Below are positions 1-40,689 of a stretch of 40,689 nucleotides of DNA, piece by piece. This stretch comes from a virus, in IMG/VR virus record IMGVR_UViG_3300047355_000106, positions 1-40,689 of that record, one strand, 5' to 3'. Positions within the stretch are counted from its first letter, which is position 1. Every line of letters starts with the position of its first letter. The notes beneath the pieces were generated by a model that had not been told where the DNA came from, ran no database searches, and saw nothing but the letters and a program-made list of their open reading frames with translations. Position numbers and translations under genes: made by a program.

Positions 1-631
1 CAGTGTAATTGAACCCTAGTGGTTGTGTTGGTAGAATACTTGAACCTATGGCGCTGTTGTTTAGTTTACCACTATTCGTTTTGTATATTCTTTCCCACCC
101 AATGTAATCATCTCTAGGTGTTAAGTCAATAAAGTCACCTGTAATACAGATAACACCAAGATACTTCTCGGTCACTTTGTCTCTAACAATGTAATGTAGA
201 TTTCTACCTATGTTTGATGAGTTCTTTTGTGAGTGTGTCATTGTTCTAAGACAATTCCATTTCTCTGTAAGAGTACCAGCAGACTGTCTATCTTTGTTCG
301 AGTCTGTATAAATCAGTTCTGGTTCTAGTTTCTCAAAGTCTTCGTATGAATTAGGAAACCATATGTTGTTCTTAGTCTCATTGATAAGTTTTAAGTGGTC
401 TTCATTAACAAAGTTAGTCTCTTCGCCAAACAATGTAGAAACTGTTTGTGTCGGATACTTCATGTGTATCTCTTGGTACTTCTGATATAAGGTGTATTCT
501 GCTACACCCATTTTAGATACGAATGATAAATCTTTTATCAGTAGTTCTCTGAGTTCTTCTTTTGATACGATGTCTTTCTCGACCCTATTGGCCTGATATT
601 CATCGAATTGTTTTTGTACAAATGGTTCCAT
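1..631 (-). CDS. DUF4338/DruA-like protein, 3' part outside window
   Basis: The frame is open from an ATG at 631 to the window edge, giving about 210 N-terminal residues with no stop. Near the cut edge it reads IGWERIYKT, then SSILPTQPLGFNY. This matches SPTINS and IIPTQPFGFNYLGGKLLA in the larger protein encoded at 9475-10599, so the two are paralogues. The layout (an IGW-type strand, then a conserved ILP-x-N-LA segment) recalls the DUF4338 family that includes DruA of Druantia. That link is distant and inferred by eye. The start lies 2 bp after the gp41 stop, so it is probably co-transcribed with the replication genes. Function is unknown. Confidence 0.75.
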   Translation of the reverse strand, partial: MEPFVQKQFDEYQANRVEKDIVSKEELRELLIKDLSFVSKMGVAEYTLYQKYQEIHMKYPTQTVSTLFGEETNFVNEDHLKLINETKNNIWFPNSYEDFEKLEPELIYTDSNKDRQSAGTLTEKWNCLRTMTHSQKNSSNIGRNLHYIVRDKVTEKYLGVICITGDFIDLTPRDDYIGWERIYKTNSGKLNNSAIGSSILPTQPLGFNYT

Positions 632-633
632 AA

Positions 634-2022
634 TTACATATTAAAATCGTTAAACTTAGTTGAAGGTCTTGCCCTATCAGCGACAGGTATACTATCATCG
701 ATTAACATTTCGCCATCTACTAATTCTTCTTGTGCCTCTTGTTCTACATCATAGAGTTTCATTCTTGCTCTATCGATACCTATTACAAATCTCTTAAAGA
801 TTGTAGGGTCATTGTATCTGTTTTTTAACTGTTTCACTACGAGTTGGTCTAACTCTTCTAGTTCTTCAGATGTAATCAATGCAAACATCAAGTCTGCTGT
901 TGCAGGTAACCCAAATGATTCTGAAGTATCTTCAAGACCAATATCAGTAGAACCAAAACCACTTCTTGTTGTTTGTGTTGCACTCATAATAGGTACATCA
1001 CATTCTACTGCAACACCTCTAAGTTCTTCTGCAATACTCTTAACTAGTGTATAAGAGTTTGCCCCAGCACCTGGTCTAATTCTCTGAGAGGCACATATGT
1101 TTAGATAGTCGATAAAGATGATATCAGGTTTGAAGTCTTTCTTAATCTCTAGTTCTTGTAATAGATGTCTAAAGTGACCTGCATGGGCGGCTGCAGTAGG
1201 ATATTCTTTTACAATAAGTTTACCTTGAGTCTTAGATTTAAGTCTACCAATCTTCTTGCCGTATTCTTTCTTAGACATATCAGGCAAATCTTTCATAGGT
1301 ACATTCATAATGTTTGCATCTATTCTCTCTGCAATTCTTTCTTCTGACATTTCAAGTGTAATATAAAGTACATTCTTGTTCATCATCAATGCACTTGCAG
1401 CCATGTGACACATGAATAAAGATTTACCAACACCAGTACCTGCGAGACAAATGTTTAATGTCTTATTGGGCAAACCACCTTTGGTAATCTTGTTGAAGTA
1501 TTCTAAGTCAAACGGAAGTTTCTCTTCTTCTGTTGTGTAGAACTCATATCGTTCTTCTGCATCTTCTAAGACATCATGACCAATGTGTTGGTCAAATGAT
1601 ACTGACAATGCATCTTTCAATAGTTCTGGTATCTCACCTGTAGACCTTTGCGACTTCTTATCAATGACTTCGATTGAATCCATGACTGCAATATAGATTG
1701 CTCTATCTTTGCACCACTTCTCTGTTTCATCTACTAACCAATCTATTGGTGTCTCTTCTTCTGGCATTGAGCCCAACAACTCTTTACAACCTGTAATGAT
1801 ATTCTCTGAATGAGATGTATCATTGTCTAGGTTTATGAGAAGTGCTTCGAGTGTTGGGCTCTTGGTGTATTTTTCGAAATAAGATTTTATCTCGTTATAC
1901 ACCAACTGCTCAGATGAATCGGCAAAGTACTCAGGTTTAAGAAAAGGAATTACTTTTCGTGTAAACTGTTCACTCTGAATCAGGTTCTTCAGGATTGTCT
2001 GTTCTATTCTCATTGCTTCCAT
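634..2022 (-). CDS. 41: Replicative DNA helicase, T4 gp41 (DnaB family)
   Basis: A 462-residue ring helicase that unwinds DNA at the phage fork and works with the primase. The N-terminal DnaB-like domain covers about residues 1-150. The RecA-like motor has Walker A GTGVGKS at 195-201 and Walker B ending IIFIDYLN with Asp305. Length is close to T4 gp41. It overlaps the 3' end of uvsX by 53 bp, so translation is probably coupled. A second in-frame Met (residue 4) could be the true start. The gene set gp43, UvsX and gp41 reads as one replication/recombination operon. Identity is secure from the motifs and context. Confidence 0.95.
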
Positions 2023-3025
2023 ACTTAAAATAATTGTTTGCGACTTTTTCTAATCTCTCCATTACATCTGGAGTGAAATACTTTTCGGGATTGTTGTTAA
2101 TTGTTTTACCAAATTCTGTTTTGCCATTTGGTAATAACACCCTTGTACTTGACTTCTGGAATACACCACTTGCAAGTGCCATGTCTAGCAGACCATAGTA
2201 TCTATCTAAGCCTGAGTCATATGTTAATCTTACATCGACCATTCTATTTTCTACAGTCAATCTTGATTTGGCGTTCTTACAGTGTATAATATTTCCAATG
2301 ATTTCTGTACCCTCTTTTTCTTTTCTTTTTGAAAGATAGATGATTGAACTAGCGGCATACTTGAGACCACTACCCCCACCCATTTCTTTCTGAGGAAACA
2401 TAGAACCAATCACATCATATGTATGATTAGTCACAATCATTGGAACACCTGCACGACCTAGTTTTAAAGTTAATACTCTAAATGCACCCTTAGTAATTTG
2501 GGCACGAGTCATGTCTTTGGTTTCTTTTCCGTCAGCAGTATCTTGTATCTCTTTGGTAGTTGATAACATACCAAGTGAGTCTAAACAAAACATCATCGGA
2601 GGTCTTTCATCCTTTGGTGTCTCTAAGTACTTGTCGAGAATATTGATTGCCTGATTTCTGAATTCTTGTACTGTTACCACAGGCACGATAACAATTCTAT
2701 CTGAGTCTATACCCCTTTCTTCAATCATTGCTTTACTGATTGCGGACTCTGACTCAAAGTAGATAACAGCAGATTCAGGATTATCTGCAAGGAATTGTTT
2801 TACCATTCCCAATGCAAAGAAAGTTTTACCTGTTGCTGATTCACCAGCGATTGCGGTGATTTTGTTTTTGGGTAGACCACCATATAGTGACCCACTCAGC
2901 AAAGCATTAAATATGTACGACCCACTATCTACGAATGAATCTACATCACCAGCATTGACGCCATCGGAAACTACTCCTGCGTATTCATTGCCTGATGCTT
3001 TGACTAAATCTTTTATAAATGACAT
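1970..3025 (-). CDS. uvsX: UvsX, RecA-like recombinase
   Basis: A strand-exchange ATPase of 351 residues, acting in recombination-dependent replication with UvsY (present at 38475). Walker A is GESATGKT at 61-68, and the Walker B strand MMFCLDS is at 144-150. The catalytic-Glu region YFESESA follows the T4-like pattern. A Shine-Dalgarno-like GGAGAAG precedes the ATG. A sigma70-type promoter (TAGACA, 17 bp, TATACT) ends about 34 bp upstream and overlaps the end of the previous small gene, so uvsX-gp41 can be transcribed on its own. Confidence 0.96.
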
Positions 3026-3058
3026 TTCACTTCTCCATAATATGTAATATACTAATCT

Positions 3059-3087
3059 AGTATACTAGAAGATGTGTTATTTGTCTA
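3059..3087 (-). promoter_or_regulatory. sigma70-like promoter before uvsX
   Basis: Minus strand: -35 TAGACA (3082-3087), 17-bp spacer, -10 TATACT (3059-3064), with the extended TAG before the -10. The -35 lies in the last codons of the upstream small membrane protein gene. The same TAGACA/17/TATAMT architecture recurs at 10618-10646 and 22417-22445. Confidence 0.7.
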
Positions 3088-3238
3088 GTAGGTTTTCTTC
3101 TAATTCTGGAAAGTCTTCACGACAACTTTTGTATTTAGATTGTTGTTCTAAAATTTCTAGTATCATTTTACATTGAGTTTCTAAATGAATTATAAAACCA
3201 AATATGATTGCAATCATAATCATGTAAAATATATCCAT
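3077..3238 (-). CDS. Small single-span membrane protein (53 aa)
   Basis: The ORF starts at an ATG 11 nt after the nuclease stop and ends in the uvsX promoter. Residues 3-19 are a hydrophobic helix (IFYMIMIAIIFGFIIHL). The rest is a charged tail with Cys23 and Cys39. No strong ribosome binding site is visible, so coupling to the upstream gene is likely. The family is not recognised. It is one of about a dozen tiny membrane proteins in the window. Confidence 0.6.
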   Translation of the reverse strand: MDIFYMIMIAIIFGFIIHLETQCKMILEILEQQSKYKSCREDFPELEENLLDK

Positions 3239-3249
3239 TATATGGATTG

Positions 3250-3690
3250 TCATAGTTCTAACTCTGATTGTGTCTCTAAAACTACAACACCTTGTTCTAG
3301 TAATACTTCTCTGTTTGCCATGTGGGCAGCTTCAGTTTCTTCTTTATTACCACCTGTATATGCGACTGCATGGTGGTCAAGAATCATCTGTTGATTTACA
3401 GATGTTTCATTTGAACCAATGAACAAATCTCCTAAGATTCTTCCAAACTTTCCTTTATCGTGTGATACTAGTTCGATTGATTCTGCTTCTTCTAAAATTG
3501 TTTTAAGATGTTTTTTAGATGCTTTACCAAATTTCTTTTCTACTAAATCTCTTGTTCGGCTTTCAGGAGTATCGATGCCTAACATTCTTACTCTCTGTTT
3601 TTTATACACCATACCGAACCCTAAATCAATATCTACATCTACTGTATCACCATCGACTACCTTCACTATGTTTACTTTATATCTATACAT
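3250..3690 (-). CDS. Thermonuclease (staphylococcal nuclease-like)
   Basis: A 146-residue SNase-fold, calcium-dependent phosphodiesterase. The catalytic set is conserved: DGDT at 13-16, Arg35, Asp40, Thr41 and Glu43 in RVRMLGIDTPE, and the second Arg in KFGRILGDL (Arg84). There is no signal peptide, so it acts in the cytoplasm, for example in host DNA breakdown or DNA processing. It sits 3 bp after iscU and ahead of uvsX, within the replication block. Confidence 0.9.
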   Translation of the reverse strand: MYRYKVNIVKVVDGDTVDVDIDLGFGMVYKKQRVRMLGIDTPESRTRDLVEKKFGKASKKHLKTILEEAESIELVSHDKGKFGRILGDLFIGSNETSVNQQMILDHHAVAYTGGNKEETEAAHMANREVLLEQGVVVLETQSELEL

Positions 3691-3693
3691 TTT

Positions 3694-4116
3694 TTATACC
3701 TGATTATGTTTTCTATGTGCAGTTTTTTCTGCCCAATCTTTCAATGCCTTTCTTATAGAATCTTCTGCAAGAACAGAACAATGCAATTTGATTGGCGGTA
3801 GTTCTAATGCATCTGCAATTTCTTTATCTTTAATCAGTTGTGCCTCAGTCATGGTTTTACCCATTAAGAGTTCTACGAATAAAGATGAACTTGCAATAGC
3901 AGAACCACACCCATAAGTTTTAAATTTGACATCTTCAATAACTTCAGTATCAGGATTTACTTTTAAATCTAATTTCATTACATCACCACATGCAGGTGCA
4001 CCAGCTAAACCGGTCACTACATTTGGGTCATTTGGGTCGAATCTTCCGACTCCATGTTTTGATGGATTGTTCAAGACTTCTTCGAATCTATCGACTACTT
4101 TTTTTGAGTATGCCAT
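3694..4116 (-). CDS. iscU: IscU-type iron-sulfur cluster scaffold
   Basis: At 140 residues it is strikingly close to bacterial IscU. It keeps the three cluster ligands in GAPACGDVM (Cys43, with Asp45), KTYGCGSAIASSS (Cys70) and KLHCSVLAED (Cys113). It also keeps the HscA-recognition motif as LPPIK (106-110). A 10-residue insertion (about 13-22) distinguishes the N-terminus. No cysteine desulfurase or chaperone gene is in the window, so it presumably works with host IscS/HscA. The start is preceded by ATAAATA exactly 5 nt upstream, which overlaps the polymerase stop codon, so it may have its own late, nearly leaderless transcript. Confidence 0.95.
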   Translation of the reverse strand: MAYSKKVVDRFEEVLNNPSKHGVGRFDPNDPNVVTGLAGAPACGDVMKLDLKVNPDTEVIEDVKFKTYGCGSAIASSSLFVELLMGKTMTEAQLIKDKEIADALELPPIKLHCSVLAEDSIRKALKDWAEKTAHRKHNQV

Positions 4117-4124
4117 AGAGTTAT

Positions 4125-6632
4125 TTATCCAAAAAAGGAATCTAAACTCGCAACTGGTTCTACATTCCAGTTAATATGTCCTATGATGTTTCGTAATGGT
4201 TCGATAAATGATTTATCAAACTGCAAATCATAATCTACAAATCTATGTAAATCAAATTCTTTTGGTAATGAGTTAGTGAATGATATCACATTCTCATTGA
4301 TAGGGTTTGGCATAGTAAGATATGTAAAGTGAATCTTCTCACCGTTTTGAATAGGTTCATATCTCTTCAGTAGATTCATTTCTTTAAGTCTATGATTGAA
4401 TAGTAATGAACCTCTGACATGAATTGGTGTACCCTTGCCATAGATGTGAGTTGGGTCTGCATACTGAATGAGACCTTTACACCCTCTAGGGAATGCAACA
4501 TCTTCTGGCGGAAGTTCTCTGAATTCTTTTCTTGCAGTTTCTACAAAGTCCCATAACTGCTGTTCATCACCACGCATGACAATCTTAATTGCATCTTCTA
4601 GTCTTCGTCTCACCCACAAAGGAGTTGATGACTTTGCAGTCTCAATGCCCATAAGTTTGAGTTTAGGTGTCTCTAGTCTAACACCCTCATTATCAAATAC
4701 ATTTAGAATATATCTTTTCTTTGCAGTCCATATACCTTTGTCTGCAATTACTTCACGACCCATTTCCATTTTCTGTTGATATGCATTGGTATAATCTGCA
4801 AGGTCTTCGAAACCTGCATCAAGTACATCTTCTATCTTAGACTCTGCCTTAGATAAGAAATCACATATCTTGTCTTTGTCTGTTTCGCCAGGCATAACTG
4901 TTTCTACGAATTTATCCATTGTGAGATAAATTGAATCAGTATCCATTGCAATGACATAATCTTCATTGTCTGTTTTAAGTATCTTGTTTAGATATTCGTT
5001 GACTATCTTCTCTGACCATTTGATAACTAACTGACCAGAATAAGTAATTGCCTCTGCAAGATTTGGGTCAAAGAAAGCAAACCACTGATTCGCCATAGAA
5101 CCATATGCTGAGTTAAGTGCAATCTTTCTTACTTGTTGATTGTTGTATGCCCTCTTAATAAGAGTATCTAGTTTCTTAATCTCTTTAGGGTCAGAAGTCT
5201 TCTCTTTGACTTTCTGATACTCAATCATCTTTTTCTTCCATGCCTTACGCTCATCGTACATGACTTCCATAATCTCAGGAAAGAAACCTTGTTTATCTCG
5301 TGTGAACATTACACCATTGGGTGCGACTGTAGCGTTCATCTTCTTAGCAATAGATAAGTCCACTTTCTTGTGCAACATCAATTCTACATTCGTATCTTGT
5401 CTATGACCCTTAATCATTTTCTCTGGTGAAATATTCCACTGCATAATCAAATGAGGATATAGAGAGTTCAAGTCAAATGACATAACCCAATTATGACCAC
5501 CAGTGATTGGTTCTTTAACATAGGCACCTGCAATCTGATTCGTCTTGTTCTCGTTTCGTTTTTGAGGTGGTGTTTGAACTCCTTGTTCTTTTAAGAAGTT
5601 GTAGATGATTGTTTCCCAATACTTAACCATACCGAATGTGTCGATGTAATTACACTTGGCATCATACGCCATTGCCTGAGTCAAGTCTAAGAAACCTAGT
5701 TTGTCTTCTAGTTCTTCTACGAGAACAACATCTTTAACATTATACTCTAAGTACTTTGCGTAATTGTTTTTGTATAAGGTATGCAATGAACCATACTCTG
5801 AATAATCTAGTTTCTTCTTACCTAATTCAAAGTGAGCGATGTAATCTAGTTTGTATGACTCTTGGTTATGAAAAGTAGACCTACGATATAGTTCTAAGTA
5901 GTCTACGATGTTGACACCATACAAGTCAAATATCTGAGTCTTCTGATAACCATTCTGTAAAAACTCTCTACTAGAAGACATATTCCATGGCGATAACTTT
6001 TTGTGTGCATCTTCACCGAATAGTCTATCGATTCTATTACAAAGATAAGTCATATCAAATGCATCTACATTCCAACCAGTAATGATATCGAACCATTCTT
6101 GTCGCCAGTATTTAATAAACTCTGTTAGTAGATGTGCCTCATTTTTACAGTTGATATAGATTACATCTGATTCTGTTTCCCATTCACCTAGACCAAATAC
6201 AACACAAGACTTACCGAATGGTTTGATTGAGATTGCGTTGACCTTTTCTATTGCTTCGCCTGGTTCTGGAAAACCATTTTCTGATTCACACTCAATATCA
6301 AGTGTGGCAATTTTGATTGCATTTGCATCAAAGTCTATCTTGCCAGGAAACTTATCTGATATGTAAGTATACACATACCTATCGTAACCATGAACTTCAA
6401 AACCGTCTATGCCTTGATACTTTTCTTTGAACTTTCTTGCACCACCCATTGAGTCTAAGTTGACTACATCTAGTGGTCTGCCGTCAAGTGCCTTGTAAGG
6501 CGTAGCGCTTTTCTTTGAGGGAATGAAATGATTTGGACGATAAGATACGGAAAGTTTTTGTTTCTTTCCGTTCTGATAACCAATCGCTAATATTTTGTCA
6601 CGAGTGCGACATACATTTGTGTAAAAATCCAT
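4125..6632 (-). CDS. 43: Family B DNA polymerase, T4 gp43
   Basis: The replicative polymerase with 3'-5' proofreading, 835 residues (T4 has about 900). Exo I is LDIECE (Asp112, Glu114); Exo II is TGWNVDAFD near 186-193; Exo III is YLEYNVKDV (294-302). Polymerase motif A is DLNSLYP (387-393), motif B is the KIALNSAYG region (503-511), and motif C is MDTDSIYL (563-570). The C-terminus SLDSFFG resembles a sliding-clamp-binding peptide for gp45. A TTGACA/17/TATACT promoter ends 6 nt before the ATG, so the message may be leaderless. The start is supported by the family-typical opening MDFYTNV. Confidence 0.97.
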   Translation of the reverse strand: MDFYTNVCRTRDKILAIGYQNGKKQKLSVSYRPNHFIPSKKSATPYKALDGRPLDVVNLDSMGGARKFKEKYQGIDGFEVHGYDRYVYTYISDKFPGKIDFDANAIKIATLDIECESENGFPEPGEAIEKVNAISIKPFGKSCVVFGLGEWETESDVIYINCKNEAHLLTEFIKYWRQEWFDIITGWNVDAFDMTYLCNRIDRLFGEDAHKKLSPWNMSSSREFLQNGYQKTQIFDLYGVNIVDYLELYRRSTFHNQESYKLDYIAHFELGKKKLDYSEYGSLHTLYKNNYAKYLEYNVKDVVLVEELEDKLGFLDLTQAMAYDAKCNYIDTFGMVKYWETIIYNFLKEQGVQTPPQKRNENKTNQIAGAYVKEPITGGHNWVMSFDLNSLYPHLIMQWNISPEKMIKGHRQDTNVELMLHKKVDLSIAKKMNATVAPNGVMFTRDKQGFFPEIMEVMYDERKAWKKKMIEYQKVKEKTSDPKEIKKLDTLIKRAYNNQQVRKIALNSAYGSMANQWFAFFDPNLAEAITYSGQLVIKWSEKIVNEYLNKILKTDNEDYVIAMDTDSIYLTMDKFVETVMPGETDKDKICDFLSKAESKIEDVLDAGFEDLADYTNAYQQKMEMGREVIADKGIWTAKKRYILNVFDNEGVRLETPKLKLMGIETAKSSTPLWVRRRLEDAIKIVMRGDEQQLWDFVETARKEFRELPPEDVAFPRGCKGLIQYADPTHIYGKGTPIHVRGSLLFNHRLKEMNLLKRYEPIQNGEKIHFTYLTMPNPINENVISFTNSLPKEFDLHRFVDYDLQFDKSFIEPLRNIIGHINWNVEPVASLDSFFG

Positions 6633-6638
6633 ACTGTA

Positions 6639-6667
6639 AGTATACTACAGTAGGTCTATTCTGTCAA
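6639..6667 (-). promoter_or_regulatory. sigma70-like promoter before the DNA polymerase gene
   Basis: Minus strand: consensus -35 TTGACA (6662-6667), 17-bp spacer, -10 TATACT (6639-6644). The expected transcription start falls at or next to the A of the gp43 ATG (6632). It overlaps the last codons of the upstream gene. Confidence 0.75.
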
Positions 6668-6892
6668 TGTTCTTTTAGATTCGAAGTCGAAATTATTAAC
6701 AACTGCTGACTTAATATCTGTCCAGTATGAAATCTTTTCTAGTTCTTTCTCTACTGTTTCCATTGTGTCAGGATGTTCTGCGACACCAACTGCGTTCTTT
6801 GTTAATACTTCAATATTTATTTTGTGTTTCTCAATCTGAGCATCGGCCTGTTTGACCTGTGCAACGAGAACTCTATTCATAAAGTCTACCAT
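6656..6892 (-). CDS. Small helical protein upstream of DNA polymerase (78 aa)
   Basis: Not recognised. Residues 1-55 form a predicted amphipathic, coiled-coil-like helix rich in Lys, Glu and Val. There are no membrane segments and no cysteines. It starts 2 bp after the preceding gene stop, and its 3' end carries the polymerase promoter. Confidence 0.7.
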   Translation of the reverse strand: MVDFMNRVLVAQVKQADAQIEKHKINIEVLTKNAVGVAEHPDTMETVEKELEKISYWTDIKSAVVNNFDFESKRTLTE

Positions 6893-6894
6893 AA

Positions 6895-7185
6895 TTATTT
6901 TCTTACTTTGCCTCTTTGGAGGTTGTTGCCTGTCGCAACTTTAAAATTAGTTTCGAGTTGGGGCTTTGCTTCAAACACCGTCTGTATGAGGCCTGAATTG
7001 ATTGTGAAGGTGTAATCTTTGGCAAAGGGAATCCACGGCGCCAAATTGACTTCCATAGTTCCATCTTTTACCTCCATTACACATACTTGAGCTTCTGAGA
7101 TTATATAATCTCCATTCCACTTCTTCTCTACAAATCCAATCAGAACTTCACCTGTATCTAATCTGATACATTTGACACTATTCAC
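6895..7185 (-). CDS. Conserved phage protein, small beta-barrel-like (96 aa)
   Basis: The N-terminus CIRLDTGEVLIGFVEK, followed by short beta strands and an APWIPFAKD turn, looks like a small Sm-like beta barrel seen in many T4-like marine phages (from memory). The gene at 35911 has the same opening (VIRLKDSTELVGMTKD) and a similar proline turn, so the two may be paralogues. Function is unknown. It overlaps the endolysin 3' end by 8 bp. Confidence 0.75.
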   Translation of the reverse strand: MNSVKCIRLDTGEVLIGFVEKKWNGDYIISEAQVCVMEVKDGTMEVNLAPWIPFAKDYTFTINSGLIQTVFEAKPQLETNFKVATGNNLQRGKVRK

Positions 7186-7636
7186 AATTTCGAACCATGT
7201 CTTGTAGTTCTACTGACCTTCTTCCAACTTGACCGAACCATTTTGAGTCTTCCATTTCGACTGCCATTTTTTCCCAATCGCATGAAACAACTCCTTTCCA
7301 CATGTTATTAAATTTACCAAAACGACTTCCACCTAAGTTGAATGTCATGTTGACTAGTACATGTTGAATGTCTTCTGGAAGACTATAGAAGTCTTCACCA
7401 CCCTTAGATTCGAATAGGTGTATAGTTTCATCAACATGTTTGTCAAAGTCTGCCTCATAGTATCTATCGACAGTTTCTTGACTGACTGGAGTACCTGCTG
7501 GTTCTCCAAATTCTGCATCATCTTCTCTAATAAGATGACCAACCCCTAAGGTTAAGTACCCTAGAGAATCTTCATAGACTTCAAGGACTTCGCCTTCATG
7601 TCTCTTAATTTGTTCTTTTAAAACATCTTTATTCAT
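7178..7636 (-). CDS. e: T4-type lysozyme (endolysin, GH24)
   Basis: A 152-residue muramidase that cleaves peptidoglycan at lysis. The catalytic triad of T4 lysozyme is present: Glu14 (in RHEG), Asp23 (YEDSLGY) and Thr29 (LTLGVGH). The C-terminal helical lobe has the usual NMTFNLGGSRFGKF block. There is no signal peptide, so release needs a holin; candidates are the small membrane proteins at 22465 and 21417-21970. It is followed by the polymerase block and preceded by small unknown genes. Confidence 0.93.
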   Translation of the reverse strand: MNKDVLKEQIKRHEGEVLEVYEDSLGYLTLGVGHLIREDDAEFGEPAGTPVSQETVDRYYEADFDKHVDETIHLFESKGGEDFYSLPEDIQHVLVNMTFNLGGSRFGKFNNMWKGVVSCDWEKMAVEMEDSKWFGQVGRRSVELQDMVRNCE

Positions 7637-7653
7637 TATTAATTCCTAATTAA

Positions 7654-7815
7654 TTACTCTGAAATTGGTTCTGGAGTTTTATTCGAATCGAATGTATAAC
7701 CCTCTGATTCTTTATCAGCTTTGAAAGTTTCATAGTCACTTTCTTCACAATTAAAATAGTATCCAACGGTTACGCCGTCTTCTACTTTTGTAAATTTGAG
7801 ATTACTTCTTGCCAT
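7654..7815 (-). CDS. Small acidic unknown protein (53 aa)
   Basis: The ORF runs from MARSNLKFTK to PEPISE and overlaps the preceding gene by 14 bp. Strand-like aromatic segments (VTVGYYFNC) alternate with acidic ones. It has no membrane segment and no recognised family. Its position between two tightly packed genes and its codon-level fit support it as real. Confidence 0.65.
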   Translation of the reverse strand: MARSNLKFTKVEDGVTVGYYFNCEESDYETFKADKESEGYTFDSNKTPEPISE

Positions 7816-8110
7816 TTTTTGATTCCTCTTCTCTTTTGATTTGCTCTTGAATTAATTCAACTAGAATATCACCCATGAGATTGTTTAATTCACTATTATT
7901 TAGTAATTCTTGAATTGCCTCCTCTGTGCCTTCGACACCTTCTGGCATCCTTCTTATGTTTCTTTTGAAGTTCATTTGAGGTTCGCCATTGACAAACTGT
8001 ACATCACCATATTGATATACTAAACCTTTCCACTCACCACTTACAAGTTCAATGCCTGCATCTTTTTCAAGTGGACTTTCTACAACTTGATATACTTCTT
8101 TAAAAAGCAT
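7802..8110 (-). CDS. Conserved phage hypothetical (102 aa)
   Basis: The N-terminal half is beta-rich (WKGLVYQYGDVQFVNGEPQMNFKRNIRR). The C-terminal half is acidic and helical, ending in a Lys/Glu tail. No catalytic motif is visible. It overlaps the glycosyltransferase gene by 11 bp and the following small gene by 14 bp, so it is part of a coupled run. Confidence 0.75.
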   Translation of the reverse strand: MLFKEVYQVVESPLEKDAGIELVSGEWKGLVYQYGDVQFVNGEPQMNFKRNIRRMPEGVEGTEEAIQELLNNSELNNLMGDILVELIQEQIKREEESKNGKK

Positions 8111-9086
8111 CGTTCATTCTCCTCGCAAACTCTTCATAGTATTCCTCTTCTGATAGATGAACTTCTGAATAGTTTTGTCTTGCCAGTTCTAGTTTTTCTT
8201 CTCTAAAGGTATCATCTCTCAACTCTAATGATTTTTCTAGGAACTCTTCAAATGTGTAAACTCTCTGCCACTTATCAATTCTATATGTATTGTTGCAATC
8301 ATAGTTTCTCCATACAAAGGGTACAATACCTATTGCAAGTGCCTCAACATATCTAGAGGTGGTTGCAGTTTCATCTAACCAATTGAAACACAATGTTTCT
8401 CTACAACCCTCTAACAAAGGATAGAGTTTCTTCCAGTCTTTTATCCATTTAGACTTTCTCTCTACACCAGATGGCATACCACCAATAAGTTGGCATGAAA
8501 GGTCACTACGATAAATTTGGCGAATGGTCTTCTCTCTATCGTGGCCGTGTTTCATACGACCCCAATATCCAAAGTCGTGAGTCTTAGATGACCCAACCAT
8601 TTCGGCCAATGGGTTTTTTAAAGTATTTATAAAGTGATACTTCATGCCGTGAATGTTTCCACTGAAATCTATCTCATCGATTTTAGTGAATGATTTTAAA
8701 TTGATACCTTTGAATACTTCATTGATATATAACTCTTCTGTATCTGCCCTATCACTACAGAACATGATAACATGTTTACCCTCAAAGAAAGGTCTAATTG
8801 CATCCATATGTTCATTTGACTTTGCAAGGTCTTTAGGGTTCATCTGCAACTCACCATGATATCTGAATTCTGAATCACTTGGTATTACAATACAGTCTGC
8901 CCATTCTATAGTCTCAGGCGTTCTTTTAGGTCTGACATTATCGAATGATACATTGTAAGTATCGTAATTATGTTGTGGATTTGCTTTCATCCACTTCACA
9001 TAGTTTTCAAAGAAACTATCTAATACTGTTTCTAAAGGTCCATTGTATTTTACAAATGAACGAAGTCTTGCTATTGTTATATTCAT
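8100..9086 (-). CDS. Probable GT-B glycosyltransferase
   Basis: A 328-residue soluble protein. The C-terminal stretch ETATTSRYVEALAIGIVPFVWRNYDCNN is the pattern of the nucleotide-sugar site in GT-B transferases: a Glu before a stretch where the chain is moved or revealed, followed by a buried IVPFVW strand. The N-terminal half has Rossmann-like strands (ADCIVIPSDSEF, KHVIMFCSDRAD). It overlaps the cytidylyltransferase gene by 4 bp, suggesting the two act together on a CDP-activated or other sugar. The acceptor could be phage DNA or host envelope; neither can be told from sequence. Confidence 0.75.
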   Translation of the reverse strand: MNITIARLRSFVKYNGPLETVLDSFFENYVKWMKANPQHNYDTYNVSFDNVRPKRTPETIEWADCIVIPSDSEFRYHGELQMNPKDLAKSNEHMDAIRPFFEGKHVIMFCSDRADTEELYINEVFKGINLKSFTKIDEIDFSGNIHGMKYHFINTLKNPLAEMVGSSKTHDFGYWGRMKHGHDREKTIRQIYRSDLSCQLIGGMPSGVERKSKWIKDWKKLYPLLEGCRETLCFNWLDETATTSRYVEALAIGIVPFVWRNYDCNNTYRIDKWQRVYTFEEFLEKSLELRDDTFREEKLELARQNYSEVHLSEEEYYEEFARRMNDAF

Positions 9087-9478
9087 GATTGTGTCACCCT
9101 TTGTCTTAGACCACTACTACTAAAAGAGTGTTGTCTGTTTGTATAATAAATTTCGTGTAGACCTTTACCTGTGAAATCTCTTTCAGTATAATCTTCTCCC
9201 ACGAATCTCAAATGTATCTCTGTTGACTCTAATAAGTCAATCAGACTTTGTTCAGTATCATATGGTATGATTTCATCAACATACTTTACTGCCTGCAATT
9301 GAACGAATCTCTCATAGACTGATTGAACAGGTTTGTTCTTTTCTTGTCTATCAATACTAGGGTCTGTTTGTAAACCCACGATTAAATATTCGCAATTTTC
9401 TTTTGCCTCTTTTAACATGACGATATGACCTGCATGTAGCAAGTCAAAACATCCGCATGTAAATCCTTTTGTCTTCAT
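9083..9478 (-). CDS. Cytidylyltransferase-like nucleotidyltransferase (TagD/RfaE-C type)
   Basis: A 131-residue HIGH-superfamily nucleotidyltransferase. The opening CGCFDLLHAGH carries the HxGH nucleotide-binding signature (His15, His18), and SSSGLRQRV near the C-terminus is the second motif. Members make CDP-glycerol, CDP-alcohols or ADP-heptose; the substrate cannot be fixed here. ATGA-type 4-bp overlaps on both sides link it to the DUF4338-like gene and the glycosyltransferase. Confidence 0.88.
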   Translation of the reverse strand: MKTKGFTCGCFDLLHAGHIVMLKEAKENCEYLIVGLQTDPSIDRQEKNKPVQSVYERFVQLQAVKYVDEIIPYDTEQSLIDLLESTEIHLRFVGEDYTERDFTGKGLHEIYYTNRQHSFSSSGLRQRVTQS

Positions 9479-10599
9479 CTTATAATATCTATGTTTTGAT
9501 TCTTAGACCAAACTTCTAGTTCATTTCTTAGTCTACCATCTCTCTGTAAATTTTCATATCGTTTTGTTGCCATCTTTTTCCACCATGTGATTACATTCTC
9601 TAATTCGAATCTATCAAAGTTTACATTCTTCTCTAAGGTATCTGTCTCTGAGTTCATGTACTCTTTAACATTCTTGTAACCATATGTGCCTAAGTATTGT
9701 CTCTTTCTTTCTGTAAGATTCTTTGCATCTACAAAACATTGTTTGAATGGTCTTAGCATTTCACTATCATTTTTCTCAAGTGAGTTTCTTATAATAGATA
9801 TCATCTTACCTTGTGTCTTCAACTTTCTACTTGATGCCTCTGCATCTACTAAAGGTACGCCATTGTTTTTATTCTCAAACCATTCTTTGAGATGATGATA
9901 TTTCTCATCATTGATACTTGGTACAAAGTCTGAATCAGTTAGACCAATGAATCTTAAATAAGGTTTCATGCCGTCATACATTGATGATGATTTACTTGAA
10001 CCATATAATGATGTAGTCTCAAACATACAATACTTTGTATTATACTTTTTGTTCAATGCTCTTCTGGCGTAATGCGAAGTGCAAATGGCGGCAAGAAGTT
10101 TACCACCTAGATAATTGAAACCAAAGGGTTGAGTTGGTATGATATTGAAACCCATGATTGTAGAATCATTGAATCTCTTCATCGTATCTTTGTCTGTCGT
10201 ATTTAGAGGTTTACCTAAGAACTCATTACGAGGTTTACTATTAATAGTAGGGCTGCCAAATCTAATAAATCCCACAATCTTATTCGTATTCTTTTCATAA
10301 ACTACCCACTTTAAAGTTTTGCCTGGTATAGACTTTTGTATCATTTGAGATGCAACTATGTCAATGTAATCATCATAGATTGGCATCTCTCTGCAAACAA
10401 ACTCCATATCATTTGGGTGCATAGTAAAGTCTTGAAACATATCATCTTCTGGTCCCATACCAAATAAAGATGCAGGTCTTTCTGCCATCTTTTCTAATTT
10501 GACTTTGCGAAGATAATCATCTATTCTATCGAAATTGGAATAGTAGTCAATAAAAATTTGACCTACATATTCAGCATCTTGTTTTGAAAGTATTAACAT
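9475..10599 (-). CDS. DUF4338/DruA-like protein (374 aa)
   Basis: The conserved core at about residues 110-240 runs through KIVGFIRFGSPT, MGFNIIPTQPFGFNYLGGKLLA, SHYARRALNKKYNT, FETTSLYGSSKSSSMYDGM and YLRFIGLT. The order (strand, ILP-like motif, helix with RR, Tyr-rich ETT loop, G-x-T) parallels the DUF4338 family (DruA of Druantia), but distantly. The fold may be GNAT-like; this is inference. It is a paralogue of the partial gene at the window start. Its own promoter lies 19 bp upstream, nested in a terminator hairpin. Function is unknown. Confidence 0.8.
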   Translation of the reverse strand: MLILSKQDAEYVGQIFIDYYSNFDRIDDYLRKVKLEKMAERPASLFGMGPEDDMFQDFTMHPNDMEFVCREMPIYDDYIDIVASQMIQKSIPGKTLKWVVYEKNTNKIVGFIRFGSPTINSKPRNEFLGKPLNTTDKDTMKRFNDSTIMGFNIIPTQPFGFNYLGGKLLAAICTSHYARRALNKKYNTKYCMFETTSLYGSSKSSSMYDGMKPYLRFIGLTDSDFVPSINDEKYHHLKEWFENKNNGVPLVDAEASSRKLKTQGKMISIIRNSLEKNDSEMLRPFKQCFVDAKNLTERKRQYLGTYGYKNVKEYMNSETDTLEKNVNFDRFELENVITWWKKMATKRYENLQRDGRLRNELEVWSKNQNIDIIR

Positions 10600-10601
10600 A
10601 A

Positions 10602-10638
10602 TAAAAAACCCAAGTCCATTATACGATGAACTTGGGTT
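10602..10638 (-). terminator. Intrinsic terminator after peroxiredoxin
   Basis: A 9-bp stem AACCCAAGT/ACTTGGGTT (minus strand) with a 14-nt loop, followed by six T on the minus strand. It lies 22 bp after the peroxiredoxin stop. The loop and descending arm contain the -10 box of the next promoter. Confidence 0.75.
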
Positions 10639-10646
10639 CCTGTCTA
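10618..10646 (-). promoter_or_regulatory. sigma70-like promoter inside the terminator
   Basis: Minus strand: -35 TAGACA (10641-10646), 17-bp spacer, -10 TATAAT (10618-10623). Predicted start is near 10611, in the descending arm of the hairpin, leaving a leader of about 12 nt before the ATG at 10599. A transcript started here cannot form the terminator stem. Confidence 0.7.
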
Positions 10647-10659
10647 GTGAGTTTTTGTG

Positions 10660-11217
10660 TTATGCTACAAAATCATCTTCTGGTTGCCATGAGCATCCAG
10701 TTAGACCACCTGCCTTAAGTGCCTGTAAGGTTCTTAAAACTTCGTCTGCATTTCTACCTGTATCTAGTGCATTTACTGATACATGTTGTACGACTCTTTG
10801 TTTATCAACAATGAAAGTTGCCCTATAACAGACTCCTTCTTCTTGGTTGATAATGCCCAAAGATTCTGAAAGATACAGACCACAGTCTGCAGCTAATGTA
10901 TGTTGAATGTTTCCAATCAACTCATTACTTTGTTTCCATGCAAGTTTACAAAACTCATTATCGCCAGATATACCTATCACATTTGCCTCACTTGTCAAAA
11001 TATCCATTGCAGAAATTTCGGTAGGACAAATAAATGTAAAGTCTTTAGGGTAGAAGTAAATTACTGACCAATCATGTTTATGTGGTGTATAACTCTCTTC
11101 TACTGAGACCGGTACAATCTCATTGTTAGAATTAACTCCTTGTAATTCAAAGGAAGGAAATTCATCTCCGACACAAAGCATGCCGTTGTTATAAGGGTAA
11201 GACATATCGTTCTCCAT
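10660..11217 (-). CDS. Peroxiredoxin (AhpC/TSA family)
   Basis: A 185-residue thiol peroxidase. The peroxidatic Cys64 lies in DFTFICPTE, with the conserved Arg132 in YRATFIVD. A C-terminal Cys175 in LTGCSWQPEDDF resembles the resolving-Cys tail (C-x-W) of AhpC proteins. It probably reduces H2O2 or organic peroxides during infection, using host reductants. It follows the tRNA-Gly by 8 bp and is presumably read through from the same promoter. The first in-frame Met (MENDM) lies just after the tRNA; Met5 is an alternative start. Confidence 0.93.
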   Translation of the reverse strand: MENDMSYPYNNGMLCVGDEFPSFELQGVNSNNEIVPVSVEESYTPHKHDWSVIYFYPKDFTFICPTEISAMDILTSEANVIGISGDNEFCKLAWKQSNELIGNIQHTLAADCGLYLSESLGIINQEEGVCYRATFIVDKQRVVQHVSVNALDTGRNADEVLRTLQALKAGGLTGCSWQPEDDFVA

Positions 11218-11225
11218 AATAAAGT

Positions 11226-11298
11226 TGGAGCGGAGTTCTAGAATTGCACTAGAATCTCTTAACTGGAAGTAAAGTGTTTTACTTTAAACTAACTCCGC
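11226..11298 (-). tRNA. tRNA-Gly(UCC), structurally unusual
   Basis: Read on the minus strand, a 73-nt cloverleaf fits. It has a perfect 7-bp acceptor stem GCGGAGT/ACTCCGC, U73 (a glycine identity base) and an encoded CCA. The D-stem is GTTT/AAAC with a 6-nt loop, and the T-stem TCTAG/CTAGA is perfect. The anticodon loop CTTCCAG gives UCC. Oddities: the D-loop (AAAGTA) has no GG, the T-loop is TGCAATT so G-T-psi-C becomes G-U-G-C, and the anticodon stem has one U-U mismatch. It sits about 9 bp after a promoter and just before peroxiredoxin. Confidence 0.75.
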
Positions 11299-11306
11299 AT
11301 GTATAC

Positions 11307-11335
11307 AGTATACTAAAAGACTGCATACTTTTCAA
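11307..11335 (-). promoter_or_regulatory. sigma70-like promoter for tRNA-Gly and peroxiredoxin
   Basis: Minus strand: -35 TTGAAA (11330-11335), 17-bp spacer, -10 TATACT (11307-11312). A run of five C precedes the -35, as at the hsp20 promoter. The predicted start is 1-3 nt before the tRNA 5' end. Confidence 0.75.
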
Positions 11336-11349
11336 GGGGGTTTTTAAAA

Positions 11350-11757
11350 TTATTTAATTTTAATTACTTGAGGTTTCTCTTCTTCTGGAATCTCTTTTAA
11401 GAGTGAGATGATGAGCATACCATCTTTAACTTCTGCACCCTTTACTTTTACATATTCACCAAGAGTCCAACTTCTTGCAAAGTTTCTCTCAGAAATACCT
11501 TTATGTGCAAAGTCAATCTCCCTAGTCTCTTTCTTACCATCGACTTTAAGAACTGAATCTTTAAACTCAATGAATAATTCATCTTTACTAAATCCTGCTA
11601 CTGCAAGTTCAATGATGTAAGACTCTTCAGAAGACTTGATTACATTGTAAGGTGGGAAGTTATCGTTAATATTCGAGATTCTCTCCATGTCTGAAAAGAG
11701 TTTATCGAATCCTATTGTGAATGGTCTGAACTGACCAAAGTTATCTATTGCTGTCAT
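11350..11757 (-). CDS. Small heat-shock protein (Hsp20/IbpA type)
   Basis: A 135-residue ATP-independent holdase. The alpha-crystallin domain covers about residues 35-130, with the IbpA-like stretch KGISERNFARSWTLGEYVKVKGAEVKDGMLII. A conserved I-x-I-like tail (VIKIK) closes the protein. Such genes are common in marine T4-like phages and are thought to protect assembly proteins. It has its own promoter and a leader of about 150 nt with strong secondary structure, discussed separately. Confidence 0.93.
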   Translation of the reverse strand: MTAIDNFGQFRPFTIGFDKLFSDMERISNINDNFPPYNVIKSSEESYIIELAVAGFSKDELFIEFKDSVLKVDGKKETREIDFAHKGISERNFARSWTLGEYVKVKGAEVKDGMLIISLLKEIPEEEKPQVIKIK

Positions 11758-11787
11758 ATTTTCTCCTATTTAAAGCAAGTTATGTTA
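11754..11787 (-). promoter_or_regulatory. ROSE-like RNA thermometer hairpin masking the hsp20 start
   Basis: In the mRNA, UUGCU (from 11774-11778) can pair with the Shine-Dalgarno AGGAG (11763-11767) across a 6-nt loop. A single G-G opposition falls in the middle, exactly the arrangement of ROSE thermometers. Next to it CAUA can pair with UAUG, covering the start codon. ROSE elements are known upstream of ibpA-type genes in proteobacteria. The assignment rests on this pattern and the gene identity. Confidence 0.5.
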
Positions 11788-11906
11788 CCTAACCTCTATT
11801 GAGCATTAGGGTAGCAGAGAACCGAGCTCTTTTGAAGACTTGGGGTCACTAGATGTCGGCGTTGCCCAATCCTAGTTCCAAATCCGAGCTCTTTTGAAGT
11901 TCTCGT
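11788..11906 (-). other. Structured 5' leader of hsp20 with a 16-bp direct repeat
   Basis: The 16-mer CCGAGCTCTTTTGAAG (plus strand) occurs at 11822-11837 and 11884-11899, 62 bp apart. GTTCTC/GAGAAC arms (11899-11904 and 11817-11822) can close a long stem around both copies, and the GAGCTC palindromes can pair with each other. No ORF with a ribosome site is visible. It is probably the upstream part of the hsp20 regulatory leader. Confidence 0.5.
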
Positions 11907-11912
11907 ACTACT

Positions 11913-11942
11913 ATTATATATGTCTTCTTACAGATTTTTCAA
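11913..11942 (-). promoter_or_regulatory. sigma70-like promoter for hsp20
   Basis: Minus strand: -35 TTGAAA (11937-11942), 18-bp spacer, -10 TATAAT (11913-11918). It is preceded by CCCC, as at the tRNA-Gly promoter. Predicted start is near 11906, giving a leader of about 150 nt. Confidence 0.7.
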
Positions 11943-11961
11943 GGGGTTTTTTAAAAAAAAC

Positions 11962-12072
11962 TTAATAAATGTCTCTGATTACATTCTGTAATCTTCCGCA
12001 TTTCATAAGGTTGTGTAGTTTGTCTGCTTGTGTCTTTAGATACTCGGCAGACAATGATGCATAATATCGCAT
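11962..12072 (-). CDS. Micro-protein with strong ribosome binding site (36 aa)
   Basis: ATG at 12072 is preceded by AGGAGATAACA, one of the best ribosome binding sites in the region. The product MRYYASLSAEYLK to VIRDIY is basic and helical with one Cys and no membrane span. It is not a recognised family. Upstream lie a late-type promoter, a hairpin and a sigma70-like promoter, so it has its own transcription signals. Confidence 0.6.
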   Translation of the reverse strand: MRYYASLSAEYLKTQADKLHNLMKCGRLQNVIRDIY

Positions 12073-12157
12073 TGTTATCTCCTGTTATGTTAGAAACTAT
12101 CTGACAACTGGACTTCGCTTTCGCTACTTACTCTTTGTGTCGTAATTGTTTCTGTTA

Positions 12158-12177
12158 TGTGACAATTGTGTGTCACA
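12158..12177 (-). promoter_or_regulatory. Inverted repeat after a late-type promoter
   Basis: TGTGACA and TGTCACA are separated by 6 bp. They lie immediately downstream of the late motif at 12176-12189, so they would form the 5'-terminal hairpin of the transcript or act as an operator. Confidence 0.5.
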
Positions 12178-12189
12178 ATAGTATTTAGT
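12176..12189 (-). promoter_or_regulatory. T4-type late promoter ACTAAATACTATTG
   Basis: This 14-base motif (minus strand) is identical to one at 39800-39813 after gp23. It resembles the single-box late promoter read by gp55-programmed RNA polymerase. Confidence 0.55.
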
Positions 12190-12190
12190 A

Positions 12191-12219
12191 ATTATACTAG
12201 CTAAAGGTTATATTTGCAA
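12191..12219 (-). promoter_or_regulatory. sigma70-like promoter, TTGCAA/17/TATAAT
   Basis: Minus strand: -35 TTGCAA (12214-12219), 17-bp spacer, -10 TATAAT (12191-12196) with extended TAG. It overlaps the end of the upstream 68-residue gene and would serve the 36-residue gene. Confidence 0.55.
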
Positions 12220-12403
12220 GACCCTTTATGTTTCTTCTGACCATTTCATTTTTAACCTTTTGTCTGAGTTTAGGTATAACTGGTTTGTTATACGCATCTA
12301 TCAACTCTGCATTAGATTTGCATTTCATATAGTCATGAACTATAGTTTTCTTTTTTGTATTTCTATCTATTTGTATAGAAGTTTTACCGAATTTCACTGG
12401 CAT
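12197..12403 (-). CDS. Conserved small basic phage protein (68 aa)
   Basis: Starts MPVKFGKTSIQIDR and continues with TKKKTIVHDYMKC and a helical C-terminus with KLRQKVKNEMVRRNIKGL. I recall similar small proteins in T4-like cyanophages, of unknown function. The start is preceded by AAGGAGATTATG; a second Met one codon upstream is possible. The late-like motif ACTAAATAA lies about 15 nt upstream, at the end of the PP-loop gene. Confidence 0.75.
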   Translation of the reverse strand: MPVKFGKTSIQIDRNTKKKTIVHDYMKCKSNAELIDAYNKPVIPKLRQKVKNEMVRRNIKGLANITFS

Positions 12404-12420
12404 CATAATCTCCTTTTTTA

Positions 12421-13113
12421 TTATTTAGTGACATTTAATAATTCAAATTCTTCGCATTTCATACATTTACCACAATTAGTAAAATGTATACAACTTTGAA
12501 CTAATGGTTTTATATCATCTCTTATATAATCCCATTGCTGTTTTTTTGTCCAACCTATTAGTGGTGCTGATATTGTTTGTTTGATTGGCCAATCAAAAGA
12601 ATGTTTATAACTTCCGTCATGATGTTTTGCATCTGCATCATGATATCCTTTTACTTTTTGGGGTATGTTCTGTAATGCCTCAAATACATTTTGAACCTGA
12701 TACTTTGTAGGGTCGACTATAGAACAGTCTCCTAATCCATCATTGAACTCTAACATACCACTATTTGCTCCCCAATAGAAATTTTTAACTTTTGAAAATC
12801 TCAATGATGCATTACACATTGCTAATAACCAATGTCTTGTAGAATAAAAAGAAGTTTCGACATCACGATATTTGGTATAATGTTCATGAGTATGTGTTAT
12901 AAAGTCAACATCAAGTAGTTTACATATTAGTTCTAAATGATTGGGAAGACGATTAGCTTGAATTGTTTTTTTTCTTGCAGGATAATGACTGTATATTGCA
13001 GCCACTTTTAATTTGTTATCACAAAGATATTGTAGAAGTGATGTAGATTCCACTCCGCCAGAAAATGCAACAACGGCATCTATTTCTGAAGTATTTTTAG
13101 AAAAGCGATTCAT
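12421..13113 (-). CDS. QueC-like PP-loop ATPase
   Basis: A 230-residue N-type ATP pyrophosphatase. The PP-loop SGGVEST is at residues 18-24, and the C-terminal zinc-type cluster has Cys208, Cys214, Cys217 and Cys220 (spacing CGKCMKC). Both features match QueC, which converts carboxydeazaguanine to preQ0. No QueD, QueE, FolE or DNA transglycosylase gene is in the window. It may feed deazaguanine modification together with genes elsewhere, or be an amidating or thiolating relative. It overlaps the dioxygenase gene by 17 bp. Confidence 0.82.
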   Translation of the reverse strand: MNRFSKNTSEIDAVVAFSGGVESTSLLQYLCDNKLKVAAIYSHYPARKKTIQANRLPNHLELICKLLDVDFITHTHEHYTKYRDVETSFYSTRHWLLAMCNASLRFSKVKNFYWGANSGMLEFNDGLGDCSIVDPTKYQVQNVFEALQNIPQKVKGYHDADAKHHDGSYKHSFDWPIKQTISAPLIGWTKKQQWDYIRDDIKPLVQSCIHFTNCGKCMKCEEFELLNVTK

Positions 13114-13735
13114 ATTTTCCCTTTTGTTTAGGTGTAGAAAGTGTAAAAACTATAGAATATCTTTTTGTATTTGTCTGCATAGGTTTAACCATATGTGTTA
13201 TATTATTGGGAAATAAAACCAATAAAGATTCTACTACACTTATACTTAAAACATCAGTATGAGAATTTTTATATGCAAAGTTTGGAGAAAAGAGAATTAA
13301 ATCTCCCTCGTCTTTACTATATCTACTTTTCATGAAATTATCTTTTTCTACTAGACCCTTTGGAAAATATACAGCAGTCATTTTGGTAGAAACCGAACCC
13401 CTTATTTCGTTTTTTTTACTGTTATGAGTATGTGGAAAAGAAAATCCACCAGCTCCATGTATAAGATTAGCCCAACAGGCTGATACTTGCATCTCTTCTT
13501 CTAGGAGTAAATCGTCTATCTGACGAGTTAAAGCTCTAAAACTATGATAAGTATGTTGCATCTTAGTGTTCGATTGCCAAGTGTTATTGGGTGTAGAAGC
13601 AAAACTTCGTGTGTCACCATCTGGCGCAAGGAGTTTTTCTTGTTCAATTTCATCAATCAAGTTTTTGTTTAACTCAGTGTTATCTGGAAATTTATGACTC
13701 AGAAAAGGAGTGTAAAATATTTTATCTAAATGCAT
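13097..13735 (-). CDS. 2OG-Fe(II) dioxygenase-like protein
   Basis: A 212-residue double-stranded beta-helix protein. The iron site appears as HTHN (His102, His104), with a distal His181 in NNITHMVKP and Arg192 in KRYSIVF for 2-oxoglutarate. This HxH form is typical of the phage/marine subfamily of putative 2OG oxygenases, not of HxD prolyl hydroxylases. The substrate is unknown. It overlaps neighbours on both sides, in the accessory chain between a beta-propeller and a PP-loop ATPase. Confidence 0.72.
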   Translation of the reverse strand: MHLDKIFYTPFLSHKFPDNTELNKNLIDEIEQEKLLAPDGDTRSFASTPNNTWQSNTKMQHTYHSFRALTRQIDDLLLEEEMQVSACWANLIHGAGGFSFPHTHNSKKNEIRGSVSTKMTAVYFPKGLVEKDNFMKSRYSKDEGDLILFSPNFAYKNSHTDVLSISVVESLLVLFPNNITHMVKPMQTNTKRYSIVFTLSTPKQKGKYESLF

Positions 13736-14493
13736 TTTATATCTGTAATTCTATCTAGGTGTTCTATATTTATTTGATTATCAAATACTCTATTTTCTAT
13801 ATCAAAAACAAAAACAGACGCAACATCTCCTTCGTTATTGCCAACTAAAAGTTTTCCATTTCTTTTTGCTAAACCTCTACAGAAACCCTTATTAATGAAA
13901 TATCTATCGTCATCAATGACTAGTTCATAGGCACCTGTATCAATAGTATAGAAATGTTCATCAACAATTATGTTATGACATTTTCTTCCTAATTCCTTTA
14001 TCTTAGTATCTCCTCTATAAAACTCAGATGGTTTTAGATTTCTATTGTGAAATACATAGTATAACTCATCTTTAAAAAATAGACTGTTGCAATGAGATTT
14101 TTTAGGAAGAACTTTAAAGAATGAACTGCCGTCATCTAAATTATGTATACCAATTGAGTTTTCGTGTGTATTCGCAACATACATGATATTGTCTTTCTTT
14201 AATATTTGATGCGTGTTAAAAAAACTAGTAATAGGTAATAGACCTTTGAATGTGTAATCATTGATATCGTAGATACCTATTTTAGTATGATTTGCAATGT
14301 AAATATTATCTTCATCATAAGTTATGCCAAAGGGTCTAAAGGTTGGTCTGGTGTTTTTGCCTGATTTCATTCCTTCAACTGACAAGTCATCTAATTCAGG
14401 AGTGTAGGGTTTGACCAATTGTAGTTCAAAATTATCATTGTATACAAGAAAAGATACTCTGTTATCTTTTTTTGTACCAGTTATTATTATCAT
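13726..14493 (-). CDS. Beta-propeller protein (NHL/DUF4915-like)
   Basis: About 255 residues of repeated blades: RPFGITYDEDNIYIANHTKIGIYD, NIMYVANTHENSIGIHN, DELYYVFHNR, NGKLLVGNNEGDVASVFVFD. Repeats such as these build a ring-shaped beta-propeller, usually used for binding. There is no signal peptide with the chosen start. The start MIIITGT at 14493 has a good ribosome site (GGAAGAAG) and overlaps the upstream stop as ATGA; an upstream Met at 14526 is less likely. Function is unknown; it may recognise a ligand for the neighbouring dioxygenase. Confidence 0.72.
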   Translation of the reverse strand: MIIITGTKKDNRVSFLVYNDNFELQLVKPYTPELDDLSVEGMKSGKNTRPTFRPFGITYDEDNIYIANHTKIGIYDINDYTFKGLLPITSFFNTHQILKKDNIMYVANTHENSIGIHNLDDGSSFFKVLPKKSHCNSLFFKDELYYVFHNRNLKPSEFYRGDTKIKELGRKCHNIIVDEHFYTIDTGAYELVIDDDRYFINKGFCRGLAKRNGKLLVGNNEGDVASVFVFDIENRVFDNQINIEHLDRITDIKCI

Positions 14494-15083
14494 CTTCTTC
14501 CACAGTTTTTTTCTGCTCTGTGCCATACATTGTAGTTGTTGCCTACAACTAATGCCATTAAAAGATTTATATTATTCATAGTTTTTGGTTCTAGAGTCTG
14601 TCGTTCTATATCAGAATTGATTGCAGGTATGAGAACAAGTGTTTTAACAAGAAACATTTGTGGTACTGATGGTTGTTCACCAACAATTGGATTTATTTCA
14701 TAAACACAATTGTATTTAAGTCCACGATAAGTTGTATAGATATCTGCAAGTTGTAGTGTGGTAAATGTAATCCACTGCTTAGTTGTGATTGGGTCAGATA
14801 GTGTAAATTGTGACTTGTTCTGATTTTCCTTTAACTGTAATTCTATCAACTCTAGTGAATGCTCTGTCTGGACATAGTTGATAAGTTCTTTCTGATAACA
14901 ACAAGTCCACCCCATTATAATTTCTTGTTTGGCCTTCGAGTCTAGCGCCCAAGTTGACGGCATCTCCGATGACGGAATAGTCAAATCTAAGTTCGGAACC
15001 CATGTTTCCGACAATACATTCGCCTGAACTGATACCGATGCCCACATTAATAGGAGGCAGGTTAAGAGGTTTAAGTTCTTCAT
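14490..15083 (-). CDS. Exported protein whose start lies inside the cyclase gene
   Basis: The 197-residue frame begins with a credible signal peptide, MKNLNLLTCLLLMWASVSVQA then N, and has a strong ribosome site (AAGGA, 6 nt). Its first 96 codons overlap the 3' end of the adenylate cyclase in another frame. The conserved part (about 103-195) has TTLQLADIYTTYRGL, CVYEINPIVGEQPS and LVKTLVLIPA, resembling small membrane proteins of the DUF5658 sort. An internal start at Met57 is the main alternative and would lose the signal peptide. It ends in ATGA overlap with the propeller gene. Confidence 0.6.
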   Translation of the reverse strand: MKNLNLLTCLLLMWASVSVQANVLSETWVPNLDLTIPSSEMPSTWALDSKAKQEIIMGWTCCYQKELINYVQTEHSLELIELQLKENQNKSQFTLSDPITTKQWITFTTLQLADIYTTYRGLKYNCVYEINPIVGEQPSVPQMFLVKTLVLIPAINSDIERQTLEPKTMNNINLLMALVVGNNYNVWHRAEKNCGRR

Positions 15084-16632
15084 TTAATTCCTTTGTTGCA
15101 TCTAGGACTTCTAGTGCTGATTTTACGGCAAGGTCTGCGTGGTTTTCACAATCAAGTGGTGCATTCCAAAAACTCATTATGCAATCCCCCATATACTTAT
15201 CTATGGTTCCACTATTATTTAGTATGATTTTAGTTTGCATATCTAAAAACTTATTAATGAGTTCTACTAAACCTTCTGGATCATCTTTCTGCATATAGTG
15301 TTCGCTTATGGGAGTGAATCCGATTATGTCCATAAACATGAAAGTCATCTCTCTTCTATCTCCGCCAAGTCTAAGTTTACTTGGGTCTTTTTGTAGTTCT
15401 TCAATCATGTCAGGAGATAAATACTTTTGGAACTGCTTCTTAATTTGTTCTTTGAGTTGGTAAGTAGTATAGTATTGGTTAAAAGAAGCGTGTCCGAAAA
15501 CAACAACGGAGCTTAACGATGACCAGAAGATATCGAAAAGAACGAGATTGTAAAACCACAAATAGTGACTTAACCCCACCTGAAGTAAAACGAACCCTAC
15601 AGAGACTATCGCCGAGAAGGCTGTGGGAAGTTTGTAGACCGATACCAGTATTCCTAGAAGGACTAACAGAAGAAGAAAAGTCTCGAGCATTTCAAGAGTC
15701 TCGGATACATGTATTTGAACTCCTGACGAAACGGTTTGGATTAGGTGTGCTTGAACTTCGTGAGGATACATTACACCCATTGGGGTTGAAACTGGAATAG
15801 ATAACCCCTCAGCGGTTAGTCCATAGACTAGAATCTTTCCTTCTATATCAGAATCTTGCAAGTCTGCAAATGAGATAGATTCGAATTCGTTCCAATACGA
15901 AATCATCAAGTCTGCACTTGATGTGGTCTCTATTGGTTTGTCTCTTCCCATTTTAACCCATTCAATACCTGCATCAGCAGTTACCCTAGTTTGATAATTG
16001 GGTTGGTCATAGTATGCTCTGAGAACTTCGAATCCTAAACTTGGATATAATTGACCATTTGCCTGGATGACTAGCGGAATCGCTCTGTTTGTTCCGTCAA
16101 AATTTGGTGTATTCGCCACAGGTGGTGTGGCAACTGTCACGCCCATACCCCAAGCTGAGTTTTGTAATTCGGTTCGGGGACTTACTAAACCTGAAAAGTT
16201 CCATACATGGTCTTGTATATTACCATCTCCGAATACAGATGTATTTACAAATGGTGCGTTGCCTGATTCTTTTTGAATTGTTGGTGCTGATGATAATATC
16301 GTTAATCTGTTTTCTAGTGCCTCTGCAAAGACTTCATCACCACCGAATCTATCTTCTTCTGCGAATAGTATATTGAATACATGAGTATTTGAGTGATGTG
16401 TTTCCCATAATGTATCTGCGTATATGTCTCTAGGGAAAGGATATTGACCGTACTTCTCTATTGCCTTTTCATCTATGTTGACCAGTAGTATGTCATCTAC
16501 TATCACTTTTTCTTTTTGTTGATGTAGAACATCGAAGTAAGACCATCTAACATTATCTATTAGATAAGGCGACCATATCTTTATGCCCACGAGTGCAATG
16601 ATGGTTATAAGTACAGTTTTCCAATTATACAT
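14794..16632 (-). CDS. Membrane class III adenylate cyclase with CHASE2 sensor
   Basis: A 612-residue receptor cyclase that makes cAMP from ATP. The order is: membrane span near 5-25, periplasmic CHASE2 domain about 30-310 (LLVNIDEKAIEKYGQYPFPR is typical), two to three spans at 317-380, a linker, and a cyclase domain 425-612. Metal-binding Asp435 (FMDIIGFT) and Asp483 (YMGD), base-contacting Lys479, and transition-state Asn560 and Arg564 (VNLGARLEG) are present. The second base-specifying position is Ser553, where related enzymes have Thr. The enzyme therefore looks active. It ends the curli-like chain and overlaps the next gene by 290 bp. Confidence 0.93.
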   Translation of the reverse strand: MYNWKTVLITIIALVGIKIWSPYLIDNVRWSYFDVLHQQKEKVIVDDILLVNIDEKAIEKYGQYPFPRDIYADTLWETHHSNTHVFNILFAEEDRFGGDEVFAEALENRLTILSSAPTIQKESGNAPFVNTSVFGDGNIQDHVWNFSGLVSPRTELQNSAWGMGVTVATPPVANTPNFDGTNRAIPLVIQANGQLYPSLGFEVLRAYYDQPNYQTRVTADAGIEWVKMGRDKPIETTSSADLMISYWNEFESISFADLQDSDIEGKILVYGLTAEGLSIPVSTPMGVMYPHEVQAHLIQTVSSGVQIHVSETLEMLETFLLLLVLLGILVSVYKLPTAFSAIVSVGFVLLQVGLSHYLWFYNLVLFDIFWSSLSSVVVFGHASFNQYYTTYQLKEQIKKQFQKYLSPDMIEELQKDPSKLRLGGDRREMTFMFMDIIGFTPISEHYMQKDDPEGLVELINKFLDMQTKIILNNSGTIDKYMGDCIMSFWNAPLDCENHADLAVKSALEVLDATKELNEELKPLNLPPINVGIGISSGECIVGNMGSELRFDYSVIGDAVNLGARLEGQTRNYNGVDLLLSERTYQLCPDRAFTRVDRITVKGKSEQVTIYTI

Positions 16633-16698
16633 AGATATCTATCAGGTTACCCTTTTTCCATTCGAGTAGTCGATATCTCCTGTATCTGTTTTGTGGCA

Positions 16699-16878
16699 CT
16701 ATTCAATTGTGGGCCACGCAAAAAAGAATATGTATAGACAAACACCAATGAGTGATATTGCAAGAACTGTTGACCAGAAACTTGACCACCATTGTTGTTT
16801 TTTCTTTCTACGATATTCGTTAACCATTGCGATGGTCCTTTCTCGTGCATCTTTTGAAAATGGATTCGCTTCATTCAT
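16699..16878 (-). CDS. Small membrane protein (59 aa)
   Basis: Starts MNEANPFSKDARERT with an ATGA overlap to the upstream micro-gene. A basic stretch RRKKKQQWW precedes one span (VLAISLIGVCLYIFFFAW). This frame is preferred over the alternative frame starting at 16874 (MKRIHF), which has no membrane helix and lacks coupling. It is unrecognised and directly upstream of the cyclase. Confidence 0.65.
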   Translation of the reverse strand: MNEANPFSKDARERTIAMVNEYRRKKKQQWWSSFWSTVLAISLIGVCLYIFFFAWPTIE

Positions 16879-16976
16879 AATATTAAACCGATAATAAAAC
16901 CTATGTTTAGTCCTAAAGAACAGACTAAGATAAAGTCTTTTTTAAAAGAATACGGTATCATGTCGATTGTGTTCAT
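16875..16976 (-). CDS. Membrane micro-protein (33 aa)
   Basis: MNTIDMIPYSFKKD followed by a hydrophobic helix FILVCSLGLNIGFIIGLIL up to the stop. ATGA overlaps on both sides tie it to its neighbours. There is no family; it is supported by coupling and membrane character. Confidence 0.55.
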   Translation of the reverse strand: MNTIDMIPYSFKKDFILVCSLGLNIGFIIGLIL

Positions 16977-17230
16977 GAGAATTTCTTCTGTATTCGTTTA
17001 TAGATATAGTATATAGACAGTCCATAAGTAGCGAGAACAGTCATTGTAAAACCTATGTAAATAAGTTCTATTGGTGTTAGGAAGAGAACTTGCCAAACGA
17101 AATCAGATGCAGCTTCTACATCACCCAAAGATTCAGGCATGACCATATCGTTCTCTTCAAAGAGTTCTAATATGTCGTCATACTCTTCTTCAGTGAGACA
17201 CTCGTAAAACTCAGGTGGACATTCACTCAT
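16973..17230 (-). CDS. Small acidic membrane protein (85 aa)
   Basis: An acidic N-terminal half with two Cys (SECPPEFYECLTEEEYDD), then one span at about 50-75 (LTPIELIYIGFTMTVLATYGLSIYYIY) and a basic tail KRIQKK. The charge distribution suggests the acidic part outside and the tail inside. It is coupled by a 4-bp overlap to the second curlin-like gene. Function is unknown, perhaps an accessory of the export system. Confidence 0.7.
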   Translation of the reverse strand: MSECPPEFYECLTEEEYDDILELFEENDMVMPESLGDVEAASDFVWQVLFLTPIELIYIGFTMTVLATYGLSIYYIYKRIQKKFS

Positions 17231-17997
17231 TGTTGGGTCACCGATGTACTACAACCACCGACTGTCATGCAATCGACTGATATAGTATAAGACTGAGTAC
17301 CACTAGTACCAAATTGTAATAATGTTAAGTCTGTTCCATATAAACCATCAAGAGTTATATTTGCAGTGTGATTTGCACTAGTTCCTTTCTGACGGACATA
17401 CACATCGTTATAATCATTGTAGATTGTTAAGTTTGTAGTTTTTACACCATTGCCTTGTTGTTTGATTTGAACTTCGTTATGGTCACCTGCTAAATGCAAA
17501 TCAAAGTTATGACCATCCCATGCATTATGTTGATTTGTTTGTTGAACTGCTAATTTGTTATAGTCGCCATACATTGTAATGTCTATCTCGTGTCCGCCAC
17601 CTTCACTACCATCATGACTCCAATCTAAATTTGTTTCGGAGTCTAGTGAATCCCAAGTAATGCCTTGACCAAGTTTCATTTTGTTACCAGTACCACTGAC
17701 CTCATCAAATACAATTGAGTTGGGATAAGTATAACTTGATGATGTATTGTGTATGTTGTATTGAACCATATACACACCTAGACTAGAAGCATTAATATAT
17801 GAATTAGCATCTAACATTTTAATTTCATTATCGAAACCAATTTGTTCTATACCTAGTTCAAAATTATCTCCGCTTTGTTCAATAGATATAACATTGTCAT
17901 CAGCGTATACAGGAAATACCATGAGATAACAAGCACCCCATGGTAGTATCCAGTATTTGTAAAATTTATTTTTTAATTTGTTTAAAAAATCCACCAT
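17227..17997 (-). CDS. Curlin-like exported repeat protein B
   Basis: From the ATG at 17997 (AGGA upstream), 256 residues with a signal peptide ending FPVYA. The mature part begins DDNVISIEQSGDNFELGIEQIGFDN, the I-x-x-Q-x-G-x-x-N pattern of curlin repeats. Degenerate repeats continue (NKLAVQQTNQHN, NEVQIKQQGNG, DVYVRQKGTSAN). The C-terminus has a Cys pair in DCMTVGGCST, like the other curlin-like protein here. It is probably a self-assembling amyloid subunit exported through the CsgG pore. Its start shares 16 bp with the small gene before it. Confidence 0.78.
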   Translation of the reverse strand: MVDFLNKLKNKFYKYWILPWGACYLMVFPVYADDNVISIEQSGDNFELGIEQIGFDNEIKMLDANSYINASSLGVYMVQYNIHNTSSSYTYPNSIVFDEVSGTGNKMKLGQGITWDSLDSETNLDWSHDGSEGGGHEIDITMYGDYNKLAVQQTNQHNAWDGHNFDLHLAGDHNEVQIKQQGNGVKTTNLTIYNDYNDVYVRQKGTSANHTANITLDGLYGTDLTLLQFGTSGTQSYTISVDCMTVGGCSTSVTQQ

Positions 17998-18137
17998 AAT
18001 AATAATCCTAAAATTAATCCCTCGGTGTATGACACCCATAACATTTCATATTCATCTAAACCAAAATAGTCGGCAACTTCCCATGTTAGGTTTTCATGCC
18101 ATTGTCTTAGTTTAGTAAAGTCAATATTTATGCTCAT
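17982..18137 (-). CDS. Small membrane protein (51 aa)
   Basis: ATG at 18137 with a strong site AAGGAGAGATTT. It starts MSINIDFTKLRQWHENL and ends in a tail-anchor-like helix ENGLILGLLLWWIF-type segment (YTEGLILGLLLWWIF). It lies between the FecR-like and second curlin-like genes. Unrecognised; possibly an inner-membrane partner of the export system. Confidence 0.65.
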   Translation of the reverse strand: MSINIDFTKLRQWHENLTWEVADYFGLDEYEMLWVSYTEGLILGLLLWWIF

Positions 18138-18147
18138 AAATCTCTCC

Positions 18148-19299
18148 TTAATCTTGTCGTATAACAATTGTAATTCCATCTCCATCTCCAAATGTCATGA
18201 CACCTGAGTATCCTGGAACTTCGGCATCTATAATACCCGAACCACCACTTGTTATAATTATATTTATGACTCCTTGGACATCACGAAAGAAAACTAAGTC
18301 TCCGTCTTGTTCGAAAACATTAAACTGAGAATCTTTGTTGAAACCTTGTGAGGCACCTTTAAGTGCAAACCCAGCTAATTCAGTACCCGAACTACTTTTG
18401 GAACCTAACGATACCGTGGTTCTCTCTAATTCTTCTATAACATCTAATAAGTCTTGTAAAAAATCCACATCCAAATAATCTATGTCCAACTCTGAAAATG
18501 ATAAATCTTCAGTCGTATCGGCCAAAGCATCTCCCTCAAGTTCATTGAACTCTAAGAAGTCTACATCTAATAGACCTTGGTCATCATAGTTTTCATCTTG
18601 ATAGGATTCTTCCATCGCATTTCGTATTTCCGAAGGCGGATTTACGATGAACATGTTGTCAATCAGACTCGGTGTAATACCTTGAACCGTGACTGCTGTA
18701 GTTGGTGATGAATCAAACGATGCAACAGTAGTTGCCTGATATGGTTGATTTAAAACAACTTCACCACCGTCATTATAAACTAGTATTTCTCCAGATGATT
18801 CACCTGTATCTTCATCCGGAAGTAAGATTACCATAGTCCTTCCCAACTCATCAATGGTGGTTGTAAAATCTGTCCCTCTCATTGTGATATTGGCTGTAGG
18901 AGTAGATACATCTACATTTTGTTTTTTAATTCTTGAACCACCACCCGAGGCGAATCGTGCTGTGCCTCGTGCCATTCGTATTGACATTTTGGATAAACTT
19001 GGGTCGGGGTCGTAATATGCCTCGTCTATGTAAACGAGTGAGTTTTCTGTTAAACTCAATTTTTCATTATCTAAAAATTGTATGAGCATACGCCCATTGG
19101 CAGTCTCTGCTTCATCATACATGTTGATGTCTGTACCGACATCTGTTAGAATTCTGTCCTGCTCTCTTTTTACAGATGTGACACCTGTAGATTCAATTAC
19201 ACCGCCAATGGGCTCAGCCCAGCTGAACCCACCAGCGAATAATAAAAAGAAACTAACTATCGCTGCCGGAATCTTTTTGTGTAATCTGAATAATCGCAT
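18148..19299 (-). CDS. FecR-domain exported protein
   Basis: 383 residues with a signal peptide (KKIPAAIVSFFLLFAGGFSWA, then EPIGG). The FecR domain spans about 30-200, with NGRMLIQFLDNEKLSL, RMARGTARFASGG and the hallmark DVSTPTANITMRGTDFTT. The C-terminal half is acidic and unrelated to known motifs. Periplasmic FecR proteins act as signal relays or envelope sensors and often neighbour CHASE2 cyclases in bacteria (from memory). A GTG two codons upstream is an alternative start. It overlaps the first curlin-like gene by 47 bp. Confidence 0.85.
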   Translation of the reverse strand: MRLFRLHKKIPAAIVSFFLLFAGGFSWAEPIGGVIESTGVTSVKREQDRILTDVGTDINMYDEAETANGRMLIQFLDNEKLSLTENSLVYIDEAYYDPDPSLSKMSIRMARGTARFASGGGSRIKKQNVDVSTPTANITMRGTDFTTTIDELGRTMVILLPDEDTGESSGEILVYNDGGEVVLNQPYQATTVASFDSSPTTAVTVQGITPSLIDNMFIVNPPSEIRNAMEESYQDENYDDQGLLDVDFLEFNELEGDALADTTEDLSFSELDIDYLDVDFLQDLLDVIEELERTTVSLGSKSSSGTELAGFALKGASQGFNKDSQFNVFEQDGDLVFFRDVQGVINIIITSGGSGIIDAEVPGYSGVMTFGDGDGITIVIRQD

Positions 19300-19987
19300 T
19301 GTCACTGTTTACATTAAGATTGACATTTGCATTAGGTGTTGCACACCCTCCGCCAGAAGCTGCACATGTGCCTGATATCTGAGTGATATCAACATCAGCA
19401 CTGTCTCCTGTAAAATCAAAATTAAGTGTTTGTGAACCATCTTTTTGCAATGTATTGAAATTAGAACTAGAACCAGTCACATCGAAATTCCATGTGACAT
19501 CATCTGATTCCCAATCAATATCAAAAACATTACTACTTCCAATGAGAACTAAATCCGCATTTAATCTCTCTGCACTTGCAACAGCACCTTGGTCGATATC
19601 GAATGTATTCGAATCGCCTGTCATTGCGAAATTGATGTCTGAATCATCTGAACTACCTGTAGAACCTATGTTCCAGTCAATAGCGTTAGAATCACCAGTC
19701 ATCGATATAGCGTAGTTCGATGTATCGGCAACGAGAGGTCCGAATAACAAGTTCTTGTTACCTATCATATCTATGTTGAAATCCAAAGTCACACCAGTAA
19801 TGGTCATGTTTGAACCAGAACCACTTGAAAAGTCGTTTAGTCCTACTTTGTTACCAAAACCAACTTGGTCAACATATAATTTTAGAGTATCACCAACTTG
19901 TGTTATCATAATCTCATTATCATCAGTTGCAGCTGCGAAAACGAATGGTGTCGACATTAGTAATAAAATACTTAAAATTTTATTCAT
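19253..19987 (-). CDS. Curlin-like exported repeat protein A
   Basis: 244 residues with signal peptide MNKILSILLLMSTPFVFA. The mature part starts with DDNEIMITQVGDTLKLYVDQVGFGN, parallel to curlin-like protein B. About eight Gly-Asp-Ser/Asn repeats follow, such as AISMTGDSNAIDWN, INFAMTGDSNTFDID and ADLVLIGSSNVFDID. A C-terminal Cys pair is in TCAASGGGCAT, then ITQ. It is very acidic and lacks aromatic gatekeepers. It is probably an amyloid-like subunit for CsgG/CsgF, whose genes lie immediately upstream. Confidence 0.78.
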   Translation of the reverse strand: MNKILSILLLMSTPFVFAAATDDNEIMITQVGDTLKLYVDQVGFGNKVGLNDFSSGSGSNMTITGVTLDFNIDMIGNKNLLFGPLVADTSNYAISMTGDSNAIDWNIGSTGSSDDSDINFAMTGDSNTFDIDQGAVASAERLNADLVLIGSSNVFDIDWESDDVTWNFDVTGSSSNFNTLQKDGSQTLNFDFTGDSADVDITQISGTCAASGGGCATPNANVNLNVNSDNAIIQITQKDSGSDS

Positions 19988-20945
19988 TTTCTTCTCCTTT
20001 TATTGAGTGTAAATCATTTACACCATCACTATTGTGTGGGTGTCTATGACCTTCCTCTATTTTCCAAAAACCCCTATCATGCCCTTGGTAGATTAATTCC
20101 AGTACGGCAGCCTCAATAGCTGTTCGTACCGCATATGTCACTGACTCATTATTACCCACTCCGTCCTCGAACTCTAGCAATTGTGTACCTTCTTCAATGA
20201 ATCGGAATACATCGCCGCCTGAACCATAAGAAAGGATAGTCTTTCTTGTTTGGACATTCAATAATACTTCACCTGTTAGAACTGAAACAGCTCTCATACT
20301 AACCGTGACAGCATCTTGACGATACTGTCTACTAACTCCAATTCCTAGTGTCCTTGCGCCTCGACCACCAGTTAATAAATTGGAATCATAACCTATTATA
20401 CCACCCTCTATTATCATACCTGCGAATAGTAAGGGTTGTAAATTTTGAAACTTGTCTTCGCCTTGTTGTTTAGCAAAGTCTTGTCTAGCAGAACGAATGA
20501 TTTGTCTCTCTCTTACTAAGTTGTCTATGCCATGTCTTTCAACAACTCTAAACCATGTTCCTTTACCTGCCGTTTTAAGTGCATCAATAACCATTTCGGT
20601 TGCACCTTGTGTCACAGCAGTAGAAAATGATGCGAGATTATCTTCTGCCTTTCTTTGACCAGTCTTATCTATAAAATTATAAACTGCAACAGTAGGTCTT
20701 TCTTTTGCCTTAGGCAAATTCAGTAGTTCTAAATGTGAAGGTAGATTAATTACAGTAGCATTTTCTACACATATGTAATTTCTAGACCATGCCTTTGCGA
20801 CACCTGTGACAACATCTCTGCCGAAACCCTCATCAAATCTTCCTGTCTCATAGGCACAATCTGCTGGGTTGTCTGACCACTTTGGAACAGATGCACATCC
20901 AGATAGTAAAAGTACGCAGGTGAGTAAATATTTAACCAGTTCCAT
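19980..20945 (-). CDS. csgG: CsgG-family outer-membrane secretion pore
   Basis: A 321-residue lipoprotein from the ATG at 20945; the lipobox is LLSGC (Cys17). It matches CsgG along its core: TVAVYNFIDKTGQ, ASFSTAVTQGATEMVIDALK, FRVVERHGIDNLVRERQIIRSA, EGGIIGYDSNLLTGGRGARTLGIG, TRKTILSY and VFRFIEEG. Nine copies of CsgG form the ungated curli export channel. There is an extra Cys-containing segment of about 45 residues before the core and a His-rich tail. Upstream in-frame Mets would hide the signal peptide, so they are rejected. Known from pelagimyophages, as far as I recall. Confidence 0.95.
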   Translation of the reverse strand: MELVKYLLTCVLLLSGCASVPKWSDNPADCAYETGRFDEGFGRDVVTGVAKAWSRNYICVENATVINLPSHLELLNLPKAKERPTVAVYNFIDKTGQRKAEDNLASFSTAVTQGATEMVIDALKTAGKGTWFRVVERHGIDNLVRERQIIRSARQDFAKQQGEDKFQNLQPLLFAGMIIEGGIIGYDSNLLTGGRGARTLGIGVSRQYRQDAVTVSMRAVSVLTGEVLLNVQTRKTILSYGSGGDVFRFIEEGTQLLEFEDGVGNNESVTYAVRTAIEAAVLELIYQGHDRGFWKIEEGHRHPHNSDGVNDLHSIKGEENE

Positions 20946-21420
20946 CTGAGTCTTGTCCAAAGTTTCCTGTTCCGATTGGTATCTCAATAACTGTTTCTGT
21001 TCCATCGGAATCAACAATTGTCATTCGTATAAATTCTGAACCATCTTCGTTAGTCATTACTTCATATGTGACAACATTGCCCTCTAAACTAAATGAACCA
21101 AATCTAACTGAACCGTCATTCGAAAACATAGACTCAACCAATTGTTTTGCCATTTGAGCATAAATTCGTGATTCTAAATTACGAATAAATTTGGCCATGG
21201 TTGTATTGTCTTCTGCCCTTTCAGCTGCCTTTCTAGCAGATTCAAGTGCATCTTCTATTTCTTTTTTTCTTGTAAACTCTTGGTTCTCAACGGTTAGGTA
21301 ATGTGATGCTGTGCCTATTCCACTGAAACTAGGGTTTTTAAATTTATGTTTTATATCAGCCTGTACGCTTTCGCTAATACAGAATACTGAAACTAAGAAT
21401 ATGATTTGTAATAATTTCAT
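20932..21420 (-). CDS. csgF: CsgF-like curli assembly factor
   Basis: 162 residues with signal peptide ending SVQA. The mature N-terminus DIKHKFKNPSFSGIG matches the CsgF FxNPxFGG peptide that plugs into the CsgG channel. The C-terminal domain has VEIPIG-type beta structure as in CsgF. It is longer in the middle, with a charged helical linker (EIEDALESARKAAERAED). It overlaps csgG by 14 bp. CsgE was not found in the window. Confidence 0.88.
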   Translation of the reverse strand: MKLLQIIFLVSVFCISESVQADIKHKFKNPSFSGIGTASHYLTVENQEFTRKKEIEDALESARKAAERAEDNTTMAKFIRNLESRIYAQMAKQLVESMFSNDGSVRFGSFSLEGNVVTYEVMTNEDGSEFIRMTIVDSDGTETVIEIPIGTGNFGQDSDGTG

Positions 21421-21674
21421 TTCTTTTTCACCTCTTCCTTTTTGGCATTCTCTTTCATCTCTAAAACTACATCTACTTTTTGTTGTAGTCTTATTAAGTC
21501 TTGGTCTAACATTCTTGTTTGGTCTATTACTTTAATTAATTGAAAGTGCATTTTTTCAATTTCGGGTTCTAGTTTTTCACCTACAAACCACCAAATGTAA
21601 TATATGAAATAACCGAGTCCTACTGCCATCACAATGGGAAATCCGAAATCGGAGATTAATTGTGCAATGTCCAT
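21417..21674 (-). CDS. Small membrane protein with coiled coil, possible holin
   Basis: 85 residues: one N-terminal span (FGFPIVMAVGLGYFIYYIWWFVG), then a coiled coil (KVIDQTRMLDQDLIRLQQKVDVV) and a Lys-rich end. The pattern resembles UviB/BhlA-type holins or signal anchors. It overlaps csgF by 4 bp and the next gene by 1 bp. It may permeabilise or act with the CsgG pore. Confidence 0.65.
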   Translation of the reverse strand: MDIAQLISDFGFPIVMAVGLGYFIYYIWWFVGEKLEPEIEKMHFQLIKVIDQTRMLDQDLIRLQQKVDVVLEMKENAKKEEVKKK

Positions 21675-21970
21675 CAGTCTCTCCTGACATCGAGCTTATC
21701 ATCTTCTATGAAGTTTTCAGCTCTCGCAATTCTCTCTATGTCTGGTCTCAACTCTAAAGCACTTGATACAAGTAAATCTATCTTAATCATTTCGTTAGAC
21801 ATTGTTCTTGCTCGATTTTCTAAAGATTTACAGAACATTGTAAGTGTGGAAATAGAATCAACTACACCCTCAAGTATCTGTTTAATAACTATGAATATAA
21901 AGAACCCCATTACTACTGAACCAGCAATCGGAGCACCCACTTCACCTATTAGATTAAAAATCTCTTCCAT
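21674..21970 (-). CDS. Membrane protein with helical cytoplasmic tail (98 aa)
   Basis: One span near 14-35 (APIAGSVVMGFFIFIVIKQILEGVV), then helical segments. Its organisation parallels the next gene. Its start is preceded by ATAAATA exactly 5 nt upstream, so it may begin the late transcript of the whole curli-like chain. It is probably a holin-like or export-accessory protein. Family not recognised. Confidence 0.7.
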   Translation of the reverse strand: MEEIFNLIGEVGAPIAGSVVMGFFIFIVIKQILEGVVDSISTLTMFCKSLENRARTMSNEMIKIDLLVSSALELRPDIERIARAENFIEDDKLDVRRD

Positions 21971-21975
21971 ACTGT

Positions 21976-21982
21976 TATTTAT
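21976..21982 (-). promoter_or_regulatory. Late promoter ATAAATA heading the curli-like operon
   Basis: TATAAATA on the minus strand is the exact T4 late consensus. It is separated by 5 nt from the ATG at 21970, so transcription would begin at or next to the start codon. Confidence 0.6.
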
Positions 21983-22005
21983 ACAAATTGTCTTTTCCTA
22001 AGGGC

Positions 22006-22035
22006 TAAAAAAAAGGGACTCTAACGAGTCCCTTT
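22006..22035 (-). terminator. Intrinsic terminator
   Basis: A 10-bp stem AAAGGGACTC/GAGTCCCTTT with a GTTA loop (minus strand), then eight T. It ends the transcript of the 109-residue membrane protein and isolates the curli-like chain. Confidence 0.9.
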
Positions 22036-22057
22036 CGTGTCCTGGTAGGACTAATAA

Positions 22058-22387
22058 TTATTCTTCTTCGGTATCATCACCATCAGAATCATTATTATTT
22101 TTCAGTTGCGAGTGTATTTCGGTAATTACAGCTGCTTTCGAACCACTTCTTTTTACTTTCAGTGATTTTTTATCAGCAAGTTCTAATAGTTGAACTTTAG
22201 TTAATGTCTTAAGTTCAGCCTTAGATGTAATACCGTTATTGTTTTTATCTGCAACAACTTTTGGTTTCACTACTCTTGGTTTTCTAACCGGAGGTGGAGC
22301 CACCGTTGTTGTAGTTGTTTCGTTATCTCTATTGAAATAAGCGTAAACAATAACAAATAACACTACAATTGCAATTGCGTATTCCAT
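22058..22387 (-). CDS. Membrane-anchored protein with HeH/SAP-like helices
   Basis: 109 residues: one N-terminal span (3-18), a Thr/Pro/Lys-rich linker, then a helix-extended-helix at 56-95 (SKAELKTLTKVQLLELADKKSL..SKAAVITEIHSQL) and an acidic tail. Such helices bind nucleic acid in HeH/SAP proteins. It could tether phage DNA or RNA to the membrane. It is monocistronic, with its own promoter (TAGACA/17/TATACT), a ribosome site GGAGTATATT and a terminator. Confidence 0.72.
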   Translation of the reverse strand: MEYAIAIVVLFVIVYAYFNRDNETTTTTVAPPPVRKPRVVKPKVVADKNNNGITSKAELKTLTKVQLLELADKKSLKVKRSGSKAAVITEIHSQLKNNNDSDGDDTEEE

Positions 22388-22416
22388 AATATACTCCTAT
22401 CAAATTATGAGACTCC

Positions 22417-22445
22417 AGTATATCGAAGTTTCGTGTATTTGTCTA
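22417..22445 (-). promoter_or_regulatory. sigma70-like promoter, TAGACA/17/TATACT
   Basis: Minus strand -35 (22440-22445), -10 (22417-22422), preceded by CCCCC. It drives the 109-residue membrane-protein gene. Confidence 0.7.
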
Positions 22446-22464
22446 GGGGGTTTTATAGAACTTT

Positions 22465-22638
22465 TTAGTCCTTTGCTTTACCAACATTTAATGCGACCCA
22501 ATCAAGTACTTTGTAAGCTTTCTTGACTATGCCATCATCAACTGGTGTAGGTGTAAGAGCTGCAATTAATGATGCACCCATTACTAACCAGGGTAACACT
22601 TGTACCCAAGCAATTATCCATTGAAGAAATTCCAACAT
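22465..22638 (-). CDS. Small membrane protein, candidate holin (57 aa)
   Basis: MLEFLQWIIAWVQVLPWLVMGASLIAAL is hydrophobic, followed by TPTPVDDGIVKKAYKVLDWVALNVGKAKD. The combination of a short span, a TPT-DD turn and an amphipathic helix resembles small phage holins I remember. A ribosome site ACAGGAG lies 8 nt before the ATG. Upstream is a late-type promoter with a 5' hairpin, which fits a lysis gene. Confidence 0.7.
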   Translation of the reverse strand: MLEFLQWIIAWVQVLPWLVMGASLIAALTPTPVDDGIVKKAYKVLDWVALNVGKAKD

Positions 22639-22647
22639 ATAATACTC

Positions 22648-22682
22648 CTGTTATTAATTGATTTATAACAGAGGTATTTATG
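22648..22682 (-). promoter_or_regulatory. Late promoter CATAAATA with 5' hairpin
   Basis: CATAAATA (22675-22682) lies at the end of regA. Right after it CTGTTAT/ATAACAG (22648-22654, 22665-22671) forms a 7-bp stem at the predicted 5' end of the mRNA, next to the ribosome site of the candidate holin. Confidence 0.5.
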
Positions 22683-23088
22683 ATATGTTAGTGCCTATTG
22701 AGTACTTTTGTGTGAGTTTCCACTGTTGTTTCTCTTTGTAAGGTATAACCTTAATCTGAGAAAGTGGTGCTCTAGGTTCTTCAATTCTCTTTGGGTCAAG
22801 TACCTTGACAAGACTCCATTGTCTCAATAAATCGATTATGGTGTTGCGCCTTGCAACATCTGATTCGTCAAAGTTTGATTGTTTACCATCGAGTTTGAAT
22901 AACTCTTTGAAGTGGACAATGTAATACTTGCCCCTTTTGTGTAGTATGTGACATGACTGAAAAAGTTCTTTTTCTTTTCTTGACGCTACGCCAATTCTAG
23001 ATAGGGTTTCTCTTATCTTTAAGAAGTCGTCCTTTTCAGGAAATGTTATTTCTACTAAATCTTTTACTGATTCTAAATTGTCATCCAT
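22678..23088 (-). CDS. regA: RegA translational repressor
   Basis: 136 residues from the ATG at 23088. It matches T4 RegA: VEITFPEKDDFLKIRETLSRIGVA, FQSCHILHKRGKYYIVHFKELFKLDGK, and the end QWKLTQKYSIGTN. RegA binds near the start codons of replication mRNAs such as gp44 and gp45 and shuts off translation. It overlaps gp62 by 8 bp. A TTG further upstream is an unlikely start. Confidence 0.95.
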   Translation of the reverse strand: MDDNLESVKDLVEITFPEKDDFLKIRETLSRIGVASRKEKELFQSCHILHKRGKYYIVHFKELFKLDGKQSNFDESDVARRNTIIDLLRQWSLVKVLDPKRIEEPRAPLSQIKVIPYKEKQQWKLTQKYSIGTNIS

Positions 23089-23473
23089 TATTCTTTCCAC
23101 CAATTTTCATACTGTCTTTCAAGTCACGATACTGTTTATCATTTAAAAGTTCTAGATATTCTTTGGCTCGTTGTGAGGATACACCAAAGGCGTTCTTCAC
23201 TGTATCTAATTTCTTACTCTCGTAAGGTTTATGCCATTTCGAAAATCTCTGCCTTTTTCTAAGAGTATTTATGAAAAACAAGTATTGAAGACGACCCTCA
23301 GTCGAATGTCTGGTGTTCATCTCGTTTACTAGAAAGACTGCATCTTGGTGGTAAGATAATGCCTTATTGATTAGGAAAGGTTGATATGCTTTCTCTTCGA
23401 TATCATCAACCATGATATCTTTTTTGTCGTAAGAGACCGACTTAACGAAGTCGAATGGATTTCGTTTTGCCAC
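23081..23473 (-). CDS. 62: Clamp-loader small subunit, gp62
   Basis: 130 residues. NPFDFVKSVSYDKKDIM, AYQPFLINKALSYHQDAVFLVNEMN and RKRQRFSKWHKP match the short gp62 form of marine T4-like phages (T4 gp62 is longer). It forms the gp44/gp62 complex that opens and loads gp45. It is located between gp44 and regA as in T4. Confidence 0.9.
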   Translation of the reverse strand: MAKRNPFDFVKSVSYDKKDIMVDDIEEKAYQPFLINKALSYHQDAVFLVNEMNTRHSTEGRLQYLFFINTLRKRQRFSKWHKPYESKKLDTVKNAFGVSSQRAKEYLELLNDKQYRDLKDSMKIGGKNNG

Positions 23474-23734
23474 TTAAGTGTTTCTTATGTAAGAGTCAAC
23501 TAGTGCTTGACCAGTGAGAGCTTCACCAAAGTAAATAATCTCACCACTTGACTTTATTGTTCTTTGCACAACACCGTTGTTATATTCAATGTCCATCACT
23601 GAACCATCATTGTTTCTGTTGTCGTACCACATTGAAGTAAAAGAATGTGCATGAATAGATTTAACACCACTTGACCATTTCTCTGCTTCTAATAACAGTC
23701 TTTGTCGTTCTACTCTCTCGTTATGTTCTGTCAT
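23474..23734 (-). CDS. Hypothetical protein in clamp-loader operon (86 aa)
   Basis: An N-terminal charged helix (HNERVERQRLLLEAEKW), then beta strands with DIEYNNGVVQRTIKSSGEIIYFG. No recognised family. It abuts gp62 directly and overlaps the preceding micro-gene by 14 bp. Confidence 0.7.
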   Translation of the reverse strand: MTEHNERVERQRLLLEAEKWSSGVKSIHAHSFTSMWYDNRNNDGSVMDIEYNNGVVQRTIKSSGEIIYFGEALTGQALVDSYIRNT

Positions 23735-23834
23735 TGTCTCTACTCTCCCGCCATATTTTATCGGCTTGTCTTTGTAAACTTTTCTCTAAGTGGTAATCAA
23801 ACCATCTTGCTAACCATTGTCTTAATTTACCCAT
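23721..23834 (-). CDS. Micro-protein, basic amphipathic helix (37 aa)
   Basis: MGKLRQWLARWFDYHLEKSLQRQADKIWRES, Trp- and Arg-rich and probably membrane-surface binding. The start overlaps the upstream stop (TAATG), and the end overlaps the next gene by 14 bp. Real by coupling; function unknown. Confidence 0.6.
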   Translation of the reverse strand: MGKLRQWLARWFDYHLEKSLQRQADKIWRESRDNDRT

Positions 23835-24250
23835 TATGCTTCTTCGTTTGGATTCCAGATTGTTAGGTTTTTAGTTTTAAGTCTATTTACAACTAACTTA
23901 TATCTACTTCTCTCTTCTTGCCATTCTTTTAACCAATTAGAACCATCTCTCTCTGCATCAATAAAGATTGCATTGGTAAATGCCAAAGGTAATAGAATTG
24001 CACAATGTATAACAATACTTGCTACTGTATTGTAGTTAAAGAAACCTAGATAGTTTGCCGCCAAGAAACCAAAAAACACTGACCATACAGTAAACAACAC
24101 TAACATAAAGTAAGTTTGTAAACTTGGGTCAGGTATATACTTTAAAGGATTGTATCTTACATCCATAACTCTTCGCCACCCATTCACAAGGGCAAATGCA
24201 GTTCTTCTGAATAAACTTGGTTTTTTCATCATTGGTTGAATCTTACTCAT
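23834..24250 (-). CDS. Membrane protein with two spans (138 aa)
   Basis: A basic N-terminus (KKPSLFRRTAFALVNGWRR), spans at about 48-70 (YFMLVLFTVWSVFFGFLAANYLG) and 76-97 (ASIVIHCAILLPLAFTNAIFI), then a charged cytoplasmic tail. The ribosome site is GGAGAATGAA. Family not recognised; it sits unexpectedly between gp44 and gp62. Confidence 0.72.
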   Translation of the reverse strand: MSKIQPMMKKPSLFRRTAFALVNGWRRVMDVRYNPLKYIPDPSLQTYFMLVLFTVWSVFFGFLAANYLGFFNYNTVASIVIHCAILLPLAFTNAIFIDAERDGSNWLKEWQEERSRYKLVVNRLKTKNLTIWNPNEEA

Positions 24251-24251
24251 T

Positions 24252-24347
24252 TCATTCTCCGTTAAATCGTATGTATTCTTTTATCACATGAAGTCCTACT
24301 GACAACCATGTAATTACTATTAGACTCCATATAAGTATTTCAATCAC
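24252..24347 (-). CDS. Membrane micro-protein with GTG start (31 aa)
   Basis: The GTG overlaps the gp44 stop as GTGA. The product MIEILIWSLIVITWLSVGLHVIKEYIRFNGE is a single hydrophobic helix with a basic end. The stop is 1 bp before the next start, and its GGAG serves as that gene's ribosome site. Confidence 0.5.
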   Translation of the reverse strand: MIEILIWSLIVITWLSVGLHVIKEYIRFNGE

Positions 24348-25288
24348 TTAAATCTACACTCTGACATAATCTCGGTGAGACATGCAGTGAAGTTGATTTC
24401 TGAGTCCATTGCAAATGCAGCCTTGTATTGATAATCAGCAATGAACAAAACAGCTGCAGGTATAGAACTTGGTTCTAATCTTTGTTCAAGTGCATCGAAA
24501 ACTTTACGATATAAACCATTGAAATCATTATCAGAATTCTGAGCAACCCATTTTCTCATGGCAGTCCAGTTTTTCTTTTCAATCATATCAATGAGAGGTG
24601 TAAGTTTTTCTTCTGATAATGTCGCTAGTAGACCACTATCGATTACACCACTTGCACCATATCGTTGTACTTCATTGATGCATCGTCTGAAATCTGGAAA
24701 GAACTTTAGTATAAGTTCTACTAATACCTTTTCATCATACTTGATACCCTCATTGTCACATATAGATTTTAATCTATCAAGACCACCCATTGCGAGTTTT
24801 TGTTTCTCACTCTTAGGTATAGAAAAATCGATTACAGTACATCTACTATGTAGAGGTGCAATGATTCTATTCTTGTAATTACATGTAAAGATAAATCTAC
24901 AATTACTTGAGAACTCTTCTATGAAGTTTCTCAATGCCGGTTGAACTGAATCAGCAGATATATAATCTGCCTCATCAAGAATGACAACTTTAGGACCACC
25001 GGCAAGAGATACAGTAGATGCAAAGTTTTTGATTTTAGTTCGCAAAGTGTCGATAAGTCGGCCTTCGTCACTGCCATTGATAACAATGAAATCAGCGCCT
25101 AACTCATTACAGAGTGCCTTAGCGACGGTTGTTTTGCCTGTTCCCTGTGAACCACAGAGCATCAGATTTGGTATTTCGTTATTAGAAACAAACTCTTTGA
25201 ATGTTTTCTTAACGCCTTTTGGTAGTATAGTATCGTCAATGATAGTGGGACGATACTTTTCTACATATAAAAATTCATTTGTATTCAT
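24344..25288 (-). CDS. 44: Clamp-loader ATPase large subunit, gp44
   Basis: An AAA+ ATPase of about 314 residues from the ATG at 25288 (MNTNEFLYVEKYRP, the family-typical opening). Walker A is GSQGTGKT, Walker B is VVILDEADYI, the sensor region is RFIFTCNYKNRI, and the arginine-finger SRC motif is HSRCTVIDF. It loads the gp45 clamp with gp62. A TTG five codons upstream lies next to GGAGG and is an alternative start. The leader is structured. Confidence 0.95.
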   Translation of the reverse strand: MNTNEFLYVEKYRPTIIDDTILPKGVKKTFKEFVSNNEIPNLMLCGSQGTGKTTVAKALCNELGADFIVINGSDEGRLIDTLRTKIKNFASTVSLAGGPKVVILDEADYISADSVQPALRNFIEEFSSNCRFIFTCNYKNRIIAPLHSRCTVIDFSIPKSEKQKLAMGGLDRLKSICDNEGIKYDEKVLVELILKFFPDFRRCINEVQRYGASGVIDSGLLATLSEEKLTPLIDMIEKKNWTAMRKWVAQNSDNDFNGLYRKVFDALEQRLEPSSIPAAVLFIADYQYKAAFAMDSEINFTACLTEIMSECRFK

Positions 25289-25307
25289 AATTAAAGAGAA
25301 CAAACCC

Positions 25308-25372
25308 CTCCGAGTGTTCGTGTATTAGACCATTGATGATGAGATTCTAATACTCCCATGAAAGTAGCGGAG
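25308..25372 (-). promoter_or_regulatory. Structured leader between gp45 and gp44
   Basis: A strong 8-bp stem GTATTAGA/TCTAATAC (25322-25329 with 25346-25353) lies inside an outer CTCCG/CGGAG pair (25308-25312 with 25368-25372). The outer pair holds the GGAGG that could serve gp44. An alternative CTCC/GGAG pairing competes with it. It may tune gp44 translation relative to gp45. Confidence 0.45.
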
Positions 25373-25402
25373 ACTGGCGCTGTTTCACACATAATATATA
25401 TG

Positions 25403-26068
25403 TTAAGCGCTGTAAGAACTATCTGGTTCTAAAGCAATAAAGTACTCTAAATCTACATCTTTATTCTTAAAGTGTGAGATGCCTTTAGAAGATACTGCAA
25501 CTGTATAGTTGCCATCTAAAACTTTCAAGTTCTCAATCTTGAAGTTCATTGTGAATGTTGCACCATTGCCTTCGCCTACAGTTCTACTGAATGTATTTGA
25601 AGTTGTGTTCTTTTTATCAGTCACTTGCATCTCGATTTTAGTACCATCGGATGTAAGAACTAAATCATTTACACCTAATACTGAAGCTGCCTTTTGCAAT
25701 TCAGTTAGAAGTGTAGAAGTTAAGTCAATACTAATCTCTGCATCTGGCATGGTAATCATCTTCTCTGGTGAAGTGACCATACCCTCTGAGGCATAGAAAT
25801 ATGTTAGAGATGTATCAGCATCTGCAATCGCCAACGAAGCTTCGTTGAAGTTGAAGTCTGGATTCTCCATTAGACTTGTTGCACCTAGAAATTCTACTAG
25901 ATTGTAGATACTAAATGACTTGTCGAATGTTTCTGGTATCGTTGCGACTGCCAGTATATTCTTCATGTTAGATATCGTCTTAAGTTGATTACCTGAATCA
26001 ACTTTGATACCTGAATTAATAGTAGCGAAGTTTTTTAATATCGCCTTTGTTTCACTTGAAATTTTCAT
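25403..26068 (-). CDS. 45: Sliding clamp, gp45
   Basis: 221 residues (T4: 228). It starts MKISSETKAILKNFATINSGI and continues with the PCNA-like two-domain beta pattern, including MPDAEISIDLTSTLLTELQKAASVLG and MNFKIENLKVLDGNYTVAVSSKG. The trimeric ring gives processivity to gp43 and activates late transcription through gp55. It overlaps the preceding gene by 4 bp. Confidence 0.95.
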   Translation of the reverse strand: MKISSETKAILKNFATINSGIKVDSGNQLKTISNMKNILAVATIPETFDKSFSIYNLVEFLGATSLMENPDFNFNEASLAIADADTSLTYFYASEGMVTSPEKMITMPDAEISIDLTSTLLTELQKAASVLGVNDLVLTSDGTKIEMQVTDKKNTTSNTFSRTVGEGNGATFTMNFKIENLKVLDGNYTVAVSSKGISHFKNKDVDLEYFIALEPDSSYSA

Positions 26069-26400
26069 TTCTTGTCTCCTTTATAGCCTGCTTCTTCAAG
26101 CATTAATTTATCGTGATTGTTCAATGCAAGGAATCCATAATGAATTACCTTTAAAAGGTCGGCACGATTTTTCCCACCTTTTTTGCCGTATCGTTGGGCA
26201 TACTTTAAAATATTCCCAATACAGAAACCTTCACCGTGTCCTGCATCCATAATGAATTCAGTTGCCTGATATTTGTTCAGACTGTAGTGTTGGTCATATG
26301 TTGAGTCTACATAAGAAGAGAACTCCTTTAGAAGTTCTCCCTCATTGTATTTGTAGTCAATACCACTTTTGGTGTTAGTTGACTTAGTAAATAAACCCAT
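26065..26400 (-). CDS. DUF3310-like protein
   Basis: 111 residues from MGLFTKSTN. The pattern HYSLNKYQATEFIMDAGHGEGFCIGNILKYAQRYGKKGGKNRADLLKVIHYGFLAL matches DUF3310 (phage SaV-like), often annotated as a nucleotide-kinase-like protein without proof. The chosen ATG is 1 bp beyond the MoxR stop; upstream Mets would overlap that gene by up to 35 bp. It is coupled to gp45. Confidence 0.8.
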   Translation of the reverse strand: MGLFTKSTNTKSGIDYKYNEGELLKEFSSYVDSTYDQHYSLNKYQATEFIMDAGHGEGFCIGNILKYAQRYGKKGGKNRADLLKVIHYGFLALNNHDKLMLEEAGYKGDKK

Positions 26401-26401
26401 A

Positions 26402-27634
26402 TTAATCATTATACTCTGAAGACTCTGAATCGTCAACAGGGTTTTCTAAATGAACACCATCGTCAACTTTGGTGTAGAGGTCTAGAACAGCATTTCTAGT
26501 TTCTTCATCGAATCTTGAAATACACATTGTAATCGCCTTGAGTTTGTCACCAAACATCTTGTAAGCACTGACAATGTGAACAAGTCTTCTTGTTGTAATC
26601 ACATCATCAATGGCGCCTTCATAATAAGTTTTTCTGATTATGTCAGCCCAATCAACTAGTTTCTTAACGAAGTCTTCATCGACATCGCCAGTCAAAGCCA
26701 TTTCTTGTTTCAGAATATTTCTCTCAGTAGTCACTGGTGGATATTCTTGTTGCATAGTGATAGCGAATCTTTCAAGCATCGCCTCATTCATGATTTGAGT
26801 ACCAATGAACTTGCCATCTTCAGACCCTTGGCCCTTGGTGTTGGCAGTAGCGACAACAGTAAACCCTGGTGTCGGTGTGACCCACTCACCAGTTTTCTTG
26901 ATAAGGTAACCTTTGCCCTCAAGAACTGATTGTAGACACATCATTTTGTTAGACCCTAAGTCTACTTCGTCAAGAAGTAATACAGCGCCTTTTCTCATTG
27001 CCTTGATAACTGGACCTTCTCTGAAGATGATGTTACCATTCTGCAAAGTGTGACCACCCATTAGGTCGTCTTCGTCTGTCTCAATAGTGATATTGACTCT
27101 GAAGAGTTCTCTATTCAATTGAGCACAAGTTTGTTCAATCATTAATGTTTTACCATTACCTGAAAGACCAGTCACAAAGAAAGGGAAGAACATTTTAGAT
27201 TTGATTATGTTCTTGACATCTTTAGCATGACCAAACGGTACATAGTTTGGCATTTTTTCTGGAATGATTTTTACATTATCATCAATCATGTTGACCGAAG
27301 CAGTAGCAGCGGCAACTGGCATTTGTTGAACTTGAGGTGCAACTTTTGGAACTGTTAAAGGTTCTGGTTTAGAAACTGCAACAGTCGTACCGTTATTATC
27401 AATCGCAAGGATTGGTGTTAGATTGAAAACAGCACCATCTTTAAAATTGTACCTGTTTGATTTCAACCAGTATGGAAAATGGCCCAATGAATTGAACTGC
27501 TCTTTCGAGAATTGCAATTGATTCGGATATTTCTCCTTTAATGCCTGAATGAATTCTTTCCTGTCAGGTGTCAGGTGGAAATTTTTATCTCCCAGATTTA
27601 TCGACTCTGTTGGGTCGTATGTCCACTTACTCAT
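26402..27634 (-). CDS. cobS: MoxR/CobS-like AAA+ ATPase
   Basis: 410 residues. The N-terminal ~100 residues recall the winged/RNaseH-like head of CobS, followed by a linker. The AAA+ core has Walker A GLSGNGKT (156-163), Walker B AVLLLDEVDLG (217-227) and the sensor VVATANTKGQG. CobS-like genes in marine T4-like phages are named after the cobaltochelatase subunit, but no other cobalamin gene is seen here. Its natural partner is the VWA protein at 27942-30320; MoxR-VWA pairs remodel or activate proteins. Confidence 0.9.
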   Translation of the reverse strand: MSKWTYDPTESINLGDKNFHLTPDRKEFIQALKEKYPNQLQFSKEQFNSLGHFPYWLKSNRYNFKDGAVFNLTPILAIDNNGTTVAVSKPEPLTVPKVAPQVQQMPVAAATASVNMIDDNVKIIPEKMPNYVPFGHAKDVKNIIKSKMFFPFFVTGLSGNGKTLMIEQTCAQLNRELFRVNITIETDEDDLMGGHTLQNGNIIFREGPVIKAMRKGAVLLLDEVDLGSNKMMCLQSVLEGKGYLIKKTGEWVTPTPGFTVVATANTKGQGSEDGKFIGTQIMNEAMLERFAITMQQEYPPVTTERNILKQEMALTGDVDEDFVKKLVDWADIIRKTYYEGAIDDVITTRRLVHIVSAYKMFGDKLKAITMCISRFDEETRNAVLDLYTKVDDGVHLENPVDDSESSEYND

Positions 27635-27676
27635 AATTTGTCTCCGTTAAAGTAGTTTTATTTCTCATCAGTTATT

Positions 27677-27706
27677 ATCCTATCAAAAAGTTAGGGTCAT
27701 TGTCAA
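27677..27706 (-). promoter_or_regulatory. Extended promoter of the TTGACA-GACC-ACTTTTT family, copy 1
   Basis: Minus strand TTGACA (27701-27706), then ATGACCCTAACTTTTTGA, then TAGGAT (27677-27682). It lies upstream of the MoxR/CobS gene. The spacer is nearly identical to those at 30327 and 30575. Confidence 0.65.
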
Positions 27707-27708
27707 CC

Positions 27709-27942
27709 CTATTCAATTTCTTTTAGTAATCTTTCCATGTCAATTGCAATAGAGGTCTTCTGACCTTTTCTCATTGTGGTGTATGAGTCGTTGTTAACCC
27801 AAAACCTAAATGCCTTACATTCAACCTCTTCTTCGCCACAAGCCTTTTGCCTAGGGCAATCAAACTTTACGCAAGGTCCTTTACCGACCTGTTGTATGGC
27901 GTCTTGAAATTTATCAATATTAATAGTACCTATCATTTCCAT
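27709..27942 (-). CDS. Small Cys-rich protein between CobT- and CobS-like genes (77 aa)
   Basis: Four Cys in CVKFDCPRQKACGEEEVECKAF (24, 29, 35, 42) suggest a zinc or Fe-S site. The rest is helical. It overlaps the CobT-like stop by 1 bp. Its place between the VWA and ATPase genes suggests an adaptor. Unrecognised. Confidence 0.7.
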   Translation of the reverse strand: MEMIGTINIDKFQDAIQQVGKGPCVKFDCPRQKACGEEEVECKAFRFWVNNDSYTTMRKGQKTSIAIDMERLLKEIE

Positions 27943-30320
27943 TATGCAATCTCCTTTATAAATTCGTTAGTTAGAAATCTTGATGTTGACTTGCCTTTCT
28001 GATTTCTTTTGAAAGCGGCAGTCACTCTGTTTTTGTTTGCACCAATGAACTCTTCGCCAAGTTCATCTTCGCCTGTCGTAGCAAGATTAGATGCAGTGGT
28101 CAAGAACAATTTGTTGTAACCCTTGGTGTCAACTACTACACCTGATTTTCTCATATCTCTCCACAACCCATCAACTTCTTCCCAAAAGTTTGGTATAATG
28201 TATTCACCCATTTGTTGAAAGTCTCTTTTCTTGGTGAAGACAAAGTAACCAGTCACGGTCACATTACAAGTTTCTGATAACCACTCTAAGATGTTTTGAG
28301 TTTTCTCGAAGTCGTTTCTACCATATCTTGAATTAGTCGTGTAAAGGAAGTTCTTGTTGATGTATGGGTCAATGAAACTTCTCTCTCTCTGAGCAGACCA
28401 GTAGTAATCATCGCCTGCCTGAGCCTTATAGTCAGCAGACTCAACTTCTGATTCGTCAAAGAAGTCACTTCTGAAACTGAACCCATCGGTGATGATTGTT
28501 AGAATTGATTTCTCAATACCATACTGTCTGTTGAACTCTGGTAAGAATTTTCTCATAGCAACTAAACATTCGTCAAGTGGTGTACCACCCAATCTGTAAT
28601 TATCAGGACAGCAGTATCTTGAGAATCTTGAATCACCCCAATATGAAGTACCTGATTCCCATTCTTGAATAGAACTGAATACTGAATTGTACTCTTCGAT
28701 TAGTTTCTGACCTTTCGGTGAACCAGCCCAGCAATCATGAAGTTCATTGTGCATGTACCCAACAAGGATACAAGATAAGTAATCTAACATCTCTGAATAT
28801 TTTCTATTAGATATTTCGTTAGACATAATCTCAACAAGTTTTGCCTTGCCACTTGAGTAGTCATATCTGTCTTGTCTTACAATAGAATCTGAGAAGAGAT
28901 ATACTCTGTAAGGAATGTTTACTTTTCTACAGAACTCTGAAAGTATAATTGATTGTTCTAACATGTCAGCAGCTTCGTTGTGAATAGAACCAGACCAGTC
29001 AAGTAAAACATTGACACCATGGTTCTTGCCATCTGGAATGTAAGTGACTCTTTTGAAGATATCATCTACAATCTGATACTTAGCAAGTCTATTCATATCA
29101 AGGTCACCACTAGTGCCTGTATATGCCTTTGCACTTCTATGTGCATTTTGTCTTAACTCAAACTCTTTTGCCATATGGGCAACAATCTTTTTGTTTTTGT
29201 TTTGAAGATGTTTTCTGTAATGTTTACCAAGAACTAAAGTATTACTTCTCTCGTTGACAGTTTCTTGTTTTCTCTCTTCAGTGTAGTATCTTGGGTCTTC
29301 TTTTATCAACTTGTCATAGTCAACACCAGCAAACCAACTCTGCCAATCAGATGTAATTTGTTTGTTGTCATAAATCATTGCATCTATATCAGTACTTTTG
29401 AATCTAGTTCTCAAATCAATATTAGTTTTGATGTTTGCCTTTTCGTCAACAAAATCATCTTCATTATTATGTGCATAGTGTTCAGTGATTGACTCTCTGG
29501 CGCCATCTAATTCATCATATTTGCCATCGAACTTGCCACCCTTGGCGCCAGATTCTACAAGAGTCTCTTCAACTTTATCACCCTCTTCTTCTATGTCACC
29601 CTCTGTATTTGATTTGTATTCTTCTTCTTCACTCTCTGGTTCATCATCTGACTCTTCACCACTCATTGGAGATGATTCAGTCTCGTCTTCTTCATCGCCA
29701 TCTTCTGATTCAGGTATTTGCATCTTAGAAAGTTTTTCGTCTTCTTCATCTCTCTCTTCATTTTCTTTAGAGTATTCGTAGATTGAATTTGCACATTCAA
29801 CAACTTCTTCCCAAGTCTTACAGTCTTCTGCCATTTGCAAGAATTCTTGTTCGGTGTCATTTAGTTTGATGTTGACTCTAGAACCACACTTAGTAATAAG
29901 ATTGATTTTGTCAATCAATGCAAGTTCTTGTAAGTTTCTACCCTTGATGCCGAAGAAGTTTTTTTCCATAAGTTCATTGTATGCCTTAAAGAAAGAAGTT
30001 CTCAACCCTTGATATTTTTGTTTGATTGCCTTTTCGATTCTCACATCTTCTACAACATTAAGATAACCCTTAAGAGTTCTATTCTCAGTTAGTGTAGAGT
30101 GAAGTCCCTCGTAAGGAGTATTCAGTGCATGACCAACTTCGTGTCCCATGAACAAGTCATATAGTTCAGGAGAAATATCATCTTTGAAAGTAGGACAAGC
30201 AAGTACCCTATTCTTAACATCAAAGTATGCAGTCGGTATTTTTTTATGTACAATCGTAAGATTTTCTGTTGCCATTAATCTTGCGAGAGAGTCTTTTTGG
30301 TTTTTAAGTTTTTCTGTCAT
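27942..30320 (-). CDS. CobT-like VWA protein with zinc-peptidase motif
   Basis: 792 residues. An N-terminal metallopeptidase-like domain has HEVGH (60-64) with Glu/Asp91-92 in NVVEDVRIE. Next come a very acidic low-complexity region (about 186-255) and a C-terminal VWA domain with MIDAS DWSGS (441-445) and a downstream TDGFSF. CobT has the acidic linker and VWA. The HExxH at the front makes a regulated protease or chaperone plausible. It pairs with the MoxR/CobS ATPase. Confidence 0.87.
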   Translation of the reverse strand: MTEKLKNQKDSLARLMATENLTIVHKKIPTAYFDVKNRVLACPTFKDDISPELYDLFMGHEVGHALNTPYEGLHSTLTENRTLKGYLNVVEDVRIEKAIKQKYQGLRTSFFKAYNELMEKNFFGIKGRNLQELALIDKINLITKCGSRVNIKLNDTEQEFLQMAEDCKTWEEVVECANSIYEYSKENEERDEEDEKLSKMQIPESEDGDEEDETESSPMSGEESDDEPESEEEEYKSNTEGDIEEEGDKVEETLVESGAKGGKFDGKYDELDGARESITEHYAHNNEDDFVDEKANIKTNIDLRTRFKSTDIDAMIYDNKQITSDWQSWFAGVDYDKLIKEDPRYYTEERKQETVNERSNTLVLGKHYRKHLQNKNKKIVAHMAKEFELRQNAHRSAKAYTGTSGDLDMNRLAKYQIVDDIFKRVTYIPDGKNHGVNVLLDWSGSIHNEAADMLEQSIILSEFCRKVNIPYRVYLFSDSIVRQDRYDYSSGKAKLVEIMSNEISNRKYSEMLDYLSCILVGYMHNELHDCWAGSPKGQKLIEEYNSVFSSIQEWESGTSYWGDSRFSRYCCPDNYRLGGTPLDECLVAMRKFLPEFNRQYGIEKSILTIITDGFSFRSDFFDESEVESADYKAQAGDDYYWSAQRERSFIDPYINKNFLYTTNSRYGRNDFEKTQNILEWLSETCNVTVTGYFVFTKKRDFQQMGEYIIPNFWEEVDGLWRDMRKSGVVVDTKGYNKLFLTTASNLATTGEDELGEEFIGANKNRVTAAFKRNQKGKSTSRFLTNEFIKEIA

Positions 30321-30326
30321 GTTTAT

Positions 30327-30356
30327 ATCCTACTAAAAAGTGAAGGTCATTGTCAA
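30327..30356 (-). promoter_or_regulatory. Extended promoter, copy 2
   Basis: Minus strand TTGACA (30351-30356), ATGACCTTCACTTTTTAG, TAGGAT (30327-30332). It is 7 bp before the CobT-like start. Confidence 0.65.
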
Positions 30357-30359
30357 CCC

Positions 30360-30548
30360 CTACAGGTTGTCTACTGTTGATTCGATACTGTTTACGATTG
30401 ATTCGATTGAACCCACATCACTTTCAAGTGAACTGACTTTGGAATCTATACTGTCTATTAAAGATTCTAATTGATTGAGCTTGCTCTCAAGATTGTCTCC
30501 AATCTCTATGAGTTTATTCATTATTTGTGTTTCTGTTGGATGTCCCAT
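30360..30548 (-). CDS. Coiled-coil small protein (62 aa)
   Basis: Heptad repeats across residues 15-60 (LESKLNQLESLIDSIDSKVSSLE..), with no Cys or membrane span. The ribosome site AAGGAGAAGAA is strong. It probably forms a rod-like oligomer; function unknown. It is flanked on both sides by promoters of the same family. Confidence 0.75.
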   Translation of the reverse strand: MGHPTETQIMNKLIEIGDNLESKLNQLESLIDSIDSKVSSLESDVGSIESIVNSIESTVDNL

Positions 30549-30574
30549 TTCTTCTCCTTTTTTGATTCAGGAGT

Positions 30575-30604
30575 ATGGTAACAAAAAGTTAGGGTCGCTG
30601 TCAA
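30575..30604 (-). promoter_or_regulatory. Extended promoter, copy 3
   Basis: Minus strand TTGACA (30599-30604), GCGACCCTAACTTTTTGT, TACCAT (30575-30580). It serves the coiled-coil gene. Confidence 0.6.
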
Positions 30605-30607
30605 CCC

Positions 30608-31243
30608 CTAGGTATTTCGAATATTGTCTTCGTTTAGATTTAGGTCATCGACTGGATATAAAGGCATGGTTCTATCGATGTCTGTGGTGAACCACATTGC
30701 GACTGTATGTCGTGGGTGTCTTCTAACTTTCTCAACACCATGTGGAATGTAGATGCCTTGAAATAAAAGGCCTGAACCTGTTTCTGGTTCGTATACTTCT
30801 CCGTCTGGTATATAAGTTCTACCACCCTTAAAATTATCATTGAGATAAAGAATACAAGTCCATTCTCTAGCAGGTTTCTCTTCGTGTGTTCCGGCGTTCA
30901 TCTGTTGATTTGAATATGTATCTAAATGTGGTGCTTGAACTCCGCCTATTGGCCATTCATTAATACCCACCATTTCAGGAAATACAACTTGGTCTGATAT
31001 CTTTCTTATTTCGCCTATGAGATTGACCATGACTTCGGCAATCCATTTTCTTATTAAATTATTCTGAATATGCATAAGTCTGATACCTGTGTAATCAGAC
31101 CCATCACCAATTGCTGTTAAGTGTCTATGACTCTTGTGAAACTCTATCATCTGTTGACACTGTTCCTGTGTCATTAGATTCTGAATCATCTTTGGTGGAT
31201 TGCATTTCTTGGAAGTATCTTGCGAGTGCAATTCTTCTTTCAT
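30608..31243 (-). CDS. 2OG-Fe(II) dioxygenase (prolyl-4-hydroxylase type)
   Basis: 211 residues with the full iron/2OG signature: HLD (His106, Asp108), His168 in IPHGVEKV, and Arg178 in RHTVAMWF. The N-terminus is NLMTQEQCQQMIEF, typical of P4H domains. It overlaps deformylase by 119 bp. The ATG at 31243 has an AGAGG site, but Met19 (31189) or Met24 would fit the domain start better. The substrate is unknown: a protein side chain, base or lipid. Confidence 0.85.
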   Translation of the reverse strand: MKEELHSQDTSKKCNPPKMIQNLMTQEQCQQMIEFHKSHRHLTAIGDGSDYTGIRLMHIQNNLIRKWIAEVMVNLIGEIRKISDQVVFPEMVGINEWPIGGVQAPHLDTYSNQQMNAGTHEEKPAREWTCILYLNDNFKGGRTYIPDGEVYEPETGSGLLFQGIYIPHGVEKVRRHPRHTVAMWFTTDIDRTMPLYPVDDLNLNEDNIRNT

Positions 31244-31760
31244 ACTCTAACCTCTTCTTTCTTTCTTTTACTCTTGCCTTTTGAGCTCGTTCAAGTTTTA
31301 ATCTAGATGCTCTCTGTAAAAATAGTATACCGTTCAAGTGGTCAATTTCGTGTTGAACACATCTTGCACCTATGCCTTCTAGTACAGCACTTTTCTCTTC
31401 ACCTGTTTCATCTTGATATGTAAATTCGATTGTCTTTGACCTTTTAATCATTAAGAATAAATCTGGAAAGGATAGACAACCCTCTTTCATTAAGTCCGTG
31501 TCTTGAGATACTCTAGTCAACTTAGGGTTGAAATAAGGAAGAACTTTAGACTCTTCGTCACCCTCGTGCATAGTTCTCATAACAAACAATCTATACGGTA
31601 AACCAACTTGATTTGCCGATAGACCTAAACCACCAAACTTCTCCATTGCTTCTGCCAAGTTCTTGGTAATTTCTGCTGGGTCTTCTGGTGGATTTTCAAA
31701 GTCAAACTCCGGAGGTGGAGTTCTTAATACTTGTGATGCTTCTTCTATTAATTGATACAT
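31125..31760 (-). CDS. def: Peptide deformylase with C-terminal extension
   Basis: 211 residues. Motifs I-III are complete: GLSANQ (46-51), EGCLS (93-97) and QHEIDHLNG (His137, Glu138, His141). It removes the N-formyl group from nascent proteins. A charged tail of about 55 residues beyond the catalytic domain is unusual; it carries the overlap with the dioxygenase gene. ATAAATA is exactly 5 nt before the start, suggesting a late, leaderless mRNA. Confidence 0.95.
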   Translation of the reverse strand: MYQLIEEASQVLRTPPPEFDFENPPEDPAEITKNLAEAMEKFGGLGLSANQVGLPYRLFVMRTMHEGDEESKVLPYFNPKLTRVSQDTDLMKEGCLSFPDLFLMIKRSKTIEFTYQDETGEEKSAVLEGIGARCVQHEIDHLNGILFLQRASRLKLERAQKARVKERKKRLEYERRIALARYFQEMQSTKDDSESNDTGTVSTDDRVSQES

Positions 31761-31768
31761 AGTTTTAT

Positions 31769-33487
31769 TTATGAAATTGCGATACGGCTGAAGTTCTTGT
31801 GTTTCTCAAATCGAACCACTTCTTCAAACTTATCATATAGTTGGTCTCCTTTATGGGAGATAATAAATGCATTTGTCTTCTCATTCAGTGAGTTCAGTAA
31901 TTTCAAGAAATCATCTGTACCCTGGGAATCTAAAGAAGAATCAAACACCTCGTCTAGTATAAGTATGTTGGTGTTTACTGAGTTTTTAATTCTTGCGACT
32001 GCTCTCCATGTGAACAACAACGAAAGGTCAATTCTCATCTTCTCTCCTTGTGAGAAGTTATCATACTTAAACACATCTCTAAATCTGGACTTGATTGTTT
32101 CTTCGAATGATTCATTCAATTCAAATCCAACATAGAATTCTAAATTTGCAAGATACTTGTTAATCATCTTGTTCATTACTGGTACATACTGTTTGATGAT
32201 TCTTTGTCTTACACCTTGGTCTCTCAATAGAGTTGTTGCAAGGTCAAAGTAATGTTGTCTATCTGTTAGACTTTCTTTCTTAGTATGTAGTTTATCTAAA
32301 TCATCTTCAGCACTTGTAAGTCTATCACTTACGCCAGAGTCAGCATTAATCTCACTTTGTAAATCCTTTACTTCGCCATTGAGTTTTTCTATGTACTTCT
32401 GATTAGATAAAACTTCTGTTTGATGTAATCCAATCTTTCTTTGAATCTCTTCTATTTCTCCGATGACTGTTTGTATTTCCGCCATTCTATTTCTGGATGC
32501 TTCAATGGTTTCTCCAATTGAAAGAACTGCCGTCTTGAGCTCTGCAACCTTATCTGATTTTTCTTTAATGCATTTCGTCTTGTGGTCTTCATCTAATCCT
32601 TGTTTACATACTGGACAATCATCGTTGTTTTGATAGAACTCAATTTCTTTAAGTGCCTTTTTCTGAGAATCTTCAAGTCTCTTCTCTACATCTAAAGCTT
32701 GTTTGAGTCTATCTCCTTGTGGGTCTCTATCTGATATAGACTTCTGTTTATCTTTTACTTCGCCTTGTTTTACACCAATACTTTTCATAACAGAATTTAT
32801 GTTATTCTGAGTTTCTTGTATTGTATTTTCATACTTCGCAATCTTCTTGTCACGATTCTTTTGTAGTAGACTCATCTGTTCATTAAGACCACTAATTCTT
32901 TCTTCTAGTAATTCTGTTTCGTGTTTAGTTTCTCTGACATCTATATTGTGTTGGGTGACTTTCTTCTTAAGTATATCTTGCATGGTAGAGAAGATACTAA
33001 TGTCTAGTAAGTCTTCTACTAGTCTTCTTCTCTCTACTGACTTCAACTGCATAAAAGGAGTAAAGTTAGCAGAACCCAATACTGCAACTTGAGTAAATGA
33101 ACGAAAGGACATCTTTAGAATGTTCTTCTCTAAGTGTTCTTGATAATCTCTAACTGTTGCATCTTGATTGAGCATTGTACCATTGACATATAACTCAAAC
33201 TTATTTGGTTTAGCACCTCTTATAACTTTGTATGATTTTCTACCAACTGTAAATTCTATCTCTACTAATAAGTCTTTCTGATTAATAGAGTTTACTAATA
33301 GGTCTTTTTTTAGATTACGAAATCCTTTTCCATATAGAACAAAACATAATGCATCTAATAAGGTAGATTTACCTGCACCATTGTCTCCAACAATCAATGT
33401 TGTTTGCGACCTGTCTAGGTCAAAGTTTGTAAATGTGTTTCCAGACGATAACAAATTCTTGTATCGTATCTTAGTAAAATTAATCAT
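31769..33487 (-). CDS. 46: gp46, SbcC/Rad50-like nuclease subunit
   Basis: 572 residues with Walker A GDNGAGKS (34-41), long coiled coils, a zinc hook CPVC (291-294), the signature FSQGEKMR and Walker B NILILDEVFD. With gp47 it resects DNA ends and degrades host DNA. It overlaps gp47 by 4 bp. Confidence 0.95.
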   Translation of the reverse strand: MINFTKIRYKNLLSSGNTFTNFDLDRSQTTLIVGDNGAGKSTLLDALCFVLYGKGFRNLKKDLLVNSINQKDLLVEIEFTVGRKSYKVIRGAKPNKFELYVNGTMLNQDATVRDYQEHLEKNILKMSFRSFTQVAVLGSANFTPFMQLKSVERRRLVEDLLDISIFSTMQDILKKKVTQHNIDVRETKHETELLEERISGLNEQMSLLQKNRDKKIAKYENTIQETQNNINSVMKSIGVKQGEVKDKQKSISDRDPQGDRLKQALDVEKRLEDSQKKALKEIEFYQNNDDCPVCKQGLDEDHKTKCIKEKSDKVAELKTAVLSIGETIEASRNRMAEIQTVIGEIEEIQRKIGLHQTEVLSNQKYIEKLNGEVKDLQSEINADSGVSDRLTSAEDDLDKLHTKKESLTDRQHYFDLATTLLRDQGVRQRIIKQYVPVMNKMINKYLANLEFYVGFELNESFEETIKSRFRDVFKYDNFSQGEKMRIDLSLLFTWRAVARIKNSVNTNILILDEVFDSSLDSQGTDDFLKLLNSLNEKTNAFIISHKGDQLYDKFEEVVRFEKHKNFSRIAIS

Positions 33488-34551
33488 AGATAGTTATGTT
33501 CTTCAAGTGCTTCATTATACAACGAAGTCATTAATTCGAGAAGTGGTTTTTTCTGACCTTGTATCTCAAGACCGTCTACATACTTCTCTAATATTGTAAG
33601 AGTGTCTTCTACACCCTCAATATCATCATCGTCCATTAAGTCCATATGTTTGTGGTCATCTACAACTACAACATGCAAAGGATTAGCAGAATGTAATTTA
33701 TCGACCATCGAATCGAACCAGTATGGATTGTCTTTGTTTACTACGATAACTTTACAGAATTTACCTGTGTACTTTGAATAATCTTTATTACTGATTGTTT
33801 CAAATGTCTCTTTACTATCATCGTAAAATACTTTCTCGAACATCGTCAAAGGATTGTGTATTGGTTCCATCTCTCTAGTTTCAGTATCAAAGATATGGAA
33901 GTATTTGTTATCTCCATAATCTGACCATGTGAATTCCATTTGAGAACCTAGATACTTGATGTTCTTAACTTCAGACTTTTGATGAAAGTGACCACTATAA
34001 ACTTTATCAAATCGTTTTAGATATGTGTGGTCTAGACCATGTTGACATGTCATGCCTGGCATCATCAATGCACCTTCAATTTCAAAGTGACCCATACATG
34101 TATCTGCATTTGCACTGAGTAGAAAATCTATACTATCGGCATAGTTCTCATTATTAATCCAAGGAACAAGTGCAAGATTAACTCCGTCAAATTCTTTTAC
34201 AATGGGATGATGTATGATATTAATCGAATCACTTTCGAATAGTAATAACTCTGGTGCATTTACTTCATTCGTATTCTTATAGTAGACATCATGATTACCC
34301 AATATCAAATCCATAGAGATGCCTCTCTCTAACATTGGATTGATGAAGTGGTCTCTATTTGCTTTTAGAGAGGCGAAGTTTACAAACTTTCTTCTGTCGA
34401 AGTAATCGCCCAAGTGTAATATGTGTTTGATGTCGTGTTCATCTAAGTATGGGAAGAATACTTCCTCATAGAATCTGCCTTGATATTTGGACATCTCCAA
34501 CATATCGCCACGAACACCAGCATGTGTGTCGTTAAGAATCGCTATTTTCAT
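33484..34551 (-). CDS. 47: gp47, SbcD/Mre11-like nuclease subunit
   Basis: 355 residues with metallophosphoesterase motifs: Asp8 and His10 in LNDTHAG, GDYFDRR, GNHD and GHFH. It is the catalytic partner of gp46. It is translationally coupled to gp55 upstream and gp46 downstream by ATGA overlaps. Confidence 0.95.
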   Translation of the reverse strand: MKIAILNDTHAGVRGDMLEMSKYQGRFYEEVFFPYLDEHDIKHILHLGDYFDRRKFVNFASLKANRDHFINPMLERGISMDLILGNHDVYYKNTNEVNAPELLLFESDSINIIHHPIVKEFDGVNLALVPWINNENYADSIDFLLSANADTCMGHFEIEGALMMPGMTCQHGLDHTYLKRFDKVYSGHFHQKSEVKNIKYLGSQMEFTWSDYGDNKYFHIFDTETREMEPIHNPLTMFEKVFYDDSKETFETISNKDYSKYTGKFCKVIVVNKDNPYWFDSMVDKLHSANPLHVVVVDDHKHMDLMDDDDIEGVEDTLTILEKYVDGLEIQGQKKPLLELMTSLYNEALEEHNYL

Positions 34552-35090
34552 TCAGTAAATTTATCCAGACCTTTTTCTTTCTTTGTTTTTTCTCTTTTGG
34601 TTTTTCGTGGTTGATACTCAACATGATTCATGTTGTCTTGCATCCACTCTACATTGGTATTGACCATTCCAGTTGTATCGCCGTCTATGGAATCCAGTGT
34701 TTCTTGTGTTATGTCTGATATGACTTGTTGCTTAATGTAAACTTGTTTCTTTTCTTTCTGTATCCTTCTTAAGAAAGCGTAGTAGCAAATTTGCGTTATA
34801 TAAGCAAAAGCATTGTTTGATTTTTCTACATTGAAGTTTTTGATATACTGTATGCAATTTTCTATGCCATCGCATATCATTTCATCTCTGTAGGTGTAGT
34901 TTATGAAATTTGGTCTAGTAGATAGTCGAGTAGCAATCTTATAGATACACTCTCCTATGTAGTTTGACATTTGTGGAGGGGTTCTACCCTCTTCTTCGGC
35001 GAGTTTTACACTTGCGTTGAACTCGGCGACAGCTGCTGTGAACTCTTTGTTGTTGACATAGTGTTCTTGTTGTTTTGCGTTTTTTGCCAT
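34548..35090 (-). CDS. 55: gp55 late sigma factor
   Basis: 180 residues. RDEMICDGIENCIQYIKNFNVEKSNNAFAYITQICYYAFLRRIQKEKKQ is the sigma region 2-like core of T4 gp55. It directs host RNA polymerase to late promoters together with gp45 and gp33. The basic C-terminal tail ends KKEKGLDKFTE, a likely clamp-binding tail. A TATAAT -10 with extended TAG lies about 15 bp upstream. Confidence 0.94.
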   Translation of the reverse strand: MAKNAKQQEHYVNNKEFTAAVAEFNASVKLAEEEGRTPPQMSNYIGECIYKIATRLSTRPNFINYTYRDEMICDGIENCIQYIKNFNVEKSNNAFAYITQICYYAFLRRIQKEKKQVYIKQQVISDITQETLDSIDGDTTGMVNTNVEWMQDNMNHVEYQPRKTKREKTKKEKGLDKFTE

Positions 35091-35205
35091 GATGTACTTA
35101 TTATACTAGGTTAGTTGTTGTAAGGATAGTGGTTTTTTAAGTTAATTAATTTTAAATTAATTTCAAAACCCCCTTGTGGGAATCAGGAATAGTATGTTAA
35201 GATAA

Positions 35206-35382
35206 CTATGTCGCCAGGGTCAGGATCCATATAAGAAGTAATCCTGGTATAACAGTAAAGATACTCCCTACCAATATTGCAATTATCAATACATTTAGAT
35301 AGGTTACAGCAAACTCGTCTTCCTCTTTTCCTAATCCTAGTAAAAGTTTAAGAGTTGTTCTAAAATACGATACTATTGACAT
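35206..35382 (-). CDS. Small membrane protein (58 aa)
   Basis: Amphipathic N-terminus (FRTTLKLLLGLGKEEDE), then one long span (VLIIAILVGSIFTVIPGLLLIWILTL). It overlaps the previous gene by 23 bp. It is the last of four tandem tiny membrane proteins. Confidence 0.6.
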   Translation of the reverse strand: MSIVSYFRTTLKLLLGLGKEEDEFAVTYLNVLIIAILVGSIFTVIPGLLLIWILTLAT

Positions 35383-35566
35383 AAAACATAACTAACATCA
35401 TTCCAAATACGACTATCTGTATGACGGCGGGTATGACTACGAAAAGTTTCATAGCATCAAAATCCCCTTTCATAAAGAAATCATCTTCGTGCCACTTCTG
35501 AACTTCTTCAGGAGTTGCATCTCTATTTTTATTTAGTGCGAGTGGAAGTTGGTGTTGATAACTCAT
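35360..35566 (-). CDS. Small membrane protein (68 aa)
   Basis: A soluble N-terminal part with PEEVQKWHEDDFF, then a C-terminal span LFVVIPAVIQIVVFGMMLVMFYV. ATGA overlap with the upstream micro-gene. Unrecognised. Confidence 0.65.
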   Translation of the reverse strand: MSYQHQLPLALNKNRDATPEEVQKWHEDDFFMKGDFDAMKLFVVIPAVIQIVVFGMMLVMFYVNSIVF

Positions 35567-35661
35567 TGTGGTACTAGTGATACGATTGATATAATAAAGA
35601 CGAACAGAAGTGTTGCCACCTCTGTTGCGTCCTTAAGTTTTTCTGTGGTTCTCTTTGACAT
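35563..35661 (-). CDS. Membrane micro-protein (32 aa)
   Basis: MSKRTTEKLKDATEVATLLFVFIISIVSLVPQ: a short basic N-terminus and one span. It starts 2 bp after the previous stop and overlaps the next start by ATGA. Confidence 0.55.
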   Translation of the reverse strand: MSKRTTEKLKDATEVATLLFVFIISIVSLVPQ

Positions 35662-35663
35662 TC

Positions 35664-35825
35664 TTACACGATGCCTTTCGACATGAATATAATAATCCAA
35701 GGTAATAAAACAGGAAGAGTCAATAGTGTCATAAACTCAATTGCTTCTATGATGCTGGGTAGCACTTCTTTCAGGTCTTCGAATCGTCCCACCATGCTCT
35801 TCGCAATTCTAATTGCAGTTGACAT
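35664..35825 (-). CDS. Small membrane protein heading the cluster (53 aa)
   Basis: MSTAIRIAKSMVGRFEDL is an amphipathic helix; MTLLTLPVLLPWIIIFM is a span. The ribosome site is TGGAGAAACC. It is preceded by a late-type promoter with a 5' hairpin, so the four small genes are probably one late transcript. Confidence 0.65.
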   Translation of the reverse strand: MSTAIRIAKSMVGRFEDLKEVLPSIIEAIEFMTLLTLPVLLPWIIIFMSKGIV

Positions 35826-35864
35826 GGTTTCTCCAGTTTAATAATATTAATAATAATGATAAAT

Positions 35865-35897
35865 GCATATAACTACTCGTTATACGCACTTATTTAG
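35865..35897 (-). promoter_or_regulatory. Late-type promoter AACTAAATA with 5' hairpin
   Basis: CTAAATA on the minus strand is followed at once by GCGTATAAC/GTTATATGC (9-bp stem with one G-U, 5-nt loop), at the expected 5' end of the message. Confidence 0.55.
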
Positions 35898-35910
35898 TTA
35901 AATTGAAAAC

Positions 35911-36378
35911 CTAATGAATTGTTTTTTCGATATCGAAGTCTTCATCGAAATCTTCAAGTTCTTCTTCAAAGGCAATGTCTTCTCTATATGAAGTCATCAT
36001 CTCTTGCATCTTTCTTTGTAGGTTATCTCTTACTTTATTCTCTTCTGCTGTTGCAAGTGGCACACTCTGATTTTCAATCATATCGAACCATCTTGCCGAT
36101 GCATTATCATAATAGGGAATAAATTGTGGGTTCATAGTATTTCTATGAACAACCTCAGTCTTAGGTAATTGTACTCTCTCATCTGAACTCAAGGGTGAGT
36201 ATGGATAGAAAACTGCATTTGTTTTTGCAATTCCTGGTATGAGAGATAATTGACATATCATGGGTAAAGTTATTTCTAAGTAATCACCACAATCCTTTGT
36301 CATACCGACAAGTTCTGTACTGTCTTTGAGTCTTATAACTTCGTATCTACTTGGTGTTAAATCTGTTGGTCTTGTCAT
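35911..36378 (-). CDS. Conserved phage protein (155 aa)
   Basis: The N-terminal beta part YEVIRLKDSTELVGMTKDCGDYLEITLPM resembles the small barrel protein at 6895. A middle FIPYYDNASARWFDMIE is followed by an acidic C-terminal tail. It is commonly seen near UvsW in marine T4-like phages (from memory). The 4-bp overlap with uvsW supports coupling. Function unknown. Confidence 0.75.
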   Translation of the reverse strand: MTRPTDLTPSRYEVIRLKDSTELVGMTKDCGDYLEITLPMICQLSLIPGIAKTNAVFYPYSPLSSDERVQLPKTEVVHRNTMNPQFIPYYDNASARWFDMIENQSVPLATAEENKVRDNLQRKMQEMMTSYREDIAFEEELEDFDEDFDIEKTIH

Positions 36379-37790
36379 TTAAGGTCAAATTGTTTTAGTT
36401 CGTAAGAAAAGTTCTCCTCATTGTATATATTTATCCTTTCCTTAAGGTGGTTTAGCGTATGATTTTCACATTGTAAATCATCTGCAATATCAAATAACCT
36501 CATCTCAGTCTTACCTTCTGCCTTACGAAGACCACGACCAATAGACTGTAAGTTTCTTATTCTTGATTTTGACGGTGATGCGAATACTACATTATCTATC
36601 TTCTTAATGTTTACGCCTGTTGAGAATGTTCCGTATGACGCCAGTATGACATTATCACTTGCCTTTTCTACGACTTCTCTTACATTCTCTCTATCTTCTA
36701 CATCTGTACCACCGAATACATAATGTAGTTTATCTCCTAATCTATCAAACATTTTTTTATGTAGTAAGACTCCATGTTTCTCTACATACTGAAACAACAC
36801 TAAAGTATTACCTTTCAGTGAATATACTAGATTACATATAAATTCATTTCTATTTTCATGCGATACTAAGTAGTCCATCTCATCTTGATAGGACATTTTC
36901 TTTTGTTTAGTATGACGGAGTATGACACAATCAATATTCAAATTTGCAATTGTGCCTTCTTCCATGAGTTGGTATGACGATACTACTTTCTTTACAGGAC
37001 CAAATAGTCCTTCTAGTTGTAATCTATGTACTTCTGTTCCGTCTAGTGTACCTGTTAGACCTATTCTGATTGCAGTAGTTTTCATCTTCTCTAAGATGCC
37101 TTTGAGTGTTTGTGCCTTGAATAGATGTGCCTCATCTCCGATAACCATATCGAATGATTGCATTACTTCTTTAGGTGCCTTGGCGAAACTCTGCCATGTT
37201 GTGACTGTAATTGGTGCATCGAATACTTCTTGACCACTATATATTTTGCATACTCTTTCTTTATATCCATATTCTTCAAAGTCTTTCGCCATTTGTTCTA
37301 CGAGTGATGTAGTGGGTACAATTATGATTGTTTTCTTATCATAGTATCTTGCCAACATATAGATGATTAGAGACTTGCCAGACGCCGTAGGAGACAAAAG
37401 AAGTTGTCTACCATACTGTATTGCAGTTTTAAATGCTTCGAGTTGGTAATCTCTAGGATTAAAGGGTAAGTCAAGGAGGTCAATCCATTCGTTTATCTTA
37501 TTCGACTCATCTCTTTCTTTTACTCCTATTACATCTTCTATGCCTTCGAAGTCGAATCCTCTTTCTCTACAAAACTCGTCAATGTAGGGTAGTAGACCTA
37601 TGTATATCTTCTGAGTTTTTAGAGAGAAAAGTCTTACTTTACCATCCCACCATTTGTTTTTGTATGACGGCATGAACTTGGCGCCAGGTACAGTAAATGA
37701 AAAGAAATCGTATAAGTCTCTTGCTAGACCTTTATCACAATTTACTTTGAGAAAACATTCATCTACTTTAGAAACAGTGACTAGATTAGA
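36375..37790 (-). CDS. uvsW: UvsW helicase
   Basis: A superfamily 2 helicase of about 471 residues that remodels forks and removes R-loops. The N-terminal DNA-binding part has the FMPSYKNKWWDGKVRLFS motif. Motif I is SPTASGKS, motif II is DEAH, motif III is GLTGTLDG, and motif VI is QSIGRGLRKAEG. ATG at 37790 (MSNLVTV) or five codons earlier; the choice is uncertain. It overlaps the dioxygenase gene upstream. Confidence 0.93.
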   Translation of the reverse strand, partial: SNLVTVSKVDECFLKVNCDKGLARDLYDFFSFTVPGAKFMPSYKNKWWDGKVRLFSLKTQKIYIGLLPYIDEFCRERGFDFEGIEDVIGVKERDESNKINEWIDLLDLPFNPRDYQLEAFKTAIQYGRQLLLSPTASGKSLIIYMLARYYDKKTIIIVPTTSLVEQMAKDFEEYGYKERVCKIYSGQEVFDAPITVTTWQSFAKAPKEVMQSFDMVIGDEAHLFKAQTLKGILEKMKTTAIRIGLTGTLDGTEVHRLQLEGLFGPVKKVVSSYQLMEEGTIANLNIDCVILRHTKQKKMSYQDEMDYLVSHENRNEFICNLVYSLKGNTLVLFQYVEKHGVLLHKKMFDRLGDKLHYVFGGTDVEDRENVREVVEKASDNVILASYGTFSTGVNIKKIDNVVFASPSKSRIRNLQSIGRGLRKAEGKTEMRLFDIADDLQCENHTLNHLKERINIYNEENFSYELKQFDLK

Positions 37791-38475
37791 CATAAGGATT
37801 GCCATGAAACCAACTGACTAAAGATATTCTAGTACCTCTGGTAACTGGTGTGACTTGATGATGCACAAAAGAAGGAAATACAATTAGACTTCCTCTTTCT
37901 TTACCACTAAAGGGTACTGTTTTAATATAATCGTCTACTGATACACTCTGAAGATTTTCATTATTTCTTAACAAATCAAACATGCCCTTTGGTTCTATCC
38001 ATTGAAAGTTTCCACCTTCATAATCATCCGGACTAGATAATTGAATTGTAGAACTTAACTTTCTATAACGACCACCATGAGATTGTTCTGAATCTCCTGA
38101 ATCTGTATGCCATGTATAGAAGTCTCCTTGTACTCGTGCTTCTGGTCTATGCCTATATGTTGTGTATTGATGATGTTCTACATAATCCCATTGATGCAAC
38201 CAATCTGCATCTACTGATGCCATGTTAATGCCATCTTCAATTTTTTTGGCAAGGTCTTCTGGAAACTCTTCGTGTATTAACCATCTGATATCTGATTGTC
38301 TGATACTATCATCAATCGTGCCTTGTTCTTGTACATCTGGCGCATCTAAATCGTCTGTTCTTTGACCTACACCGCCAATGACTTCTTCATATCTATTTGC
38401 AAATTGAACTATTCTATCGCACTCATGTTCAGTGAAATAACTAGGATATATCATTGCATAGTTTCTTAGATTCAT
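37786..38475 (-). CDS. PKHD-type 2OG-Fe(II) dioxygenase
   Basis: 229 residues with WHTDSGD (His123, Asp125), KLSSTIQLSSPDDYEGGNFQW, FVHHQV (His205 or 206) and Arg216 in RGTRISLV. It is close in pattern to the PiuC-like hydroxylases widespread in marine myoviruses. It starts in the uvsY stop region (1-bp overlap). Substrate unknown. Confidence 0.88.
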   Translation of the reverse strand: MNLRNYAMIYPSYFTEHECDRIVQFANRYEEVIGGVGQRTDDLDAPDVQEQGTIDDSIRQSDIRWLIHEEFPEDLAKKIEDGINMASVDADWLHQWDYVEHHQYTTYRHRPEARVQGDFYTWHTDSGDSEQSHGGRYRKLSSTIQLSSPDDYEGGNFQWIEPKGMFDLLRNNENLQSVSVDDYIKTVPFSGKERGSLIVFPSFVHHQVTPVTRGTRISLVSWFHGNPYV

Positions 38476-38918
38476 TATTGACCTGCCATAAATTTACGCC
38501 ACTCGATTGTATTCTTAATAGTTTGATGTCTCCAAGTGATATTATCCATGCATCTTTTTATAAAGTCTACAGTCACTTCTAAGTAATCAATCTTTGCCTT
38601 AAGTTTAACTAAATCTTCATCAGCGTTAAAAAAGTAATTGAAATCGTTCTTCATTATTTTAAGACCATCGAATGGGTCTGTTTGCCAACCAAGTTCTTGT
38701 ATCTTATCATCGTCAAGTTTTCCATTGAACCACATCCACTTATACTTAAGTAGTTGATTGTAGTCTTGGTTGTATTTCTTTAACAGTAAGATTTTACTTG
38801 TTAATAAGTCGGAATACTTTGCGTGTAGTTTGGGAACATGTAAAGATGCTGTATCTAATTCGATATCATCTATCTCACAATCCTTCACCCATTGTTCTTT
38901 CAATTGTTCTAAATTCAT
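38475..38918 (-). CDS. uvsY: UvsY recombination mediator
   Basis: 147 residues. The opening MNLEQLKEQWVKDCEIDDIELDTASLHVPKLHAKY and the end TIKNTIEWRKFMAGQ match UvsY of T4-like phages. It loads UvsX onto gp32-coated single-stranded DNA. A palindrome overlaps its likely -10 region. Confidence 0.92.
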   Translation of the reverse strand: MNLEQLKEQWVKDCEIDDIELDTASLHVPKLHAKYSDLLTSKILLLKKYNQDYNQLLKYKWMWFNGKLDDDKIQELGWQTDPFDGLKIMKNDFNYFFNADEDLVKLKAKIDYLEVTVDFIKRCMDNITWRHQTIKNTIEWRKFMAGQ

Positions 38919-38930
38919 AATATACCATTA

Positions 38931-38946
38931 TACACCATATGGTGTA
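38931..38946. promoter_or_regulatory. 16-bp perfect palindrome overlapping a -10 box
   Basis: TACACCATATGGTGTA lies directly before uvsY and overlaps TATAAT (38927-38932, minus strand). Possible operator for a dimeric repressor or activator. Confidence 0.45.
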
Positions 38947-38949
38947 AAA

Positions 38950-39495
38950 TTACGAGGTGGTTTTAATTTCGTAATACGAGAATCTAAACGATACAGATAC
39001 TATTGCCGGTTCGGCATCTGCACCAGATTCTAATTCAATTGACCCCAATGATACAGGAAATGCATCATGGAATCTTATGTACCTGTTGGGTACATTTTTG
39101 TTTGTGTTTATCACTAATGTGATATCTGAGTATTGATTTCTATCATTGTCGATAGATGCAAGTATGTTAGTTCTATTCACAGCAGTATCAGTGTATGTGC
39201 CATACAATGCTGGGTCATTCAAAGGAACTATAGAGTCTATCCAATTGTATATCTCTGAGAAGTTCTCTAAGTCTTCGTCAACAATGAATGATACTTCTAA
39301 TGTATCAAATGATGCCTTATCTCCTGGAAAGAAAGCATCTAGACCAACACCTGCTGATTGAACAGTTTCGCCAAATTGAACACCTGGTATGTTTACTGTT
39401 CTAACATAATACTCTACAGTAGGAACTTTATCTATGAGTAGTCTAAAGTTATTTCTGTTTAGTATTGACTTGTTTATATCTGTTTTTATACCCAT
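38950..39495 (-). CDS. Tail-tube-fold structural protein (gp19-like)
   Basis: 181 residues. LNRNNFRLLIDKVPTVEYYVRTVNIPGVQFGE, then FDTLEVSFIVDEDLENFSEIYNWIDS, parallels the layout of T4 gp19 and other tube-fold proteins (lipped strand, gD-FDdw, E-F-W). The exact role (tube, tube initiator or baseplate) cannot be fixed. ATAAATA stands exactly 5 nt before the ATG and a terminator lies just upstream, so it starts a late unit. Confidence 0.65.
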   Translation of the reverse strand: MGIKTDINKSILNRNNFRLLIDKVPTVEYYVRTVNIPGVQFGETVQSAGVGLDAFFPGDKASFDTLEVSFIVDEDLENFSEIYNWIDSIVPLNDPALYGTYTDTAVNRTNILASIDNDRNQYSDITLVINTNKNVPNRYIRFHDAFPVSLGSIELESGADAEPAIVSVSFRFSYYEIKTTS

Positions 39496-39500
39496 AATAC

Positions 39501-39507
39501 TATTTAT
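39501..39507 (-). promoter_or_regulatory. Late promoter CATAAATA before tail protein
   Basis: Minus-strand ATAAATA followed by GTATT and the ATG at 39495; transcription would begin at the start codon. It lies immediately after the terminator of the preceding unit. Confidence 0.55.
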
Positions 39508-39510
39508 GCG

Positions 39511-39534
39511 AAAAGGGGACCGAAGTCCCCAAAA
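39511..39534 (-). terminator. Intrinsic terminator
   Basis: Stem GGGGAC/GTCCCC with a UUCG tetraloop (minus strand), followed by TTTT. It begins right after the stop of the 72-residue gene. Confidence 0.85.
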
Positions 39535-39536
39535 GT

Positions 39537-39755
39537 TTACTTCTCGTTTACAAACTCATTCAATTCACTTGCAACAGAAATTATCTCCTGTGCATCGATT
39601 GATTTTGTTGGTAAAGGTTTCTTATCATCTGGATGATTATCGTTGTGCGAGTAAACCGCATCAATCTTCCTTTGTAAGTTTTCGATTAGTATGGATTGCG
39701 CCATACTTAGTAAATCGGCTCTTATTTCATAACCGCTCTTTCCTTGATTTGCCAT
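39537..39755 (-). CDS. Conserved small protein after gp23 (72 aa)
   Basis: KSGYEIRADLLSMAQSILIENLQRKIDAVY followed by a Pro-rich turn and SIDAQEIISVASELNEFV. I recall similar proteins in the same place in marine T4-like phages; function unknown. The ribosome site CGGAGGAAAAT is strong. It forms its own unit with a late promoter and terminator. Confidence 0.8.
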   Translation of the reverse strand: MANQGKSGYEIRADLLSMAQSILIENLQRKIDAVYSHNDNHPDDKKPLPTKSIDAQEIISVASELNEFVNEK

Positions 39756-39784
39756 ATTTTCCTCCGTGTGTGTGTGTTTATGAC

Positions 39785-39813
39785 TGTATCTTTATGATAC
39801 AATAGTATTTAGT
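39785..39813 (-). promoter_or_regulatory. Late promoter ACTAAATACTATTG with 5' hairpin
   Basis: The motif (39800-39813) is identical over 14 bases to 12176-12189. TGTATC/GATACA with a 5-nt loop (39785-39801) follows at once. A short CA run precedes the ribosome site. Confidence 0.6.
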
Positions 39814-39817
39814 GCGC

Positions 39818-39848
39818 TAAAAAAAAGGGTCTCGAAAGACCCTTTTTA
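39818..39848 (-). terminator. Intrinsic terminator after gp23
   Basis: Stem AAAGGGTCT/AGACCCTTT with a TTCG loop (minus strand), then a run of T. It is 28 bp after the gp23 stop. Confidence 0.9.
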
Positions 39849-39875
39849 ATTCGATTAAAATCGAAACTACTAAGT

Positions 39876-40689
39876 TTACAGGATATTTGAAACTGCAATC
39901 TTTCTGTAGTATTGGTTTACACCAGCAGTACTTGACAAAGCGTCTGAAGGAGTAGCACCTACGAATGGATTTGCAACCATACCGTATCGTGTTTTGAAAC
40001 CAATTTTCGGTTGGAATGTGTTCTCGCCAACTGCACGAACCATTTGTAATGGAACATACGGACAATAGAACATACCAGCGTCATAAGGGTTACTTCCTCT
40101 ATAACCTACTGTCATGTAGTCTGACCCAGCATATGGGTCGATGTATACTTTAACTCTTCCGTTTAGAAGACCAGCAAATGTATTGCCAGTATCGTCAACA
40201 TTTAAAGAAGTTGAAAGTGCTGGAGCGTAATCTAATACGCCTGCCATTGAAAGAGCAGATGCAACATCACTAGAACATAGAATAAAGTTACCTTTACCTC
40301 TTCTTGTTTCTTTTGCAATCTTGTTTGATTCTCTTTCGATTTGGAATAATAAACCTTTGAACTTTTCAACTGACCATCTTCCGTTAGCGTCAACATCTAA
40401 GTTGAATGTACCAGCAGATGCAGTGCCTTCAGCACCAGTTTTTGCTTGTACATTTACACTTCTTACTACTTCCCTGTTGATTTCAGCAAGGATTTCAGAA
40501 GATAAGATGTTTGCTAACTCAGACTCAGCGTCAAGACCGTGGATAGCTTTTAAGTCTTGTGCAAGTTCTAGAGTGTATTCTGCTTTTAATGCTCTGGATA
40601 CAGCTGTCACTGTTGATTTCTCAATTGTGAAAGACATTTCAGCGAATTCATTTGTAGTTGCATCGCCTAATGCTTCAGCTTTATCTGTG
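39876..40689 (-). CDS. 23: Major capsid protein gp23, C-terminal part
   Basis: The frame is open to the window edge, so the N-terminal half is missing; the first in-window Met is internal. FTIEKSTVTAVSRALKAEYTLELAQDLKAIHGLDAESELANILSSEI, FKGLLFQIERESNKIAKETRRGKGNFIL and VYIDPYAGSDYMTVGYRGSNPYDAGMFYCPYVPL match T4 gp23 (HK97 fold). The C-terminus ends YYRKIAVSNIL, like T4 YFRRVYVKGI. It builds the capsid hexamers after gp21 cleavage. Confidence 0.97.
   Translation of the reverse strand, partial: TDKAEALGDATTNEFAEMSFTIEKSTVTAVSRALKAEYTLELAQDLKAIHGLDAESELANILSSEILAEINREVVRSVNVQAKTGAEGTASAGTFNLDVDANGRWSVEKFKGLLFQIERESNKIAKETRRGKGNFILCSSDVASALSMAGVLDYAPALSTSLNVDDTGNTFAGLLNGRVKVYIDPYAGSDYMTVGYRGSNPYDAGMFYCPYVPLQMVRAVGENTFQPKIGFKTRYGMVANPFVGATPSDALSSTAGVNQYYRKIAVSNIL

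Follow-up and report, generated by a model that had tools for sequence, protein, structure and literature searches.

Why pelagiphages carry curli genes has been a puzzle since 2020; proposals range over aggregation, superinfection exclusion, uptake and lysis. Here we ask what these genes would do in the viral record IMGVR_UViG_3300047355_000106, analysed as a single window of 40,689 nucleotides, in which they lie together with genes for an exported FecR-domain protein and a CHASE2 adenylate cyclase.

A conserved eight-gene unit

A preliminary description of the locus, made from the letters alone, placed CsgF, CsgG, two curlin-like proteins, FecR, small membrane proteins and the cyclase in one unit, and all of these genes were indeed found on the minus strand. 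Eight genes follow one another in the order TmA, TmB, CsgF, CsgG, CurA, FecR, CurB and CHASE2 adenylate cyclase, most of them joined by start/stop overlaps. The features of the region, in order of transcription, are:

22007-22032, minus strand: intrinsic terminator GGGACTC-GTTA-GAGTCCC-TTTTTTTT, read directly in the sequence; ends the upstream unit
21976-21983, minus strand: T4-type late promoter TATAAATA, 13 nt ahead of the TmA start codon
21674-21970, minus strand: TmA, 98-residue protein with one TM segment and a conserved KxDxRxD tail; phrog_18771 (PHROG E 2.6e-24)
21417-21674, minus strand: TmB, 85-residue paralogue of TmA; phrog_18771 (E 8.6e-25)
20932-21420, minus strand: CsgF (Pfam CsgF, E 1.6e-13)
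19980-20945, minus strand: CsgG, outer-membrane lipoprotein pore (Pfam E 1.7e-54), with lipobox LLLSGC
19253-19987, minus strand: CurA, exported curlin-like protein (Curlin_rpt, E 7.9e-4)
18148-19305, minus strand: exported FecR-domain protein (Pfam FecR, E 1.3e-9), carrying a second beta domain at the C-terminus and ending in a CsgB-like motif
17982-18191 (putative start), minus strand: small membrane ORF in the FecR-CurB interval; tblastn matches in 59 viral loci, identity down to 31%
17227-18039, minus strand: CurB, another exported curlin-like protein, bearing a C-terminal Cys pair (Curlin_rpt, E 1.2e-4)
16973-17230, minus strand: 85-residue small membrane protein; tblastn matches in 50 viral loci, 31 of these below 90% identity
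16699-16878, minus strand: 59-residue small membrane protein; tblastn matches in 34 viral loci, 21 of these below 90% identity
14794-16632, minus strand: CHASE2 class III adenylate cyclase (Pfam CHASE2, E 2.5e-29; cyclase, E 3e-18)

The unit had been drawn from 14490 to 21982. Its right edge is the late promoter. The left edge was rejected: the ORF at 14490-15083 overlaps the cyclase by approximately 290 nt and, as its DUF5658-like part is confined to the stretch past the cyclase stop, it is counted as a separate gene downstream, the listed start of which is probably spurious. An Rfam scan of the window returned tRNA only.

The identical eight-gene order recurs in HTVC008M and Melnitz, both cultured phages, and in nearly all related IMG/VR contigs. 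Where a viral csgG locus leaves room, FecR is found in 86/86 cases and the cyclase in 45/45, so the grouping is not a matter of chance. The genes might nevertheless travel together with no joint function, and one locus (L105) does carry CurB and the cyclase without FecR or CsgG, whilst the Tm pair there adjoins a TonB_C gene. Set against this, content and order are conserved across divergent phages, and one bacterium carries five of the genes as a group (see below). The conservation counts largely refute such co-travel, which we regard as barely credible. Relatives carry one conserved unit rather than scattered genes, and the idea of a joint system withstands that comparison.

Contrary to what the preliminary description had supposed, the unit is not new to the literature. 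Wittmers et al. 2022 (PMC9599517) described a T8SS, FecR and cyclase module in podo- and myophages, and the window matches it in set and order (CsgF, CsgG, curlin repeat, FecR, second curlin repeat, adenylate cyclase), as do HTVC008M and Melnitz. The two functions first suggested for the locus, surface amyloid (for instance against superinfection) and a pore assisting lysis, were likewise already in print. One apparent difference lies directly before csgF, where the published module has a histidine kinase (one or two, stated for podophages) and the window has TmA and TmB, which are too short for a kinase. No podophage curli locus with podophage marker genes was recovered; phage 023Pt_psg01 (MW574966), considered as the possible origin of that podophage version, gave no CsgG search match and has no curli gene annotated in the 45 kb shown.

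Probable late expression and the TmA/TmB pair

The motif ATAAATA was found within 120 nt before TmA in 130 of 188 distinct upstream stretches, against 11.9 expected from mononucleotide shuffles, and 90 of the 130 occurrences share one 5-nt position bin. In HTVC008M, 7/27 late genes have the motif 10-30 nt upstream, compared with 0/23 early ones (Fisher p 0.009). Over the whole window, NATAAATA shows no excess (13 matches, 16 expected), the signal being visible only by position relative to gene starts. The terminator at 22007-22032 is absent from the consensus scanner listing, probably because extra pairing takes up part of the T run.

TmA and TmB are near-obligatory partners of the module. Both are present in 112/120 viral csgG loci with upstream room, and CsgF and CsgG accompany TmA in 61/61 loci with room. 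A Pfam scan of the pair gave nothing above a cut-off, no kinase match appeared, and their match to a holin PHROG is weak (E 0.001-0.002; 0.0017 for TmA).

That holin match, the late promoter and the several small membrane ORFs within the unit would suit an aid to lysis, in which the timing of lysis is set by a gated pore or a pinholin-like system built from CsgG, CsgF and the small membrane proteins (Buchholz et al. 2022); so would the report by Buchholz et al. that Melnitz-infected cells showed no clumping. We nonetheless consider a lysis role unlikely, since it leaves two conserved curlin-like cargo genes, FecR and a catalytically intact cyclase unexplained, and since the Tm pair is tied to csgF and csgG, unlike a general holin. 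Furthermore, as a pore of the outer membrane, CsgG would not on its own depolarise the inner one.

Pore, cargo and a shared C-terminal motif

CsgG, the true start of which lies at approximately 20945 with the lipobox, aligns with the CsgG of the PDB at E 4e-49. In common with the E. coli csgDEFG/csgBAC operons, the phage module possesses CsgG and CsgF homologues, curlin-like cargo and a CsgB-like C-terminus; conversely, no CsgD, CsgE or CsgC was found in it, and FecR and the cyclase are added. CsgE had no match among the module proteins scanned, an absence also reported by Wittmers 2022 (PMC9599517). CsgE helps curli formation but is not essential for it (PMC7029224).

The missing CsgE gate and a constriction loop that is unlike that of E. 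coli and not conserved would fit a pore admitting macromolecules or iron complexes to a starved cell, an idea put forward both by Zaragoza-Solas 2020 and by Wittmers 2022 (PMC9599517). Late timing, conserved curlin cargo and the presence of CsgF are all ill-suited to nutrient uptake, and we hold this to be very unlikely.

Of the two exported proteins, CurB scores 22.4 bits against Curlin_rpt, above the curated cut-off of 20.7, and CurA falls slightly below it at 19.8 bits. The start of CurB is probably nearer 17997. CurA is kept in 62/62 loci of the first set, and CurB in 38/38 CsgG-anchored and 42/49 cyclase-anchored loci. Cargo conserved alongside csgF and csgG favours export over a bare pore, which needs none. 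Structure prediction had been proposed as a check on both curlin-like proteins; the AlphaFold2 model of CurA is all-beta (pLDDT 83.7, pTM 0.77) but a fold search against the PDB gave no significant match.

A CsgB-like C-terminal motif is common to CurA, CurB and the FecR protein of the phages. End strands of the [IV]x[IV]xQ type were present in 255/268 CurA, 161/216 CurB and 241/253 FecR rows, and near-absent elsewhere (CsgF 2/309, CsgG 2/352, cyclase 3/226, TmA 0/257). The C-terminus of E. coli CsgB is IRVTQR. Profile comparison gave no support for reading the C-terminal domain of FecR as a degenerate curlin; what it shares with the curlins is confined to the final few residues.

The FecR model comprises domains at residues 34-194 and 308-385 (AlphaFold2). 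The FecR anti-sigma regulator of ferric citrate transport is marked by an N-terminal cytoplasmic anti-sigma domain and a partner sigma factor, which the phage protein does not match; it opens with a signal-peptide-like helix and the FecR domain is its sole match. It shares this domain with the regulator, not the system.

MpAFP-type N-terminal domains plug TolC-type pores. By analogy with this RTX adhesin, FecR might be a retention plug lodged at the CsgG pore, its C-terminal strand nucleating curlin and the cyclase only reading envelope stress. The CsgB-like end motif accords with such an anchor, as does 5ix9, an antifreeze-protein domain annotated as a cell-surface anchor, which the model matches at 1.2 A over 65 columns; 5ix9 is also the top, albeit weak, sequence match of FecR profile positions 25-96 (E 0.058). 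In Foldseek, however, the PupR periplasmic signalling domain matches best (E 5.3e-4), and bacterial FecR-CHASE2 pairs occur at loci without curli genes. We judge an anchor to be improbable, slightly more so than a lysis aid.

The FecR-cyclase pair and its bacterial relatives

FecR beside CHASE2 is an ordinary bacterial pairing. FecR adjoins a CHASE2 cyclase without curli genes in approximately 11 of some 33 alphaproteobacterial loci and, in Burkholderia, a CHASE2 kinase within a biofilm operon (PMC5192318). These operons resemble the phage module in setting an exported FecR-domain protein beside a CHASE2 sensor; they differ in output, which is a histidine kinase (Burkholderia) or a cyclase with no curli genes nearby.

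According to Wittmers 2022 (PMC9599517), FecR and the cyclase are not part of bacterial T8SS operons. We found a chromosomal csgF-csgG-curlin-FecR-CHASE2 cyclase operon in the MAG Hyphomonas sp. TMED17 (L171, 9489-15512), with the five genes in phage order on one strand amid ordinary chromosomal genes. It is without TmA and TmB, and has a single 504-residue curlin-like protein and a FecR protein without the CsgB-like end motif. In the cyclase tree the Hyphomonas enzyme branches as the sister of all 22 phage representatives (SH-aLRT 99). As to the direction of transfer, the free CsgG tree nests L171 within the phages with weak support; holding the phages together gave a higher likelihood than the free tree (AU p 0.63). 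Other bacteria-binned contigs (L165-L170, L172, L173, L180, L181) were treated as phage contigs, on account of profile scores near phage values and the Tm pair in most.

As first described, the metal-binding and transition-state residues of the window cyclase are present: D435, K479, D483, D557, N560 and R564 supply the two metal Asp, the ATP-specificity Lys and Asp and the transition-state Asn and Arg of class III. All six are intact in 183/193 phage cyclase rows, and a Melnitz-like set has Ser for the transition-state Asn. A cNMP-binding domain was absent from 95/99 SAR11-family genomes, from seven large phage genomes and from the window. Most genomes of the SAR11 family lack both this domain and a class III cyclase. 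With this domain mostly missing, cAMP has no obvious receptor of the Crp type in the family; the cAMP response originally envisaged is doubtful for a SAR11 host, and the simplest cAMP-to-Crp route appears unlikely from these genomes.

We tentatively favour a late-expressed type VIII (curli) secretion module that exports surface amyloid, with FecR and CHASE2 as a sensor of its state. CsgG and CsgF would form the outer-membrane pore exporting CurA and CurB, which would build amyloid on the infected cell or on cell debris. Periplasmic FecR would relay the state of the export line to the CHASE2 cyclase, perhaps through its CsgB-like C-terminal strand, and the cyclase would then make cAMP; TmA and TmB may be inner-membrane partners that phages keep with the module. 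The computation itself shows the genes and their order, how well they are conserved, the late-promoter motif, the C-terminal motif in common and, for most copies, an intact catalytic site. Fibre formation, sensing, FecR-CHASE2 coupling, cAMP synthesis and a benefit to the phage are what we infer, export of curlin-like cargo being the best-supported part.

In weighing amyloid export we counted for it the conserved cargo, shared end motif, intact catalytic residues, late promoter and bacterial FecR-CHASE2 pairs. Counted against it were the lack of clumping, the absence of CsgE and CsgC, CurA without a PDB fold match and a FecR C-terminal domain that is not curlin, as well as the scarcity of cNMP-binding domains and the Asn to Ser change in Melnitz-like cyclases.

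The Hyphomonas sister operon, the TmA/TmB partners, the T4-type late promoter, the shared CsgB-like motif and the scarcity of cyclases and cNMP-binding domains in SAR11 are newly added here. Doubtful, though conceivable, is that the phage imports an entire second messenger: a late amyloid export line with a FecR/CHASE2 sensor would make cAMP in SAR11-type cells, which as a rule possess no class III cyclase or Crp-type receptor, the target of the cAMP lying inside the cell or, after release, in other cells. The late promoter narrows the time at which the module acts, TmA and TmB become new candidates for function, and the Hyphomonas operon offers a bacterial setting in which to study the link between FecR, cyclase and curli.

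Layout and earlier reports of the module

The window comprises the 40,689 bases of one IMG/VR virus record. Almost all of its coding is on the minus strand, and it encodes several T4-type proteins (a Gp23 capsid protein, a gp44-type clamp loader, a DNA polymerase, a gp46-like subunit and a helicase). Every gene named in the preliminary description was found in it. The minus-strand order is TmA, TmB (two small membrane proteins, hereafter the Tm pair), CsgF, CsgG, the exported curlin-like protein CurA, FecR, a small membrane ORF, the second curlin-like protein CurB, the next two small membrane ORFs and the CHASE2 cyclase. The left edge had been drawn too wide, taking in an ORF at 14490-15083 that overlaps the cyclase by approximately 290 nt. 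Only the stretch of this ORF past the cyclase stop looks real; it is DUF5658-like, with a score below the Pfam cut-off.

Two small proteins are encoded directly upstream of the module, at 22058-22387 and 22465-22638. Each matched 94 viral loci by tblastn, with identity mostly below 90%, and the latter matches phrog_9685. Downstream, 12421-13735 encodes a PP-loop protein similar to QueC and a protein weakly matching 2OG-Fe(II) oxygenases, both found almost only in close relatives.

The joining of curli genes, FecR and cyclase in one unit had appeared to be new, which is not borne out. The cultured phages HTVC008M and Melnitz possess the module in identical order, and the combination of type VIII secretion system (T8SS), FecR and cyclase has been published (PMC9599517).

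Module in cultured phages (positions of each record)
HTVC008M, 6900-13807, order as in the window
Melnitz, 50118-56876, order as in the window

Phage csgF and csgG were reported by Zaragoza-Solas et al. 2020 (PMC7029224), and Buchholz et al. 2022 (PMC9004378) proposed a role in lysis and did not see clumping. In both podophages and myophages, Wittmers et al. 2022 (PMC9599517) described CsgF, CsgG, CsgA/B, FecR, adenylate cyclase and 'HK', with support for expression from metatranscriptomes.

Conservation and late-promoter motif

The window, HTVC008M and Melnitz supplied the profiles that were compared with IMG/VR loci anchored on CsgG, the cyclase or TmA, and presence was counted only in loci with enough flank. 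The resulting counts are not independent samples, because every scan was limited to the top 80 matches for its query and some contigs were common to several sets. Among the matches listed, the search for curli genes, FecR and cyclase as neighbours found them together: FecR was present in 86/86 CsgG loci and the cyclase in 45/45. Both Tm genes, counted on either strand, accompanied CsgG in 112 of the 120 loci listed, and all 61 listed TmA loci contained CsgF and CsgG.

There were exceptions. One locus (L105) retains CurB and the cyclase, lacks FecR and CsgG, and has the Tm pair on the other strand; in four more (L296, L297, L318 and L390) the Tm pair is likewise on the opposite strand. Loci L300-L308 and similar ones are without Tm genes, and several of these possess an 89-aa membrane ORF ahead of csgF. 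On L105, a phage contig, a TonB_C domain gene (8860-9516; E 4.9e-14) adjoins the Tm pair.

A late-promoter motif precedes the module in the window:

21976-21983, minus strand, late-promoter motif TATAAATA, shortly past an intrinsic terminator

The late promoter of T4-like cyanophages has been reported as NATAAATA (PMC2984593). ATAAATA occurred within 120 nt before TmA in 130 of 188 distinct upstream stretches, where 11.9 would be expected, and most of these occurrences shared a single position bin. Among HTVC008M genes, 7/27 late ones but 0/23 of the early or middle class have the motif 10-30 nt ahead of them (p 0.009), the classes being those we assigned from annotated products; at csgF it is 13 nt upstream. 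A near-consensus variant, CTAAATAGTAATATG, is located upstream of both AC and the tail completion gene in this phage.

Cyclase, FecR and curlin-like proteins

The metal-binding and transition-state residues of the cyclase had been described as all present, and the six catalytic residues were all retained in 183 of 193 rows, which are sequences rather than independent events because contigs repeat. A Melnitz-like set carries an Asn to Ser substitution. In a near-identical relative of the window (contig 3300017730_000001, retrieved as L006 and L084), the first metal Asp is replaced by Tyr, which may be a sequencing error since it was observed on one contig only.

A search for cNMP-binding domains in seven large phage records returned none. 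In the family to which one Candidatus Pelagibacter MAG belongs, taken to be SAR11 on the basis of that MAG's title and the small genomes, and only a possible host lineage for the window, such a domain was found in 4 of 99 genomes, of completeness not given, and a class III cyclase match in 3 of 99, two of these over the cut-off.

In the AlphaFold2 model of FecR, residues 34-194 and 308-385 each form a confidently predicted beta domain, and the linker between them has low confidence. Foldseek matched the model to the signalling domain of PupR and the anchoring domain of 5ix9. CurA was predicted to be all-beta, and no PDB match was significant. CurA, CurB and FecR have a short C-terminal motif in common, which the other module proteins lack and which the end of E. 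coli CsgB resembles. At FecR ends it was observed 241 times versus 26 in shuffled ends, the rows again being sequences and not independent events, as they include repeated contigs and some bacterial loci.

A bacterial sister operon

A CHASE2 cyclase with adjoining FecR, and without curli genes, was present at about 11 of approximately 33 alphaproteobacterial loci. A single search of genome contigs revealed a csgF-csgG-curlin-FecR-CHASE2 cyclase operon (L171) in Hyphomonas sp. TMED17, on a contig of 705 kb and flanked by metabolic and TonB-receptor genes. The FecR of this operon is rare, occurring in 1/105 genomes of the Hyphomonas sp. TMED17 family at an E threshold of 1e-20.

With a bacterial cyclase sampling that is not neutral, because L171 was the retrieval query, the cyclase tree placed L171 as the sister of the 22 phage representatives together, with SH-aLRT support of 99 for the phage group and 100 for that group plus L171. 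In the CsgG tree, the phages and L171 likewise formed one group (98), within which the position of L171 was weakly resolved; the likelihood was higher when the phages were held together.
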